This document shows, one piece after another, positions 1 to 64,000 of a DNA stretch of 64,000 nucleotides (its first letter is position 1; each line of letters opens with the position of its first letter). Position numbers and translations under genes: made by a program. The stretch lies in the NCBI GenBank assembly GCA_017542475.1, contig JAFXXD010000008.1:21788-85787 (forward strand), written 5' to 3'. The stretch comes from Ruminococcus sp. Its GTDB lineage: Bacteria; Bacillota; Clostridia; Oscillospirales; Ruminococcaceae. The notes beneath the pieces were generated by a model. It did no database searches. It was not told where the DNA came from and was given only the letters and a program-made list of their open reading frames with translations.

Positions 1-2
1 CG

Positions 3-701
3 AGCTGTACGGGCGTTATGGACGTTGACAGGCACAAGGGACTGATGACCTGCCCGTACTGCGGCAACACCGAGGTGCTCGACCCGATACACTGCTACGA
101 CCCCATTCTCGACGGCGAGCTCGTAGACCTCAAGCCGAAAGCCGCCGCCCCCGTGCCCGCAGCAAAGCCCGAGCCCGCTTACACTCCCGCGAGCGACATC
201 AGGGAGTCAAAAATGCAGAACGGCGTAATAATAGAGAAGTTGAACGTAAGACCGAACAAGTCGTTCAGCTCAGACGCTACGAGCTCGGCAGTACATAACG
301 TAGCGAGAATGGCAACGGCGGCAGACCTCGCGTCGGTTGACGAGACACCGCTGCTGAATCAGCTCGTTTCCGAGGTGAAGAATCCCGACAAGCCGATAAT
401 GGACAAGGTAGCGTCCGCGGCGAAGCTGGTGGATACAAAACCCGTTGAGACTTTCGTAAAGCACGAGACGCGCGGACTTGTTCTCGCGATAATATCCGCA
501 GTCTGCGGCGTTATCGGACTGGTGACCTGCGGCGTGCTGATAGTTCCCGAGGTACTGGGCATCATACTGGGACTGATACCGCTTATCGGCAGGAAGTCGA
601 AATTCGGCACACCGAGCAAGATAGTCTCGGCGATAGGCGTAGTCGCGAGCCTGTCAGCGTGTGCACTGATACTTGTATCGGCGTTCATACTCAAAAAGTA
701 A
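3..701 (+). CDS. Zinc-ribbon membrane protein, 5' end outside the window
   Basis: The reading frame is open from the first bases of the window, and the codons before the first ATG (position 18) encode a cysteine that fits the first half of a zinc ribbon completed by CPYCG about 13 residues later. I therefore read the gene as truncated at the window edge rather than starting at 18. After the ribbon comes a Pro/Ala-rich, low-complexity cytoplasmic stretch. Two or three hydrophobic segments follow in the last 75 residues (LVLAIISAVCGVIGLV, VLGIILGLIPLIG, VSAIGVVASLSACALILV), in the style of DUF4190-like small membrane proteins. It ends in front of a strong terminator. Function unknown; the zinc ribbon suggests a protein or nucleic acid contact. 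An alternative is that only the part from 18 is translated. Confidence 0.7.
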   Translation, partial: SCTGVMDVDRHKGLMTCPYCGNTEVLDPIHCYDPILDGELVDLKPKAAAPVPAAKPEPAYTPASDIRESKMQNGVIIEKLNVRPNKSFSSDATSSAVHNVARMATAADLASVDETPLLNQLVSEVKNPDKPIMDKVASAAKLVDTKPVETFVKHETRGLVLAIISAVCGVIGLVTCGVLIVPEVLGIILGLIPLIGRKSKFGTPSKIVSAIGVVASLSACALILVSAFILKK

Positions 702-707
702 AAGCAA

Positions 708-736
708 AGCTCCGAACCTCGTGTTCGGAGCTTTTT
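708..736 (+). terminator. Intrinsic terminator
   Basis: Ten-base perfect stem (AGCTCCGAAC at 708-717 with GTTCGGAGCT at 723-732), five-base loop and a T run, placed seven bases after the stop of the zinc-ribbon gene. Confidence 0.9.
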
Positions 737-908
737 TGTATCTTCATACATTGTTACCCGCCGAAAGCAGACTGAGCCGTTTGTACAGACTGAGCGAGCA
801 AAGCGAGCGGGCTACGGCGCGGTGTCCGCGCTGCCGATTCGCGCTGTCACTCGTAAACTCGCTCACCGAAATAGACGGCAAGTTTACTGCCGCGAGCCTT
901 ACCAAATA

Positions 909-1085
909 GTAGGGGCGCATTCCGTGCGCCCGCACCCTTTACGCATCAGCACGAATCAACGCTATCTCTGTAGGACGACCATTGGTCGTCCGTTGTTTTG
1001 CAGGGATTGCGGACGCGCAATGCGCGTCTAACAGCCGCCTATACCCTCTGTCAGCTTCGCTGACATCTCCCTACACTGTAGGGAG
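909..1085. repeat. Cluster of short palindromic repeats
   Basis: The 371-base gap between the zinc-ribbon gene and thiC holds no gene. It contains palindromes at 909-935 (GTAGGGGCGCA then TGCGCCC), 969-992 (TGTAGGACGACC then GGTCGTCC) and 1009-1032 (reverse orientation, GGACGCGCAATGCGCGTC). A different pair of hairpins lies at 1049-1085 (TGTCAGC/GCTGACA and CTCCCTACA/TGTAGGGAG). The first three belong to the TGTAGGG family found elsewhere in the window. Confidence 0.75.
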
Positions 1086-1108
1086 TCACCCGACGTCCCG
1101 CACTGCTC

Positions 1109-2422
1109 TCACTTCTCAGAACAGAACTCCACCTTTTCTCCGTTGAGGATCATATTGGTAGTACGAACAGCGCACATCTTACCACACATCGAGCAGGTAT
1201 GGCGCTCGGAAACGGGCGTGCTCTCGTAGTAAGCGCGAGCCTTTTCGGGGTCGATACAGATTTTGAACATCTCCTCCCAGTCGAGCTCGTGACGCGCCTT
1301 AGCCATACGGTTGTCGATGTCGCGGGCATTGGGGATACCCTTGGCGATGTCGGCGGCGTGAGCGGCAATCTTGCTCGCCATAATGCCCTCCTTTACGTCA
1401 GCCGCGTCGGGCAGACGGAGGTGCTCGGCGGGAGTAACATAGCAGAGGAAGTCCGCACCGTTAGCCGCGGCGATAGCACCGCCGATAGCAGAGGTGATGT
1501 GGTCGTAGCCCGGAGCTATATCCGTAACGAGAGGTCCGAGCACGTAGAACGGCGCATTGTGGCAGATACGCTTCTGGAGCTTCATATTCGCGGCGATCTC
1601 GTTCATAGCCATATGTCCCGGACCCTCGACCATTACCTGCACGTCCTTAGCCCAAGCTCTCTCTGTGAGCGCACCGAGCTCGATGAGCTCCGCAATCTGA
1701 CCCGCATCTGTGGAGTCGTCGATACAGCCCGGGCGGAGCGCGTCGCCGAGGCTGATAGTAACGTCGAACTCGCGGAGGATATCGAGCACATCGTCGTAGA
1801 ACTCAAAGAAGGGGTTCTCGTTGCCCGTCATCATCATCCACGCAAAGAGGAGCGAGCCTCCGCGGGAGACGATGTTCATCTTTCTCTTATCGCGCATAAA
1901 CGCCTCAACAGCGCGGCGGTTGATACCAGCGTGAATGGTCATGAAGTCCACGCCCTCCTCAGCGTGAGCACGAACGACCTTGAGGAAGTCCTGCGCGGTA
2001 ATTTCGAGGAGGTCCTTTTCGAGGTAGCCGATAGCGTCGTACATCGGCACAGTGCCTATCATAGCAGGCGACTTCTCGACGAGAGCCTTGCGGAAGGTGT
2101 TGGTCTTGCCGTAGTTGCTGAGGTCCATTATAGCCTCCGCGCCGAACTTTATCGCCATATCGACCTTGTCCATCTCCATGTCGTAGTCATTCTTATCGCC
2201 CGATATACCGAGGTTTACGTTTATCTTCGTCCTCATATTCTTACCGATACCCTCGGGAGAAATGGACTTGTGGTTGATGTTGCAGGGGATAGCCACCTCG
2301 CCTGTCGCAACGAGCCCGCGGAGCTTTTCCGCGTCCATGTGCTCCTTTTCGGCGACTATCTTCATTTCGGGAGTGATAATACCCTTCTTGGCGGCTTCCA
2401 TCTGTGTGCTGTATTCTCTCAT
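1109..2422 (-). CDS. thiC: Phosphomethylpyrimidine synthase ThiC
   Basis: Radical SAM enzyme that rearranges aminoimidazole ribotide into HMP phosphate, the pyrimidine half of thiamine. The 437 residues match the usual bacterial length without the long N-terminal extension of proteobacterial ThiC. The C-terminal iron-sulfur motif is visible as Cys410, Cys413 and Cys417 (CSMCGKMC). The ATG at 2422 is chosen because it follows AAAGGAA and starts the conserved sequence MREYSTQ; the frame stays open for 49 more codons upstream, but these show no conservation pattern. It is the last thi gene, separated from thiD by 344 bases of palindromic repeats without a second TPP aptamer. It therefore either depends on read-through from the riboswitch or has an unrecognised promoter. 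Confidence 0.95.
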
Positions 2423-2601
2423 TGGTTTAATTCCTTTCAGATTTGATTTTATGTCAGAGCAGACAAACAAGCGCTGCCTGCGGCCTTCCGATTTGTGCAA
2501 CCATACAAGGTTGAAAAAATATTTTCTGATAATCAACGGTTTTCCGTTGCAAAAACGCCTTTTCCGCACCCCTTATAGAAACGGTCATCACGCGGAAGCA
2601 T

Positions 2602-2742
2602 CTGTAGGGGCGGATATTATCCGCTCGTGCCACAACCGCACATTTTGCGGCAACCGACTGTAGGGGCGCATTCCGTGCGCCCGCCATTATACCGCTGATC
2701 CCACGGCTGCCACCTGTAGGGGACGGCGTCCTCGACGTCCCA
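2602..2742. repeat. Three TGTAGGGG palindromic repeats between thiC and thiD
   Basis: Copies at 2602-2626 (core GCGGATATTATCCGC), 2658-2684 (core GGGCGCATTCCGTGCGCCC) and 2714-2742 (core GGGACGGCGTCCTCGACGTCCC), all in the same orientation and spaced about 56 bases apart. The rest of 2423-2766 shows no gene and no TPP-type aptamer. Confidence 0.8.
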
Positions 2743-2766
2743 TTATCTGAGCTCTCTAATTCCGCA

Positions 2767-3558
2767 TTACGCATTACGAATTGAAAACGCGTGGTCGAGC
2801 GGACCGCTCCCCTTTCCGAGGTCGAGCATAGCCGCAAGCGCACCCGAGATGTACTCCTTCGCCTGCGCTATCGCCTCTTCAAGCGGCAGCCCCTTGGCAA
2901 GTCCCGCCGCGATAGCGCTCGAAAGCGTGCAGCCCGTGCCGTGGGTGTTCGGGTTGTCGATACGCCGCCCCTCGAACCAATTTGACGTGCCGTCGGGACA
3001 GCAGAGGAAATCGTTGGCGTCATTCGTCGCGTGACCGCCCTTGCAGAGCGTCGCACAGCCGAATTTATCGGTTATCGCCATAGCGGCGGCTTCCATATCG
3101 TCCGCGGAGGCTATCCTCATGCCCGAAATGAGCTCCGCCTCGGGGATATTCGGCGTGATGACCTCAGCGAGCGGGAAGAGCAGCCTCTTCACCGCTTCAT
3201 ACGCGGAATCGGAGCTCAGCGCAGAGCCGCTCGTAGCAACGGCAACGGGGTCAACTACGACATTTTCGGCTTCCCAGTAGGCGAGCCTGTCCGCAATGAC
3301 CTCGGCTATCTCCGCCGACGAGACCATACCTATCTTGACCGCGTCGGGGCGGATATCGCTGAATACCGCGTCTATCTGCGCCGCGAGGAAATCGGGCGGC
3401 GTGTCGAGGACTCCCGTCACGCCCGTGGTATTCTGCGCCGTCAGAGCCGTTATCGCGCTCATTGCAAAGACGCCGTTCATTGTCATAGTCTTGATGTCGG
3501 CTTGTATTCCTGCTCCGCCCGAGGAGTCGCTTCCCGCGATTGTAAGTGCCTTTTTCAT
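2767..3558 (-). CDS. thiD: Hydroxymethylpyrimidine (phosphate) kinase ThiD
   Basis: Phosphorylates HMP and HMP-phosphate to HMP diphosphate for coupling by ThiE. The 263 residues show the ThiD signature near the N terminus (AGSDSSGGAGIQADIKT, residues 8-24) and the ribokinase-fold anion hole near the C terminus (NTHGTGCTLSSA). The ATG at 3558 overlaps the end of thiE by four bases, so the two are translationally coupled. A GGAGGGG box lies upstream. Family members with this motif set are usually bifunctional kinases; the sequence alone does not show whether this one also accepts pyridoxal. Confidence 0.95.
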   Translation of the reverse strand: MKKALTIAGSDSSGGAGIQADIKTMTMNGVFAMSAITALTAQNTTGVTGVLDTPPDFLAAQIDAVFSDIRPDAVKIGMVSSAEIAEVIADRLAYWEAENVVVDPVAVATSGSALSSDSAYEAVKRLLFPLAEVITPNIPEAELISGMRIASADDMEAAAMAITDKFGCATLCKGGHATNDANDFLCCPDGTSNWFEGRRIDNPNTHGTGCTLSSAIAAGLAKGLPLEEAIAQAKEYISGALAAMLDLGKGSGPLDHAFSIRNA

Positions 3559-4196
3559 AGCGCAGTCCCCTCCTCTGCCTTTTTTCGGAGCAGCTCTGCC
3601 GCCGACTTCACATCGTCTGCGGCGAAAACCGCGGAAACTACGGCAATGCCGCGCTGTCCGCAGCCGCTTATCTCACCGACATTTTCCGCCGTGATACCGC
3701 CTATCGCGCATATCGGGAGCTTCACGCTCTCGGCTATCTCACGCAGATTTTCGGGAGTAATGCGAATGGCATTCTTCTTGGTCGGCGACGGGAAAACAGC
3801 TCCCACGCCGAGGTAATCCGCGCCCGCTTTCTGAGCCGCACGCGCCTGTTCCACGGTCTTTGCGGTCGCGCCGATGATGAAGTCCTCGCCCGCGATGCGC
3901 CTTATTTCAGCGACGGGAGCGTCCTCAATGCCGACGTGTACTCCGTCCGCACCGCTCAGCATAGCCGCGCGGTAGTCGTCATTGACTATCAGCGGTGCCC
4001 CATACCTGTGGCATATCGGCACGAGGATTCGCGCTTTTTCGGCGAGCTCGTCCGTATCGAGCTCCTTATCACGTAGCTGTACGCACGTCACGCCGCCCTG
4101 TAGTGCGAGCTCAACCTGCTCCGCAAGGTCGCGCCCGCGCAGGCAGGCATTATCTGTTATAGCGTAAAGGGTGAGCATTTCGGGTGAAAATCTCAT
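3555..4196 (-). CDS. thiE: Thiamine phosphate synthase ThiE
   Basis: Condenses HMP diphosphate with the thiazole phosphate to give thiamine phosphate. The 213-residue TIM barrel carries the expected ThiE sequence blocks: VQLRDKE, LIVNDDYRAA, GVHVG, DYLGVGAVFPSPTK and CAIGGI. These distinguish it from the TenI paralogue immediately upstream in the operon. Start at 4196 follows GAGAGGAG with an 11-base spacer; an in-frame ATG six codons later (MLTLYAIT) is a plausible alternative. The operon is interrupted just upstream by a TTAGC-rich inverted repeat (4222-4318). Confidence 0.93.
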   Translation of the reverse strand: MRFSPEMLTLYAITDNACLRGRDLAEQVELALQGGVTCVQLRDKELDTDELAEKARILVPICHRYGAPLIVNDDYRAAMLSGADGVHVGIEDAPVAEIRRIAGEDFIIGATAKTVEQARAAQKAGADYLGVGAVFPSPTKKNAIRITPENLREIAESVKLPICAIGGITAENVGEISGCGQRGIAVVSAVFAADDVKSAAELLRKKAEEGTAL

Positions 4197-4221
4197 CTGC
4201 TCTCACTCTCCTCTCATTTTT

Positions 4222-4318
4222 CAGCTGTTAGCCTTTAGCCGTTAGCTTGCGGTGTCGCCTTACGCCGACTTATAAAAATGTGAGCGAAGCGAACTCCATA
4301 GCTAATGGCTAATGGCTC
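4222..4318. repeat. TTAGC-heptad inverted-repeat element, copy A
   Basis: Left arm is a run of near-heptads (GTTAGCC TTTAGCC GTTAGCT), right arm is the complement (AGCTAATGGCTAATGGCT). Between them sit two smaller hairpins, one around GTCGCCTTACGCCGAC and one around GAGCGAAGCGAAC. A second copy with the same design but different inner hairpins is at 43283-43401. It looks like a small non-coding mobile or structural repeat. Confidence 0.7.
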
Positions 4319-4322
4319 TCAA

Positions 4323-4913
4323 TTAATCTGCAAATTCGCGAAGATATCCGCTCGGCTCGGGACAGATCATCAGCCCGCTCATAACGCAGGCTCCCGCCGC
4401 TCCCGCGGCAAGCACGGAGCCGTAGTTTTCGGCGCTGATCCCGCCTATTGCGTACACAGGTATGCTCACCGCGGAGCACACCTCCCGCAGGAAGTCAAGT
4501 CCGCGCGGAGGAAGTCCCCGCTTGCAGTCGGTGGCGAAAACGTGTCCCGCCGTGATGTACGCCGCGCCGAGCTCCTGCGCTTTCAGAGCGTCCGCGACTG
4601 AGTGACACGAGGCTCCGATAATGCGGAAGAAAGCCTTTTCCTCGGCGGTGAGCTCCGCCAGTATGTGTAGGGGAAGGTGTATCGCCTCCGCCCCGAGCTC
4701 CGCGGCGACATCCGTGAAGCTGTGAAGTACGCAGGGAACGCCGTGCTCCGCGCATATCTGCATTGCGCTTTCCGCGAGGGTGCGGTACTCCTGCGGAGTG
4801 ATGTCCTTCTCGCGGAGTATCACCGCTTTCGGCTTCGCTTCGGCTATTTTTCGCAGCTGCGATGGGAAGTCCTCACACAGCCGCCTGTTCGTCACGCAGA
4901 TAATGTTATACAT
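4323..4913 (-). CDS. tenI: TenI-type thiazole tautomerase
   Basis: ThiE-like barrel of 196 residues that most resembles TenI, the enzyme that aromatises the ThiG product (thiazole carboxylate tautomer). The distinguishing block is GHVFATDCKRGLPPRGL, typical of TenI, whereas the ThiE blocks VNDD and FPSPTK are absent. Its start overlaps the end of thiH by eight bases, placing it with the thiazole branch genes thiS-thiF-thiG-thiH. Alternative reading: a second, divergent ThiE. The motif and the presence of a complete thiE next door favour the tautomerase. Confidence 0.85.
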   Translation of the reverse strand: MYNIICVTNRRLCEDFPSQLRKIAEAKPKAVILREKDITPQEYRTLAESAMQICAEHGVPCVLHSFTDVAAELGAEAIHLPLHILAELTAEEKAFFRIIGASCHSVADALKAQELGAAYITAGHVFATDCKRGLPPRGLDFLREVCSAVSIPVYAIGGISAENYGSVLAAGAAGACVMSGLMICPEPSGYLREFAD

Positions 4914-6156
4914 AGAGGTAATCGTTCAGCACGGGCTGCAAGCCCTCGCCCGACATATCGTCGTACATCTTCTTGAGGCTTCTGCCGTCGCTTATCTCGA
5001 ACTGCTCGTCGCCCGCCTCGTCGTTTTCCTTGCCTGTGTACTTGCTCTCGTGGTCGCCGATCCCCGTGGAAACTCCCGCGGAAATTTTCGTCGCGGCTAT
5101 CTTGACAATGCCGTTGCGGAAGCTCTCGCTCTCGCGCGAGGACACCGTGATACCGCAGAACGGCAGGAATATCCTGTACGCGCACAGCACCTGACAGAGC
5201 TGCTTTTCATGGACGTCGAGCGGGTTTATCTTCTCGTTGTTGACTATCGGGCGCAGTCTCGGGCACGAGAGAGATATCTCCGCGTGCGGGTACTTGCGCT
5301 GTAAATAGTAGACGTGGAGCGCACTCGCGAGGGCGTCCTTTCTGAAGTCGGACAGTCCCAGCAAAGCCGAGCACGCTATCCCTCTCATTCCCGCCATAAG
5401 TGCCCTCTCCTGCGCCTCGAAGCGGTACGGGAAAACGCGCTTGTGTCCGAGGAGGTGGAGCTGCTCGTAGCGGTCGCTGTCGTAGGTCTCCTGAAAGACG
5501 GTGACGTAATCGACGCCGCACTCGTGGAGGTAGCGGTACTCGTCCGTATTCACGGGGTAAATCTCAATGCCGACAAGGCGGAAATACTTCCGCGCAAGCT
5601 TGCAAGCCTCGCCGATGTATTCAACAGGGCTCTGCGTGCGGCTCTCGCCCGTGAGTATCAGTATCTCCTCCATGCCGCTCTCCGAGATGACCTTCATCTC
5701 GTGCTCTATCTGCTCCATCGAGAGCTTCATGCGGCGTATGTCATTGTAGCAGTTGAAGCCGCAGTACACGCAGTAGTTCTCGCAGTAGTTGGCGATATAC
5801 AGCGGCGTGAACAGGTAGACCGTGTTGCCGAAGTGCTTCTGCGTTTCAAGGCGTGCACGCTCTGCCATCTGCTCGAGGAAGGGCTCTGCCGCAGGTGACA
5901 GGAGAGCCTTGAAGTCCTCGACCGAGCACGTATCGCGCCTCAGTGCGCGGAGCACGTCCGCAGGCGTGTACCTGCCGTAGTCGTAGCTCTTCATCTCCGA
6001 TATGACGCGCTCGCGTATGTCGGAGCTTATCTGCTCCATTCCCTCCATATACTGCATATGGTCGGTGCGCGAGGACGGGTCGTTCTCCAAGCGGTGCTTC
6101 TTTTCAAGTGCGGCTTCGGACAGCTTATCCGAATCCACAAAGTAGTTGTTGTCCAT
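4906..6156 (-). CDS. thiH: 2-iminoacetate synthase ThiH
   Basis: Radical SAM tyrosine lyase that makes dehydroglycine for the thiazole ring, the anaerobic alternative to ThiO, in keeping with a strict anaerobe. The 416 residues include the radical SAM triad Cys125, Cys129, Cys132 (CENYCVYC) and the downstream ThiH block (ITVSSRESESFR). The first 40 residues precede the region shared with the enterobacterial protein; internal Met34, Met37 and Met40 are possible starts, but the longer form includes an HMxYMxGME stretch that I recall from clostridial ThiH. Only a weak AGAAGG box precedes position 6156. The 286-base gap upstream is filled with five palindromic repeats. Confidence 0.94.
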   Translation of the reverse strand: MDNNYFVDSDKLSEAALEKKHRLENDPSSRTDHMQYMEGMEQISSDIRERVISEMKSYDYGRYTPADVLRALRRDTCSVEDFKALLSPAAEPFLEQMAERARLETQKHFGNTVYLFTPLYIANYCENYCVYCGFNCYNDIRRMKLSMEQIEHEMKVISESGMEEILILTGESRTQSPVEYIGEACKLARKYFRLVGIEIYPVNTDEYRYLHECGVDYVTVFQETYDSDRYEQLHLLGHKRVFPYRFEAQERALMAGMRGIACSALLGLSDFRKDALASALHVYYLQRKYPHAEISLSCPRLRPIVNNEKINPLDVHEKQLCQVLCAYRIFLPFCGITVSSRESESFRNGIVKIAATKISAGVSTGIGDHESKYTGKENDEAGDEQFEISDGRSLKKMYDDMSGEGLQPVLNDYLYV

Positions 6157-6186
6157 TTTCTAACCTTCTTAGATGTGAATAATATC

Positions 6187-6414
6187 TTTGTAGGGGCGGC
6201 GTCTCGCCGCCCGCGCTTCCGTTGCTTTTTCGGGCGCACGGAATGCGCCACTACGGTTCGTTGACGTTGGATTTTTTGTAGGGACGACCATTGGTCGTCC
6301 GCAAACTTTAAATCGGTTGATGTTTACGTAATTGCGGACGCGCAATGCGCGTCCCTACAGAATGCATCTGTTGATTTGTCGGTATATTGGCGTGCGGCGG
6401 AACGCCGCCCCTAC
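6187..6414. repeat. Five TGTAGGG palindromic repeats between thiH and thiG
   Basis: Copies at 6187-6214 (core GGGCGGCGTCTCGCCGCCC), 6231-6255 (reverse, GGGCGCACGGAATGCGCC), 6275-6302 (core GGACGACCATTGGTCGTCC), 6333-6360 (reverse, GGACGCGCAATGCGCGTCC) and 6392-6414 (reverse, GGCGGAACGCC). The first two and the last three are in mixed orientations. Each core is different but self-complementary, and the TGTAGG flank is constant. Confidence 0.85.
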
Positions 6415-6442
6415 ATCTGAGCTCTGAGTTCTTAGCTCTGCG

Positions 6443-7213
6443 TTAGTCGTGCAGGAATCCCGTCAGCGTGTCAGACGGCGAAGCTCCGCGGGTGAGGACG
6501 CGTCCGAGTCCCGCAAGATACGCCTTTCTGCCCGCCTCTATCGCCTGCTTGAAAGCCTCCGCCATTACGGGCAGGTCGCCTGCCGTGGCAAGCGCCGTAT
6601 TCGACATAACTGCCGCGGCTCCCATCTCCATTGCCTCGCAAGCCTGCGAGGGTCTGCCTATGCCTGCGTCCACGATTATCGGCAGGTCTATCTCGTCAAT
6701 GAGTATCTGTATGAAGTCGCGCGTGGCAAGTCCCTTGTTAGAGCCTATCGGCGACGCAAGAGGCATTACCGAAGCCGCTCCCGCATTCACGAGGTCGCGG
6801 GCGGCGTTGAGGTCGGGGTACATATAGGGCATTACCACGAAGCCCTCCTTCGCGAGTATCTCCGTAGCCTTAATGGTCTCCTGATTGTCGGGCAGCAGAT
6901 ACTTCGTGTCGCGCATTATCTCTATCTTCACGAAGTCGCCGCAGCCGAGCTCGCGGGCAAGACGTGCGATGCGCACTGCCTCCTCCGCATTTCTCGCGCC
7001 AGAGGTGTTCGGCAGAAGGGTCACGCCCTTGGGTATGTAGTCGAGGATATTCTCGCTCTCGGCTGTGTTCGCGCGGCGCACCGCGAGGGTTATCATCTCC
7101 GCGCCCGCGTAGTTGACCGCTGCCTCTATAAGGCTCAGCGAGTACTTGCCCGAGCCGAGTATGAAGCGGGAGCCGAATTCGCGCCCGCCTATTATGAGCT
7201 TGTCGTCTTTCAT
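6443..7213 (-). CDS. thiG: Thiazole synthase ThiG
   Basis: Assembles the thiazole ring from deoxyxylulose 5-phosphate, dehydroglycine and ThiS thiocarboxylate. The 256-residue barrel has the expected Schiff-base lysine at residue 96 ([15 protein letters not shown]), the same position as in the Bacillus enzyme. It also has [19 protein letters not shown] and [10 protein letters not shown] near the C terminus. Start at 7213 follows AAGGAG with eight bases spacing. It lies 12 bases after thiF in transcription order, consistent with a compact thiS-thiF-thiG-thiH block. Confidence 0.96.
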
Positions 7214-7225
7214 TGTAAAAACTCC

Positions 7226-7864
7226 TTAAACGTCGTATTCTTGGGCGATTATGCGTATCGCCATATGTGCCTCGTGTGCCGCGCAGACCGCCACTCTCGC
7301 CGAAATCAGTCCGAGACCGTCCGCAACGTCGCTCTCGCCGTCTCCGCAGACGTAGAAGCGCTTCGTCACACGCCGCGTGACTATCCCGTTCGCGGAGGCT
7401 GTCCCAGCCATGCCCGAGCCCGATATCAGGTACTTTTCGGGCAGTCTCTCCAGTACCGTATTCACCAGCATCGCCTTCTGGTCGGCTTTGTCAAATGCCT
7501 CGCATATGATGTCCTCGCCGTGCAGGAGCTCGGGGATATTCTCCTCAGTGAGCTTCACGCAGTCACGGCGGATATCGCAGTACGGCGCTATCCTCGACAG
7601 CGTATCGTACAGCGCGTCGGACTTGTACTGCCCGAGCTGCTCGGGGAAATACTGCTGGCGGTTCAGATTCGAGATGTCCACGCGGTCGAAGTCGAGGATA
7701 TGCAGCCTGCCGACTCCCGCACGCGCAAGGTGTATCGCGATGTTCGAGCCGAGCCCGCCCAGTCCGCACACGGCTACGCTCGCCGCCGCGAGCCTACGCT
7801 GGAGCTCCGCCCCGTGGCGCTCCTCAAGTGCGCGGTACATCTCCTCCCTTGTCGGTATCGCCAT
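7226..7864 (-). CDS. thiF: Sulfur carrier adenylyltransferase ThiF
   Basis: Activates the C-terminal glycine of ThiS by adenylation before sulfur transfer. The 212 residues show the nucleotide-binding GLGGLGS at residues 34-40, the LDFDRVDISNLNRQQYF segment that binds ATP and Mg, and the following FDKADQKAML region. This is the short form typical of clostridial ThiF: it ends after the E1 core and lacks the CxxC zinc pairs of the MoeB/E. coli ThiF type. It starts one base after the thiS stop, with GGAGGCGG as ribosome binding site inside the end of thiS. Confidence 0.92.
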   Translation of the reverse strand: MAIPTREEMYRALEERHGAELQRRLAAASVAVCGLGGLGSNIAIHLARAGVGRLHILDFDRVDISNLNRQQYFPEQLGQYKSDALYDTLSRIAPYCDIRRDCVKLTEENIPELLHGEDIICEAFDKADQKAMLVNTVLERLPEKYLISGSGMAGTASANGIVTRRVTKRFYVCGDGESDVADGLGLISARVAVCAAHEAHMAIRIIAQEYDV

Positions 7865-7865
7865 A

Positions 7866-8060
7866 TCAGCCGCCTCCCACGAAGCGGACTACCTCGAGGT
7901 GGTCGCCCTCGTACAGCACTGTCGTCGCGTACTGAGCCTTAGGCACGATGGACTCGTTGAGCTCCACTGCCACCTTCTGCTCGCCGTAGCCGAGCTCCGC
8001 AAGAGCCTCCGACACGGTCTTTCCGCTGAGGTCGTACTCTTTTCCGTTAATTGTCAGCAT
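7866..8060 (-). CDS. thiS: Sulfur carrier protein ThiS
   Basis: Ubiquitin-like 64-residue carrier whose C-terminal Gly-Gly (ending FVGGG) receives sulfur for the thiazole. The ATG at 8060 is preceded by GGGAGGAAC with a good spacer and opens MLTINGKEYDL, the usual ThiS start; the longer frame upstream runs into the terminator and aptamer and is not coding. It is the first gene after the TPP riboswitch and leads the thiazole block. Confidence 0.94.
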   Translation of the reverse strand: MLTINGKEYDLSGKTVSEALAELGYGEQKVAVELNESIVPKAQYATTVLYEGDHLEVVRFVGGG

Positions 8061-8075
8061 TTCTGTTCCTCCCAA

Positions 8076-8106
8076 CAAAAAAGCGGCGGCTGAATGAAGC
8101 CGTCGC
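8076..8106 (-). terminator. Expression-platform terminator of the TPP riboswitch
   Basis: On the minus strand, GCGACGGCT (8098-8106) pairs with AGCCGCCGC (8083-8091) with one mismatch, followed by a six-T run (8077-8082). It lies between the aptamer and the thiS ribosome binding site, as expected for ligand-triggered termination. Confidence 0.85.
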
Positions 8107-8121
8107 AAATCAACATTGTTC

Positions 8122-8207
8122 AGCTCCCTACGTTGGCATTATCCAAATCAGGTAACGGGTCGAAGGTAGCACCTTCCTCTCAGCCTGTCTCACAAGCTCC
8201 CCTGCGT
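8122..8207 (-). promoter_or_regulatory. TPP riboswitch (THI element)
   Basis: Read on the minus strand, the aptamer shows the conserved blocks in order: GCAGGGGAGC at the start of P1/P2, GGCTGAGAGG (the CUGAGA pyrimidine-sensing core), GACCCGTTACCTGAT, then TTGGATAATGCCAACGTAGGGA (the GGAUAAUGCC pyrophosphate-sensing block and P1 3' strand). It is followed by a terminator and thiS, so thiamine pyrophosphate should switch the operon off by premature termination. Confidence 0.97.
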
Positions 8208-8212
8208 TTTTT

Positions 8213-8241
8213 ATTATAGCACAGTCTGCTGAAAATTGCAA
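8213..8241 (-). promoter_or_regulatory. Promoter of the thiamine operon
   Basis: TTGCAA (8236-8241) and a perfect TATAAT (8213-8218) on the minus strand with 17 bases between them, ending about six bases before the riboswitch P1 stem. Confidence 0.9.
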
Positions 8242-8352
8242 GCTTTTTTTGCCGCGCGGAGATAACTTCCGCTCCGAACAGACTACAGCGCGAAACCGAA
8301 AGTTTCGCGTGGGAGATATTCATAACGCCAGTTTATCGCCGCGATTGATAGC

Positions 8353-8386
8353 TGTGTAGGGGACGGCGTCCTCGACGTCCCACACA
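8353..8386. repeat. TGTAGGGGAC palindromic repeat
   Basis: Single copy of the family with core GGGACGGCGTCCTCGACGTCCC, flanked by a short outer TGTG/CACA pairing. Its core is the same variant as the copy at 2714-2742. It lies directly downstream of the PfkB kinase stop codon. Confidence 0.8.
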
Positions 8387-8387
8387 A

Positions 8388-9284
8388 TTACAGCCGTGCC
8401 ATCAGCTCGTCGATAAGCGGCTTCTTCGCGAGCCAGTCCGAGAAGGCTGTCGCTCCGCCGCAGGCTGTACCCAGCTTCAAGGCGTAATCACTGCCCTCGG
8501 GCAGTCCCGCCACAAAGCCCGCAAGCATCGAGTCGCCCGCGCCGACCGAGTTGACAAGCTCACCTGTGCAGGCTCCGCACCTGTGGAGCTCCCCGCTCTC
8601 GTCGAGCAGCAGTGCTCCCCTCTCAGCCATTGAAACAAGGACGTTCCGTGCGCCCATTTCCTGCAATTTCTTCGCATAGATGGCTATCTCGTCATCGCAC
8701 TCGAACTCCACGCCGAACATATCCTCCAGCTCGAAATTGTTCGGCTTGATGAGGAAGGGACGGTATTTCAGCACGTTCAGCAGGAGCTCCCCTGTCGCGT
8801 CAACGACTGTGATGATGTCCCTGCCCTCGAGCCTGCCGAGTATGCGCTCGTATATGTCAGACGGCAGACTGCTTGGTATGCTGCCCGCAAGTATCAGCGT
8901 GTCGCCGCCTTTGAGGCGGTCGAGCTTCGCGAAGAGCTCCGCTATCGCCTGCTCGTCTATCACGGGTCCCTGACCGTTGAGCTCGGTCTCGGCGTCCGTC
9001 TTTATCTTGACATTTATGCGGGAATTGCCGCTCTTCAGGCGCACGAAGTCCGCCTCTATGCCCATCGAGCATACCCCGCGCTCGATAGCTATTCCCGTGA
9101 AGCCCGCCGTAAAGCCCAGGACTATCGACTGCACCCCGAGCTCCGCGAGCACCGCCGACACGTTTATCCCCTTGCCGCCGATGTATATCTCCTCGCGTGC
9201 CGAGCGGTTCACGCCGCCCGTTTTCAGCCCGTCTGTGTGGACTACATAATCTATCGCGGGATTGAATGTGACTGTATATACCAT
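8388..9284 (-). CDS. PfkB-family 1-phosphofructokinase-like sugar kinase
   Basis: Ribokinase-fold kinase of 298 residues, closest in its motifs to 1-phosphofructokinase (FruK) and tagatose 6-phosphate kinase. The N terminus reads TVTFNPAIDYVV, the first PfkB signature is YIGGKGINVSAVLAELG (residues 34-50) and the second is NSVGAGDSMLAGF with catalytic Asp251. ATG at 9284 follows GGAG with seven bases spacing; the frame upstream is non-coding leader. No PTS permease or DeoR-type regulator adjoins it, so the natural substrate cannot be fixed from context: fructose 1-phosphate is likeliest, tagatose 6-phosphate possible. It has its own strong promoter and a leader with three consecutive hairpins. 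Confidence 0.88.
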   Translation of the reverse strand: MVYTVTFNPAIDYVVHTDGLKTGGVNRSAREEIYIGGKGINVSAVLAELGVQSIVLGFTAGFTGIAIERGVCSMGIEADFVRLKSGNSRINVKIKTDAETELNGQGPVIDEQAIAELFAKLDRLKGGDTLILAGSIPSSLPSDIYERILGRLEGRDIITVVDATGELLLNVLKYRPFLIKPNNFELEDMFGVEFECDDEIAIYAKKLQEMGARNVLVSMAERGALLLDESGELHRCGACTGELVNSVGAGDSMLAGFVAGLPEGSDYALKLGTACGGATAFSDWLAKKPLIDELMARL

Positions 9285-9342
9285 ATCATCGCTCCAAAAT
9301 CTGTTATTAACCGTACTTGCGGCTCTATGATAATTAATGTAA

Positions 9343-9422
9343 TGCGCAAATTCCATATATTATCAAAGAATTTGCGCACCCCGAACGAAGTTCGGGGCAA
9401 TAACCGCCTAACGGCGGTTATT
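9343..9422 (-). promoter_or_regulatory. Three abutting hairpins in the kinase leader
   Basis: Within the predicted 5' leader of the PfkB kinase, three perfect hairpins lie almost end to end: 9399-9422 (AATAACCGCC/GGCGGTTATT), 9379-9397 (CCCCGAAC/GTTCGGGG) and 9343-9378 (TGCGCAAATTC/GAATTTGCGCA, 14-base AT-rich loop). None is followed by a T run on the minus strand, so they are not ordinary terminators. Confidence 0.75.
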
Positions 9423-9434
9423 GAGTACACATTA

Positions 9435-9463
9435 ATTATATCCCGTATAAGCCGATGTGTCAA
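9435..9463 (-). promoter_or_regulatory. Promoter of the PfkB kinase (proximal)
   Basis: Perfect consensus on the minus strand: TTGACA (9458-9463), 17-base spacer, TATAAT (9435-9440). Transcription would start near 9428 and run straight into the three leader hairpins. Confidence 0.88.
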
Positions 9464-9464
9464 G

Positions 9465-9496
9465 AAAAAGCTCCCTCCGAAAGATACGGAGAGAGC
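9465..9496 (-). terminator. Minus-strand terminator just upstream of the kinase promoter
   Basis: GCTCTCTCCG/CGGAGGGAGC stem with one mismatch and five Ts on the minus strand, positioned between the distal and proximal promoter-like elements. No gene lies upstream of it on this strand, so it would end a very short transcript. Confidence 0.65.
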
Positions 9497-9506
9497 ATTG
9501 CGGATA

Positions 9507-9535
9507 ATTATACACCATTTCACTCGGAATTGAAA
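9507..9535 (-). promoter_or_regulatory. Second (distal) promoter-like element on the minus strand
   Basis: TTTCAA (9530-9535), 17 bases, TATAAT (9507-9512). A transcript from here would meet the terminator at 9465-9496 within a few bases of its start. It may be a decoy or part of an attenuation arrangement. Confidence 0.45.
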
Positions 9536-9578
9536 CTCATTTTTTGTGTTTTCAGTGGATAAAATTCGGATTTTTCTA

Positions 9579-9607
9579 TTGATTTTTTTGCTCCCGTGTA
9601 CTATAAT
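9579..9607 (+). promoter_or_regulatory. Promoter of the LacI/AraC-type regulator
   Basis: TTGATT (9579-9584), 17 bases, TATAAT (9602-9607). A TTTCAGTGGA sequence lies 20 bases upstream (9550-9559); the same ten bases occur inverted upstream of the endoglucanase promoter. Confidence 0.85.
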
Positions 9608-9640
9608 GAATGTAACCACTATATGACACGGGGTGACGCT

Positions 9641-11809
9641 ATGAGTTCAAAACGTCCTATTATCGCCGTTGTTACCGCTCTCGCGAACGGCTTCGCGGAG
9701 AAGGAGCTCCTCGGCGGCATTATTTCCGAAAACAAGAAGAGCGGCTATGCTACGGTCGTTTTCTCGAATATATACAACATCGTACAGCACGACGACGACC
9801 TCCTCTGCGAGCGTAAGATATACGACCTCGTGCGCTCGCCCGATATCAGCGGCATCATCCTCCTGTGCGAGTCCTTCGTCGAGGAGAATATCCGCCGCCA
9901 TATCGCGGCTGTCCTCGCGGGGACGGACGTGCCCATTATCGGCATAGGCACGCGGCTTGCGGAGTTCGACTCCCTCGGCTACGATCTCATCAGTACCGAC
10001 GACAGAGCCGACCTCGCTCTGCTGACCTCGCACCTCATCGAGGAGCACGGCTTCACCGATATCGACCTGCTAACGGGTATGGAGCAGATAGAGTCCTCGC
10101 GTCTGCGTGCAGAGGGCTATCTCACGGCACTTGAAGCGCACGGCATTGCTCCCGATAAGGACAAGGTGTTCTTCGGCGACTTCTGGTTCACCTCGGGCGA
10201 ACAGCTCGCAGACCGCTATATAAGCCGCGAGCTGAGGCTCCCGCAGGCTGTCATCTGCGCCAACGATATGATGGCTTACGGTATGCTCCGCCGCTTCTCG
10301 GAGGCGGGCGTGCGCGTGCCCGAGCAGGTCACAGTCGTGAGCTATGAATACTCCGATATCAGGATATTCTACACGCCCGCGCTGACCTCATTCCGCAGGG
10401 ACAGGCACTCGCTCGGTACCGCCGCAGCAAAGCGTCTGCAAGCCGTTCTTGAGGGCAGGACTCCGCCCGAATTTGTTCCCCCGCAGGGACAGTTCGTGTT
10501 CGGCGGGAGCTGTCCGTGCAGGGCTGACGAGGCGCAGTCGCTCTCGGAGCTCAGAAACGCCGAGCGCCGCAAGAATTTCACCGACCTCAGCCTGTTCAGC
10601 ACCATGGAGCACAAGCTCACGCTCTGCCGCGATATGGACGAGTTCATTCAGATAATCCGCGGTCACCAGTGGATGATACAGGACAAGAAGAATATCTACC
10701 TCTGCCTCTACTCAGACTGGAACGAAGCAGATTCGGACAGGTCCGAGATAATGCGCTCGGTGAGTATCCTCAGCGGGGATAAGCCCTTCGAGATGGATCA
10801 CCTCGACCTGCGTGCCTTCTTCGAGCGCGACCACGACGCCGCCGTATGCTACCTCAATCCCCTCTTCTCGGGACAGAAGCTATTCGGCTATATGGCGCTG
10901 CTCTATGCCTCCGCCTCGAGCTATGAGGACGTGTACAGGCACTGGCTGAAATCGGTGTCGATAGGTCTGGAGTTCCTCCGCCTCAAAAACGATATCCGCT
11001 ACCTCATAAGCTGTCAGAATGTGTCCGAGTACAGGGACACCCTCACGGGTATGAACAACAAAAAGGGTCTGCGCCGCGCTTTTCAGGCAGTGCTCGTGCA
11101 CGACAACAGAAAGCTCTGCTTCGTGACGCTCCGTATCGACCTCTTCCCGAAGCAGCTCAACGACGACGAGATACGCCGCAAGACAGACGCCCTCCTCGGC
11201 GTGTCGAAGACGATAGCGAGGTTCTGCGGAAATCACGATATTTCGGGATATATGGGCGATGATACCTTCGTCTGCATTATCCAGAGCCACGCCGAGCCCG
11301 AGGTCATTGCCGACCTGCTGACAGCTGTGCTCTTACAGGAAAAAAACTACATCGGCTACGCGGGTACGAGCTCCTTCGCCTGCTGTGCCATTCCCTGCGG
11401 GGAGCTGAGCTTCGATGAGCTCACTGAGCAGAGCTCGGAGCTCATAAAGGCGGAGCACCGCAGGCTCACCGCGCTCCGCAGGAATAAGAACTACGCGGAT
11501 ATGCTCGCCGTGCGCGACCGTATCTACTCCGCGACCGAGGCGACCTTCGAGCACGACAGCGATAACATCTACACCGACCGCATCGACTTCTTCCGCCGCA
11601 ACTATAAGAGCTGCTTCGGCGTCCCATTCCATCAGGACTGCATAAATGCACGTATCGCCAAAGCCAAGTACTACCTCGCGACTACCTCGCTCGGTATCAG
11701 CGATATCTCCGAGAAGTGCGGCTATGTGGACTACAAATACTTCCAGCGCCAGTTTGCGGCGAGCACGGGTCTGCCCGCGCTCCGCTACAGGAACCTCATC
11801 AAGAGCTGA
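9641..11809 (+). CDS. Hybrid regulator: LacI-type sensor, degenerate GGDEF-like middle, AraC DNA-binding domain
   Basis: 722 residues. The first 290 residues form a periplasmic-binding-protein/LacI sugar-sensor domain (IIAVVTALANGFAEKELLGG, AVICANDMMAYGMLRRFSEAG) without the usual N-terminal HTH. The middle carries a segment resembling the start of a GGDEF domain (YRDTLTGMNNKKGLRRAF) with no GGDEF catalytic loop. The last 100 residues are an AraC-type double HTH (DISEKCGYVDYKYFQRQFAASTG). Start at 9641 is chosen for GGGGTGA seven bases upstream; earlier ATGs lie too close to the transcription start. It sits in front of a GH5 endoglucanase, so control of polysaccharide degradation in response to a sugar is a reasonable inference. 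A protein with the same N-terminal design begins at 62882. Confidence 0.85.
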   Translation: MSSKRPIIAVVTALANGFAEKELLGGIISENKKSGYATVVFSNIYNIVQHDDDLLCERKIYDLVRSPDISGIILLCESFVEENIRRHIAAVLAGTDVPIIGIGTRLAEFDSLGYDLISTDDRADLALLTSHLIEEHGFTDIDLLTGMEQIESSRLRAEGYLTALEAHGIAPDKDKVFFGDFWFTSGEQLADRYISRELRLPQAVICANDMMAYGMLRRFSEAGVRVPEQVTVVSYEYSDIRIFYTPALTSFRRDRHSLGTAAAKRLQAVLEGRTPPEFVPPQGQFVFGGSCPCRADEAQSLSELRNAERRKNFTDLSLFSTMEHKLTLCRDMDEFIQIIRGHQWMIQDKKNIYLCLYSDWNEADSDRSEIMRSVSILSGDKPFEMDHLDLRAFFERDHDAAVCYLNPLFSGQKLFGYMALLYASASSYEDVYRHWLKSVSIGLEFLRLKNDIRYLISCQNVSEYRDTLTGMNNKKGLRRAFQAVLVHDNRKLCFVTLRIDLFPKQLNDDEIRRKTDALLGVSKTIARFCGNHDISGYMGDDTFVCIIQSHAEPEVIADLLTAVLLQEKNYIGYAGTSSFACCAIPCGELSFDELTEQSSELIKAEHRRLTALRRNKNYADMLAVRDRIYSATEATFEHDSDNIYTDRIDFFRRNYKSCFGVPFHQDCINARIAKAKYYLATTSLGISDISEKCGYVDYKYFQRQFAASTGLPALRYRNLIKS

Positions 11810-11845
11810 ATGCATATTTCGTCCACTGAAATCAAACTTTATGGG

Positions 11846-11875
11846 TTGATAGTATTCCTCCTTGTATTGTATAAT
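11846..11875 (+). promoter_or_regulatory. Promoter of the GH5 endoglucanase
   Basis: TTGATA (11846-11851), 18 bases, TATAAT (11870-11875). The sequence TCCACTGAAA (11822-11831), inverse of the element upstream of the regulator, lies 14 bases before the -35 box. Confidence 0.82.
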
Positions 11876-11930
11876 ACGTACAGTAAATGAGTACGTGAAG
11901 TTTATACGTTTCAAGGAGGAATGATCATTT

Positions 11931-13424
11931 ATGAAGATGAACAGGCTCGTTTCATCCGTAACTGCGGCATTTATGATGCTTTCAGGCATTGCTTCGTCCG
12001 CTCCCGCGCCGTCCTATGCGGCGGGAGAAATGCGCGATATCACAACTATGGAGCTCGTCAGGGATATGGGTATCGGTATCAACCTCGGCAACACCTTCGA
12101 GGCGTGCCCCGACTGGTACGGCGAGGACTGGATTGCCAAATGGAGCGACGGTAAGCCCAATAACTACGAAACTGCGTGGGGAAGCCCCGTTGTCACAAAG
12201 GAAATGATAGAGGGTATGGCCAAGGAGGGCTTCGGCGTCCTGCGCATACCCGTGGCGTGGTCCAATATGATGGAGCACGACGGCACCTACACCATCAATG
12301 CCGAGTACGACGCGCGTATACACGAGGTCGTTGACTGGACGCTCGAGTGCGGTATGTACTGCATTATCAATATCCACTGGGACGGCGGCTGGGTGAACAA
12401 GTTCCCCGACGACAAGGAAGAAAGTATGAAGCGCTACTCCCATATGTGGGAACAGATAGCCGAGAGCTTCAGGGACTATGACGACTACCTGATGTTCGAG
12501 TCGCAGAATGAGGAGCTCGGCTGGGAGTCGCTGTGGAACCCGTGGGGCGGTACAGAGGGAAAGGCGGAGTCGTATGCTCTCTGCAATGAGATAAATCAAA
12601 AATTCGTTGACGTGGTAAGAGGCTCGGGCGGAAACAACGCAAAGCGTCATCTGCTGATATCGGGATATAATACGGGATTTGACCGCACCTGCGACCCTCT
12701 CTTCAAAATGCCCAGCGACCCCGCCAACAGAATGGCTGTGTCCGTTCACTACTACACGCCCGCAGGCTTCTGCATTCTCGAGGACAAGGACGAATCATGG
12801 GCGAAGGCTCGCAGTACGTGGGGTACCGACGAAGATTACAATGAGCTCAACGGCTGGATGGATATGATGAAGACCAACTACGTCGATAAGGGCATTCCCG
12901 TTATCATCGGCGAGTACGGCTGTCCCACCAAGGGCAAGGAAGCCGCCTCCGTAAGAAAGTTCATCAGCTCCGTCTGCAAGGCGGCTTACGAGCGCCAGCT
13001 CTGCCCCGTGCTCTGGTCTACTCCCGATTCCACCACCGACGACGGCACCATTATCAAGGGTCACTACGACCGCAAGGCATATAAGCTCGCAGATCAGGAG
13101 CTCCAAAAGGAGCTGTTCGCGATAGGCGGCAAGGAATACTCGCCGCGTGAGGTCGGAACAACCACGACCACAACAGAAACTACAACAACAGAGACTACCA
13201 CCACTACAGTGACTACCGCCACTGAGACTGCTCCCGCGGCTGTAATGGGCGACGTAAACGGCGACGGCAAGCTTGAGGTCGCTGACCTCGTTACCCTCAG
13301 CAAATGGCTCCTCGGAGACAAGGACGCAGACCTCGCAAAGTGGCAGAACGCCGACTTCGACGGCGACGGCAGGATAGATACCTTCGACCTCTGCCTCATG
13401 AGAAAAAGCCTTCTTCTAAAATAG
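11931..13424 (+). CDS. Secreted GH5 endoglucanase with type I dockerin
   Basis: Signal peptide (about residues 1-31, ending SYAA), then a GH5 catalytic domain (about 35-395) resembling subfamily 4 endoglucanases and xyloglucanases: GINLGNTFEA, RIPVAWSNM, INIHWDGGW, acid/base Glu194 in ESQNEE and nucleophile Glu328 in IIGEYGCP. A Thr-rich linker (about 409-433) leads to a dockerin (about 437-496) with two calcium-binding repeats, GDVNGDGKLEVADLVTLSKW and DFDGDGRIDTFDLCLMRK. The protein should be exported and docked into a cellulosome. ATG at 11931 follows AAGGAGGA. Substrate (cellulose, mixed-linkage glucan or xyloglucan) cannot be decided from motifs alone. Confidence 0.95.
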   Translation: MKMNRLVSSVTAAFMMLSGIASSAPAPSYAAGEMRDITTMELVRDMGIGINLGNTFEACPDWYGEDWIAKWSDGKPNNYETAWGSPVVTKEMIEGMAKEGFGVLRIPVAWSNMMEHDGTYTINAEYDARIHEVVDWTLECGMYCIINIHWDGGWVNKFPDDKEESMKRYSHMWEQIAESFRDYDDYLMFESQNEELGWESLWNPWGGTEGKAESYALCNEINQKFVDVVRGSGGNNAKRHLLISGYNTGFDRTCDPLFKMPSDPANRMAVSVHYYTPAGFCILEDKDESWAKARSTWGTDEDYNELNGWMDMMKTNYVDKGIPVIIGEYGCPTKGKEAASVRKFISSVCKAAYERQLCPVLWSTPDSTTDDGTIIKGHYDRKAYKLADQELQKELFAIGGKEYSPREVGTTTTTTETTTTETTTTTVTTATETAPAAVMGDVNGDGKLEVADLVTLSKWLLGDKDADLAKWQNADFDGDGRIDTFDLCLMRKSLLLK

Positions 13425-13442
13425 TAAAATTTCCCCGAAAAG

Positions 13443-13468
13443 ACCGTACCCTTGTGGTACGGTTTTTT
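13443..13468 (+). terminator. Intrinsic terminator after the endoglucanase
   Basis: ACCGTACC/GGTACGGT stem with a five-base loop and six Ts, 18 bases after the stop codon. Confidence 0.92.
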
Positions 13469-13515
13469 CATTTGCGGGGATCCCCCCGCACATATAGTTC
13501 GGAATGAAAAGTTTT

Positions 13516-13655
13516 CCGTAGGGGCCGCCTTTGGCGGTCCGCAATTACGGAAATGGCAGGCGATGAAAAATCTGCGGAAGCGCAATGCGCGTCCCTACAG
13601 TTCGGTTCAAGCGGTTTATCGGTTATTTCGCGGGCGGCGAAACGCCGACTCTACA
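13516..13655. repeat. Three TGTAGGG-family palindromic repeats
   Basis: Copies at 13516-13542 (core GGCCGCCTTTGGCGGTC), 13573-13600 (reverse, AGCGCAATGCGCGTCC with one mismatched arm base) and 13630-13655 (reverse, GGCGGCGAAACGCCG). They fill the 306-base gap before the TIR gene, where no other feature apart from its promoter was seen. Confidence 0.78.
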
Positions 13656-13664
13656 ATTCAGTGC

Positions 13665-13693
13665 TTGCATTTTCGGGGCTAATGTGGTAGAAT
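13665..13693 (+). promoter_or_regulatory. Promoter of the TIR/RCK-RyR unit
   Basis: TTGCAT (13665-13670), 17 bases ending in TGTGG, then TAGAAT (13688-13693); the TGG before the -10 gives an extended -10 element. Confidence 0.75.
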
Positions 13694-13730
13694 TATTGTG
13701 TATGTTTAATTTTCGATAAGGAGAAAGGAT

Positions 13731-16700
13731 ATGGATTACAAGTACAAAGCCTTTATAAGCTACCGCCACCTCGAGCCCGATATGCAGGCGGCGGAGAAAT
13801 TACAGAAGCTCCTCGAAAGCTACAAGCCCCCCAAGAACCTCGGCAAGGTCAAGGAAAACTGGCGTATCTTCCGCGATGTGTCGGAGCTGCAGTCGAGCAG
13901 CGACCTCAGCGAGGATATCAAGAACGCTATCGAGACCTCCGAGTATCTCATCGTGATATGCTCGCCGAAATATACCGAGTCGAAGTGGTGTATGCAGGAG
14001 CTACAGCGCTTCCGTGCGCTCCACGACAATACCAATAAGAACATCATCACCCTCCTCGTGAGCGGTGAGCCGCACGAGTCCTTCCCCGAGGAGCTCACCT
14101 ATACCGAGATGACCACCACCAACGAAAAGGGCGAGGAGGTCAAGGTCAAGGTCGAGGTCGAGCCGCTCGCTGCCAATATCAAGGCGGATACGCTCAAGGA
14201 GTCGATGAAGAAGCTCGATACCGAGTACCTGCGTATCGCCGCTCCCCTGCTCGGGTGCGACTTCAACGACCTCTTCCAGCGCGAGAAGCGCCGCGAGGCT
14301 GCACGCAGAAGGCGTATCTTCGGCGGAGTTTCGGGCATACTCTCGCTCATCACCGTGATAAGCGTCGCCTCGGCGGTGACTATCAGCGGCAAGAACGTGA
14401 AAATAAAAAAGCAAAATGAACAGATAAAGGAACAGAACGAGCAGATAGAGGCGAAGAATATCGACCTGCGTATCGAGAACGCGGGTCACCTCGCTGCCGA
14501 GTCCGAGAACCTCTTCAAGGAGAGCAGCCTTATCCCCGCTATTAAGAAGGCGGTGGAGGCTGTGCCGACAGACGATACTCCTGCGCTGCCCGAGGCTGAG
14601 TACGCGCTCTCGCGTGAGCTCGGTATGTTCAAGCACAGCCAGCTCGTGCCGCAGCTCGCACTCAGGCACGAATGTGCGGTAGAGAAGCTCTCGTTTATGG
14701 GCGGCGGCAGGTCCGTAGTAACGCAGGACGCCACGGGTATCTACTTCTGGGACGCCGAAAACGGCAGCCTCATAAAGAAGATAGCGGCGACCGACAGCGA
14801 GTTCGTTTCGGAGACGGGCGGAAGCTCCAACGAGCTGACGGCTTTCTTCGATGTCAGCCGCGACAAGACTGGCACCTACTACGAGTCTACCGCTACTCCG
14901 AGCAGCATCACCTATGAGAACAGCTCCGTTTTCAACAAGATCTACACCAACTTCGTGCACTCCGTCGATGACGATGAAGAGGGCACGGGCGGCGACGTTT
15001 ACGTATACAACTCCGACAGGACTGTATGGCGTCTCGACGGCGCTACGGGCGAGGTCAAGTGGAAGGCTGAACCCTCCGAGAAGGCGAACACCTACTACAG
15101 CGTTAAATTCGACGAGAAGTACGTGCTCCGTCTGTATCAGGACAAGAACGTTATGCCGAGCGGTCTTTCCTTCCCCGGCAATGACATCTACCTTGAAATT
15201 ATCGACCGCGAAACAGGTGCGGAGGTCGATTCCGTGAAGGTCACGGACGCTTCAAAGTCCACCTTCGGCTTCCTTATGGATATCTCTGTCCTGACCGTGA
15301 ATGACGGCGTGCTCTATGTCTACAGCGAGAACGACAGGGTCGTCAGGGCGTTCGATATAAAGGACCACTCCATCGAGATGAGGAATGAGGTCGAGGTCGG
15401 CTTCGCCAACGACGGTGGTATCAATAATACCACGTTCAGCTTCGTCGGCGGTGACCCGCTCATTACCGCGTGCAGTGTGCTCGCGTTCGATACAAGGACC
15501 TCCTTCACCCGCTACGACAGCGAGATGAAGGAGCAGAAGTGGAGCGCGGAGCTCCCGATAAACTATCAGAGCGGCGGCACCGAGTTCCTCATCCCCGCGG
15601 GAGATTCGGGCTATGACCACGATGTCCTTGCGGTCATGACCAAGTTCTCGCTCTCGTTCATCGACTACGAGGACGGCTCTGTCATCGCTTATATCCCCTT
15701 CGACAGCGAGGTCGTTGACTCGTCGTTCAGCCGCAACGGTCTTGTGATGTTCACCGTCAAGGACGGTGAGGAGTACGTTGTCAGCCTCGGTCACTATACC
15801 ACGGGCAACAGCTCCGACAACGCGGCATACAGAGTCCAGAAGATGAACACCGCTGTCTATGTATCCAGCTACAGCCGCGGCAGGTACGCGACCGCCGACA
15901 ACTACTCCAACATCGCGTATATCCAGTACGTCAGCGATAATCCGTCGTACACCGACATCGACGCGGGCGAGTATATGTACGCGCGTGATGTGCTCGCTGT
16001 CTCCGAGGACGGAGCATACGCTGCTGTATCGGCTGCATACTACCCCGACGGCAAGTACACCAACGGCGGCTCCAACGTCGTAAGACACCTCTTCATCTAC
16101 GACGTGAAGGGTGAGAAGCTGACCGAGGTCAGCACGCTGAAGGGCTACGAGGTGCACAGCGCGGCTTTCGCCGGTGATACGCTCGTGTTAAACGCCGCCC
16201 CCGGCGACAGCTTTGGCGACGAGATAACAGCGACCGTCGATGCTTCAAGCTGCACATCGGATATCGTCTCCGACGCTCCGCAGGCGCAGCGAAATGGTAT
16301 GAAGGTAGTCTCCACCGATAAGGGCGCGTACTACCTCGCGGATTCGGACAGGAACCTCGTATATGTCACTCCCGACGGCAAGTGCACGCCATGGGCTGTC
16401 AAGGACGAGGACACCTACAGCCTCGATAAGCAGGTGATCGACGGAATGTATGCCGTTTCCGACAGCAGAGCCGCTATGTATGCGCAGTTCAGCGGCGAGG
16501 ACGGCAAAAAAGCCCTCATCGTCCACGATTTCAGCCTCGGTCAGCACGTGACCCTCGAATTCGACCCCGCTGCCGACGAGGGACTTGATGTCCTGCGTAT
16601 CTTCTGGCAGAACAGCGAGACTGTCGGCGTCTTCTTCAGTGACCGCACTGTTTCGCTCTATGACGCCTCCACGGGCAAGCTGAAAAATACCGTATCGCTC

Positions 16701-17138
16701 AACGGTACAAGTCAGGAGCCTGTCTCCGTGATACCGTTCACGTCCAACAGCTTCGCCGTGCTCTGCCGCGACTCGCGCCTCTACGAGATGAACGCCGACG
16801 GCTTCACGGGCAGGAGCTGCCGCCTCGACTTCGCTGACGAGAACGACAACGATATCCGCGAAAGCGACAGCTCGAACGCGGATAAGCTCGATATACAGCC
16901 CACCGAAGACGGCTTCCCCGCCTTTGTCATCTGGAACGGCTCGCAGGCGTGGTATGTCGATGAGGAGAGATTCACCGTAAGATACAGGATAGACGAATTC
17001 GCGTGCGCTCCCGCTACGGGCAGCAGCGTATTTATCAGGGACAAGGACCGCAACAAGATAGGCTTCTTCCCGATATACTCCACTAAGCAGCTGCTCGACG
17101 CCGCAAAGGGCTACCTCTCGGCTCTCGGAGAAGAGTGA
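13731..17138 (+). CDS. Membrane TIR-domain protein with coiled coil and beta-propeller
   Basis: 1135 residues. Residues 4-100 form a TIR domain: YKAFISYRH (box 1), RIFRDVSELQ, Glu61 at the position of the NADase glutamate in a SEDI context, and ESKWCMQELQRF (Trp86, Cys87). A basic stretch (REKRREAARRRR, 184-195) precedes one transmembrane helix (about 197-218), then a coiled coil (about 221-262, NEQIKEQNEQIEAKN). The remaining 870 residues are beta-strand repeats such as GIYFWDAENGSLIKK and RVVRAFDIKD, resembling WD40/PQQ propeller blades. The positive-inside rule puts TIR in the cytoplasm and the propeller outside, a receptor-like layout. Start at 13731 follows GGAGAAAGG. The next gene begins 12 bases later and is a membrane RCK-RyR protein. 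The TIR may act as an NAD-cleaving enzyme or as an adaptor; this cannot be told apart here. Confidence 0.85.
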   Translation: MDYKYKAFISYRHLEPDMQAAEKLQKLLESYKPPKNLGKVKENWRIFRDVSELQSSSDLSEDIKNAIETSEYLIVICSPKYTESKWCMQELQRFRALHDNTNKNIITLLVSGEPHESFPEELTYTEMTTTNEKGEEVKVKVEVEPLAANIKADTLKESMKKLDTEYLRIAAPLLGCDFNDLFQREKRREAARRRRIFGGVSGILSLITVISVASAVTISGKNVKIKKQNEQIKEQNEQIEAKNIDLRIENAGHLAAESENLFKESSLIPAIKKAVEAVPTDDTPALPEAEYALSRELGMFKHSQLVPQLALRHECAVEKLSFMGGGRSVVTQDATGIYFWDAENGSLIKKIAATDSEFVSETGGSSNELTAFFDVSRDKTGTYYESTATPSSITYENSSVFNKIYTNFVHSVDDDEEGTGGDVYVYNSDRTVWRLDGATGEVKWKAEPSEKANTYYSVKFDEKYVLRLYQDKNVMPSGLSFPGNDIYLEIIDRETGAEVDSVKVTDASKSTFGFLMDISVLTVNDGVLYVYSENDRVVRAFDIKDHSIEMRNEVEVGFANDGGINNTTFSFVGGDPLITACSVLAFDTRTSFTRYDSEMKEQKWSAELPINYQSGGTEFLIPAGDSGYDHDVLAVMTKFSLSFIDYEDGSVIAYIPFDSEVVDSSFSRNGLVMFTVKDGEEYVVSLGHYTTGNSSDNAAYRVQKMNTAVYVSSYSRGRYATADNYSNIAYIQYVSDNPSYTDIDAGEYMYARDVLAVSEDGAYAAVSAAYYPDGKYTNGGSNVVRHLFIYDVKGEKLTEVSTLKGYEVHSAAFAGDTLVLNAAPGDSFGDEITATVDASSCTSDIVSDAPQAQRNGMKVVSTDKGAYYLADSDRNLVYVTPDGKCTPWAVKDEDTYSLDKQVIDGMYAVSDSRAAMYAQFSGEDGKKALIVHDFSLGQHVTLEFDPAADEGLDVLRIFWQNSETVGVFFSDRTVSLYDASTGKLKNTVSLNGTSQEPVSVIPFTSNSFAVLCRDSRLYEMNADGFTGRSCRLDFADENDNDIRESDSSNADKLDIQPTEDGFPAFVIWNGSQAWYVDEERFTVRYRIDEFACAPATGSSVFIRDKDRNKIGFFPIYSTKQLLDAAKGYLSALGEE

Positions 17139-17150
17139 AAGGACAGATAA

Positions 17151-19109
17151 ATGAACAATAACAAGAGCCGCAAAAGAACTACGCGGCTGATATTCCTGCT
17201 CGCTGTGCTGTCGTTCCTAATAGCGACGGCGCAGGGACTTATCTACTACAGAAACTATGAGGCGTTCTTCAAGTATCTGCTCGTGCTGCAGAACAGTATC
17301 AACGCCTTCGGCTTCAAGGCTACCGTCACGCTGAAGGACACTGTCGCCTTCATCAAGGACGACCCGTCACCGCTGCACAAGGGTATCGGCTACGCCTACT
17401 GCGTCGCGGTATTCACCGCTCCGTACTGCACGATATCCTTCATATACAAGTTCCTCGAGAGGCTACTGCGCTTCATCATCTTCTTCCGCAGGAACAGGAA
17501 CTGCCGCCATATCGTGGTCTTCGGCTACAACGACGACGTGAAGTCGATGATAAAGAACAATACCTCCGACCCGAAGAAGGTCTGCATCCATATCGTGACC
17601 GCAGAGCCCGTCGCCAGCGAGGAGGTCTACCGCCTCAACAGGTCGGGCTATATCGTCCACTCCGCTGACGTGCTCAAGGCTAAGGAGGCGGAGCTCCCCG
17701 CTCTGCTCGCAAAGACGCACATCGAGGACGCGACAAACATCATCCTCTTCGAGAGCTCGTCGATACGCAATTTCTCGCTGCTCCAGCTCTTCCGCCTCAA
17801 TGAGAAGGACTCGCCTGACAGGATAAGGCTCGCAGCAGGGACAAAGGTGTCGTGCAGGTGCGAGGAGGAGGGCATCGGGCGGCTCATCGCCGAATACTAC
17901 AACAGCGCCGCGGGCAGCGACGCCTGCTTCGACCTCGAGCTCGTGGGTCTGCCCGAAATGCAGATACACAAGATGTACTCCGACCACCCGCTCCACACGG
18001 TATACAGGGGCACGGACACGCCGCTCAAGGACTGGAACGTCCACCTGCTCGTGGCGGGCTTCGGTCAGCTCGGTCAGCAGGCGGTATTGCAGGCGATGAA
18101 CCTCGGCGTCGTGCACGAGAGCAACCGCATAGTCATCGACGTCTTCGACTGCAATATCAGAACGAAAAAGGCGGTCTTCCTCAATCAGTTCAGCCGAGGG
18201 AGCTTCGATATCTCCGACGATAAGGCTGTGCTGAGAAGCGGAGTCGCCGACGGTCTGCTTGAGATAAACTTCCACGAGCTCAACGTCGCACACGTCGGCT
18301 TCTTCGATACCGTCCGCAGCAGGCTCGGCTCCGAGCCGTATACATACGCGGTCATCGCTCTTGAGAACATCGACCTCTCCGTCAGCTGCGCTATGCAGCT
18401 CGAGGAGATATTCTCCGAGTGCGGGCTCAAGCTCCCGATACTTATGCGTATGGATACCGACCGCAGGCTCGCGGGGTATATCTCCGCCGATGACGGCGCT
18501 CTCACGGACGTCTGCCTCATCGACGACAGGAGCGTCGTGATAACCCTCGATATGATAATCAACCGCGCTATCGACCGCAGCGCCAAGGACTACAACCACT
18601 TCTACAACAATATCGCGCTCATTACCGCCGATGAAGCGGGCGCGGCAGACAACTCCGAGGACGACCCCGAGCAGGAATGGAACCGCCTGAGGCTGTTCCG
18701 CCGCTCGTCAAGCAAGGCTGCTGCCTACCACGACGAGGTCAAGGACGACATCATCCCCAAGCTCGCAGCCGAAAACGGTACAGAGCTCGCCGACAAGCTC
18801 GAGGAGCTCATCGGCAGGAACGGCTCGCTGATGAGGTATACGGGCTCGGCATGGCAGATGATAGGCTCGGAGGAGGAGCTCCTCGACGCTATGAAGCGCG
18901 ACAGCTTCGCGTATGAGCTCGCGGCTCTCGAGCACAGGCGCTGGTGCTGCTATATGGCTTCCATAGGCTGGCGTGCGGGCGAGCGCAGCGACAAGCTCCG
19001 CCGCAATCCCTGCCTCGTCACTCAGCAGGAGCTTATGGAGAAAATGCCCGAGATGTGCAAGTACGACCTGATGTCCCTTATGGCAAGATACAGGAAAATG
19101 AACAACTAA
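17151..19109 (+). CDS. Two-helix membrane protein with tandem RCK/TrkA-N Rossmann domains and a C-terminal RyR domain
   Basis: 652 residues. Two N-terminal hydrophobic segments (about 10-32 and 75-103) flank a 40-residue loop without a potassium filter (no TVGYG). They are followed by a TrkA-N/RCK-like Rossmann domain (HIVVFGYNDDVKSM, about 118-230) and a second one (VHLLVAGFGQLGQQAV, about 298-420), the layout of ion channels gated by cytoplasmic RCK domains. The C-terminal 90 residues match the RyR-repeat pattern: ELAALEHRRW, GWRAGERSDKLRRNPCL, QQEL. Prokaryotic RyR domains are thought to bind nucleotide-type ligands. It begins 12 bases after the TIR gene with AAAGGA as ribosome binding site and ends at a bidirectional terminator, so the pair forms a closed two-gene unit. 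A ligand-gated membrane effector or sensor coupled to TIR is my inference. Confidence 0.8.
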   Translation: MNNNKSRKRTTRLIFLLAVLSFLIATAQGLIYYRNYEAFFKYLLVLQNSINAFGFKATVTLKDTVAFIKDDPSPLHKGIGYAYCVAVFTAPYCTISFIYKFLERLLRFIIFFRRNRNCRHIVVFGYNDDVKSMIKNNTSDPKKVCIHIVTAEPVASEEVYRLNRSGYIVHSADVLKAKEAELPALLAKTHIEDATNIILFESSSIRNFSLLQLFRLNEKDSPDRIRLAAGTKVSCRCEEEGIGRLIAEYYNSAAGSDACFDLELVGLPEMQIHKMYSDHPLHTVYRGTDTPLKDWNVHLLVAGFGQLGQQAVLQAMNLGVVHESNRIVIDVFDCNIRTKKAVFLNQFSRGSFDISDDKAVLRSGVADGLLEINFHELNVAHVGFFDTVRSRLGSEPYTYAVIALENIDLSVSCAMQLEEIFSECGLKLPILMRMDTDRRLAGYISADDGALTDVCLIDDRSVVITLDMIINRAIDRSAKDYNHFYNNIALITADEAGAADNSEDDPEQEWNRLRLFRRSSSKAAAYHDEVKDDIIPKLAAENGTELADKLEELIGRNGSLMRYTGSAWQMIGSEEELLDAMKRDSFAYELAALEHRRWCCYMASIGWRAGERSDKLRRNPCLVTQQELMEKMPEMCKYDLMSLMARYRKMNN

Positions 19110-19132
19110 AGCCTCTCGCGGAGGCGTGACGT

Positions 19133-19172
19133 AAAAAAACCGTAAGGGAGCTGTGCTCCCTTACGGTTTTTT
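19133..19172. terminator. Bidirectional terminator
   Basis: Perfect 13-base stem (ACCGTAAGGGAGC/GCTCCCTTACGGT) with a three-base loop, flanked by seven As on one side and six Ts on the other. It serves both the RCK-RyR gene (plus) and the lipid kinase (minus). Confidence 0.93.
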
Positions 19173-19173
19173 C

Positions 19174-20121
19174 TTATACCTCCGAAAGATAATTCTCTAT
19201 CGGGTCGTCGTATGCCGGCATACCGCGCTCGCCTATCATAAACGAGATCGCCCTCTGACAGTTGTATACCACGTTCTCAGCCGCATTTCCGCCGTACTCG
19301 CCGTCGCGAGTCCACGATATCTCCTCGTCGTTCAGCGCCGTGAAGGTTATCCTGTCCGTGCGGAAGAACTTGATGTACTCCTTGTCTATCTCCTCCGATA
19401 TATTGAGCAGAGAGTGCACTATCTGCTGGAGCTGCACGATGTTCGAGGGCTTCTTTATCAGCGTGACCTCGAATACTCCGTCGTCAAGATAAAAGTCGTT
19501 CATCGAGAGCAGTCCCGCTACGGACGCGGAATTCGTGACCATTCCGTAGATGAAGTCGTCCTCAATGACGTTGCCGTCGTACTCTATGCGCATCCTCTTC
19601 GAGCGGAGAGTGGTCAGCTGCGTCATTCCGTTGAGCACGTAGGAGATGTGTCCGAACATATTCTTTATCTGCTGTGAGGTCTCGTACGCGACGCTCGTGA
19701 AGGCTCCGAATGCGACGATATACGAGAAGAAGTCGCCGTTGAAGCCGCCTATGTCGCAGGGTGTGGGTGTGCCGTCGGTTATCCATTTCACGGCGTCCAT
19801 CGTGTTCTTGGGTATGCCGAGACTCCGCGCGAAGTCGTTGGTCGAGCCCGCAGGCAGATAGCCTATCGGCACGCGGCTGTGGCTCTTCATCATACCCTGC
19901 AGGCACTGGCTCAGAGTTCCGTCTCCGCCCGCACAGACGATGAGGTCAAACCCGTTCTCGCAGGCGTAATTCGCCGAATCTGCGGCATCTGTACCGCTCT
20001 GCGTGATATGCACCGTAACCTCGAAGTGCGCTTTATTGAATTCAGCTATTATCTCGCCGAGCTTGTCGCCGATAGTGGCTCTGCCCGCAAGGAGATTGAC
20101 TATAAAGTATAATTTCTGCAT
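19174..20121 (-). CDS. YegS/DgkB-type lipid kinase
   Basis: Diacylglycerol kinase catalytic-domain protein of 315 residues that phosphorylates a lipid at the inner membrane face. It has the ATP-binding GGDGTLSQCLQG (about 86-97), the IGYLPAGSTNDFARSLG block, and the C-terminal beta-sandwich segment found in YegS/DgkB proteins. It is likely to recycle diacylglycerol from lipoteichoic acid synthesis, the role of DgkB in Gram-positives, though related kinases have other substrates. Start at 20121 (MQKLYFIVN) follows GGAGCGAC; the 28 extra codons upstream are leader. Monocistronic, with its own promoter, convergent with the RCK-RyR gene. Confidence 0.9.
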   Translation of the reverse strand: MQKLYFIVNLLAGRATIGDKLGEIIAEFNKAHFEVTVHITQSGTDAADSANYACENGFDLIVCAGGDGTLSQCLQGMMKSHSRVPIGYLPAGSTNDFARSLGIPKNTMDAVKWITDGTPTPCDIGGFNGDFFSYIVAFGAFTSVAYETSQQIKNMFGHISYVLNGMTQLTTLRSKRMRIEYDGNVIEDDFIYGMVTNSASVAGLLSMNDFYLDDGVFEVTLIKKPSNIVQLQQIVHSLLNISEEIDKEYIKFFRTDRITFTALNDEEISWTRDGEYGGNAAENVVYNCQRAISFMIGERGMPAYDDPIENYLSEV

Positions 20122-20176
20122 AGATTTGTCGCTCCGATGATGAGTTGTTGATTCGCGTCTGTAATGAACTACATTT

Positions 20177-20205
20177 ATTATAGCTTGAACTGCTCTGTTT
20201 TTCAA
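20177..20205 (-). promoter_or_regulatory. Promoter of the lipid kinase
   Basis: TTGAAA (20200-20205), 17 bases, TATAAT (20177-20182) on the minus strand. Confidence 0.88.
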
Positions 20206-20247
20206 TAGGTAAAATATAATTAAAATATAAAAATAAATAAAAAGGTC

Positions 20248-20276
20248 TTGACTTCATCCCCTCTTAGTGATATAAT
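20248..20276 (+). promoter_or_regulatory. Promoter of tRNA-Gln
   Basis: TTGACT (20248-20253), 17 bases, TATAAT (20271-20276), 26 bases before the tRNA. Confidence 0.9.
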
Positions 20277-20301
20277 AATAAAGCTGAATCACCAAATACA
20301 C

Positions 20302-20377
20302 TGGGGTGTCGCCAAGTGGTAAGGCAGCGGACTCTGACTCCGTTATTTCGAGGGTTCAAATCCTTCCACCCCAACCA
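20302..20377 (+). tRNA. tRNA-Gln (anticodon CUG)
   Basis: Acceptor stem TGGGGTG/CACCCCA, D arm with AAGTGGTAAGGC, anticodon stem GCGGA/TCCGT around loop CTCTGAC (anticodon CTG), T arm GAGGGTTCAAATCCTTC and an encoded CCA end. The AT-richer island with broken mobile-element genes begins directly after it, so its 3' end is a likely historical integration site. Confidence 0.97.
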
Positions 20378-20390
20378 GCGCCAAGCGGGC

Positions 20391-20470
20391 GCGCAGTTCG
20401 CGTTTCACTTCTTGTGGGACGCGAATTTTTTTTCGCGCTCCATAGTGTATCTAAATCAGTTCACCCTTAC
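20391..20470 (+). repeat. TTCGCGTTTCAC palindromic repeat, copy 1
   Basis: About 80 bases beginning GCAGTTCGCGTTTCACTTC and ending near AAATCAGTTCACC; contains TTCGCGTTTCAC paired with GTGGGACGCGAA. It matches 28149-28227 with only a few differences. It starts 14 bases after tRNA-Gln. Confidence 0.8.
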
Positions 20471-20500
20471 ATATCGTCATAACAAAATTGATGACATAGT

Positions 20501-20530
20501 AAAAAAAGCCCGAAATATCAGGCTTTTTTG
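20501..20530. terminator. Probable terminator after tRNA-Gln
   Basis: AAAAAAAGCC.GA paired with TC.GGCTTTTTT around a short AT loop; A run and T run on the two sides make it work in either direction. Confidence 0.7.
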
Positions 20531-20574
20531 CTGCCCAAATCTCGAAAAATTTACTTCGATTTTCATAGATGACA

Positions 20575-20950
20575 TTGGGCTGTTTTAGCCATTTGTAAGG
20601 ATTTGAACTCTCAAAAGAGCAGATACAGTCCCCTCCAAAGGTTGAAATACAGGCAAATCTCGATTTTGTCGGTGAAAAATAGTATACAAAGTTTTGGGCT
20701 CGGTTTTAGTGGTTTTCACGAATTGTGGAAACGCTGGAATCGAGTCCTTTTTTGTTTCTTGTCAGCAAAGTGATAGAACGCCTATCAGCGATTTGTGAGC
20801 CGTTTTTGACGGCGACAGCGTCAGAACGTGAAACGATACCACTGAGAGCAGGTAAAGCCGCTGTGAGCGATTTGTGTGCCTGTCAGCCGATACATAGAGA
20901 GCAGATCACGCCTGCTGTCTATGGAAGAAAACTGATAGGAGGAAAAGCGA
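20575..20950. other. Non-coding remnant upstream of a degraded mobile-element gene
   Basis: No convincing gene. The stretch resembles the leader regions of conjugative-element cargo operons, with repeated GCGATTTGTG words at 20788-20797 and 20856-20865, and ends in a good ribosome binding site (ATAGGAGGAAAA) for the broken gene that follows. I found no integrase, relaxase or transposase. Confidence 0.35.
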
Positions 20951-21379
20951 ATGAACAAATTCTATATGAACGGTAAGCTGATACACAAGGCTTCCGATCA
21001 CAACACCAAACGCTGTGAGGTCGAGAAATGAGTATTTCTGCCTCACTCCGACTTTGAAAGGCTGAAAGCAAATCCGTATCAGGAGCATGAAGCGATAACA
21101 GCAGCCAAAGACCTTATGTACGCGGACAAGGAGGCTTATCACTGCATAATGCTGCTTGACGAGTATGGCGATGACGTACTGCTCATTGAAGCAGACGGCT
21201 TTGACTATCCCCGTTATTCCATGTTCGTCCCTGATGCAAAGTCTATCTACGAGAGGTACCAGACATCAGAGCCTGAACAGAAACTGCATGATATGATCAA
21301 GGATACAGTCGAAAGAATCGCCGAGTTCGCCCATACAGGCAAAACAGACTTCACATCAGCTGATAATAATAGGCATTAA
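20951..21379 (+). pseudogene. Mobile-element type protein with an in-frame stop
   Basis: ATG at 20951 after AGGAGG opens MNKFYMNGKLIHKASDHNTK. The frame hits TGA at 21029-21031, then continues in the same frame to 21379 (VFLPHSDFERLKANPYQEHE to the end) for 142 codons in total. A single CGA-to-TGA change would explain it. The hydrophilic composition and style resemble small cargo proteins (DUF6329-like) of conjugative elements, a resemblance from memory. Translation might restart at the ATG at 21116, but no ribosome binding site is evident there. Confidence 0.6.
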
Positions 21380-21505
21380 CTAATTGTAGAATGGAAGCAA
21401 GCAATGCAAACAGTACGAGAGACAGACATTACCCATAGCACAGCTTTATCCACTCATAGCTAAATCTTTTTGCTACAGTAAAACTATAGTGCTCAGAATC
21501 AAGCA

Positions 21506-21535
21506 AGAAGCTCCCCGATATTTCGGGGAGCTTCT
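21506..21535 (-). terminator. Hairpin terminator after the M23 peptidase
   Basis: Perfect 13-base stem (AGAAGCTCCCCGA/TCGGGGAGCTTCT) with a TATT loop, three bases beyond the peptidase stop. The T run on the minus strand is weak, but the stem is very stable. Confidence 0.75.
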
Positions 21536-21537
21536 CA

Positions 21538-23331
21538 TTATTTCGTAAGCAGTTTTCGCATTGAACAAAGGTCGAATATATCAAGTCTGCCGTCATTGCA
21601 CAGATCTCCAGCTTGCCAATTTGAAAGCTTTGCGTCGGGATCTGCAAGAAGCCATTTCTGCAATAGTACCAGGTCGGACACAGTAAAGCTGCCGTCACAG
21701 TTGACATCACCTTCGACATCGGTGATACTGCGATAGCGGAACTGATAGGAACTTGCATCAGGATCCATCAAATCCGTCCATTCGGATTCTTTTGTATACT
21801 TGTGCTGCTCGACCTTCACTCTGTTCTGATAATCATATGCTTTGTACCAAACCTGACCGCCGTTGCCGCAGACAACTTTATTGCCCGCCTGCGTCTTGGC
21901 AAGATAGTAGGGGTGACCCTCATCATCTCCCTGATCGTAAACGTTCATATCTGCGTTCGGCATGACTATCTCATCATAGCTGCTAAAACGAGAGGTCTTT
22001 TCGTAATTGCACTCACAGGGGAATGAACCGCCGGGGATGCAGTAATGATAGAAGTATTCCTTCACACAAACTCTGGCATCGGAGGTCTCCAGCGGATAAT
22101 CCTTGTTGGTGTAGACCCCGCCGGTGTTCTCCCACATCGTCTTGGCAACGCCATTGTCATGCCAATCCTTGCCGGGAGACTCGACTCCGAGCTTTTCATA
22201 GCGGTTCTTATACTCTGTTATAGTAAGATCGGGATCGTTTTCTTTTGGAACTGCAGAACAATAGGTCCATGTCTGAGCACCGCCAACAACGAAATCGACC
22301 GTATCGATAGTTTGCTTGGAGCCGTTTTCGCGGACTGCATTCAGTACAGCACGGTAATTTCCGTCCTCTAAGGCAGTAACAGCAGAGTTCAGTTCAGCAG
22401 TTTTTGTCAGTTCAAGCGATTCCGATGTACCAAGATCGGTGATCTTCAATACAACTGATTTAGCATTACCATCAAGTGTCCATTTAAAATTCGTCTTGCC
22501 TGTACCTGCGTCTGGTGTCACCAACAGATCGCCTTTTACGGGAGCCTCTTCAACAGTAAAGACCACGCTGTCCGAGAAGGTGAATTTATCATGCGAATTG
22601 ACTGACGCGATGTTTGCGAAATACTTTCCTGCCGGCAGAACTATACTGTAGGTAGTTCCGTCTTTATAGCCAAATAGAGTCTTATAGTCTGTTTCTGTTT
22701 CGTAGATATAAATACGGATATCATACCACTCTGTATCAGAGCAGGCTGTCCATGTCAGGACCGTATTTGTTTCGGAATTTCCCGCATTAACAGTCAGTGT
22801 CGGCTTTGAAGGGGTCGGAGCGAGCTCATATATGTAGCTGAAGCTGTCAGGGTTCACATTCACACGCCCTCCCGAGCCATACATACTTGTTGCATAGGCA
22901 AAATGCAGATGTGGTCCCGTGCTGTTTCCTGTCGTTCCAAGCTCACCGATCTTTTGTCCCTGTTCTACCCACTGACCGCTTGATACACAGTAGGAATTCA
23001 GATGCGCATAGTGGGAATAATAGCCGTTGCCGTGATCAATAACGACACCGTTGCCGTAGCCGTACCACTTACCTGCTACATCGCCCGTAAATGCACCGAC
23101 AACAGTTCCCGACCGCACCGCACATACATCCATTCCTATCGTGCCGCCGATATCAAGTCCGTCATGACTGGAAGAGTAGTATGTGTTGATCTGGCGCGAG
23201 GCAGGAACAGGCCAGTAGTAGCCATCCACATCCGCAGATGCGAATCTCGCAGGAGTTACCGAGATGATCGTAAACACAGAGAATAATACTGCAATAAGAC
23301 AACTGATAAGCTTTGATCTTTTCATTTTCAT
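21538..23331 (-). CDS. Secreted M23 (LytM) peptidase with dockerin
   Basis: 597 residues: signal peptide (about 1-33), then a LytM-type zinc endopeptidase domain (about 45-150) with all expected ligands, His56 and Asp60 in SHDGLDIGG, His110 in YAHLN, and HLH at 141-143 in TGPHLHFAY. Two fibronectin-like beta domains follow (about 175-265 and 270-355). After them comes a Cys- and aromatic-rich region of unknown function (about 360-535, including CVKEYFYHYCIPGG and QFRYRS) and a canonical dockerin (about 540-596, GDVNCDGSFTVSDLVLLQKW and DLCNDGRLDIFDLCSMRK). A cell-wall endopeptidase carrying a dockerin is unusual. It may remodel peptidoglycan for cellulosome display or attack other bacteria; this is inference. 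Codon use is AT-richer than in the core genes. Confidence 0.88.
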   Translation of the reverse strand: MKMKRSKLISCLIAVLFSVFTIISVTPARFASADVDGYYWPVPASRQINTYYSSSHDGLDIGGTIGMDVCAVRSGTVVGAFTGDVAGKWYGYGNGVVIDHGNGYYSHYAHLNSYCVSSGQWVEQGQKIGELGTTGNSTGPHLHFAYATSMYGSGGRVNVNPDSFSYIYELAPTPSKPTLTVNAGNSETNTVLTWTACSDTEWYDIRIYIYETETDYKTLFGYKDGTTYSIVLPAGKYFANIASVNSHDKFTFSDSVVFTVEEAPVKGDLLVTPDAGTGKTNFKWTLDGNAKSVVLKITDLGTSESLELTKTAELNSAVTALEDGNYRAVLNAVRENGSKQTIDTVDFVVGGAQTWTYCSAVPKENDPDLTITEYKNRYEKLGVESPGKDWHDNGVAKTMWENTGGVYTNKDYPLETSDARVCVKEYFYHYCIPGGSFPCECNYEKTSRFSSYDEIVMPNADMNVYDQGDDEGHPYYLAKTQAGNKVVCGNGGQVWYKAYDYQNRVKVEQHKYTKESEWTDLMDPDASSYQFRYRSITDVEGDVNCDGSFTVSDLVLLQKWLLADPDAKLSNWQAGDLCNDGRLDIFDLCSMRKLLTK

Positions 23332-23484
23332 TTACAAACACACCCTTTCAACGTATCAAAGTTAGCTGGCAGAGCGTTGAAGCTCTGCCGCTTTTGCTTA
23401 TGTTTGGACATTATTGTCGATCTGTACTGTCAGGTAACGTTTGTCCCCCTTGTTGGCTTAACAGCAGGATCAATATCCACTATT

Positions 23485-23513
23485 ATTATATCTTCTCCAA
23501 TGGAACGATACAA
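23485..23513 (-). promoter_or_regulatory. Promoter of the M23 peptidase
   Basis: TTGTAT (23508-23513), 17 bases, TATAAT (23485-23490) on the minus strand. The 150-base leader contains a GGCAGAGC/GCTCTGCC hairpin at 23368-23389. Confidence 0.82.
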
Positions 23514-23586
23514 CCCAAGCTGCAGAATTAACACGTTTTGATGTAAAATGTACATTTGAACGGTTCGGCAGAGGTCGGCGGATATC

Positions 23587-23615
23587 TTGCTTTTTTCCTA
23601 TGTGTATGCTATAAT
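23587..23615 (+). promoter_or_regulatory. Promoter of the LytTR/AgrC-type pair
   Basis: TTGCTT (23587-23592), 17 bases ending in TGC, TATAAT (23610-23615): an extended -10 promoter. It diverges from the peptidase promoter about 70 bases away. Confidence 0.85.
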
Positions 23616-23722
23616 GGATGCGATATCTTTACGCTTTTTCTGAAAGCATATGCAGATACACCGATCGCAGAGCACTTTCTGTGCTCCGACAATTATAGCA
23701 TTACTGAAGGTGAGAGATTGCC

Positions 23723-24427
23723 ATGCATTTTTTGGTATGTGACGATGATCCGTCTGATGCGCAGGTACTGTCAGAGCTGCTCCGTCAGCAGATACACGGC
23801 TGTAGAGTATCTGTTGTACATTCAGGTGACGAGGTCATCCCGTTTACGAAAAAGAATACGCTGAATGCGCTGTTTCTGGATATTGAGCTGGCAAATGATA
23901 TCGGCGGGATAGAGTTTGCCGCTGAGTTACGAAAAACATATCAGAATATCCCCATCGTTTTTTATACGAGTCATATCCACTACTGTGAGGAGATATTCAC
24001 GGTTTCGCCTGCTGCTCTGCTGCTAAAGCCTGCGACGTCGGAGCGAGTACGACGCGTTATGCATATCCTGCAAAATAATGAGACCTCGGGCGGCTGTCTG
24101 ACGATTTCCAGTACAAAAACGTCACTGCGTCAGATCCCTCTTGATCAGATCGCTTACATAGAAAACATTCACCGACATCTGACTGTCTTCGGCACGGACG
24201 GACGTGTACTCGCAGAGTTCTGCGGAAAGAAGCTTACGGAGATCGGGGCTCAGCTCGGTAAAGGCTTCCTGCTGTGTCATCAGAGCATTATTGTCAATAT
24301 GAGCGAGATCAGCTCTGTCAGGCGCTATGTGCTGAAGCTTCGCTGCGGAATTGAGCTTCCGATCAGTCAGCGAAGGTTCGGCACTGTACGCAAATGCTGG
24401 GGAGAGTATTTGGGAGAGACGCTATGA
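23723..24427 (+). CDS. LytTR-family response regulator
   Basis: 234 residues. Receiver domain (1-120) with acidic pocket DDD at 7-9, phospho-acceptor Asp53 (ALFLDIEL) and the lysine of LLLKPA. LytTR DNA-binding domain (about 130-232): TSLRQIPLDQIAYIENIHRH, CHQSIIVNMSEISSV, and LPISQRRF near the end. ATG at 23723 follows GAAGGTGAG. The stop overlaps the kinase start (ATGA). Members of this family (AgrA, VirR) control quorum sensing, bacteriocins and secreted factors; the divergently transcribed M23-dockerin protein is a candidate target. Confidence 0.92.
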   Translation: MHFLVCDDDPSDAQVLSELLRQQIHGCRVSVVHSGDEVIPFTKKNTLNALFLDIELANDIGGIEFAAELRKTYQNIPIVFYTSHIHYCEEIFTVSPAALLLKPATSERVRRVMHILQNNETSGGCLTISSTKTSLRQIPLDQIAYIENIHRHLTVFGTDGRVLAEFCGKKLTEIGAQLGKGFLLCHQSIIVNMSEISSVRRYVLKLRCGIELPISQRRFGTVRKCWGEYLGETL

Positions 24428-25752
24428 ACCTTACAAGTGAGCTTACCTATTACCTGACACTGTTTGAGCAGATGACCATTTACACCTTTGTATATCATCA
24501 CATCTGCCGCCCAAAGAGATCCTACTGGCTGACGGTCGGCTTCTATTTTGCCTGCGTTTCCGCAGTGCATATTCTATTACTGCCGTTCGGAGACGATGCC
24601 ATGCAAAAGCTATTCCCGCATCTTATGCTGATGCTGGCACAGTTCCCGGTGATGCTGCTGTATGAGGAGAGCTGGAAAAAGCGTATACTGCTGCCCATTT
24701 TCAATATCGTGATACAGTCTGTCACTGAGGTCATCACCGTATGGATGTTTGCCGCCACGACAGGTACATCCATGTCTTCCTTTGATTATTCCAACGGCGA
24801 TTACAATAGTACGACACTCGCGGGAGCACGGATGTTTTACATTGATGTGATAATGCTCGTAGCTGTTTTATTGATACTGCTGCTCCTTCGTGACCGCACG
24901 CTGCTCAGAGATATGACACTGATACCAGCCTTTGTCGGTGGACATCTGATTTTTCTGGGTATTTATCTGCGTGTTATCGATCATTCGCTGACGGATGTCG
25001 CTGTTCTGCTCCAGCTCGCATATCAGGTGATGTTCGGAACACTGCTGATACTGCAATACTACGGAGCACTGAAACGCCGCGGACTGCTGGAGGAGGCTGC
25101 TGAGGTAAAGGCTCTTCGTCAGCAAATCGAGAGTAATGAGCAGTATTATCGGCTTGCGGAGAGCAAGTTTGCTGAGGTCTCTAAGCTAAGGCACGATCTG
25201 CAGACACAGCTCCGTACTGTTTCTGTAATGATGCAGGACAGTGAGGGAGAAAAGGCAGCCGACAGGATCATGAAAACACTGTGTGAACGTTTGGAAATGA
25301 CTAAAACACCTGTCCTTTGCGAAAATCCCACACTGAACGCTGTACTGAACGTTAAGCTCGGTGATACACGATATAAACAGCTTGTACCCGAGATCGTGCT
25401 GAATGACTGCGGACATCTTCCGTATGATGATTATGATCTGTGCAGTCTGGTCTCTAATCTGTTTGACAATGCTGCGGAAAGCTGCTTGCGTGAGCCTTGT
25501 CCGGAACAGACTGAACTTACATTGAAGGCAGGGCTCCGAAGCGGCTGTTTCGTTATTCGTTGTGTGAATACCTGTTCGGTGGTGCCTTCTGTCGGAACGA
25601 CTACGAAAAAAGGAACAGAACATGGTTACGGTTCGGCGATCATCCGAAGTATCTGCGAGAAATATGACGGCGATTATTCTATCAAATATCGGAACGGACA
25701 AGCTGTCGCAACAGTGATATTGCAGTTGGACGGCAGCTCAAAAGTTAGTTAA
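24424..25752 (+). CDS. AgrC-like sensor histidine kinase (GHKL)
   Basis: 442 residues from the ATG at 24424, which overlaps the regulator stop by four bases. About six hydrophobic segments occupy residues 1-215, followed by a coiled dimerisation helix with His257 in KLRHDLQTQL and a GHKL ATPase domain with N box NLFDNAAES and G box GTEHGYGSAIIRSI. This is the layout of AgrC-type peptide-sensing kinases. No agrB or agrD-like peptide gene was found nearby, so the signal must come from elsewhere in the genome or from another organism, or the peptide gene was lost. Confidence 0.9.
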   Translation: MNLTSELTYYLTLFEQMTIYTFVYHHICRPKRSYWLTVGFYFACVSAVHILLLPFGDDAMQKLFPHLMLMLAQFPVMLLYEESWKKRILLPIFNIVIQSVTEVITVWMFAATTGTSMSSFDYSNGDYNSTTLAGARMFYIDVIMLVAVLLILLLLRDRTLLRDMTLIPAFVGGHLIFLGIYLRVIDHSLTDVAVLLQLAYQVMFGTLLILQYYGALKRRGLLEEAAEVKALRQQIESNEQYYRLAESKFAEVSKLRHDLQTQLRTVSVMMQDSEGEKAADRIMKTLCERLEMTKTPVLCENPTLNAVLNVKLGDTRYKQLVPEIVLNDCGHLPYDDYDLCSLVSNLFDNAAESCLREPCPEQTELTLKAGLRSGCFVIRCVNTCSVVPSVGTTTKKGTEHGYGSAIIRSICEKYDGDYSIKYRNGQAVATVILQLDGSSKVS

Positions 25753-25809
25753 AGGCCGCAAGAACAGTATACTTTAAGATAAAAGAATAGCCGCATGAAT
25801 TGGCTCCCC

Positions 25810-26160
25810 TCAGTTCGTTCGATTGCATAATATTAATTCCTTGCACCAATCCTTGAACTGCATACCCTTCTCAGTAAGATGATAAGTTGTTGCTCGATCG
25901 GCTGTATTATAGACCGACCGAACTGATTCAGGGTCATGTGCGGTCATATTTCTCACGGAGCTCCATGTTTTTCTGCATCATCGGACTTGGGGAGGCCCTT
26001 ATACTATGTCTTTTTCAACGTTCCTGGATAATACCTGATCTTTATGCTCAGCGTAAGTCCTGGAGGATCCACAAAGCAGTGCTGCAGCGCATATAAGAGT
26101 TCATCTCTGATTATATGTGTTGTAATGTCCTTGATGAAATCTGAGATATATTCTGCGTTG
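25810..26160 (-). pseudogene. Decayed coding sequence, possibly a DNA-binding protein
   Basis: The gap 25753-26349 has no intact gene. On the minus strand, coding-like pieces appear in shifting frames: a run around 26040-26160 (EYISDFIKDITTHNQR then a stop), a middle piece with QKNMELREKY, and an end piece (MTAHDPESVRSVYNTADRA, then TTYHLTEKGMQFKDW) with its stop at 25810-25812. The YHLTEKG motif is reminiscent of winged-helix regulators. Frameshifts and stops break it at least twice. I cannot name the family. Confidence 0.3.
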
Positions 26161-26241
26161 ATCAAGATGTATTAAAACCTGCTGTTATCTCAAAATCTCA
26201 TCATCTTTGCCATTTTGTTATAGCTTTCTGCAATATTTTGA

Positions 26242-26270
26242 TTGACTTAAAATTCTGACAGTATTAAAAT
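26242..26270 (+). promoter_or_regulatory. Promoter of the island esterase-like lipoprotein
   Basis: TTGACT (26242-26247), 17 bases, TAAAAT (26265-26270). Confidence 0.7.
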
Positions 26271-26349
26271 TGAAGAATAAGAAAAGCGCATAATCTGATA
26301 AAATCTTTTTGAATAATATCGATGGTGGAATGAGGAGGATGATTCAAAA

Positions 26350-27903
26350 ATGAAAAGAGTAATTGCAATTTTATTATCACTTGCATTTTTTGTTTCAATG
26401 TCTGCCTGCGGCAACAATGATAGCAGCTCATTATCTGCACAGGAAAAGGCATCTGAGTCTGTTGAAAACATTGAGCCGATACATCTTACAAATAAGATGA
26501 CCGAAACAGAGCTATCCAAAGTGGATAAGCATAGCCTTACACTGCTTGACGCTCCTGAAGCAGCCAAAAAAACATCAACAAATGAACAATCAGGGAATAA
26601 AGTGAGAATTGAGTTTGGACACGTTCCGATAGATGACATAATTTCAGGTCTTGAGTCTGCAAAAGAAGAGCTTACCGACGAAGAATATGGGAAGCTTTAT
26701 GAAAGATTTGACTCTTACATTGAAAGTAGTGAAGACTATACATACCCGAAGTATATCTTTGTAGACGGTCAGAATGTTTTTGGTAATGCGCCCATATTGC
26801 CCCCAACCTACGATGATGGAAAGATAACTGTGACAGATACAAAACACAACAGCGAAACTGACAGTTATGAAACAACAACAAACACCTATGCTGATATGGA
26901 CGACTACCTTGATTGGATACGCTGCAAGTTTAGAGACTGGAACTATCCTGAGGAAGAAATAGAAAAAATAGAAGAAAGAATTCTAATTGCAGACGAAGCA
27001 TACAGAAATGGTAATTATGAAACGCTGCCGGAGGGCTCAGTTGTTTATTCTGAATCGGATCATAGCTATATCATCAGCACTGATGAAAACAAAGATTACC
27101 GGAATGAATGGGAGTTTGATCGTCAGGCTGTTGAAGAAATCAGGGAAAGCATAGATGAGATAGATATATTTGACGAAGAACTTAACAAGAACTTCGTTGT
27201 TCATGTGACACTGCCGCCAGGATATGACAGCAGTAAGGAATATCCTTTAATACTACTCACGGATGGAATCTGGCGTTTCGGCAATACTCCTGAGATGAGA
27301 AAAGTTATGGAGGACGGGAAATCATCACCTGTAATACTTGTGAGCATATGGTATTCCTACGATGTAGAAGACACGAGTGGAAGTAAGCGCTATAATGATC
27401 TTGTGTTAGAACGCAGCAAATCACTTGATTTCATAACAGACAACCTTATGCCGTATCTTGGTGAGAACTACAAGATCAACTATGCGAATTCAACTCTTTA
27501 CGGCCATTCTGATGGCGGTGTTTTCACTCACTATGCATTGTTCAACTCCGACCTCTACGAAAATCAGCCATTTGGCAATTACATAATCGGCAGTCCTGCT
27601 TTCTGGGGACTTTATTATGATTATCCTGACCTCGATCCAGAGGAATATGAGAAAGACTACGGATACTTTGACAGAAATGAAAAGCTCATCAAAAGCGTGT
27701 TCCTATTTGCCGGTTCACAGGAAGATCCTGACTATAAAGACAGTTACAACGGACACGACACAACGCTCGAAGGTGTTGCAAAGCTAAAGGAAAGGCTTGA
27801 ATCGCATGGTGCAGATCTAACATATAAACTATATGATTCACACCATTATCAGTATATCCCTGAAATGCTGATCGAATATCTGAAAGAAAAGTATCCGTGC
27901 TGA
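26350..27903 (+). CDS. Esterase-family (alpha/beta hydrolase) lipoprotein, island copy
   Basis: 517 residues. Lipoprotein signal with lipobox SMSAC (Cys20), a charged spacer, a poorly conserved middle (about 45-255) and a C-terminal putative-esterase (Esterase_D type) domain: VHVTLPPGYDSSKEYPLIL, TDGIWRF, nucleophile serine in YGHSDGGVFTHYAL, and a late His in DSHHYQYIPEML. It should be anchored to the outer membrane leaflet and hydrolyse an ester or act on a carbohydrate-linked acyl group. A GAGGAGGATG box precedes the ATG. It is strongly similar, almost identical over its last 150 residues, to the protein at 53932-55491, but its codons are far AT-richer, so one copy was acquired or moved by transfer. 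Confidence 0.85.
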   Translation: MKRVIAILLSLAFFVSMSACGNNDSSSLSAQEKASESVENIEPIHLTNKMTETELSKVDKHSLTLLDAPEAAKKTSTNEQSGNKVRIEFGHVPIDDIISGLESAKEELTDEEYGKLYERFDSYIESSEDYTYPKYIFVDGQNVFGNAPILPPTYDDGKITVTDTKHNSETDSYETTTNTYADMDDYLDWIRCKFRDWNYPEEEIEKIEERILIADEAYRNGNYETLPEGSVVYSESDHSYIISTDENKDYRNEWEFDRQAVEEIRESIDEIDIFDEELNKNFVVHVTLPPGYDSSKEYPLILLTDGIWRFGNTPEMRKVMEDGKSSPVILVSIWYSYDVEDTSGSKRYNDLVLERSKSLDFITDNLMPYLGENYKINYANSTLYGHSDGGVFTHYALFNSDLYENQPFGNYIIGSPAFWGLYYDYPDLDPEEYEKDYGYFDRNEKLIKSVFLFAGSQEDPDYKDSYNGHDTTLEGVAKLKERLESHGADLTYKLYDSHHYQYIPEMLIEYLKEKYPC

Positions 27904-28012
27904 TTGATTATCGAGACCGCAAAGGTTCAGAGTATAGAAGCTTCTAATGAGATTGAAGGTATCTGTACTACAAATACCCGTCTGTTGCAGCTTGTCAAAG
28001 ACAAAAAAATGA
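27904..28012 (+). pseudogene. N-terminal fragment of a Fic-family protein
   Basis: Directly after the lipoprotein stop, the sequence reads IIETAKVQSIEASNEIEGI and CTTNTRLLQLVKDK, matching the Fic_N region (xSxxIEGIxTTxxRLxxL) that precedes Fic AMP-transferase domains. Neither the HPFxxGNGR catalytic motif nor any further Fic sequence follows; the match stops around 28012 and repeats begin. No ATG or ribosome binding site is present. It is a remnant left by deletion. Confidence 0.65.
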
Positions 28013-28061
28013 ATGTCATCAATTTTGTTAAGCACAGACAGGCGGCGTGTCGCCGCTTCCG

Positions 28062-28120
28062 ATTCGCGCTCCACGTATTGTGGAGCGTTAATTATTTCCC
28101 GCGTTTCATACTTATAATGC
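28062..28120 (+). repeat. TTCGCG palindromic repeat, diverged copy 3
   Basis: GATTCGCGCTCCAC pairs with GTGGAGCG; followed by CCCGCGTTTCATA, parallel to CCGCGCTTCATAG in copy 2. The stem keeps its pairing although the bases differ from copies 1 and 2 (CTCCAC/GTGGAG against TTTCAC/GTGGGA). Confidence 0.6.
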
Positions 28121-28148
28121 AATATGCAGCGTGTCTGCTCTGAGCCGG

Positions 28149-28227
28149 CGCACGCAGTTCGCGTTTCACTTCTTGTGGAACGCGAATTTTTTTCCGCGCT
28201 TCATAGCGTATCTGAATCGGTTCACAC
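28149..28227 (+). repeat. TTCGCGTTTCAC palindromic repeat, copy 2
   Basis: Near-identical to 20391-20470 over about 78 bases (GCAGTTCGCGTTTCACTTC, then CGCGAATTTTTTTCCGCGC). Same orientation. Together the copies bracket the AT-richer island. Confidence 0.8.
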
Positions 28228-28235
28228 ACAGAAAC

Positions 28236-28257
28236 GCCCGTCACAAAAGTGACGGGC
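28236..28257. terminator. Hairpin terminator at the end of the nitrogen operon
   Basis: GCCCGTCAC/GTGACGGGC perfect stem with an AAAA loop; T-rich on the plus side (TTATTTTATT) and weaker on the minus side. It lies 85 bases beyond the asnB stop. Confidence 0.65.
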
Positions 28258-28342
28258 TTATTTTATTATGAAACTCGAGCCGTTTTTGCTGCGGACACTT
28301 TTTGCGGGAAGGTGTTGCCAGATACTTTTTACGGCAATAACA

Positions 28343-29920
28343 TCATTCACCGCTCGCGCCGTAGTTCGAGAGCACACGCGCGGACGGGTCGTTGACGTTG
28401 CAGCCCTCCCACTCCTTGTTGGGCATCCAGAAATCTACGACCATTTCGCTGTTGCCGCTGTAGTATTTCTCGAATATCTCGCGGTACAGGAGCGACTCCT
28501 TAGTAAAGGGCTTGGCGTGCGTGAACTTGGTGCATTTCAGCTCGAACTCCTCGTCCGAGTAGAAGCCGTTCGCGTATTCTTTTAGGTAGTCCACCATCGA
28601 GTGACCGACCGCGTCCGAGAACGCCGCCTTTTCGCGGTAGAGGATATCGTGCGGGAGGTAGTCGCCCTCGAAGGCATGACGGAGCAGATACTTGCCCTTG
28701 TTGTACTTGTTGAGCTTCATCTCGGGGTCGATAGCCATAACGTATCTCACGAAGTCAAGGTCGCCGAAGGGCACACGCGCCTCAAGAGAATTTACCGATA
28801 TACAGCGGTCTGCGCGGAGCACGTCGTACATATGCAGCTCGCGGACACGCTTCACGGACTCCTGCTGGAAAGCCTCGGCGGAGGGAGCAAAGTCCGTGTA
28901 CTTGTAGCCGAAGAGCTCGTCGGATATCTCGCCTGTTAGCAGCACGCGGATATCGGTCTGCTCGTGGATAGCCTTGCAGAGCAGGTACATTCCCATACTT
29001 GCGCGGATAGTGGTTATATCGTATGTTCCGAGGAGGTGGATAACGTCGTCAAGAGCGGCGATAACGTCGTCCTTGGTGATGATGACCTCGGTGTGGTCGC
29101 TGCCGATGTAGTCCGCGACCTGCTTTGCGTATTTGAGGTCGATAGCATCGGTGTTCATGCCGATGGCGAAGGTGCGTATCGGCTTGTCGGACTCGCGCTG
29201 TGCGATTGCGCAGACGAGCGAGGAATCAAGTCCGCCCGAGAGCAGGAAGCCGACCTTTGCGTCCGCGTCGAGACGCTTCTTTACGCCCGCAACGAGCTTG
29301 TCGTGTATGTTTCTGCACACTGTCTCGATATCGTCGTGAATGACCTTGTCAACGGCGGCGATGTCGCAGTAGCAGTGGAACTCGCCGTCCTTGTAATAAT
29401 GTCCCGGCGGGAAGGGCATTACCTTTTTGCAGAGCTTGACGAGGTTCTTCGCCTCACTCGCAAATACCATTGTCCCGTCGGCGGACTTGCCGTAATACAG
29501 CGGGCGTATGCCTATCGGGTCTCGGGCAGCTATGAACTCTCCCGTTTTGCCGTCGTATATCACGCAGGCGAACTCCGCGTCGAGCTTCGCGAACATATCA
29601 GTGCCGTACTCCTTATACAGCGGCAGGAGTATCTCGCAGTCGCTGTCGCTCTTAAAGGTGCAGCCCTTGGCGATGAGCTCGTCACGCAGCGGGCGGAAGC
29701 CGTACAGCTCGCCGTTGCAGACTGCGAAGTCTCCGTCAAGCTCAAACGGCTGCATTCCCTCGGGAGTGAGTCCCATTATTGAAAGCCGCTGGAAGCCGAG
29801 AACTCCGCCTGCGACCTCTGTTATCCTCTGGTCATCGGGTCCGCGGGAGACTGTTGCTTTTAGTCCCTCCGCGACCTTTTCCATACCGCCGATTCCGCAG
29901 TATGCCATTATCGTACACAT
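28343..29920 (-). CDS. asnB: Asparagine synthase, glutamine-hydrolysing
   Basis: Transfers ammonia from glutamine to aspartate with ATP. The 525 residues comprise an N-terminal class II amidotransferase domain with catalytic Cys2 (MCTIMAYCGIGG) and substrate loop RGPDDQRI. The C-terminal synthetase domain carries the PP-loop SGGLDSSL, then LLTGEISDELFGYKY and EARVPFGD. Start at 29920 follows GGAGGAATCAACT. It is the last gene of the nitrogen operon, 84 bases after purF, with one palindromic repeat (29986-30009) in between. Confidence 0.96.
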   Translation of the reverse strand: MCTIMAYCGIGGMEKVAEGLKATVSRGPDDQRITEVAGGVLGFQRLSIMGLTPEGMQPFELDGDFAVCNGELYGFRPLRDELIAKGCTFKSDSDCEILLPLYKEYGTDMFAKLDAEFACVIYDGKTGEFIAARDPIGIRPLYYGKSADGTMVFASEAKNLVKLCKKVMPFPPGHYYKDGEFHCYCDIAAVDKVIHDDIETVCRNIHDKLVAGVKKRLDADAKVGFLLSGGLDSSLVCAIAQRESDKPIRTFAIGMNTDAIDLKYAKQVADYIGSDHTEVIITKDDVIAALDDVIHLLGTYDITTIRASMGMYLLCKAIHEQTDIRVLLTGEISDELFGYKYTDFAPSAEAFQQESVKRVRELHMYDVLRADRCISVNSLEARVPFGDLDFVRYVMAIDPEMKLNKYNKGKYLLRHAFEGDYLPHDILYREKAAFSDAVGHSMVDYLKEYANGFYSDEEFELKCTKFTHAKPFTKESLLYREIFEKYYSGNSEMVVDFWMPNKEWEGCNVNDPSARVLSNYGASGE

Positions 29921-29985
29921 AGTTGATTCCTCCGAATAATAGGTATATCAAGCCTGCACATCGCCATTGATGTGCGGCTTCTATC

Positions 29986-30009
29986 GGGCGGATAATATCC
30001 GCCCCTACT
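29986..30009 (-). repeat. TGTAGGGG-family palindromic repeat
   Basis: Reverse orientation, core GGGCGGATAATATCCGCCC followed by CTACT. It overlaps the last bases of purF. Confidence 0.75.
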
Positions 30010-31426
30010 TATGAATTTTCTCATCGAATTTGTTCTTGCTGCCCGCACCCGAAATGTCCACAGGATAATCGCCCGTGAAGCAGCCCTTGCAGTAGCCGAA
30101 CTTATTGTCCACAAGCTCGCCGAGACATTCAGCTGGCAGATATGCAAGGCTGTCAGCGCCGATGTACTGCGCTATCTCCTCGGTGGAGCTGCACTTTCCC
30201 GCGATGAGGTTCTCCTCCGAGTCTATGTCCGTGCCGAAGTGGCAGGTGTGCAGGAAGGGCGGCGACGATATACGCACGTGCACCTCTGCTGCTCCCGCAT
30301 CGCGCAGGAGCTTCACTATCCTCGCGCTCGTCGTGCCGCGTACTATCGAATCGTCTATCATTATCACGCGCTTGCCCGCGACGCTCTCGCGGACGGCATT
30401 GAGCTTTATCTTGACCGCATTCTCGCGCTGGTGCTGCTCGGGCTGGATGAAGCTCCGCCCGATGTACTTGTTCTTGATGAAGCCGATACCGTAGGGTATG
30501 CCGCTTGCGTTCGCGTAGCCGAGAGCCGCGTCAAGTCCCGAATCGGGGACGCCGATGACTATATCCGCGTCAACGGGGCTGTGCTTCGCGAGAAGCTCAC
30601 CCGCTCTCAGACGCGCGTGATGTACGGAAACTCCCTCTATCACCGAGTCGGGACGAGCAAAGTAGATGTACTCGAAAATGCAGATATTGCGCCTGCTTGT
30701 GCAGTTCGTGCGTATCGACTGCAAGCCGTCCTGTCCGATGACGACTATCTCTCCCGCCTCGACATCGCGCAGGAACTCCGCTCCCACTGTTTCGAGGGCG
30801 CAGGACTCGGAAGCCACTACGTATGCGCCGTCGTGAGTGCGTCCGATGCACAGCGGGCGGAAGCCGTCGGGGTCGCGGAAGGCTATCAGCTTCGTCGCGG
30901 TCATAAGTATGCAGGAGTAGGCTCCCCTGATGAAGGGCATTGCCCGCTCGACCGCCTGTTCCGTGGACGAGCTTGAAAGTCGCTCGCGCACTATCGAATA
31001 GGCTATCGCCTCGGTGTCCGATGTGCCGTGGAAGATAGCTCCCGACATCTCGAAGGAGCGTCTCAGCTCCGCCGCATTGACAAGGTTGCCGTTGTGGACG
31101 AGAGCCATATTGCCCTTGATGTGGCGTATTACGAGCGGCTGGATATTGTTGTGGTTGTGCCCGCCCGTTGTCGAGTAGCGGACGTGTCCCACAGCCATAT
31201 TTCCGCTGCCGAGCTTGTCGAGCTCCCCGCGCGTGAAGACCTCCGAAACAAGCCCGTCAGCTCGCTTGTGTCTGAAAACTCCGTCATCGCAGACAGTTAT
31301 GCCGCAGCTCTCCTGACCTCTGTGCTGGAGCGCATACAGCCCGAAATATACCGATGCGGCGACGTCAGAGGTCTTGCTCTCGTATATGCCGAAAACTCCG
31401 CATTCCTCGTGGATACTGTCAAACAT
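30005..31426 (-). CDS. purF: Amidophosphoribosyltransferase
   Basis: First committed step of purine synthesis: PRPP plus glutamine to phosphoribosylamine. The 473 residues include a short propeptide ending before catalytic Cys9 (IHEECGVFGIY), the glutamine-site GHVRYSTTGGHNHNNIQP, the PRPP loop VIMIDDSIVRGTTSARI and cysteines for an iron-sulfur cluster (FLHTCHFG, FGYCKGCF), as in the Bacillus-type enzyme. It is placed with glutamine and glutamate genes rather than with pur genes, 14 bases after the ANTAR regulator. This links purine flux to nitrogen control. Confidence 0.96.
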   Translation of the reverse strand: MFDSIHEECGVFGIYESKTSDVAASVYFGLYALQHRGQESCGITVCDDGVFRHKRADGLVSEVFTRGELDKLGSGNMAVGHVRYSTTGGHNHNNIQPLVIRHIKGNMALVHNGNLVNAAELRRSFEMSGAIFHGTSDTEAIAYSIVRERLSSSSTEQAVERAMPFIRGAYSCILMTATKLIAFRDPDGFRPLCIGRTHDGAYVVASESCALETVGAEFLRDVEAGEIVVIGQDGLQSIRTNCTSRRNICIFEYIYFARPDSVIEGVSVHHARLRAGELLAKHSPVDADIVIGVPDSGLDAALGYANASGIPYGIGFIKNKYIGRSFIQPEQHQRENAVKIKLNAVRESVAGKRVIMIDDSIVRGTTSARIVKLLRDAGAAEVHVRISSPPFLHTCHFGTDIDSEENLIAGKCSSTEEIAQYIGADSLAYLPAECLGELVDNKFGYCKGCFTGDYPVDISGAGSKNKFDEKIHK

Positions 31427-31440
31427 TTTCTACGCCTCTC

Positions 31441-32022
31441 TTACAGATATTGCTCGCTCAGCTTATCTATTATCGCCAGTGCCGCAAGGCTCTTTTTCTT
31501 GCGCTTGTTCATGGCGTACTGTTCAAGATAAGCGTGTGCTTCCTCCTCGGTCATACCCTTGTACTGCATCAGCATAAATTTTGCCTTGTCTATCGCCTGT
31601 ATGTCCTCTATCTTGGCTTCGAGCCGACGGTTCTCCTCGTACAGCTTCAGCGAGCGGTTCACGGCGATATCAAGCGTTTTCACGAGCTGGTAGAGCAGTG
31701 TGCGGCTGAACGGCTTGCCGACGATGATTATGCCCGTTTTGTCGGCGCGGTCGGCGACCTTTTCCGTCTGCTCGTCCTTTATCATAAAGATGCAGTTGGC
31801 GGTGGTGTTCTCGATGATGTATTCCGCAAGCTCAAAGCCCGATTCGTCCATAAGCGGCGAGTTTATCACCGCGAGCTCCACGGACGGGTCGGCGTCGAAA
31901 ACTGTCTTTGCCTGATAGGCTGATTCAACGAGCTTGGGGGTACAACGGAACGAATCACGGAGGAAATTCACAAGAGCTTCGGAGGCGTTTTTATTACTTG
32001 AAACTACAAGAATCTTTTCCAA
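31441..32022 (-). CDS. ANTAR-domain antiterminator with a receiver-like domain
   Basis: 193 residues: receiver-like fold (1-120), a coiled coil (about 125-145, EENRRLEAKIEDIQAIDKAK) and the three-helix RNA-binding ANTAR domain (FMLMQYKGMTEEEAHAYLE, MNKRKKKSLAALA). At the usual phospho-acceptor site the sequence is VINSPL, so Asn replaces Asp and normal phosphorylation is unlikely. The start is TTG at 32022, supported by GGAGG six bases upstream and 12 bases from the glnA stop. ANTAR proteins bind paired hairpins with six-base loops in leader RNAs and prevent termination. Here the targets are probably the leaders of its own operon and of amt (39350-39774). Confidence 0.9.
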   Translation of the reverse strand: MEKILVVSSNKNASEALVNFLRDSFRCTPKLVESAYQAKTVFDADPSVELAVINSPLMDESGFELAEYIIENTTANCIFMIKDEQTEKVADRADKTGIIIVGKPFSRTLLYQLVKTLDIAVNRSLKLYEENRRLEAKIEDIQAIDKAKFMLMQYKGMTEEEAHAYLEQYAMNKRKKKSLAALAIIDKLSEQYL

Positions 32023-32034
32023 AGCTTACCTCCG

Positions 32035-33312
32035 TCAGAGACTGTAAAAATACTGTTTTTCCTCGAACGCTTCCTTGTCGTAGGCGGAGGAATAACCGCG
32101 CCATTCCTCGCGGCTGTAATCAAGCAGGACCTCGAGTATATTTGCGGGAACGTGCTTCTTCACGAAGTCCGAGCTCTCGGCGCAGGAGACAGCCTCCTCA
32201 AGTGTGGAGGGCAGGCGCTCCGAGCCTGTGTTTTTCTCGGGCAGAGCGAGCTTTTCGGCTATGCCCTCGAGTGCTGAATAAATCAACAGACCGAGCACGA
32301 AATACGGGTCGCAGACACAATCCGCGGCACGGAGCTCGACGGAGGTGTTCTCGCTGTCGGGATTCATACGGATAAGCTGTGAGCCCTCCTCGTCCGACCA
32401 TATGATATCGCGGGGAGCTGTGAACTCGCCCAGTCTCGCGTAGGAATTCACGGTCGAATTCGTGAACAGCGTAAACTCGCGGATATGCTTCATTATTCCT
32501 GCCGCGGCGCTTCTGAGAAGGTCGTTGTCGCCTGACTTCGTCTCCTCGAGCATATCGTTGTCGGGGAAGATATTGAAGCTGATATGCATACCGTTTCCGC
32601 AGTCATTGCGGAGCGGCTTGGGCATAAAGCTCGCGTGAACGCCGTGAGTCTCGGCGACCGACTTTACAGCCGACTTGAAGCTGAGGAAAGTATCAGCCGC
32701 CTTCAGAGCCGACGATGCGTTGAAGTCTATCTCGTGCTGACCGCAGCCGCTCTCGTGGCGCGAGGATATCGGGTGGATACCCATCTGCTCGAGAGTGAGG
32801 CATACGTCGCGGCGTATATTCTCGCCCTTGTCGTCGGGAGCGACATCGCAGTAGCCCGCATAGTCGTGCGGAGTTTTCGTTGGCAGACCGCTGTCGTCCT
32901 TGCGGAAAAGAGTGAACTCGCAGGACGTGCCGAAGCGGAAGCAATAGCCCGCCGCAACGGCTGCCTTCATCGCCTTTTTGAGGAAGTATCTGCCGTCGCC
33001 CTCGAAGGGAGTGCCGTCCTCGTAGCGGATATAGCAGAACATTCTTATAACTCTGCCCTGCTGGGGTCTCCACGGGAGAACGGTCATAGTCTGAGCGTCG
33101 GGGAAGAGGAAGAGGTCCTTGCCGTTTGCAGCCTCAAAGCCCGCTATCTTCTTTGCGGTGATGCGGACTCCGCGCTCGAAGGTGACTGCGAGCTCCGATG
33201 AAAGGACGGAGATGTTTTTCAGTCTGCCCTTCATATCGCAGAACGTCAGCTTGACGAACTTGACGTCGTTTTCCTCTATATACTGCAATATCTCATTTTC
33301 CGAATATATCAT
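32035..33312 (-). CDS. glnA: Glutamine synthetase, type I
   Basis: ATP-dependent amidation of glutamate. The 425 residues have the type I motifs: CGQHEIDF (ATP and metal), HASFMPKPLRNDCGNGMHIS and NSYARLGEF. It is shorter than typical GSI-alpha (about 440-470) and lacks an adenylylation-site motif, in line with Firmicute enzymes. A GGAGGCTAAA box precedes the ATG. A second, unrelated-length GS (type III, GlnN) is at 43423, so the organism has both. Its divergence leaves open a specialised role, but all catalytic blocks are present. Confidence 0.93.
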   Translation of the reverse strand: MIYSENEILQYIEENDVKFVKLTFCDMKGRLKNISVLSSELAVTFERGVRITAKKIAGFEAANGKDLFLFPDAQTMTVLPWRPQQGRVIRMFCYIRYEDGTPFEGDGRYFLKKAMKAAVAAGYCFRFGTSCEFTLFRKDDSGLPTKTPHDYAGYCDVAPDDKGENIRRDVCLTLEQMGIHPISSRHESGCGQHEIDFNASSALKAADTFLSFKSAVKSVAETHGVHASFMPKPLRNDCGNGMHISFNIFPDNDMLEETKSGDNDLLRSAAAGIMKHIREFTLFTNSTVNSYARLGEFTAPRDIIWSDEEGSQLIRMNPDSENTSVELRAADCVCDPYFVLGLLIYSALEGIAEKLALPEKNTGSERLPSTLEEAVSCAESSDFVKKHVPANILEVLLDYSREEWRGYSSAYDKEAFEEKQYFYSL

Positions 33313-33325
33313 TTTAGCCTCCGTA

Positions 33326-34810
33326 TCAAAGATTGGTGTAGCCCATCAGGTATTCGTCGACCTCTGCCGCTGCGTCGCGTCCCTCGCGGATAGCGCGTAC
33401 CACGAGCGACTGTCCGATGTGCATATCGCCTGCTGTGAATACCTTTTCAACGTCTGTATTGTGCTTGCCGACAGCTGTTTTTACATTAGTGCGCTGGTCG
33501 AGCGATACACCGAAGGCGTCCGCCACATACTGCTGACAGCCGAGGAATCCCGCCGCTATGAGACAGAGCTCGCAGGGGAGCGTTTCCTCGCTGCCCGCTA
33601 TCTCGTTCATCGTGCGTCTGCCTGTTTCGGGGTCTGTACCGAATTCGAGCCTGACGGTCTTCACAGCCGAAAGCTTGCCGCTCTCGTCTTTGATGAACTC
33701 CTTGACAGTCGTACAGTAGATACGCGGGTCGTGACCGAATACCGCGATAGCTTCCTCCTGACCGTAGTCGGTCTTGCAGACTCTCGGGTATTGAGGAAAG
33801 GGATTGTTCTCGGCTCTCTCGTCTGGGAGCTTGGGCATCATTTCGAGCTGTACCACCGACTTGCAGCCGTGGCGTACAGATGTGCCCACGCAGTCATTTC
33901 CCGTATCGCCGCCGCCGATTATGACGATGTTCTTGTCCTTGGCGGAGATGAATTTGCCGTCCCTGAGCTCGGAATCGAGCAGGCTCTTCGTGGTCGCCTT
34001 GAGGAAATCCACCGCGAAGTATATGCCCTCGGCATCACGTCCCTCAGCCCTGATATCACGCGGATTCGATGAGCCGCACGCGAGCACTACTGCGTCAAAG
34101 CTGCCGAGTATCTCCTCAGCGGAAACGTTTTCGCCGACATTGGAATCAGTCCTGAACTCCACGCCCTCAGCCTTCATAAGCTCCACGCGGCGCTCGATGA
34201 TGTGCTTTTCGAGCTTCATATTCGGTATGCCGTACATAAGCAGTCCGCCTACACGGTCGGAGCGCTCGAACACAGTCACACTGTGACCGCGCTTGTTGAG
34301 CGTATCTGCGGCGGCAAGTCCCGACGGACCCGAGCCGATGACCGCTACGCGCTTGCCGCTTCTTACAGCGGGTATCTGCGGCTGCATAAGACCATTTGCG
34401 AAGCCGAATTCAATGATGGAATTCTCGTTCTCCTTCGTGGTCACGGGCGAATCGTAAACTCCGCAGATACAAGCCTTCTCGCACAGTGCGGGACATACTC
34501 TCGACGTGAACTCGGGGAAGTTGTTAGTCATCAGCAGACGGCTCAGCGCCTGCTCCTTCTGACCGTGGTAAAGGAGGTCGTTCCACTCGGGAATGAGGTT
34601 GTTGAGCGGGCAGCCCGATATCATTCCGCATAGCATTTTACCGTTCTGGCAGAAGGGCACTCCGCAGTCCATACAGCGTGAAGCCTGCTCGCGGCGGTGT
34701 TCCTCGTCGAGCTGCACGTGGAACTCGTTGAAGTCCTTGATGCGCTCAAGAGGTTCCTTTGCCGATGTTTCTGTCCTTGCAAATTCAAGAAATCCTGTTG
34801 CCTTTCCCAT
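33326..34810 (-). CDS. gltD: Glutamate synthase small subunit (NADPH oxidoreductase)
   Basis: Feeds electrons from NADPH through FAD and iron-sulfur clusters to GltB. The 494 residues include the N-terminal cluster cysteines 46, 49 and 54 (CMDCGVPFC) and GMISGCPLNNLIPEWN. The FAD site is VIGSGPSGLAAADTL, the NADPH site IIGGGDTGNDC and the C-terminal FAD block FTAGDMHIGQSLVVRAI. Its ribosome binding site (GGAGG) lies inside the last codons of gltB, three bases away, so translation is coupled. Confidence 0.97.
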   Translation of the reverse strand: MGKATGFLEFARTETSAKEPLERIKDFNEFHVQLDEEHRREQASRCMDCGVPFCQNGKMLCGMISGCPLNNLIPEWNDLLYHGQKEQALSRLLMTNNFPEFTSRVCPALCEKACICGVYDSPVTTKENENSIIEFGFANGLMQPQIPAVRSGKRVAVIGSGPSGLAAADTLNKRGHSVTVFERSDRVGGLLMYGIPNMKLEKHIIERRVELMKAEGVEFRTDSNVGENVSAEEILGSFDAVVLACGSSNPRDIRAEGRDAEGIYFAVDFLKATTKSLLDSELRDGKFISAKDKNIVIIGGGDTGNDCVGTSVRHGCKSVVQLEMMPKLPDERAENNPFPQYPRVCKTDYGQEEAIAVFGHDPRIYCTTVKEFIKDESGKLSAVKTVRLEFGTDPETGRRTMNEIAGSEETLPCELCLIAAGFLGCQQYVADAFGVSLDQRTNVKTAVGKHNTDVEKVFTAGDMHIGQSLVVRAIREGRDAAAEVDEYLMGYTNL

Positions 34811-34813
34811 AGC

Positions 34814-39349
<4,536 letters not shown>

Positions 39350-39400
39350 ATCATTCACTTGCCTTTCCGACACGGAGCGCCATTGATCCGCATCGCATAA

Positions 39401-39446
39401 TAAAAAAGGACGTCCATACAGACAGCAAGCCTGTACGAACGTCCTT
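39401..39446 (-). terminator. Leader terminator of the gltB operon (possible attenuator)
   Basis: Sixteen-base stem including wobbles, AAGGACGT at 39439-39446 with ACGTCCTT at 39406-39413, nine-base loop, and a six-T run. It begins only a few bases after the predicted transcription start, so the operon must escape it to be expressed. Confidence 0.85.
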
Positions 39447-39459
39447 GTTACTAATGAAC

Positions 39460-39488
39460 ATCTTATCACGTTAAAGCGGAAATGTCAA
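39460..39488 (-). promoter_or_regulatory. Promoter of the gltB-gltD-glnA-ANTAR-purF-asnB operon
   Basis: TTGACA (39483-39488), 17 bases, TAAGAT (39460-39465) on the minus strand. Confidence 0.88.
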
Positions 39489-39589
39489 TAGGAAAATCGG
39501 GCAATACGGCGCTTTCGTGAAATTTACACAGTTATTCTCCGCTAACATCAAAGAAAAAATATGCGATACGTCAAATTTGTAAAAAGCTA

Positions 39590-39618
39590 TTGACAAATCT
39601 TTCGCAAAGAGCTATAAT
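39590..39618 (+). promoter_or_regulatory. Promoter of the Amt-PII gene
   Basis: Perfect TTGACA (39590-39595), 17 bases, TATAAT (39613-39618). It is divergent from the gltB promoter, about 100 bases away. Confidence 0.92.
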
Positions 39619-39637
39619 GGCATTGTAAACAGCAAGG

Positions 39638-39671
39638 GAGCTGAGGACGCTGAGTCCTTGGCTCTTTTTTT
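39638..39671 (+). terminator. Leader terminator upstream of amt (possible attenuator)
   Basis: GAGC-TG-AGGAC pairs with GTCCT-TG-GCTC (two G-U pairs), five-base loop, seven Ts. It lies about 13 bases after the predicted start of transcription and about 105 bases before the gene, so read-through has to be controlled. Confidence 0.88.
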
Positions 39672-39696
39672 GGTTTATAGCGCTAATTCCATACAC

Positions 39697-39738
39697 AAAG
39701 GGGTGTATGATGTCACAGCAGACATCATGCACCCTTTT
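39697..39738 (+). promoter_or_regulatory. Eighteen-base hairpin with hexaloop ACAGCA in the amt leader
   Basis: Positions 39697-39714 pair with 39721-39738 over 18 base pairs (two wobbles), closing a six-base loop ACAGCA. ANTAR-binding hairpins have six-base loops with A at position 1 and G at position 4, and this loop fits. It lies downstream of the terminator rather than overlapping it, which differs from the classical dual-hairpin order. Confidence 0.6.
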
Positions 39739-39774
39739 GAATTTTATGCTGTAATTTTTTAAGGAGGAATCCCT

Positions 39775-41583
39775 ATGGACGCTCAGACAATCATATCACA
39801 AGTGACTGAGAGCACGAACGGCGTAGTATTCGGAGTATGGTTCCTTATAGGCGCAGCTCTCGTATTCTTTATGCAGGCAGGCTTTGCAATGGTGGAGACA
39901 GGCTTCACCCGCGCAAAGAACGCAGGCAACATTATAATGAAAAACCTGATGGACTTCTGTATCGGTACAGTGGTTTTCATCGTTATCGGCTTCGGTCTTC
40001 TCTTCGGCGAGGACCTCGTAGGCATAATCGGCAAGCCCGGATTTGACATCTTCACTTCCTACGGCTCGTTCGACTGGTCGAACTTCGTGTTCAACCTCGT
40101 ATTCTGCGCGACTACAGCTACCATCGTTTCGGGAGCTATGGCAGAGCGCACAAAGTTCCTTTCCTACTGCGTTTACTCAGCTATCATCAGCGCTGTTGTG
40201 TACCCGATAGAGGCACACTGGGGCTGGGGCGGCGGCTGGCTGGCTCAGTGGGGCTTCCACGATTTCGCTGGTTCGGCTCACATCCATATGGTCGGCGGTA
40301 TCGCAGCTCTCGTAGGTGCGGCTATCCTCGGACCGAGAATCGGTAAATTCCACAAGACCAAGGACGGCGAGACCAAGGTAAACGCTATCCCAGGCCACAA
40401 TCTCACAATTGGCGCTCTCGGCGTATTCATTCTGTGGTTCGGCTGGTACGGCTTCAACGGTGCGGCTTGCACATCTATCGACCAGCTCGGCTCGGTATTC
40501 CTTACAACCACTATCGCTCCCGCAGTTGCGACAGTAACTTGTATGATATTCACATGGGTAAAGTACGGCAAGCCCGATGTTTCGATGTGCCTGAACGCTT
40601 CGCTCGCAGGACTTGTAGGTATCACAGCTCCCTGTGACGTAACAGACGCTTTCGGCTCGACAATGGTCGGCATTGTATCAGGTCTGCTCGTTTGCTTCGG
40701 CGTATGGTTCCTCGACTACGTGCTCCACATCGACGACCCTGTCGGCGCGGTTGCAGTTCATATGATGAACGGTATCTGGGGCACTATCGCAGTTGGTCTC
40801 TTTGCTAACCCCGAGGTTCCCGGCTATTCACTCGCTGACCAGAACGGAGACCAGCTCGCAGGTCTGTTCTACGGCGGCGGCTTCGGTCTCCTCGGCAGAC
40901 AGCTCACGGGCTTCGCTGCTATCGCACTCTTCACGGCAGTTTCAATGGTAATAGTATTCTTCCTCATCAAGGCGACGATCGGTCTTCGTGCTTCCGAGCA
41001 GGAGGAGATCATCGGTCTCGACGTTACAGAGCACGGACTCATCTCCTCTTACGCTGACTTTGCTCCCGCACTCACAGACGCAGGTATGCACGGCTATACA
41101 AAGGACGATGCAAAGAGCGTGAAGAAGGTCGGTACTCCCGAGGCTCCTGCTGTTACTGTCGATGAGGCGGTAGAGGTGAAGAACTACTCGACACCTTCGC
41201 CCGACGGCGCAACAAAGCTCACAAACATTGTTGTTATATTCAAGCAGCAGAAGCTTCAGCAGTTCATCGAGGCTATGGAGCACATCGACGTAAAGGGCAT
41301 CACAGTCACGAATGTGCTCGGCTGCGGTATGCAGAACGGACAGAAGAACTACTACCGTGGTGCTACTGTTGAGATGAACCTGCTTCCCAAGGTAAAGGCT
41401 GAGATCGCGGTATGTGCGGTTCCTGTTGAAAAGGTTGTAGCGGCGGCAAAGGCTGCCCTCTACACAGGCAACTACGGTGACGGCAAGATGTTCATCTACG
41501 ACATCGAGAACGTCATCAAGATACGTACAGGCGAGGAAGGCTACAACGCGCTCCACGATTCGGCGGAGTGGGAAAAGGCATAA
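39775..41583 (+). CDS. amt: Ammonium transporter fused to a PII signal protein
   Basis: 602 residues. The first 420 form the 11-helix Amt channel (N-terminal FFMQAGFAMVETGFTRAKN, AHIHMVGGIAAL, GFNGAACTS and HMMNGIWGTIAVGL with pore-lining histidine). After a 55-residue linker, residues 481-590 form a complete PII/GlnK domain (LTNIVVIFKQQKLQQFIEAM, T-loop GQKNYYRGATVEMN, LPKVKAEIAV). Normally GlnK is a separate protein that plugs Amt when nitrogen is plentiful; here the regulator is covalently tethered. Tyr at the T-loop tip could be modified, but no uridylyltransferase is in the window. RBS AAGGAGG. The leader carries a terminator and a hexaloop hairpin. Confidence 0.95.
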   Translation: MDAQTIISQVTESTNGVVFGVWFLIGAALVFFMQAGFAMVETGFTRAKNAGNIIMKNLMDFCIGTVVFIVIGFGLLFGEDLVGIIGKPGFDIFTSYGSFDWSNFVFNLVFCATTATIVSGAMAERTKFLSYCVYSAIISAVVYPIEAHWGWGGGWLAQWGFHDFAGSAHIHMVGGIAALVGAAILGPRIGKFHKTKDGETKVNAIPGHNLTIGALGVFILWFGWYGFNGAACTSIDQLGSVFLTTTIAPAVATVTCMIFTWVKYGKPDVSMCLNASLAGLVGITAPCDVTDAFGSTMVGIVSGLLVCFGVWFLDYVLHIDDPVGAVAVHMMNGIWGTIAVGLFANPEVPGYSLADQNGDQLAGLFYGGGFGLLGRQLTGFAAIALFTAVSMVIVFFLIKATIGLRASEQEEIIGLDVTEHGLISSYADFAPALTDAGMHGYTKDDAKSVKKVGTPEAPAVTVDEAVEVKNYSTPSPDGATKLTNIVVIFKQQKLQQFIEAMEHIDVKGITVTNVLGCGMQNGQKNYYRGATVEMNLLPKVKAEIAVCAVPVEKVVAAAKAALYTGNYGDGKMFIYDIENVIKIRTGEEGYNALHDSAEWEKA

Positions 41584-41590
41584 GCTGACC

Positions 41591-41653
41591 AAGGCTTCCG
41601 CAGACACATCTTAAAAATCCAGATGAATTCTCCACCGTCTGCGGAATGCCTTT
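41591..41653 (+). promoter_or_regulatory. Long hairpin between amt and pyrG
   Basis: AAGGC.TTCCGCAGAC (41591-41605) pairs with GTCTGCGGAATGCCTT (41637-41652) with one bulge, enclosing a smaller CATCT/AGATG hairpin. No T run follows, so it may be a transcript-end or processing structure rather than a strong terminator. Confidence 0.6.
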
Positions 41654-41680
41654 CTCATAAATGTATTTCAAGGAGCATAA

Positions 41681-43282
<1,602 letters not shown>

Positions 43283-43401
43283 GCCATTAGCCTTTAGCCC
43301 TTAGCTATTAGCTTATGGTGTCCCTTCGGGACAAACAATTATAAATAATATCGCGCAGCGATACCTTTAGCTAATGGCTAACGGCTAACAGCTAAAGGCT
43401 T
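43283..43401. repeat. TTAGC-heptad inverted-repeat element, copy B
   Basis: Left arm ATTAGCC TTTAGCC CTTAGCT ATTAGCT, right arm TTAGCTAATGGCTAACGGC and AACAGCTAAAGGC. Inner hairpins GTCCCTTCGGGAC and ATCGCGCAGCGAT replace the differently spelled ones of copy A (4222-4318). It starts one base after the pyrG stop and ends just before the glnN ribosome binding site. Confidence 0.75.
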
Positions 43402-43422
43402 ACTGAAATGGAGGAAATAAAA

Positions 43423-45510
43423 ATGGAAAAGGTAACAGAGTATTTTGGCTCAATGGTATTCGATGAGAGAGTTATGAAGGCTACTCTTTCGGAGAAGGTA
43501 TACAAGTCACTGAAAAGGACTATCGACAGGGGCACTCCCCTTGATATCTCCGTCGCAAACGTCGTAGCCGCCGCTATGAAGGACTGGGCTATCGAGAAAG
43601 GCGCTACCCACTACACCCACTGGTTCCAGCCGATGACGGGCGTTACCGCCGAGAAGCACGACAGCTTCATCACTCCCGCTCCCGACGGACGCGTAATTAT
43701 GGAGTTCTCGGGCAAGGAGCTCGTCAAGGGCGAGCCTGACGCATCTTCCTTCCCGTCGGGCGGACTTCGCGCCACATTCGAGGCTCGCGGCTACACGGCA
43801 TGGGACCCGACATCATACGCCTTCATCAAGGACGGCACACTCTATATCCCGACAGCATTCTGCTCGTACACAGGCGAGGCTCTCGACAAGAAGGTTCCGC
43901 TCCTGCGCTCGATGGAGGCTCTCAACAAGCAGGCTCTGCGCGTGCTGAAGCTTTTCGGAAACGACGGCGTAAGAAGCGTCCGCACATCGGTAGGTCCCGA
44001 ACAGGAGTACTTCCTCGTTGACCGCGAGATGTACAAGAAGCGCAAGGACCTCGTTATGACAGGACGCACCCTCTTCGGCGCTATGCCTCCGAAGGGTCAG
44101 GAAATGGAAGACCACTACTTCGGATCTATCAAGACAAGAGTTGCAGAGTATATGGCTGACCTCGACAAGGAGCTGTGGAAGCTCGGTATCCTTGCCAAGA
44201 CCAAGCACAACGAGGTAGCTCCCGCTCAGCACGAGCTTGCACCTATCTATAAGACCACCAACATCGCCGCCGACCACAACCAGCTCACAATGGAGGTAAT
44301 GAAGAAGGTCGCAGAGCGCCACGGACTTGTGTGCCTGCTTCACGAGAAGCCCTTCGAGGGCGTAAACGGCTCGGGCAAGCACAACAACTGGTCTATCTCG
44401 ACCGATACGGGCGTGAACCTCCTCTCTCCCGGCGAGACTCCCTACGAGAACGCGCAGTTCCTGCTCTTCCTCGCGGCTGTTATCAAGGCAGTTGACGACT
44501 ATCAGGATCTGCTGAGACTTTCCGTTGCAACAGCGGGCAACGACCACCGTCTCGGAGCAAACGAGGCTCCTCCCGCTATCATCTCCATCTTCCTCGGCGA
44601 CGAGCTGACGGCTATCCTCGAAGCTATCGAGAACGACAAGCCCTACGGCGGCACAGCCAAGGAGAAGATGAAGCTCGGCGTAGATGTTCTGCCGCAGTTC
44701 AGCAAGGACACCACCGACAGAAACAGAACTTCTCCCTTTGCTTTCACAGGCAACAAGTTCGAATTCCGTATGCTCGGTTCTTCCAACAGCATCTCCTGCG
44801 CGAATATCCACCTCAACGCCGCGGTAGCCGAGGAGCTGAGGCAGTTCGCCGACAAGCTCGAGGGCGCAAAGGACTTCAAGAAGGCGCTCCACGACCTCAT
44901 CAAGAAGACCATCAAGGAGCACAAGCGCATAATCTTCAACGGCAACGGCTACGACGACGCATGGGTAAAGGAAGCCGAGGAGCGCGGACTTTCAAACCTC
45001 CGCACCACAGCCGACTGTATGCCTAAGATTTGCGACAAGAAGAACGTCGAGATGCTCACCTCGCACGGTATCTTCACCGAGGCTGAGATATTCTCACGCT
45101 GCGACATAATGCTCGAGAACTACGTCAAGTCCGTAAACATCGAGGCTCAGACGATGGTGGATATGGCTCGCAAGGAGATAATCCCCGCAGTTGCGAAGTT
45201 CGCGGCTGATACGGCTTCCGCAGTTGCAGTAAAGAAGAGCGTATCCAAGGCAGCCTGCAAGTACGAGACCAAGCTCGTTGAGGAGCTGTCAGTCCTCATC
45301 GACGCGATGGACGATGCGACCACAAAGCTCGAAGCCGCAGTCGCCAAGCTCAGGACTATCAGCGACATCAGGAAGGAGTCCGAATTCGTCCGTGACAAGA
45401 TGATACCCGCAATGGATAAGCTCCGTGCGGCTGCCGACAAGGCTGAGGTCATCACGGCTGAGGACTACTATCCCTTCCCCGCTTACGACAAACTTCTTTT
45501 CGGAGTGTGA
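43423..45510 (+). CDS. glnN: Glutamine synthetase, type III
   Basis: Large GS of 695 residues, the GSIII form common in Bacteroides and ruminococci. Motifs: [27 protein letters not shown] (metal ligands), [24 protein letters not shown] and [16 protein letters not shown]. Start at 43423 is chosen because GGAGG lies eight bases upstream; the ATG at 43408 is part of that box. Together with glnA it gives the organism two GS enzymes, and with Amt-PII and GltBD a complete high-affinity ammonium route. No terminator-type leader was seen, unlike amt and gltB. Confidence 0.96.
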
Positions 45511-45515
45511 TATAA

Positions 45516-46364
45516 ATGCGATTCACCAAAATGCAGGGCTGCGGCAATGACTATGTATACATCAACTGCTTCGAGGAGAGCGTCAGCTCTCCCGAGCAGC
45601 TCGCCAAGGCGGTCAGTGACCGCCATTTCGGCGTTGGCTCGGACGGTCTTGTGCTGATACTTCCGAGCGATACAGCGGACTGCCGTATGCGTATGTTCAA
45701 TCCCGACGGCAGCGAGTCCGAGATGTGCGGCAACGCCATACGCTGCGTTGCGAAGTACGTATACGACAAGGGCATTATCCACAAGCCTGTTGTAACTGTG
45801 GAGACGCTCGCGGGCATTAAGACTATCGAGGTACACACCGACGAAAACGACATCGCCCGCACGCTCACCGTAGATATGGGAGCTCCCGTCACAGAGGCGG
45901 CGGAAGTCCCTGTTATCGCGGAGAGCTCGCCTGTCACAGACCTCTCGCTCACGGCTTACGGCAGGGAGTTCCGCTTCACCTGCGTATCAATGGGCAACCC
46001 GCACGCCGTCACCTTCATCAGCGAGGACGTCAGCAGGTTTGAGGTCGAAAAATACGGCAGGGTATTCGAGTGCGACGAGCACTTTCCGCACCGCGCAAAC
46101 ATCGAGTTCGCTGAGATAATAGCCCCCGACCACCTCAAAATGCGCGTCTGGGAGCGCGGCACGGGCGAGACACTCGCCTGCGGTACGGGTACCTGCGCAA
46201 CGGTCGCGGCGGCTTGTCTGAACGGCATATGTCCGCGCAAGCCCGTGAGAGTGGAGCTTCTCGGCGGCGAGCTGGTGATAGAATGGAAGGAATCGGACGG
46301 GCACATCTATATGACAGGTCCCGCTGAATATACATTTGAGGGAGAATACTATGGCAAGGTTTAA
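45516..46364 (+). CDS. dapF: Diaminopimelate epimerase
   Basis: Cofactor-independent racemase turning LL- into meso-diaminopimelate for lysine and peptidoglycan. 282 residues in two mirror-image halves, each with a catalytic cysteine: SEMCGNAIRC and ACGTGTCATVAA. N-terminal FTKMQGCGNDY is the family signature. It begins five bases after glnN, using GGAG in the glnN end, and overlaps dapL by 14 bases, so the three are probably one transcript. Confidence 0.96.
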   Translation: MRFTKMQGCGNDYVYINCFEESVSSPEQLAKAVSDRHFGVGSDGLVLILPSDTADCRMRMFNPDGSESEMCGNAIRCVAKYVYDKGIIHKPVVTVETLAGIKTIEVHTDENDIARTLTVDMGAPVTEAAEVPVIAESSPVTDLSLTAYGREFRFTCVSMGNPHAVTFISEDVSRFEVEKYGRVFECDEHFPHRANIEFAEIIAPDHLKMRVWERGTGETLACGTGTCATVAAACLNGICPRKPVRVELLGGELVIEWKESDGHIYMTGPAEYTFEGEYYGKV

Positions 46365-47553
46365 CGAGAGATTTCTTGACTTAAAGGAGAGCTACCTGTT
46401 CAGCGAGGTCGCGAAGAGGGTAAGCACATTCAAGGAGAAGAATCCCGATGCTGACGTGATAAGGCTCGGCATCGGCGATGTGACGCTTCCGCTGGGAAAG
46501 ACTGTGGTGCAGGCAATGCACTCCGCCGCCGATGAAATGGGCAGGGCTGAGACCTTCCGCGGCTACGGTCCCGAGCAGGGCTACGACTTCCTCAGAAAGG
46601 CTATAGCAGGTCATTACAGGGACATCGGCGCGGACGTTGACGAGGACGAGATCTTCGTATCCGACGGTGCGAAGTCCGACACGGGAAACATCACCGACCT
46701 ATTCTCCGCAGACAACACCGTCCTCATTCCCGACCCTGTCTATCCCGTCTACGTTGACACGAACACGATGAACGGCAGAAATATCGTCTATATGGACGGT
46801 ACTGCCGAGAACGACTTCCTCCCTATGCCTGACAAAAGTGTCCGCGCGGACATCATCTACCTCTGCTCGCCGAACAACCCCACAGGAGCCTGCTACAACA
46901 AGCAGCAGCTGAAGGAATGGGTGGACTACGCCCTTGAAAACGACGCCGTTATCCTCTTTGATTCGGCTTACGAGAGCTTCGTCTCGGACGATGACCTCCC
47001 CCGTACCATCTACTGCATAGAGGGCGCAAAGAAGTGCGCAGTTGAGTTCTGCTCGTTGTCAAAAACAGCAGGCTTCACGGGGACACGCTGCGGATATACG
47101 ATAGTTCCGAAGGCGATAAAGTCCGTATCTCCCGACGGACGCGAAATGAACCTCAACAAGATGTGGAACAGGCGTCAGACCACAAAATTCAACGGCGTGC
47201 CCTACGTTGTACAGAGAGCAGCCGAGGCTGTTTTCAGCGCAGAGGGACAGAAGGAATCAAAGGCTATGACAGCCTGCTATATGGAGAACGCCCGCATCAT
47301 TTCCGATACGATGACCGAGCTCGGCATACGTTTCACAGGCGGCGTAAATTCTCCGTATATATGGTTTGAGTGCCCCTTCGGTATGGACAGCTGGACCTTC
47401 TTCGACTATATGCTTGAAAAGGCAGGAGTAGTCGGTACCCCAGGTGCAGGCTTCGGCAAAAACGGCAACCGCTGGTTCCGCCTGACAGCCTTCAACAATA
47501 AGGAGAATACCATAGAAGCTATGAAGCGCTTCAAGGCGCTTTTTGAGAAATAA
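46351..47553 (+). CDS. dapL: LL-diaminopimelate aminotransferase
   Basis: PLP enzyme that converts tetrahydrodipicolinate directly to LL-diaminopimelate with glutamate as amino donor, bypassing succinylase or acetylase steps. 400 residues: SDGAKSDTGNI, YLCSPNNPTGACY, and the PLP lysine in SLSKTAGFTGTRCGY. Start at 46351 (MARFNERF) follows GAGGGAGA inside dapF; an ATG 15 bases earlier lacks a proper ribosome binding site. The glutamate demand explains its position after glnN. Confidence 0.95.
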   Translation: MARFNERFLDLKESYLFSEVAKRVSTFKEKNPDADVIRLGIGDVTLPLGKTVVQAMHSAADEMGRAETFRGYGPEQGYDFLRKAIAGHYRDIGADVDEDEIFVSDGAKSDTGNITDLFSADNTVLIPDPVYPVYVDTNTMNGRNIVYMDGTAENDFLPMPDKSVRADIIYLCSPNNPTGACYNKQQLKEWVDYALENDAVILFDSAYESFVSDDDLPRTIYCIEGAKKCAVEFCSLSKTAGFTGTRCGYTIVPKAIKSVSPDGREMNLNKMWNRRQTTKFNGVPYVVQRAAEAVFSAEGQKESKAMTACYMENARIISDTMTELGIRFTGGVNSPYIWFECPFGMDSWTFFDYMLEKAGVVGTPGAGFGKNGNRWFRLTAFNNKENTIEAMKRFKALFEK

Positions 47554-47590
47554 TCAAAACCACCCGCTTTAAAACGGGTGGTTTTGATTA
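47551..47590. terminator. Bidirectional terminator
   Basis: Perfect 16-base stem (TAATCAAAACCACCCG/CGGGTGGTTTTGATTA) with an eight-base loop, between the convergent dapL and GGDEF genes; A and T runs lie inside the arms. Confidence 0.9.
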
Positions 47591-47605
47591 TGAGCCACTT
47601 AACAG

Positions 47606-48787
47606 TCAGGAAGTCACCTTGGCTGCGGCAGCCTTGAGTAAGCGTTTCTGCTCGTACATAGCTTCATCTGCGCGCTTGAACACATCGTTGTAGCTTTCGT
47701 CTGTTGAAGCGTCATAAACGGCAATACCGCTTGCTACGATGACTGCGCCGTTCTCCTGATTTTCGCTGATCGTTTTCCTGAAAGATTCCATAAGCGCATC
47801 CCTGTTCCCATAATCTCTGCCGCGCATTATGGCTACGAATTCATCGCCGCCGATTCGGAACACGGGGCTGTGATCAAACTGATAGCATATTATTCTGCAG
47901 GCGCTTTTGATGTATTCATCACCTGCTTCGTGTCCCAGTGTATCATTGACCATTTTAAGACCGTTTACATCAAATACGGCCACGGCATATTCCTTTAATT
48001 CGCCGCTTTCGATAGTTGCTTCCAGTTCAGCCAGTGCCTCAAGGTAAGCCATCTTGTTTTTCACGCCGGTCAGCGCGTCCTTGTAAGCCTTCTGCTTAGC
48101 GAGCTTTATCGCCATACTGTGCTCGACGTCCTTGTCTTTGTAAACAAATGTATGTATCAGGCACGTTCCGAAGAGGCAGCCGATCGAGTAGAACGGCATA
48201 AGCGGGAAAAACATCTGAACGACGATAAAGAAGGACATTATGATACCCGAAATACATATCGTCCTGTAGTGCGAGCGGCTTATTCCCCCTGAGCGGACAG
48301 CCATTACCAGCGCAAAGACCGATGTAACAAGGAAGAGGATGAATTGCAGGAAGAGCCCGATATATCTCGCGGGGAGCGGTACATATTCCTTGACCTCGCT
48401 GAATTTGAAAACTATAGGAACAAACAGGTTCACGAGCAGTACAACGAGCTCAAAATCGAATACAGCCCAGCCTCCCGCCACAAGGATCGTCCCTGCTTTG
48501 CTTTTCTTTCCCGAAAATGCTACAACGGCTCTTGTCCATAAAAGGACGGATAGAGCCATAGAGGCGAAGAACAAACAGGTGTCGATATATGTGACGAGCA
48601 GCCATCTCTGCTCGTAGAAGAAGCCCCACATTATATCCGAAAGGAAAAACACGATAAGTGCGAGCAGATATTGGCGGTATGTAAGCCGCAGATTGTTCTC
48701 GCTCGTTTTCTCGACCTTTCGGAGTGCTTCTCTGTTTATGATGACCAGAACGATCACTGCAATGGCACCAATGCTTGCATAATACAT
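47606..48787 (-). CDS. Membrane diguanylate cyclase (GGDEF)
   Basis: 393 residues: seven or so N-terminal membrane helices (1-215) of the 7TM-sensor type, then a GGDEF domain (about 225-385) with ALTGVKNKMAY, DVNGLKMVNDTLGHEAGDEY and an intact active site RIGGDEF. It should make cyclic di-GMP in response to a membrane or external signal. No EAL or HD-GYP domain is present. It starts 12 bases after the neighbouring GGDEF gene and is probably its co-transcribed partner. Confidence 0.92.
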   Translation of the reverse strand: MYYASIGAIAVIVLVIINREALRKVEKTSENNLRLTYRQYLLALIVFFLSDIMWGFFYEQRWLLVTYIDTCLFFASMALSVLLWTRAVVAFSGKKSKAGTILVAGGWAVFDFELVVLLVNLFVPIVFKFSEVKEYVPLPARYIGLFLQFILFLVTSVFALVMAVRSGGISRSHYRTICISGIIMSFFIVVQMFFPLMPFYSIGCLFGTCLIHTFVYKDKDVEHSMAIKLAKQKAYKDALTGVKNKMAYLEALAELEATIESGELKEYAVAVFDVNGLKMVNDTLGHEAGDEYIKSACRIICYQFDHSPVFRIGGDEFVAIMRGRDYGNRDALMESFRKTISENQENGAVIVASGIAVYDASTDESYNDVFKRADEAMYEQKRLLKAAAAKVTS

Positions 48788-48799
48788 AAGCTGTCTCCT

Positions 48800-50452
48800 T
48801 TACTGCTTCTGCTGATTTTTTCTGTCGCGCTTATTCTCATACATAAGCTTATCCGCCCGCTTCATCACATCAGCAGCGGAGCTGTCGTCCGACGGCTCGA
48901 AAACGGCAAAGCCCTTTGAGAGCTGTACCTTTTCCCACGGCTCGGCGGCAGCGGCGTTTATCTCCTCTGCGGCTGCGTCGAACTGCTCGATAAGAAAATC
49001 GCGGTTATGGTAGTCCTCATTTTTCAGCACGACGACGAATTCGTCTCCGCCCATTCTGAACACAGGACTGTGCTTGAAGACCTCGCAGATGGTATGGGCG
49101 GCTTTTTTCAGATATATATCGCCCTTATCGTGTCCGTAGCGGTCGTTTATCAACTTCAGGTCGTCGCTGTCGAACACGCCGACCGCAAATTCGGGCTCAG
49201 CTGTCCCGCTGCTCAGCTCCTGCTGTATCTCGTCGAAGAGGTTTGACAGTGCGCCCTTGTTTTTCACATTCGTGAGCGCGTCTATGAAGACCTGTCCGTT
49301 CAGGTCGTTGATATGTGCCTTCACGTTGTCCGAAAGCGTTCTGAACGACCTTGTCAGTCTGCCTATCTCGTCCTCCCTGTCGTAGGACAGGACGAAGTCA
49401 TAATTGCCTTTATCGACCTGCTCCGCCGCCTCGGTGAGCTGCTCCAGCGGTCTGGTGATACGCCTTGTATTGTACATCAGGAACAGGCTTGCCGCGATGA
49501 GCACGACAACTGCTCCCAGCGCGATATTCAGAACGAGCCCCTTCCAGTCGCCCTTCGTTTCTGAAATGGGGACAGTTACCGTCAGGCGCAGCCCGTTGCT
49601 CAGAGGGCGCCAGACTGCCTCTTTTTCCTCGCCCTTGTATGTATAGCGGATAACATTGTTCTCGTCTGCTTCATCGAAGGGGAGCTCAAATGTGGAGTCC
49701 GAAGACAGATCAGCCACATCAATATGCGGGTGATAGAAGAGCTTTCCGTCCTCGCCGCTCAGGAAAGCATAGCCGTTATCGTAGAGGCGCAGGCTGTTGA
49801 TCTCCTCAGCCATAGTGGAGTAATCGACTTCTATGCCGACAACGCCGATGAACCTGCCCTTCCGGTAGACGGGCGCGTCGTAGGATATCACACGCACATC
49901 AAGGTTATCGGTGATATAGGGAGGCAGCCAGATAGGCTTGCCCTCGTGCTTCGGTACGGTGAACCATACCAACTTGGAGGTGTCCTCCACGTCATACTGT
50001 GTAATATCGGTAACTACGTGCTCCTCGAAGCCCTCGCCCGTAAGGTCGGTGTACCAGAAGCCCTTGACATCAGACGATACCGACGGGTCGATACGGTAGT
50101 AATAGGTCAACACGCCCTTGGTCTTGGACGCCATCATACCGAAGTATTCGCGGGCGCGCTCCATATGCTCGGCGAACTCCTCGTCGGTGTCCACGTTTTC
50201 GAGGTCCTCCTCCGCGTAGGAGGTCACCTTCAGCACCGTGTTCTGCACGCTGTCGAAATAATAATCGAGGCTCCGCTCGCCCGACTCGCACAGCATCTGC
50301 ATCAGCCGATCCGATTTATGGCTCTCGGTCGTGCGGATAAAGACGGCACTGAGCAGCGTGGTGACTGCAAGAGCTGCAAGGATGACACAGAGCATGGTCA
50401 GCGTTATCCTTGTTCTCAATGAGTGCGGAAACAATCTGTTATTCAACTTCAT
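48800..50452 (-). CDS. dCache-HAMP-GGDEF diguanylate cyclase
   Basis: 550 residues. A first transmembrane helix (about 16-38), an extracellular double Cache sensor (about 40-300, including IGVVGIEVDYSTMAEEI and DNGYAFLSGEDGKLFYHP), a second helix (about 308-328), a HAMP linker (RRITRPLEQLTEAAEQVDKG) and a GGDEF domain with intact RMGGDEF. Cache domains usually sense small ligands such as amino acids or organic acids. Start at 50452 follows AAAGGAGG. Confidence 0.93.
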   Translation of the reverse strand: MKLNNRLFPHSLRTRITLTMLCVILAALAVTTLLSAVFIRTTESHKSDRLMQMLCESGERSLDYYFDSVQNTVLKVTSYAEEDLENVDTDEEFAEHMERAREYFGMMASKTKGVLTYYYRIDPSVSSDVKGFWYTDLTGEGFEEHVVTDITQYDVEDTSKLVWFTVPKHEGKPIWLPPYITDNLDVRVISYDAPVYRKGRFIGVVGIEVDYSTMAEEINSLRLYDNGYAFLSGEDGKLFYHPHIDVADLSSDSTFELPFDEADENNVIRYTYKGEEKEAVWRPLSNGLRLTVTVPISETKGDWKGLVLNIALGAVVVLIAASLFLMYNTRRITRPLEQLTEAAEQVDKGNYDFVLSYDREDEIGRLTRSFRTLSDNVKAHINDLNGQVFIDALTNVKNKGALSNLFDEIQQELSSGTAEPEFAVGVFDSDDLKLINDRYGHDKGDIYLKKAAHTICEVFKHSPVFRMGGDEFVVVLKNEDYHNRDFLIEQFDAAAEEINAAAAEPWEKVQLSKGFAVFEPSDDSSAADVMKRADKLMYENKRDRKNQQKQ

Positions 50453-50533
50453 AGCAGCCTCCTTTCGCAAATTGCACAGTACGTCCTCTGATATTTCGGG
50501 CTTGATCGGGCATATGCATAATCTCACATTTTA

Positions 50534-50562
50534 ATTATACCAAATTCTGAACAGATAATAAA
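50534..50562 (-). promoter_or_regulatory. Promoter of the GGDEF pair
   Basis: TGG immediately before a perfect TATAAT (50534-50539) forms an extended -10; the -35 (TTTATT, 50557-50562) is weak, 17 bases away. Confidence 0.7.
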
Positions 50563-50829
50563 GTACCGCGTTGGAAAACACAATAATTTTGTTCATTTGT
50601 TACAAACCTCAACTTCTCCGTTCGGCTCCGATTATAGATTTTGCCGATACAGCTGTCGTGTGTTATCTGTACAGACCGTCACTTTGACCGCACCCGCTTC
50701 GGGAGGTGCTGTACCCTCGCCTGCTGCGCCGAGTGGTATGGCTATTATTAACAAATTATTCGCACATTCCACATTGCGTTGTGATATAATATATACAGTA
50801 CATTCATTTCTGATAACGGAGGCGGTACT
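50563..50829. other. Intergenic region with a possible decayed reading frame
   Basis: Between the divergent GGDEF and GH genes. A TATAAT at 50785-50790 with no clear -35 probably drives the plus-strand gene. On the minus strand, about 38 codons ending at 50632 read like protein (GAAGEGTAPPEAGAVKV, CTDNTRQLYRQNL) but lack a start and belong to no family I recognise. Confidence 0.3.
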
Positions 50830-53400
50830 ATGAATAAAAAAAGATTATTAAGCTCGGTCAGTGCGATAGCGCTTGCTGTCAGCTCTCTCCCGACAGCGGG
50901 TACGGTCTGCGCCGAGGACAAGTCTGCTCTTCTTGATGTGAGCGGAGCCGTTATCCACGACGAAAACTTCGTTCATCTCAGCAAGGGCACCTATCTGCGC
51001 GATGTCTCCTATCTGTTCGACGATCAGGACAAGGTCCCCGCATCTCCCGACAATATGAAGGTGTCAGCAGAGGTGTGGGAAAAGACCTCGCGCGATAACT
51101 GGACTCCCAACCAGCAGATGGAGTACGGACCCGCTTCGTTTTATATGGACTTGGGAGCAAACTATGTCATAACAGCCATTGCATTCCTCGATACCAACGG
51201 CACCCCGACATGGAACGTCTCGGACGGAGAGCCGTTCAGCTGGCATGATATCGCCGAGGTGAATATGGATACCTACAACTCGTGGAGAGCCGTCCGCTTC
51301 GACGCCCCCGAGGCTACACGGTATCTTCATTTCAGCTCCGACTACTGCGACAGCGGCGTAAGCGAGCTTGCGATATACGGCTACAAGTCCTCGGAGCTCA
51401 CCGCAGAGCAGAGGGCAGAGACTGCTCCCGTACCGAAGAATAACGGCAGCTCCGACAGCGGCATATCAGCAGGAAAGCGTGTGGGCTTCAACGCCTTTAT
51501 TGATGACCCGATGACGGCGATGATGTCGGCGGGAACTATACGCGAATACCATAATCTGAGCTGGCTCCTCGACACCGACTGCAAGGTGAGATTCACGCAG
51601 GGCTCGTGGGGAGATATGGACAGCTACTACTCCGCGCTCCACGACCGCGGGATAAATATAATCCCCTGCTTTCAGGGCGGAAGCACGGCTATCTCGGGCG
51701 GAACAAAGGCAAACGAGATACCCGTCCCGAGCGGAGCGGATACACTTGACCCAAAGAGCTATGCCATACACGCACAGGCTATGTATCAGGTAGCCGCACG
51801 CTACGGAAGCAATAAGGACATCGACCTCAAAACCATAAATATAACCGACGCTCAGGAGATCAGAACAGGTCTCGGATACCTGACAGCACTTGAAAACTCC
51901 AACGAGCCGAACAAGAGCTGGGCAGGCAAGGCTAACTATTTCTCGCCGTATGAGCTGGCGGCAATGTGCTCGGCGGACTATGACGGTCACGAGGGCACTA
52001 TCCCGAATGCGGGAGTACACACTGCCGACCCCGATTTCAAGCTCGCAATGGGCGGACTTGTCGGGTATTCCACGATGCTTCAATACCTCGACGAGATGAA
52101 GCTCTGGTTCGACTACAACCGCAAAGACGGCAAATTTGCGGTCGATATCATCAACGTGCATATCGGTCCCGACAGCGACGATATCGAAAACGGCAGCTAT
52201 GCCGATACTATCGCAGCGCTTGATAAATGGATAGCCGACAATGCCCCCGGCACCGAGCTGTGGATATCCGAATTTGAGGTCCCGATGTCGGACTGCGAGG
52301 AGGAAGGCGTTGATGATCACGACAACGAGCAGTATCAGCTGAAATACGCACAGCGTGTCGCAAGGACGTACCTCCGTGCTTTAGCCTCTCCGTCCGTGAA
52401 CTACATCACGAAATTCCAGCTCCGTGACGAGGGCGAGGGCGTATACTACAATTCGGGTCTTGTCACGCAGAAGGGCAAGTGGAGCAAAAAGCTCGCGTGG
52501 TACTATCTCTCGTGTATGACGGAAACCCTGAAAAATGCGGGCTTCACAGGTCTTGAACAGGATCGGGACTGCTATGTATACAGCTTCGGAAGCAGAGGAG
52601 ACATCATAAAATGCGCCTACACCACGGCTGATGAGGGCGATCAAACGCTCTCAGCCGAGGGTAAAAAATACGCATATCTGACAGCTCCCGAAATGGGGCT
52701 TGCAGAGGGAAGGACAGAGGAGCTTCAGGTCAGGGACGGAAAGGTCACGCTAAAGCTGACGAATACTCCCGTATACGTTACCTTCACCGACAAGCCGAAG
52801 GTAATGATCGACAGCAGATACTCAAAACTCACACCGACAGAGATAAGCCTTTCGCAGGACAAGTCGGGAGAGGTCTGCGACCTTGGCTCAGCTCCGAAGG
52901 ACGCCGCCCTCGGCAGAGCATACCGTATGTTCGACGAGCCCGATTCGATGCCCGCCCCGATATACGCGGACACAGCAAAAGCTCCTGAAACCAATGTGAG
53001 CGGGTCGGCGGTAACATTCTACGCCTTCTTTGAAAAGCCCTGCGTGTTCAGCGGATTTGCCGTGTATGACACCTACGGCACAGGAGGTATCTCAGTATAT
53101 GACGCATATACAGACAAGCTCCTGTGGAGCGATGCGCTCGACAGCTATATGAGCCGTTCCGTTACACTGACAAACGATTCCCTTCCCACCGACTGCCTGA
53201 AGGTTGTGAAGGAGGGCGGCGATATGAACGAGCTTTCATTCTACGGCTACGTCTCGCCGTATAAGAACTGGGACGCCGACTCCGACGGAGTTGTGGATAC
53301 GTTTGACCTTGTACTGATAAGGAAAAGCGCTATCGAACGAAGCGGATATACCGTCGCCGACCTTGTGGGAGCATCGTCCTTCCTTCTCGGCGAAAAATAA
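50830..53400 (+). CDS. Secreted GH-A clan glycoside hydrolase with a permuted dockerin
   Basis: 856 residues: signal peptide (1-28), N-terminal discoidin-like carbohydrate-binding domain (about 95-187, YMDLGANYVITAIAFLDTNG to ELAIYGY), and a TIM-barrel hydrolase (about 215-560). The barrel has acid/base Glu359 in ENSNEP and nucleophile Glu481 in LWISEFEVP, the NEP/E pattern of clan GH-A. A second discoidin-like domain follows (about 705-800). The last 50 residues resemble a dockerin in reverse order: DADSDGVVDTFDLVLIRK (normally the second repeat) then YTVADLVGASSFLLG (helix of the first repeat, without its calcium loop). ATG at 50830 follows GGAGG. The family number is uncertain; GH39- or GH5-like are options. 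Confidence 0.82.
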   Translation: MNKKRLLSSVSAIALAVSSLPTAGTVCAEDKSALLDVSGAVIHDENFVHLSKGTYLRDVSYLFDDQDKVPASPDNMKVSAEVWEKTSRDNWTPNQQMEYGPASFYMDLGANYVITAIAFLDTNGTPTWNVSDGEPFSWHDIAEVNMDTYNSWRAVRFDAPEATRYLHFSSDYCDSGVSELAIYGYKSSELTAEQRAETAPVPKNNGSSDSGISAGKRVGFNAFIDDPMTAMMSAGTIREYHNLSWLLDTDCKVRFTQGSWGDMDSYYSALHDRGINIIPCFQGGSTAISGGTKANEIPVPSGADTLDPKSYAIHAQAMYQVAARYGSNKDIDLKTINITDAQEIRTGLGYLTALENSNEPNKSWAGKANYFSPYELAAMCSADYDGHEGTIPNAGVHTADPDFKLAMGGLVGYSTMLQYLDEMKLWFDYNRKDGKFAVDIINVHIGPDSDDIENGSYADTIAALDKWIADNAPGTELWISEFEVPMSDCEEEGVDDHDNEQYQLKYAQRVARTYLRALASPSVNYITKFQLRDEGEGVYYNSGLVTQKGKWSKKLAWYYLSCMTETLKNAGFTGLEQDRDCYVYSFGSRGDIIKCAYTTADEGDQTLSAEGKKYAYLTAPEMGLAEGRTEELQVRDGKVTLKLTNTPVYVTFTDKPKVMIDSRYSKLTPTEISLSQDKSGEVCDLGSAPKDAALGRAYRMFDEPDSMPAPIYADTAKAPETNVSGSAVTFYAFFEKPCVFSGFAVYDTYGTGGISVYDAYTDKLLWSDALDSYMSRSVTLTNDSLPTDCLKVVKEGGDMNELSFYGYVSPYKNWDADSDGVVDTFDLVLIRKSAIERSGYTVADLVGASSFLLGEK

Positions 53401-53439
53401 GCCGCACATCAGTACGGACAATATTTGAGAGGTTTACAG

Positions 53440-53790
53440 ATGGATACAAAAGCAATGCAGGAAGAATTCCTGCGGCAGCAGAACGAGCCGACTATCGGTA
53501 TCGCAAAGACGTACTTCCGTGTCGATAAAAAGACCGATTACACCGAGCCCGATAACGCTTCGGGCAGCTATACGGATATCGTCATAGACGGCGAGGTCTA
53601 CGGCAGAGCTCTGAGGACGCACAAGGACGTCAAGCCGATATTCATATCAATCGGAAATTACGTATCTCTTGACACCGCCTGCGCTCTTGCTATGAGGCTT
53701 ACCGACAAGGAAAGCCATATCCCGCTCCCGACACGCTTGGCTGATCTGGAGACACATATTGCGAGAGGAGCCGAGCGGGATAAGCACTGA
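53440..53790 (+). pseudogene. C-terminal fragment of endonuclease V
   Basis: The 116 residues align with the last third of endonuclease V: EPTIGIAKTYF matches the family PTIGVAK block and PIFISIGNYVSLDTACALA matches the PLFIxxGHxVSxxSA block. It ends with PLPTRLAD, the family PEPTRxAD. Intact EndoV is about 220-230 residues, and its catalytic acidic residues (equivalent to Asp35, Glu89, Asp110 of the E. coli enzyme) lie in the missing N-terminal part. A plausible start (GAGAGG, ATG at 53440) adds 15 unrelated residues, so the fragment may still be translated. It follows the GH gene by 39 bases and is probably co-transcribed with it. Confidence 0.8.
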
Positions 53791-53797
53791 AAAATCA

Positions 53798-53836
53798 GAC
53801 CCTATCCGAACCCCGCGGTTCGGATAGGGTCATTTT
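53798..53836 (+). terminator. Intrinsic terminator
   Basis: Fifteen-base perfect stem (GACCCTATCCGAACC/GGTTCGGATAGGGTC), four-base loop, then ATTTTT. Confidence 0.93.
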
Positions 53837-53845
53837 TACCACTGA

Positions 53846-53874
53846 TTGACTTTTTCCCGCCCCTGTGCTATAAT
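53846..53874 (+). promoter_or_regulatory. Promoter of the second esterase-like lipoprotein
   Basis: TTGACT (53846-53851), 17 bases ending TGTGC, TATAAT (53869-53874). It starts ten bases after the upstream terminator, so this gene is independently transcribed. Confidence 0.9.
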
Positions 53875-53931
53875 GCAATAGTGCAGGGGCGCGTCCCCGA
53901 GCGAGATTCTTGTAACAGAAAGGCTATACCA

Positions 53932-55491
53932 ATGAAAAAAACAGTCACACTTCTTTTAGTCCTTGCAATGACCCTATCAATCACTGCCTGCGGCGGCAAA
54001 TCCGAGAGCTCCTCGCAGACGGAAAGTGCTCCCGTTACGGAGACCACCGAGCCGACACAGCCGCATGAGGCGACTCCCACAAAGCTCACGAACAAGATGA
54101 CGGACATGGAGCTCCAATGGACGAAAAAGCACGGGCTCACCCTGCTGGACGAGCTTGAAAAGCCCAACGCCGACCCGAATGCCGAGCACAAGGTCAGCAT
54201 AGAGTTCATGGCGGGCGATGTTGAGGTGACCCGCAATTATTTAGAGCAGAACCGCGATATGTTCACCGACGAGGAATACGAGCACGAGCTGCGCAGGCTC
54301 CAAAAGAGGGAAGAATCGGGAGACGGGGACGTTTTCCCGTCCGTCATTCTTGTGGACGGATTCGTTTACCCGTATGTTATCCCTACCGAGGATTATTTTG
54401 AGGACGGCGGTTCATACTGGTTCACTGCGACGGACCACGACGAAAACGGTGAGCCTGAAGAGAAAAAATACTCATTTTCTTCATTTGAGGACTACCTTGA
54501 ATTCATCCGCGAGAGAAGCATTGAATGGGGCTATCCCGACGAAGAGGTCGAGGTGGAGGTCACGTTTGCGCAGGTCATATACGACGCCCTGAAAAGCGGC
54601 GACTATGAGACCCTTCCCGAAGGAAGCGTTGATGTCACCGATGAATCAAAAAGCATCTGGAGCGCCTTCCACAACTACAGAAGCGACTGGGAATACGACC
54701 GTGCCGCCGTTGAAGCGATAAAGGATTCGGTAGACGAGATAAACATCTACGATGAAGAAATGGGCAAGAACTTCACAGTCCATGTGACGCTCCCGCCCGA
54801 TTACGACAGGGACAAGACCTACCCCGTCTTCTTCCTGACCGACGGTATATGGCGTTTCGGCAACTGTCCCGAGCTCAGGAAGTGTATGGAGAACGGCGAG
54901 GCTGCACCTGTTATCCTCGTCAGCCTGTATTACAGCTATGATATCACTGACCCTGACCAAGAGCTACGCTATGAGGATCTTGTTATTAACCGTAGCGAGC
55001 TGCTGGATTTCATCACCGACAACCTTATGCCTTATCTCTGCGAGAATTATAACATCGACTGCGCTGATTCCACGCTTTACGGTCACTCGGACGGCGGCGT
55101 GTTCACACACTACGCGCTGTTCAATTCCGATAAATTCGAGAATCAGCCCTTCGCTCACTATATCATCGGCAGCCCCGCACTCTGGGGATTGTATCATTAT
55201 AATCAGTATGAGGGCATCAGCAATGACGATGTGATGAATGATTACAACTATTTCGACAGAAACGAAAAGCTCGACAAGACCGTGTTCCTCTGTGCAGGCT
55301 CGCTGGAGGACCCCGATTATGCCGACCATTACCGCGAAGGCGACGATACGACGCTTGAGGGTGTGGCAAAGCTGAAGGAAAGGCTCGAGTCCCACGGCGC
55401 AGAGCTTACCTATAAGCTGTACGAATCCCATCACTATCAGTACATTCCCGAAATGCTCATCGAGTATCTGAAACTGACATATCCCTGCTGA
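53932..55491 (+). CDS. Esterase-family (alpha/beta hydrolase) lipoprotein, core copy
   Basis: 519 residues with lipobox SITAC (Cys20), an acidic spacer, and the same C-terminal domain as the island protein at 26350: VHVTLPPDYDRDKTYPVFF, FLTDGIWRFGNCPELRK, nucleophile serine in YGHSDGGVFTHYALFNS, FLCAGSLEDPDY, and SHHYQYIPEMLIEYL at the end. The N-terminal half (about 30-250) is diverged, and codon use matches the GC-rich core. Start at 53932 is chosen over an upstream ATG because it opens a lipoprotein signal and follows AAGG. It is likely to act at the cell surface on esterified polysaccharide or wall material; the substrate is unknown. Confidence 0.87.
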   Translation: MKKTVTLLLVLAMTLSITACGGKSESSSQTESAPVTETTEPTQPHEATPTKLTNKMTDMELQWTKKHGLTLLDELEKPNADPNAEHKVSIEFMAGDVEVTRNYLEQNRDMFTDEEYEHELRRLQKREESGDGDVFPSVILVDGFVYPYVIPTEDYFEDGGSYWFTATDHDENGEPEEKKYSFSSFEDYLEFIRERSIEWGYPDEEVEVEVTFAQVIYDALKSGDYETLPEGSVDVTDESKSIWSAFHNYRSDWEYDRAAVEAIKDSVDEINIYDEEMGKNFTVHVTLPPDYDRDKTYPVFFLTDGIWRFGNCPELRKCMENGEAAPVILVSLYYSYDITDPDQELRYEDLVINRSELLDFITDNLMPYLCENYNIDCADSTLYGHSDGGVFTHYALFNSDKFENQPFAHYIIGSPALWGLYHYNQYEGISNDDVMNDYNYFDRNEKLDKTVFLCAGSLEDPDYADHYREGDDTTLEGVAKLKERLESHGAELTYKLYESHHYQYIPEMLIEYLKLTYPC

Positions 55492-55505
55492 TATACCGCA
55501 TTTAC

Positions 55506-55539
55506 AAAAAAACAGCACCTGCCTCGGCAGGTGCTTTTT
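55506..55539. terminator. Bidirectional terminator
   Basis: AGCACCTGCC/GGCAGGTGCT perfect stem with a two-base loop, seven As on the left and five Ts on the right, between the convergent lipoprotein gene and the glutamate-cysteine ligase operon. Confidence 0.93.
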
Positions 55540-55751
55540 CATATCATCTGAGCATAGCACGTCAGGAATTCCTCTATGCACCGTCCTTTAGCACGCGGTG
55601 CGGACTGCCAAACAAGCTCGCCCTCACATTCAAGGCTGAGCACATAGCCGTCGCACTGCTCCCAGCCGTAGAGCAGGTAATCATTCCCGTTATGCGAGAA
55701 AGCAAATTCATTTTCCGTGATAACTGCCTGTTTCAGTTCGGTTGCACTCAT
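55539..55751 (-). CDS. Conserved-looking 70-residue protein at the end of the ligase operon
   Basis: Acidic soluble protein of 70 residues (MSATELKQAVITENEFAF to CYAQMI) with three cysteines (ECDG-like YGWEQCDGY, LECEG, LTCYAQ). I do not recognise the family. ATG at 55751 is preceded by GAGGTG six bases away; a GTG three codons earlier is part of that box. It starts 10 bases after the amidotransferase gene and ends at the operon terminator, so it is very likely to be the fourth structural gene of the operon. Confidence 0.7.
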   Translation of the reverse strand: MSATELKQAVITENEFAFSHNGNDYLLYGWEQCDGYVLSLECEGELVWQSAPRAKGRCIEEFLTCYAQMI

Positions 55752-55761
55752 ATCGTTCACC

Positions 55762-56520
55762 TCAGATATACATTGCGTCCATAGCGGTTATATATTCGAG
55801 TGTGGGCACGAAGGTACCCTTGTGGCGGTCGCCGCGGTGGACCTCCCGACCGTGCTTGTAGGCGATCACCTGTGCCATCGGGAACGGTATCCACGCTCCG
55901 TCATCGAGCGGCTTTGTGGCAAAAATAATGCCGTCCTCAAGCCTTTTGAAGCAGAGGGTATTTTTCAGATTCTTATGGACATAGAGGAGTTCCCCGTCGT
56001 ATATCATCAGGTTGAGCTTGTTCCGCGGAGCATTTTCCGCTATAAAGTGATTGACTATCTCGAACCGCTCGCGCTCATTGGGGACACTTCTTGCAATGTG
56101 TTCATTCATATTGTCAAGGAGCGACAGAAAAAAGCGCTCTGAGTCCGTATCTCCCGATTGTACGGCTGAATAGCGGTGGTTGTGCCTGCCGTTGAAGATG
56201 GTGCCGTTGTGGATAAGAGTCCACTCCCTGCCAGATATGTCCGTACCTGTGAAGGGGTGGCAGTTGCGCTCGCTGATAGTGCCGACGGTGGCGAATCTTA
56301 TGTGTGCGAGAGCCGTTTTCTGCGGCGGCATATAGTCGATGACATCAGACAAAAACGTGCTGTCCTCGGCGCTGACAGCCTCTTTCAGTATCTCACGCCT
56401 GTCAGCTTCGTACATCATTCCCCAGCCATGAGGATTCTTGTCGCTGTGGGAAAAGAATGTCCGCAGATAGTCAGAAATATCAACGCTTTTTGCCGAGGTG
56501 AAGCCGAGAAGCTCGCACAT
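55762..56520 (-). CDS. Class II glutamine amidotransferase-like hydrolase (YafJ/EgtC type)
   Basis: 252 residues forming a single N-terminal-nucleophile amidotransferase domain with no synthetase partner: MCELLGFTS with catalytic Cys2, HPHGWGMMY-type NPHGWGMMYE, LAHIRFATVG, HPFTGTDISGREW, HNGTIFN and DTDSERFF. The start at 56520 rather than the ATG just upstream is preferred because the cysteine must follow the initiator Met. The family includes EgtC, which removes a gamma-glutamyl group in ergothioneine synthesis. Its position directly after a glutamate-cysteine ligase makes a gamma-glutamyl thiol substrate an attractive inference, but the true activity is unknown. Confidence 0.88.
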   Translation of the reverse strand: MCELLGFTSAKSVDISDYLRTFFSHSDKNPHGWGMMYEADRREILKEAVSAEDSTFLSDVIDYMPPQKTALAHIRFATVGTISERNCHPFTGTDISGREWTLIHNGTIFNGRHNHRYSAVQSGDTDSERFFLSLLDNMNEHIARSVPNERERFEIVNHFIAENAPRNKLNLMIYDGELLYVHKNLKNTLCFKRLEDGIIFATKPLDDGAWIPFPMAQVIAYKHGREVHRGDRHKGTFVPTLEYITAMDAMYI

Positions 56521-56532
56521 CATATCACCGCC

Positions 56533-57675
56533 TTACTTATGGAGTTTAGTGCTGTCAGAGCAATTACAGACCTTTCTCCCGTTTATCTTTTCTTTCTCAA
56601 AGCCGATTATTTCGAGTGCCTTCTCGTTTTCGCCGAAATGCTCTTCCATTTTCTCGAGAACGCTTTCGGCGCGTTCTAACAGTTCTGCATCGGGGCTGAG
56701 AAGTGCCGCATTCTTGTGGTCGCTGACTGCCTTCTCCTGCAGCTCGGGAGTGAAGTCGAAGTCGGGCTGTGAGAGCAGATACAGTATCAGCAGATGCGCG
56801 AATTCGAGGTCTCTGCCGTCAATGCCGAGAGGAGCGGAGGGATTCAGGTCAAACATTCTCAGCTCGATGTGGTCAACACCGTTTACCGCAAGGTTTTCGA
56901 GCGTATTGATGCCCTTAGGCTTCAGGCGTATCGGCAGATACAGCTCGCTTGCCGAATACAGCGATCCCGTAACGATGTGCTTCTTGATACTGCCCGTGAA
57001 TGTCTTCAGGCTCCTGTGGTCGAGAATGGGCAGGAACTTGTTCCAGTAGCCGCGTTTGCTGTTTCGGAGCGAGGCATACTCGCTCATAATTATACCGCTT
57101 TTCCCGTCCTTATCAAGTGAAGCGTCATAATATGGACTTGACGCCGTAAGAAGCACAAGCAGATAGCTGTTTCCCATAAGCTGCTTGTACAGTTTAAGAT
57201 ACAGTTCATCCTTGAATGTGCGGAAGTCCTCGCCGTCGGTATTGAGCTCGCGCAGGTACTCCTCGGCGAACGAAAAGTTGAAATGTATCCCCGAGAAAAG
57301 CATAAGCTTTTTGCCGTATTTCTGCTTGAGCACTTCACGGTATGCACGCTTTGAGGAGTGGTCGCCCGTGAAGTCGGCAATGGGGATATCGTCCTCGCTG
57401 TCAAAGTGGGGAGGATTGCTGTAGAGCCATATGCTCTCGTCGTTCTCCGCGAGCTTTTTCCTTGTAATGTCATCGAGCACTTTAAGATAGCCGAGAGCCT
57501 CGTCTATGCTTCCCGCAACAGGAGTTACAAGCTCGATCTGATTTTCGCAGAAGTCACGGGTGATATGCTCGTCATGACCGAATGGGTGAGCGGTCTGAGC
57601 AAGCCTTCCGCGGCTGTCTATCCTCAGTGTTTCGCGCTCTATGCCGAATTTTCCGCTGTAATAATATTCACTCAT
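56533..57675 (-). CDS. gshA: Glutamate-cysteine ligase-like protein (GshA family)
   Basis: 380 residues. N terminus KFGIERETLRIDSRGRLAQT is the GshA/GshF ligase signature (ATP and glutamate site), followed by ITRDFCENQIELVTP, WLYSNPP, GIHFNFSF, LLVLLTASSPYYD and VDHIELRMFDLNP. It lacks the ATP-grasp domain of the bifunctional GshF enzyme and no gshB is nearby, so the product would be gamma-glutamylcysteine rather than glutathione. Start at 57675 follows GAGGTG; a GTG three codons upstream belongs to that box. Second gene of an operon whose leader looks cysteine-responsive. Confidence 0.88.
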   Translation of the reverse strand: MSEYYYSGKFGIERETLRIDSRGRLAQTAHPFGHDEHITRDFCENQIELVTPVAGSIDEALGYLKVLDDITRKKLAENDESIWLYSNPPHFDSEDDIPIADFTGDHSSKRAYREVLKQKYGKKLMLFSGIHFNFSFAEEYLRELNTDGEDFRTFKDELYLKLYKQLMGNSYLLVLLTASSPYYDASLDKDGKSGIIMSEYASLRNSKRGYWNKFLPILDHRSLKTFTGSIKKHIVTGSLYSASELYLPIRLKPKGINTLENLAVNGVDHIELRMFDLNPSAPLGIDGRDLEFAHLLILYLLSQPDFDFTPELQEKAVSDHKNAALLSPDAELLERAESVLEKMEEHFGENEKALEIIGFEKEKINGRKVCNCSDSTKLHK

Positions 57676-57685
57676 ATCAATCACC

Positions 57686-57928
57686 TCAAATATCCGATAT
57701 CCTTACCTGCCTGACGTTTCTTATCCTGCGGAGCCGCCGCGAAAGAGCCTCGGTATCGGCGTCTCTTCCGAGCTCCACATCTGCGCTGAAATAAGATATC
57801 GCAGCCGTACCGTCAGAGGTCACATTAGCCGTATGTGATACGATGTTGCCGCCCACGCGGCTCAGTACCTTTGATATCTCGCCGACAAGACCTACCCTGT
57901 CGAGCGATATTACTTCAATTTTTTTCAT
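57686..57928 (-). CDS. ACT-domain protein
   Basis: 80 residues making one ACT fold: KKIEVISLDRVGLVGEISKV, GGNIVSHTANVTSDG, ISYFSADVEL and the final RRIRNVRQVRI. Stand-alone ACT proteins (about 80-90 residues) bind amino acids or act as regulatory subunits. Start at 57928 follows GGGAGGAG; the frame upstream crosses the leader terminator. As the first structural gene of the operon, 10 bases before the ligase, it may bind cysteine or glutamate and tune the ligase, which is inference. Confidence 0.88.
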   Translation of the reverse strand: MKKIEVISLDRVGLVGEISKVLSRVGGNIVSHTANVTSDGTAAISYFSADVELGRDADTEALSRRLRRIRNVRQVRISDI

Positions 57929-57952
57929 AGTATTACTCCTCCCTGCGGGCAT

Positions 57953-57977
57953 AAAAAATAGAGACATAGCCGTCTCC
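57953..57977 (-). terminator. Leader terminator of the glutamate-cysteine ligase operon
   Basis: On the minus strand GGAGAC pairs with GTCTCT (last pair G-U) around a six-base loop, followed by ATTTTTT. It stands between the leader peptide and the ACT gene. Confidence 0.75.
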
Positions 57978-58012
57978 GCTGCACACTGATGTTCCACAGG
58001 AAGAAAAACCTG

Positions 58013-58075
58013 TCATTCAGCAGGCACAGAGCGGCTTATCAGACACATATTCATTTCACACATACAATCCTGCAT
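58013..58075 (-). CDS. Cys/Met-rich leader peptide (20 residues)
   Basis: ATG at 58075 is preceded by GGAGGTGC and lies about 35 bases after the predicted transcription start. The 20-codon frame ends in TGA at 58013. It contains cysteine at codons 4, 6 and 11 and methionine at 1, 5, 8 and 10, a strong excess for so short a peptide. Hairpins (ACAGG/CCTGT and the terminator) follow at once. Known attenuators of amino acid operons have this design, with ribosome stalling at scarce-amino-acid codons preventing terminator formation. Here that would couple cysteine supply to a cysteine-consuming ligase, although lack of cysteine raising such an operon is counter-intuitive. The translation itself is unproven. 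Confidence 0.65.
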   Translation of the reverse strand: MQDCMCEMNMCLISRSVPAE

Positions 58076-58117
58076 AATAAGCACCTCCGTTAATACATAC
58101 TGAATCGCTATGAATAT

Positions 58118-58146
58118 ACTATACCACATTATTCTTATAATGTCAA
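58118..58146 (-). promoter_or_regulatory. Promoter of the glutamate-cysteine ligase operon
   Basis: Perfect TTGACA (58141-58146), 17 bases ending TGTGG, TATAGT (58118-58123) on the minus strand. Confidence 0.9.
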
Positions 58147-58364
58147 TAGGTTTTCTGTGAATTGATCAATATCTGCTCAATAACCAAAAATTTGCTTTAT
58201 ATAGCTTTGAAAAGGCAAAAGCTGTCCGATCGGAAGGATATATAAAGTATCATTTTCGTTCAAAATCCGCACTCCTTCCATTTTTTTGCACCCTGTCTGT
58301 GATGGAAGAGGTATTATTAATAGATGCGAATGACTTGCCCGATATTATTAAGGAGGTAACTATT

Positions 58365-59492
58365 ATGCCGAAAGATGAAAATGTAATTGAGAATGAAGGC
58401 ATGAAAAAATATTATTATATTTTTGTCGAGCTTGAGAAAAAAGGTGAATGGGACAAGATCATGAATCTGGCTTGTTCCACTGTTATAAAAGACCAGAACG
58501 GTCTCATGCATCCGAATTCTGACATTGATGATGCATTCGAGAAATGGTCACTGGAAATGTATACGAGAAATTCGGATGAGCGTATAAGCGGCGATGTGAA
58601 GGAAGAAAAGCTCAATACCTTTAATGAGTTTTCAAAGGCGTATGGACGAAATCGTGCGAAATATGCCAAGATGGTCAACGACGACATTAAAAAAAAAAAG
58701 GAGAAGCTAAAAAAAGGTGAGATCAAAGGTGCCGAGCTATGGACCGATAACGATGAGGCTCTCACTAAAATAGCTTCGTCGTATGTCTATGAACACTGCG
58801 ATATGTCGAAGCATCTGCACTCCATGGCAGAAGCATCGGATTCTCTGCTCAGCGATATACCTGAATACTACAGCTCACAGCCGCTGGGAACGTTGGCTGA
58901 GTCCATTGAGGAACATATAGGGACTGCAAGGAATATTGTAAGCAAAACAGAAAAGATGATCGGGAAAATCGCGAAATTGTCGGATAATCTTTCCAGACAG
59001 AAAAGCAGCCCAACTCTTGAGTCCTGCAAGGAGAATCTTGCGGTCATTAATAAAGCTCGTACAGACCGTATTCACGCAAAGGTCAACGATGTACAGAAGA
59101 AAATGGAAAACGCATCAGGTGAAGAACTCAGAGAATTAGCTGCAAGTAATATATACCTCACAGGTATTGAAAAAGCAAACAAGGATCAGAAAAAGCATTT
59201 TTCCCTCGAAGAGACACTGAGCTCGGATGCTATATTAACAGGCACCTTTAAAATAGCTGAAACAAATGCATTCAAGGAAATGTCCAAGCTTCCCGATGAT
59301 GAATTACGTTCTCTCGCGGTCAAAGACGGCGGAAGACAGCTTACCGCGAAATATTTGAAAAACAGGGCAGAAGAAGCTGAAATGCAGCGTTCAAGAAACG
59401 CAACAAAGGAAATGGCAAAGGAAATGCACCTTGATAATAAGATATCTCCGAAGTCAAAAGAGGCTCCTACCAAAGCAGTAAAGACCATATAA
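58365..59492 (+). CDS. Unknown charged helical protein
   Basis: 375 residues from the ATG at 58365, preceded by AAGGAGG. No signal peptide, membrane helix or recognisable motif. It is rich in Lys, Glu, Ser and Asn and almost wholly helical by appearance, with lysine-rich stretches (DDIKKKKEKLKKGEIKG) and heptad-like parts (EEHIGTARNIVSKTEKMIG). The C terminus is basic and low in complexity. The codons are AT-richer than those of the neighbours, suggesting acquired DNA. The frame continues 22 codons upstream without a ribosome binding site. No partner gene adjoins it. A cytoplasmic scaffold or element-encoded protein is possible; I cannot assign a function. Confidence 0.7.
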   Translation: MPKDENVIENEGMKKYYYIFVELEKKGEWDKIMNLACSTVIKDQNGLMHPNSDIDDAFEKWSLEMYTRNSDERISGDVKEEKLNTFNEFSKAYGRNRAKYAKMVNDDIKKKKEKLKKGEIKGAELWTDNDEALTKIASSYVYEHCDMSKHLHSMAEASDSLLSDIPEYYSSQPLGTLAESIEEHIGTARNIVSKTEKMIGKIAKLSDNLSRQKSSPTLESCKENLAVINKARTDRIHAKVNDVQKKMENASGEELRELAASNIYLTGIEKANKDQKKHFSLEETLSSDAILTGTFKIAETNAFKEMSKLPDDELRSLAVKDGGRQLTAKYLKNRAEEAEMQRSRNATKEMAKEMHLDNKISPKSKEAPTKAVKTI

Positions 59493-59551
59493 AGCAGGAA
59501 TGTCGGTGAGCCTGCCGACAGGCTGCGGACTAAATGAATAGATATGAGAAT

Positions 59552-59583
59552 AGCCGCAGGGAATACTCCTTGCGGCTGTTTTG
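59552..59583 (+). terminator. Probable terminator after the unknown protein
   Basis: AGCCGCAGG pairs with CCTTGCGGCT (one bulged T), then GTTTTG. A smaller AGCCTG/CAGGCT hairpin lies at 59506-59521. Confidence 0.7.
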
Positions 59584-59649
59584 ATGTCGGTTGCATAATG
59601 CCCGCTCGGCACTGTGCTAAAAATGCAACGTATTGAGTACGATATGCTA

Positions 59650-59678
59650 TTGATAGGAGCGCAAATGTGTGATATATT
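59650..59678 (+). promoter_or_regulatory. Promoter of the pectate lyase
   Basis: TTGATA (59650-59655), 17 bases, TATATT (59673-59678). Confidence 0.65.
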
Positions 59679-59723
59679 TGTTACAGAATGATACGGTCAC
59701 TATTACCGAAGGGGGAGTTCGCT

Positions 59724-62702
59724 ATGAAACGCAGAAAACTCGCAGCATTTGCCACTGCTGCAATAGCACTGAGCGGTATAGGTATTCCGCAATATAACGT
59801 GATTTCAAGCGTTATTACAGCCAAAGCCGCTTCATCAGGTACGCCCTCGCGTATCCGCGTGGACATAAACAAGAACGACGGACGCAAGGCTTCATACTCG
59901 AAAAATGCCGATAACTGGCTGCTTGTCGAGGGGGCTTCGGCTGAATACTCGGTCGGCAGTGTGAAGTTCAGGCTATCCAACGGCGGAAGCGTCGGCGGGA
60001 ATGTCACGGGTGCGAACAATAAGAAATTGCAGCTCCAGAGCGGCGTATATCCTCGCCTTACTATGGACGGCGCAAAGATAAAGGACGGAGATAACGGCGG
60101 TGTTCTCAAGCTCGAAATATCAGGGCTTTCGGGCGGCGATCATTCCTTGCAGATGTGGCACTGCAACACTGACGGCTACACCAACAGCAAGCTCAGCATT
60201 TCCGTAAACGGCAAAAAAGTGCTGACAGGTGTGAACTGTCCCACGAATGTCACTGATGAGAACGACGCGGGTATCTCCTACGTGACATGGTCGGGCAGCA
60301 GCGTGACTATCCTTATCACTCCCGAGGGCGGCGGCAAGCAGAATGTGGCGTGGCTCAACGGCTTCGAGCTCGACGGCAGCGACCCTGTGAACGGCGTGTC
60401 GAAGATGTCTCCTGCCGATATGGAAAGTCACCTCGACCGCTCTAAAGGTCTGTCGTGGACAGCGGGAAAGGGCGCTCAGTCCCACGATGTTTACATCGGC
60501 ACAAGCTATGATGCCGTTTTCAGTGCAAACCACAATTCTCCCGAATTCAAGGGCAATCAGAGCGGTACGAAATATGCTCTCGATGATACATATTCGTCTA
60601 TACCGACCTATTACTGGCGTGTCGATGAGGTCAATGCAAATGGCACGGTCAAGGGCGCAGTGTACTCATTCCAGCTCAACCGCCTTTCCTTCCCTACTGC
60701 CGAGGGCTACGGACGCTTTGCACGCGGCGGTCGCGGCGGCTACGTCTACCATGTCACGAATCTGAAAGACAGCGGCGAGGGCTCGCTCAGATACGGACTT
60801 GAAACGCTCAAGGGCGCAAGGACGGTCGTATTCGATGTCGGCGGAGTTATCCCGCTTGAAAGCGTGCTCTGTATTCCCGAGGACGGCGGAGATGTGTACG
60901 TCGCAGGACAGACTGCTCCCGGCGACGGTATCACGCTGATAAACTACACCTTCGGAGCAATGGGCTCAAGCGATGTCATTATCCGCGACATACGTACCCG
61001 TGTCGGCGATGTTTCGGGCAAATCTATGGGCGGTATGGGCATGAGCAGCTGCGACAACTGCATAGTCGACCACTGCTCTATCTCATGGGCGACAGACGAG
61101 GGCTTCAGCTCCCGTAGTGCAGCAAATCTGACCTTCCAGTGGAATATAATCGGCGAGTCGCTGAACAACTCCGTCCACTATGATGCAAACGACCGCTCGA
61201 ACGTTGAGCGCCACGCTTTTGCGGCTTCGATAGGCGGATTCACAGGCTCGTTCCACCATAATCTGCTGATAGATAATACAGGGCGCAACTGGTCGCTCGC
61301 GGGCGCTATGGAGCAGGACGGCGTGACCTACGGCGGTCAGCTCGATATCCGCAACAACGTAGTGTACAACTGGCGCGACAGGACTACCGACGGCGGCGCA
61401 AGGCGCGTGCAGTTCGTGAACAATTACTACAAGGCGGGCGCGGTGTCGAATACCTCGCTGCACCTTGTTTCCGTGGACGGCAACGAGCTCAACACGGGCG
61501 ATATGCAGAAGCTCTATTCTTCGGGAAATGTCAAGGCTGCACAGAACGGAAGCGTTCTTGTCGGTGCTGACGTTGACGAATGGTCGAGCGGCAAGGCGAA
61601 GTCGGGCGGAAAGAACTCCACCAATAATGACGTTAAGAGCGACAAGCCTTTCTTTGAATCCTATGTCAACACCGAGACTGCCGAGAACGCCTATAGATCG
61701 GTAATTGCGGGCGCTGGTGCGAACTATCCGCAGTGGGACTACATCGACTCGCGCTACATCGACGAGGTCAAAAACGGCAAATATACCTACACAGGCAGCC
61801 GCGACGGTCTCAAGGGCATAATCGACAGTCAGAACGACGTCGGCGGATACCCATCCGCCAAGAATTTCAAGGGCGGTACTGCTCCGACCGATACCGACGG
61901 CGACGGTATGCCCGATTCGTGGGAGAACGAGCACGGTCTGAACCAGAATGACGCGAAGGACGGCGCTATCGTTTCGCTGTCTGCGGACGATTACACCAAC
62001 CTCGAAATGTACCTCAATGAACTCGCAGGCGACCCCGTAGAGTTCAATGGCACACCTATGACCTATGACCCGATAAACGGCAGACTTGTGAGCGTTGATA
62101 TCATTGATACCGCGTACTACAGCGACTGGGCGGCAGATGATTCGCTCGAAGTCGGCGACACAGTTTTCGGCGACAGAACTGCCGAAAGATGTGCAGTCTC
62201 GGAGCTTCCCTCAAAGCTGAAAGGTGCGGAGATAATACTCACTCCCTGTGATGCAAAGGCTTCCTCGAAGACACAAGCTGAGCTTACTGCTGCGGAGGAT
62301 ATAACGCTCTATGTCGGACTTGACAGCCGTGTGGAAAAAGAACCCGACTGGCTCAGCGGAGCAACCAAAACTGCGTATACAGTAAACACCACAAACGATG
62401 TCACGTTCGAGCTCTATTCAGTCAGTCTCAAAGCAGGCGAAAAGTTTACTCTCGGAGCGAATGGACAGTCTACAGGCTGTATGAATTACATCGTTATTGC
62501 TTCAAATGCGGGCGAGTTGACCGTACGCGGTGACGTCAACGCCGACGGAGAGTTTAACGTCGCTGACCTTGTGCTCTTGCAGAAGTGGCTGCTTGCTGTA
62601 CCCGATACAGAGCTTGCCGACTGGCAGGCGGGCGACCTATGCACGGACGGCAGGCTCGATACCTTCGACCTCGTAATGATGAGGAAGGAGCTCTTGCTGT
62701 GA
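59724..62702 (+). CDS. Secreted pectate lyase (PL1-like) with dockerin
   Basis: 992 residues. Signal peptide (about 1-36), a beta-sandwich carbohydrate-binding domain of CBM35-like appearance (about 40-225), and a fibronectin-like module (about 235-325, LSWTAGKGAQSHDVYIG). The parallel beta-helix lyase (about 330-700) has FPTAEGYGRFARGGRGGYVY, LRYGLETLKGARTVVFDVGG and CIVDHCSISWATDEGFS. A calcium-binding DTDGDGMPDSWENEHGL segment follows, then a C-terminal beta domain and a canonical dockerin (about 935-990, GDVNADGEFNVADLVLLQKW, DLCTDGRLDTFDLVMMRK). It should cleave pectate by beta-elimination from the cellulosome. ATG at 59724 follows GGGGGAG; the earlier frame lacks a signal. Confidence 0.92.
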   Translation: MKRRKLAAFATAAIALSGIGIPQYNVISSVITAKAASSGTPSRIRVDINKNDGRKASYSKNADNWLLVEGASAEYSVGSVKFRLSNGGSVGGNVTGANNKKLQLQSGVYPRLTMDGAKIKDGDNGGVLKLEISGLSGGDHSLQMWHCNTDGYTNSKLSISVNGKKVLTGVNCPTNVTDENDAGISYVTWSGSSVTILITPEGGGKQNVAWLNGFELDGSDPVNGVSKMSPADMESHLDRSKGLSWTAGKGAQSHDVYIGTSYDAVFSANHNSPEFKGNQSGTKYALDDTYSSIPTYYWRVDEVNANGTVKGAVYSFQLNRLSFPTAEGYGRFARGGRGGYVYHVTNLKDSGEGSLRYGLETLKGARTVVFDVGGVIPLESVLCIPEDGGDVYVAGQTAPGDGITLINYTFGAMGSSDVIIRDIRTRVGDVSGKSMGGMGMSSCDNCIVDHCSISWATDEGFSSRSAANLTFQWNIIGESLNNSVHYDANDRSNVERHAFAASIGGFTGSFHHNLLIDNTGRNWSLAGAMEQDGVTYGGQLDIRNNVVYNWRDRTTDGGARRVQFVNNYYKAGAVSNTSLHLVSVDGNELNTGDMQKLYSSGNVKAAQNGSVLVGADVDEWSSGKAKSGGKNSTNNDVKSDKPFFESYVNTETAENAYRSVIAGAGANYPQWDYIDSRYIDEVKNGKYTYTGSRDGLKGIIDSQNDVGGYPSAKNFKGGTAPTDTDGDGMPDSWENEHGLNQNDAKDGAIVSLSADDYTNLEMYLNELAGDPVEFNGTPMTYDPINGRLVSVDIIDTAYYSDWAADDSLEVGDTVFGDRTAERCAVSELPSKLKGAEIILTPCDAKASSKTQAELTAAEDITLYVGLDSRVEKEPDWLSGATKTAYTVNTTNDVTFELYSVSLKAGEKFTLGANGQSTGCMNYIVIASNAGELTVRGDVNADGEFNVADLVLLQKWLLAVPDTELADWQAGDLCTDGRLDTFDLVMMRKELLL

Positions 62703-62765
62703 TGAAGGCTCTCATCTGCACTGAGAGAATTTATAACACCTATTAACAAAAACGGGACAGATCAG

Positions 62766-62798
62766 AAATGCCGCAAGCGCTTATGCTGCGGCATTTTT
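62766..62798 (+). terminator. Intrinsic terminator after the pectate lyase
   Basis: AAATGCCGCA/TGCGGCATTT perfect stem with an 11-base loop, ending in five Ts. Confidence 0.9.
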
Positions 62799-62830
62799 AC
62801 TGCCTGTTTCTGTGAAAATATGATAAAACC

Positions 62831-62859
62831 TTGCATTTTTAGTCATCGTATGGTATACT
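62831..62859 (+). promoter_or_regulatory. Promoter of the second LacI-sensor regulator
   Basis: TTGCAT (62831-62836), 17 bases ending TATGG, TATACT (62854-62859). Confidence 0.8.
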
Positions 62860-62881
62860 GATTAAAAGCGAGGTGGATAGT

Positions 62882-64000
62882 ATGGAACGCAAAAAGCACA
62901 TCGGCATAATCATGGGCAGGATCTACAAGAAAACCAACAAGCGTTTGCTTGACGGCATAATCGAACAGGCAAAGCAGCTCGGCTACAGCACCTACATCTT
63001 CACGCTCAATGAAGAGAGCTATAACGAAAAGATACGCTCAGGCGAGAAAAACCTGTTCTACGCCGTCCGTTCGTCACAGCTTGACGGCATTGTCTATGCT
63101 CCGTATACGTTCGCTTCGGACTACTTCTACGAATACATCGACAGCTTCCTGAAAGAGAATTTCGGCAAGCCTGTTGTTCGTATAGGAGTTGAGGACGGCA
63201 ACGGCATACCTGTCTGGTATGATGACAGGGCAGAGATGTCGGAGATCACTCTCCACCTTATCTACGGGCATGGCTGTAAGAGACTGCTCTGCCTTACTGG
63301 TCCCGAAAACTCCGAGGTCGCGCAAAGAAGAGCGGAAGGCTTTGCCGATGCGATGAAGTCGGCGGGTATATCGTTCAGCGATGACGATATCATCTGCGGC
63401 GACTTCTGGATATTGTCGGCTAAGAAGCTCGCTGACGAGATAGCCGACGGGAAAAGGTCAATGCCCGACGCTGTTGTCTGTGCAAACGACGATATGGCAG
63501 TCGCTCTGTGCGACGCCCTTGCCGAGAGGAATATCCACGTCCCCGAAAATATCCGCGTAACGGGCTATGACGGATTCACGGAGGCGCGCATACACGCTCC
63601 CGCCGTCACGACCTATCAGCCCTCGCAGGAAACGCTCGGAAGAAATGCTGTATGCAGGCTGTACGAAGCCGTAACAGGCAAAAAGGCAACTCCGGTGAAG
63701 AACGAAAAGGGCGTCCTTATCCGCCGCGAGAGCTGCGGCTGCAACTCAGATAATGAAAGAGACAATTTCAGAGTATACGACGAGATAATGGCTGATGAAG
63801 GTATACTCGACTGTACCGTCTCTGCGGCTCTGTACGAGGCTGAGACGCTAAATGAGCTCGTGCTGAGAATGTTTGAGCTGCAATACAAGTTTATGGCAGA
63901 AGAGAGAGCAGGAAGGGAGCGGCTTTTCCTTTGCCTCTGTGACGACTGGGATACATTCCGTAAAACCGAAAACGGCAGAGAATACCGCACGGAAGGCTAC
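62882..64000 (+). CDS. LacI-sensor regulator, 3' end outside the window
   Basis: Frame open from ATG 62882 (GAGGTGG upstream) to the end of the window, 373 residues seen. A LacI/periplasmic-binding sensor domain fills residues 1-290 (KHIGIIMGRIYKKTNKRLLDG, ITLHLIYGHGCKRLLCLTGPE, DAVVCANDDMAVALCDALAER, VTGYDGFTEARIHAP) with no N-terminal HTH. It then continues into a region like the middle of the regulator at 9641 (ESCGCNSDN, LCLCDDWDTFR). By analogy the missing part should hold an AraC-type DNA-binding domain. It follows the pectate lyase and may control it or the next genes. Confidence 0.85.
   Translation, partial: MERKKHIGIIMGRIYKKTNKRLLDGIIEQAKQLGYSTYIFTLNEESYNEKIRSGEKNLFYAVRSSQLDGIVYAPYTFASDYFYEYIDSFLKENFGKPVVRIGVEDGNGIPVWYDDRAEMSEITLHLIYGHGCKRLLCLTGPENSEVAQRRAEGFADAMKSAGISFSDDDIICGDFWILSAKKLADEIADGKRSMPDAVVCANDDMAVALCDALAERNIHVPENIRVTGYDGFTEARIHAPAVTTYQPSQETLGRNAVCRLYEAVTGKKATPVKNEKGVLIRRESCGCNSDNERDNFRVYDEIMADEGILDCTVSAALYEAETLNELVLRMFELQYKFMAEERAGRERLFLCLCDDWDTFRKTENGREYRTEGY

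Follow-up and report, generated by a model that had tools for sequence, protein, structure and literature searches.

A recurrent gene pair for a TIR-propeller protein and an RCK-like-RyR protein, a candidate membrane signalling unit of Ruminococcus and its relatives

In the window, by which we mean the whole 64,000-nucleotide stretch of Ruminococcus sp. DNA analysed here, a gene for a TIR-propeller membrane protein (gene 1) is followed, after 12 bases by the ORF list, by a gene for a second membrane protein with Rossmann-like regions and a C-terminal RyR domain (gene 2). The pairing of such TIR and RCK-RyR genes is real and beyond chance, as it recurs in two phyla. The two genes are kept together from Ruminococcus to Fusobacterium, which would bring a TIR product, a RyR pocket and a membrane response into one small system, and their sequences suggest that this unit of gut and rumen bacteria may be a circuit that produces a signal and uses it to gate a membrane protein. 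We consider it an even call that the pair is a membrane signalling unit in a Thoeris-like mode with a new kind of effector, in which a nucleotide would act on the membrane through the RyR domain. The core idea of an earlier sequence-only reading, a functional unit joined by a nucleotide, finds support in the gene linkage and in the evidence on RyR ligands in a study of phage proteins (PMC13232231).

Linkage of the two genes and variation of the partners

Starting from gene 2 we collected 33 RCK-RyR loci (the window, L039-L065, G646, G607, G606, G704 and F. vincentii), which come from clostridia and one Fusobacterium. All 33 have an adjacent TIR gene, in 31 of propeller type. Among the 27 loci on genome contigs the TIR-propeller gene adjoins the RCK-RyR gene in 26, and in the 27th another TIR gene lies 9 bases away. 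The pair is accessory in the window's genus: both genes occur in 15 of 60 genomes, the TIR gene alone in one (with a DHH-type gene instead) and neither in 44; where RCK-RyR is present, the TIR-propeller gene is adjacent in 14 of 15. These last two adjacency counts and the second phylum rule out a chance neighbourhood, and the genes do not lie mostly apart in relatives, the outcome that would have spoken against the sequence-only reading. Gene spacing could be measured in 25 of 26 Ruminococcus-type loci and was 12-19 bases in 15, an overlap of 4 in seven and an overlap of 11 in three. Divergence of the one gene follows that of the other: over 24 pairs the Mantel r was 0.95, a value reached in 0 of 2000 permutations. 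Shared species history would also produce such a correlation.

It must be noted how the set was defined. G662, G664 and G666, genus genomes with a TIR-propeller gene less than 30 bases off by match ends, were omitted because the same strain may be represented twice (their positions match none of L039-L064). Also left out were G359:C19, by eye a cell-wall enzyme, and G703, where a RyR protein of 792 aa neighbours a SLOG-like gene; the frameshifted copies L039, L061 and L132 contributed to the adjacency count alone wherever a gene is broken.

In the rest of the class a TIR gene is found no more than 2 kb away from 9 of 29 RyR loci vs 0.1 expected, and TIR is carried by 22 of 27 RyR genomes vs 101 of 364 other genomes, kinship being ignored in both comparisons. 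The remaining 20 loci, other TM-RyR proteins among them, lack a TIR gene at this distance. TM-RyR proteins with no TIR that close are those of genus g179 (4 genomes) and shorter single-RCK-like forms (7 loci), some on contigs below 5 kb. In four g162 genomes (L115, L118, L119, L124) TIR-free TM-RyR genes adjoin, by eye, a YebC-like gene.

The link between TIR and RyR outlasts any particular architecture. One locus (L065) combines a TIR without propeller, an RCK-RyR protein and a third protein that matches RyR weakly; in L024 and L103 a solo RyR stands beside TIR-propeller-type genes; L104 and L105 encode a TM protein ending in RyR, a solo RyR in the middle and a TIR; L107 and L108 pair a RyR protein with a TIR-LRR. 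Sister loci (L127, L022, L006, L025, L033) have a DHH-type phosphoesterase as partner, assigned by Pfam for L127 and by eye for the others. These partner swaps (RyR, RCK-RyR, HD-like-RyR, DHH) provide a candidate list of proteins acting on TIR-made nucleotides.

Anatomy of the two-gene unit

The features are collected in the table. The sequence-only reading held up in its two-gene layout with the gene positions and the gap, in the TIR, the helices and the RyR domain, and was left unconfirmed in three details: Glu61 as NADase residue, two RCK domains, and a promoter of the pair's own.

Features of the gene pair in window coordinates
Feature	Position	Strand	Basis
Weak promoter-like TTGCAT-17-TAGAAT, 8/12, before gene 1	13665..13693	+	by eye
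Gene 1, TIR-propeller membrane protein, 1135 aa	13731..17138	+	ORF; Pfam; 25-member alignment
TIR domain, residues about 5-135, with WC-x-x-E glutamate E90	13743..14135	+	TIR_2; PDB TIR alignments
Single membrane helix, residues 194-221	14310..14393	+	hydropathy
Polar linker, probably coiled coil	14394..14525	+	by eye
BamB/PQQ-like repeat region, predicted beta-propeller	14628..17090	+	PQQ_2 1.2e-12
Gene 2, TM-RCK-like-RyR membrane protein, 652 aa	17151..19109	+	ORF; 27-member alignment
First membrane helix, residues 9-34	17175..17252	+	hydropathy
Second membrane helix, residues 84-102, basic flank after	17400..17456	+	hydropathy
First Rossmann-like region (HIVVFGYNDD), RCK status unproven	17502..17960	+	alignment
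Second Rossmann-like region, GFGQLG motif, weakly RCK/TrkA-like	18033..18590	+	alignment; profile comparison
RyR domain; invariant H595, W598, D639; N619 where phage RyDEP has H100	18903..19106	+	alignments, profiles
Terminator: perfect 12-bp stem, 3-base loop (19140-19166), T run; A run ahead	19140..19173	+	by eye

The TIR domain of gene 1 was matched by TIR_2 (2.1e-15, 57.7 bits) and TIR (8.4e-12), the repeats by PQQ_2, and there is one hydrophobic segment. Conservation is lowest in the repeat region (column mean 0.61 vs 0.88 for TIR), and a PDB search with this region gave nothing significant, the best match being a BamB-like chain at 0.27. The charges flanking the helix (+3 before, +2 after) are not decisive for topology; we infer that the TIR is inside and the propeller outside, placing the TIR from the cluster of Arg residues where the helix starts and from NAD+ being inside, not from the charge count. 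The NADase glutamate is likely E90: alignment to solved TIRs brings the WC-x-x-E glutamate, which we take to be the catalytic one of TIR NADases, onto this residue, and all 26 diverse TIRs have Glu in its column vs 9 of 26 in the column of E61. These two comparisons rule out E61 as the catalytic residue, despite its invariance in the alignment of 25 close relatives.

In gene 2 the flank charges of the two hydrophobic segments are compatible with both ends being inside. Pfam and PDB sequence searches of gene 2 gave no RCK or TrkA-N match, RyR being the sole Pfam family. Profile comparison with TrkA segments supported the second Rossmann-like region modestly, with a P of 2e-4 in the local and 5e-5 in the global comparison vs 0.6-0.97 for control segments, and did not support the first (P 0.04-0.05); a relative, L123, matches TrkA_N at 0.0007, below the cut-off. 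A T-x-G-Y/F-G selectivity filter is absent from residues 1-160 in 27, 8 and 10 aligned members.

The promoter scan reported no site on the + strand, 13665-13693 included. The terminator, although missing from the scanner's list and known by eye, is usable from both sides owing to the A run upstream of its stem, as the sequence-only reading had it. The only RNA element in 13000-20500 is a tRNA-Gln at 20302. The GC content of the pair (56-60% in 14001-19000) resembles that of the upstream side, the GC content of 20001-28000 downstream being 37-49%.

The RyR domain, the proposed circuit and its setting

RyR domains are known for small-molecule binding in animal calcium channels. In gene 2 the match at residues 585-635 is weak in the single sequence (0.0031, below the Pfam cut-off) and becomes firm with relatives: against the RyR1 chimera 6uhi the 27-member profile scored 6.9e-8 for the whole chain (its two repeats only 0.02 each) and the 8-member diverse profile 5.3e-14, and PF02026 was matched at E up to 1 by 25 of 27 members, the window's included. 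The suggestion that prokaryotic RyR domains bind nucleotide-type ligands has gained outside support, since PMC13232231 describes the binding or cleavage of 2'/3'cADPR by RyR-domain proteins of phages. Residues H75, W78 and D117 of the phage protein RyDEP, as given there, have their counterparts in H595, W598 and D639 of gene 2, matched via RyR3 and by spacing with RyDEP itself outside the alignment, D639 being placed by an alignment with a 3-residue shift. The His, Trp and Asp of this cADPR site are among 17 columns invariant across ten diverse RCK-RyR proteins, Fusobacterium included. The phosphate-binding H100 of RyDEP corresponds to N619 in the window's group; the His is kept in L125, L133 and L135.

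The Thoeris-like explanation builds on what the sequences show: the anatomy, the linkage of the genes, their conservation and the key residues being in place. A stimulus would be detected by the propeller on the outer side, upon which the cytoplasmic TIR would, via E90, turn NAD+ into an ADP-ribose-type nucleotide, a cADPR isomer being the likeliest. The RyR domain of gene 2, serving as a sensor rather than a sink, would capture this nucleotide, the Rossmann/RCK-like part may relay the binding to a two-helix membrane pore or membrane-disrupting part, and the membrane change would halt growth or kill the cell. If true, TIR signalling would gain a membrane protein as a further type of effector.

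It is also conceivable, although we find it unlikely, that gene 2 acts as an off-switch whose RyR domain captures or hydrolyses the TIR product and shields the cell from a toxic or signalling TIR. In PMC13232231 RyDEP is a RyR-fold glycosidase and the homologues tested act as sponges; the H and D of the catalytic pair described there have invariant counterparts in the gene 2 group, and the DHH-type partner of the sister loci is easier seen as a degrader than as an effector. However, a sink needs neither two membrane helices nor two Rossmann-like regions, solo RyR genes already exist (in L104 and L105 between the TM-RyR gene and the TIR), and hydrolysis was seen, in PMC13232231, for RyDEP alone and not for the other homologues tested.

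That the TIR is a non-enzymatic scaffold, with the Rossmann-like regions sensing NAD(H) or c-di-AMP and RyR being structural, we regard as quite improbable. Some TIRs do serve purely as scaffolds, and RCK proteins in K+ uptake bind NAD(H), ATP or c-di-AMP, but E90 is kept in its W-[C/V]-x-x-E context in 19 propeller-type TIRs among the 26 aligned, and the invariance of the RyR-pocket His, Trp and Asp also speaks against a merely structural domain.

Returning to the Thoeris-like unit, its benefit would more likely be phage defence than protection from other stress. The same circuit might instead serve envelope, antimicrobial or osmotic stress, the propeller reporting an extracellular ligand or damage to the wall and gene 2 making reversible adjustments to the ion balance; this seems doubtful to us. 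The sensor is predicted to face outward, whereas Thoeris phage sensing, in the titles and abstracts covered, concerns capsid proteins, and the YebC-like neighbours noted by eye fit a stress role. So does the lack of an evident defence island among the matches listed for 101 of 131 neighbour proteins (30 were dropped by hand, many from the near-identical L053, L055 and L060; the families seen were the best 25 of 115 from PADLOC and the best 25 of 107 from Pfam). Single neighbours matched PDC-S04 (7.5e-66), AbiQ and a GajB-like helicase, and three recombinases were also among the matches listed; matches to AriA, mad3 and mad8 look like generic ATPase matches. On the other hand, the patchy presence in the genus and the shifting locations are more typical of defence genes.

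The flanks of the pair are common only to near relatives, and one recombinase family is close to 3 of 26 loci. The lipid-kinase-like neighbour gene was found in 27 of 29 pair-lacking genomes tried, and none of 11 loci around it in pair-lacking relatives had the window's flanking genes as an empty site. Phage or plasmid cargo was rejected: the phage set had no match to the pair, pattern scans of limited reach found none in viral contigs, and the sole plasmid-set match, a 2.1 Mb Fusobacterium record, is by its size rather a chromosome.

Direct action of cADPR on the ryanodine receptor is an old open question in animals. We tentatively raise the possibility, though we would not bet on it, that bacteria have a cADPR-to-ryanodine-receptor circuit of their own, in which a transmembrane TIR, prompted by a cue from outside, makes a cADPR isomer and RyR opens an RCK-like two-helix channel. 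If so, bacterial RyR domains would be general receptors of TIR products, the phage RyDEP proteins stolen copies and the animal RyR a distant heir.

Comparison with known systems

Like RCK-gated K+ channels and Trk/Ktr regulators, gene 2 places two Rossmann-like regions after a pair of membrane helices; unlike the channels it has no canonical selectivity filter, its RCK similarity is weak and it ends in a RyR domain. With the animal ryanodine receptor (R12 repeat) it shares a RyR domain on a membrane protein and an ADPR-type nucleotide as proposed ligand, but it has two helices per subunit and Rossmann-like regions, and no common channel domain was seen. Phage RyDEP (PF02026; PMC13232231) has a RyR domain whose cADPR-site His, Trp and Asp have counterparts in gene 2; it belongs, however, to phage-borne counter-defence proteins, whereas gene 2 encodes a bacterial membrane protein adjoining a TIR, with Asn for one ligand His.

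The closest comparison is with Thoeris (types I and II; ThsB + ThsA). Here the TIR is membrane-bound with a propeller, and the partner consists of RyR, Rossmann-like regions and two helices instead of SIR2-SLOG or a macro domain; Pfam found none of the known Thoeris effectors (SIR2-SLOG, macro-TM, caspase-like) in gene 2, which had no match in PADLOC and one in NCBIfam (0.14, an unrelated family). On the NCBIfam ThcB4 model gene 1 reaches 26.3 of 220 bits, far under the cut-off. In both systems a TIR gene stands beside a separate effector gene in one unit, and an ADPR-type nucleotide is the expected TIR product. The TIR of gene 1 exceeds the Pfam ThsB_TIR cut-off (28.1 vs 21.2 bits), TIR_2 scoring higher, and matches PADLOC ThsB at 1.1e-4. 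In our best reading the gene pair would work like Thoeris, without being equated with it.

The gene pair and its conservation as a unit

By the organism names of its nearest matches, the window belongs to a Ruminococcus-type genome. Gene 1 gave Pfam matches to TIR_2 (2.1e-15) and PQQ_2 (1.2e-12) and encodes a single hydrophobic stretch (residues 194-221 by hydropathy), in agreement with the layout of TIR, one helix and propeller described in the sequence-only reading. We infer that the TIR is likely inside and the propeller outside, a topology on which the flank charges (+3 and +2) are not decisive. Gene 2 was read as a two-helix protein with a C-terminal RyR domain, and this description held: there are two hydrophobic stretches (9-34 and 84-102) with flank charges compatible with both ends being inside, and the RyR match, weak from the single sequence (0.0031, under the Pfam cut-off), became firm once relatives were included (6.9e-8 for a two-repeat chain, each repeat 0.02; 5.3e-14 with a more diverse profile). 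Of the two RCK domains proposed, the second region was modestly supported (P ~2e-4 local, 5e-5 global) and the first was not (P 0.04-0.05) when regions of gene 2 were compared with 29 TrkA segments, control segments giving P 0.6-0.97. The region of the GFGQLG motif is Rossmann-like, and related proteins match TrkA_N under the cut-off (L120 0.007, L123 0.0007). The predicted RCK identity is less sure than that of the RyR.

Positions of the genes and loci discussed, in the window and elsewhere
Feature	Location	Positions	Strand	Remark
Gene 1, TIR-propeller	window	13731-17138	+	ORF
Gene 2, TM-RCK-like-RyR	window	17151-19109	+	ORF
Dockerin-like C-termini	window	11931-13424, 21538-23331		by eye
Three-gene run	L065	6375-11993
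RyR protein, SLOG-like gene	L183	1-3945
DHH-type partner	L127	3817-5370		Pfam DHH 1.2e-17
DHH-type partner	L022	8610-10163		same family by eye
DHH-type partner	L006	2874-4139		same family by eye
DHH-type partner	L025	3863-5377		same family by eye
DHH-type partner	L033	8728-10212		same family by eye
RyR protein, TIR-LRR protein	L107	5329-8035
RyR protein, TIR-LRR protein	L108	5163-7841
ATPase-RyR protein	L111	6920-9559
ATPase-RyR protein	L113	6751-9354
Cyclase, solo RyR	L136	3515-5285
RyR gene cluster	L099	1489-13324

Gene 1 and gene 2 form one unit. The 12-base gap between them on the same strand was confirmed, and a scan of genome contigs with gene 2 yielded 27 loci, 26 of which have a TIR-propeller gene directly upstream of the gene 2 homologue. 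The spacing, measurable in 25 of the 26 (gene 1 of L039 is frameshifted), is 12-19 bases in 15 loci, an overlap of 4 in seven and an overlap of 11 in three. In the 27th locus, L065 of a Lachnospiraceae genome (32% identity), the gene 9 bases upstream encodes another kind of TIR protein (TIR_2 4.3e-13), and the RCK-RyR gene is followed by a third one whose product matches RyR weakly (0.075). Among the 60 genomes of the window's genus gene 2 is present in 15 and gene 1 in 16 (both in 15, neither in 44, gene 1 alone in one, G665). Co-occurrence had been suggested as a check, and the genes are indeed neighbours in 14 of the 15 genomes with both; in G646 they are on separate contigs, and gene 2 adjoins a convergent TIR gene.

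A family-profile scan across the class matched 4/391 genomes, namely the window's own, G607, G606 and G359, the last being a false match. A TIR-propeller-type gene adjoins RCK-RyR in both G607 and G606 (frameshifted genes in G606), and in the family of G607 three of 12 genomes match: G607 itself, G704, which has the pair, and G703 (locus L183), which has another RyR protein. The latter is a 792-aa protein ending in RyR and adjoining a SLOG-like gene (GITGHRD motif, by eye). The only match in a tblastn search of the plasmid set was Fusobacterium vincentii NZ_CP084075, where a 1018-aa TIR gene stops 3 bases short of an RCK-RyR gene. The match to gene 2 spans the whole protein (21%, 5e-21) and that to gene 1 takes in the TIR and the helix (35%, 1e-37), while the rear part of the Fusobacterium TIR protein matches WD40 proteins; E-values from one-to-one comparisons of this kind are not equivalent to those of a database search. 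This record (NZ_CP084075.1, 2.1 Mb) is labelled a plasmid, its size points rather to a chromosome.

Taken together, the 33 loci found by gene 2 (the window, L039-L065, G646, G607, G606, G704 and F. vincentii), which are not independent, the majority being from one genus, have an adjacent TIR gene in 33/33 cases. It is of propeller type in 31, as judged from a long match to gene 1 (27), Pfam (G607), WD40 matches (F. vincentii) or resemblance (G704 and G606). It must be noted that genes within loci were called mechanically, and that the terms propeller type, RCK-like and HD-like are partly by eye in distant loci. Sequence identities among the gene 1 proteins closely parallel those among the gene 2 proteins (matrix correlation 0.95, 24 pairs), as shared species history would likewise give.

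Conserved residues and a possible signalling circuit

The sequence-only reading placed the NADase glutamate at E61. Alignments to solved TIRs point instead to E90, the glutamate of WC-x-x-E, which we take to be the NADase position of TIR. The E90 column is Glu in 26/26 diverse TIRs and the E61 column in 9/26, E61 being invariant only among 25 close relatives. Column conservation in gene 1 is highest in the TIR (0.88) and lowest in the propeller (0.61), as expected for a sensor under change.

A preprint describes the phage RyR-domain protein RyDEP as binding and cleaving 2'/3'cADPR with the catalytic pair H75 and D117, where W78 meets the adenine and H100 the phosphates; 6/8 homologues bound the signals, and homologues other than RyDEP did not cleave them (PMC13232231). 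The probable counterparts of H75, W78 and D117 in gene 2 are H595, W598 and D639, which do not vary across ten diverse RCK-RyR proteins, that of Fusobacterium among them; at the place of RyDEP H100 the window's group has N619, and L125, L133 and L135 have His. These counterparts were matched through RyR3 and spacing, and D639 needs a 3-residue shift.

We give an even chance to a circuit in which an outside stimulus would act on the propeller of gene 1, the propeller would bring the TIR into a dimer or cluster, and the TIR would produce an ADPR-type nucleotide, which would work through the RyR of gene 2 on a membrane effector. The parts, their order and their conservation are observed in the loci, while the topology of gene 1, all the chemistry and the membrane event are what we infer. 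The purpose of such a circuit may be phage defence or the response to another stress.

Other partners of TIR-propeller and RyR proteins

In five loci a DHH-type phosphoesterase gene adjoins TIR-propeller-type genes, and one of these loci, L127, belongs to a member of the window's own genus; neither RyR nor DHH was visible next door in the remaining loci of the 18 from the gene 1 family scan. The DHH-type protein is a candidate nucleotide-acting effector or signal degrader. A second nucleotide-type protein in the partner seat fits a nucleotide product of the TIR, as the circuit would have it. It fits a degrader too, which keeps alive the alternative that the RyR of gene 2 is an off-switch capturing or hydrolysing the TIR product, a role we regard as rather unlikely.

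The RyR-TIR link extends beyond the pair. The Pfam RyR model matches 27/391 class genomes (the window's own included; 26 over the cut-off) and TIR_2 matches 123/391, with TIR_2 in 22 of the 27 RyR genomes vs 101 of the 364 others (Fisher 4e-8, uncorrected for kinship). In the 26 other genomes nine of 29 RyR loci are within 2 kb of a TIR (expected 0.1), as are seven of the ten strongest RyR matches. No TIR was found within 2 kb in 20/29, so that the two domains tend to go together but also occur apart. A solo RyR beside a TIR is one form of this class-wide link: it adjoins TIR-propeller-type genes in L024 and L103, and is found with a TIR and a TM protein ending in RyR in L104 and L105. RyR-like pieces of a broken gene precede a TIR-propeller-type gene in L027. 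The loci lacking a nearby TIR include those of the g179 TM-RyR proteins (a genus with 4 such genomes) and of shorter 2TM-RyR proteins (7 loci), some of them on short contigs; TIR proteins of ~1000 aa are present elsewhere in the g179 genomes.

Further arrangements were seen around RyR. In L107 and L108 a RyR protein, whose front end looks HD-like by eye, is directly followed by a TIR-LRR protein. In genus g162 (L115, L118, L119, L124) a 2TM-RyR gene adjoins a YebC-like gene in 4/4 genomes and no TIR lies within 2 kb; these genes may represent a housekeeping branch. L111 and L113 encode ~870-aa proteins that join an AAA/MoxR-like ATPase part, matched weakly by Pfam in L113, to a C-terminal RyR, again with no TIR within 2 kb. 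On a Priestia plasmid (L136, NZ_CP128553) a solo RyR directly follows an adenylate/guanylate cyclase gene; a gene of a Pycsar effector family precedes them and a TIR gene comes after, which suggests that RyR may also serve cyclase signals. In L099 a RyR gene is clustered with a large kinase-like gene, a phosphatase-like gene (both by eye) and TIR genes.

Possible defence role and relation to known systems

A recombinase family occurs near 3/26 loci, and flanks are common only to near relatives; together with the patchy presence these features count for a defence role. Defence neighbours, which the earlier reading proposed to look for, were found as single genes matching PDC-S04, AbiQ and a GajB-like helicase, and no island was evident among the flanking-gene matches listed (101/131 neighbour proteins scanned). 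No phage-borne copies were found in the phage set or in pattern scans of viral contigs, which had limited reach. The lack of an evident island and of phage-borne copies counts against defence. The dockerin-like C-termini of neighbouring secreted enzymes in the window are expected in a cellulosome-making Ruminococcus.

By its title, a 2025 preprint of Yirmiya et al. reportedly deals with TIR-based systems, and two papers of Burroughs and Aravind are likely relevant. In the openly licensed literature, as far as its accessible text goes, only PMC13232231 was found to treat a phage or bacterial RyR domain together with TIR, and the part seen describes no bacterial RyR effector; both words occur in a few others, e.g. 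PMC8295901. The accessible portions of PMC8195603, PMC9503650, PMC7159879, PMC7016017, PMC13142454 and PMC13174449 contain no bacterial RyR-TIR pair, and those of two 2026 reviews mention Thoeris, either in its types I and II or in general terms, with RyR absent.

No PADLOC model matches gene 2, NCBIfam gave a chance-level match only (0.14), and the RyR proteins of L024, L065, L105, L107, L115 and L120 have no PADLOC/NCBIfam match at E <= 0.01. Gene 1 has matches to its TIR part in PADLOC. It is far under the NCBIfam ThcB4 cut-off, but passes that of Pfam ThsB_TIR (28.1 vs 21.2 bits).
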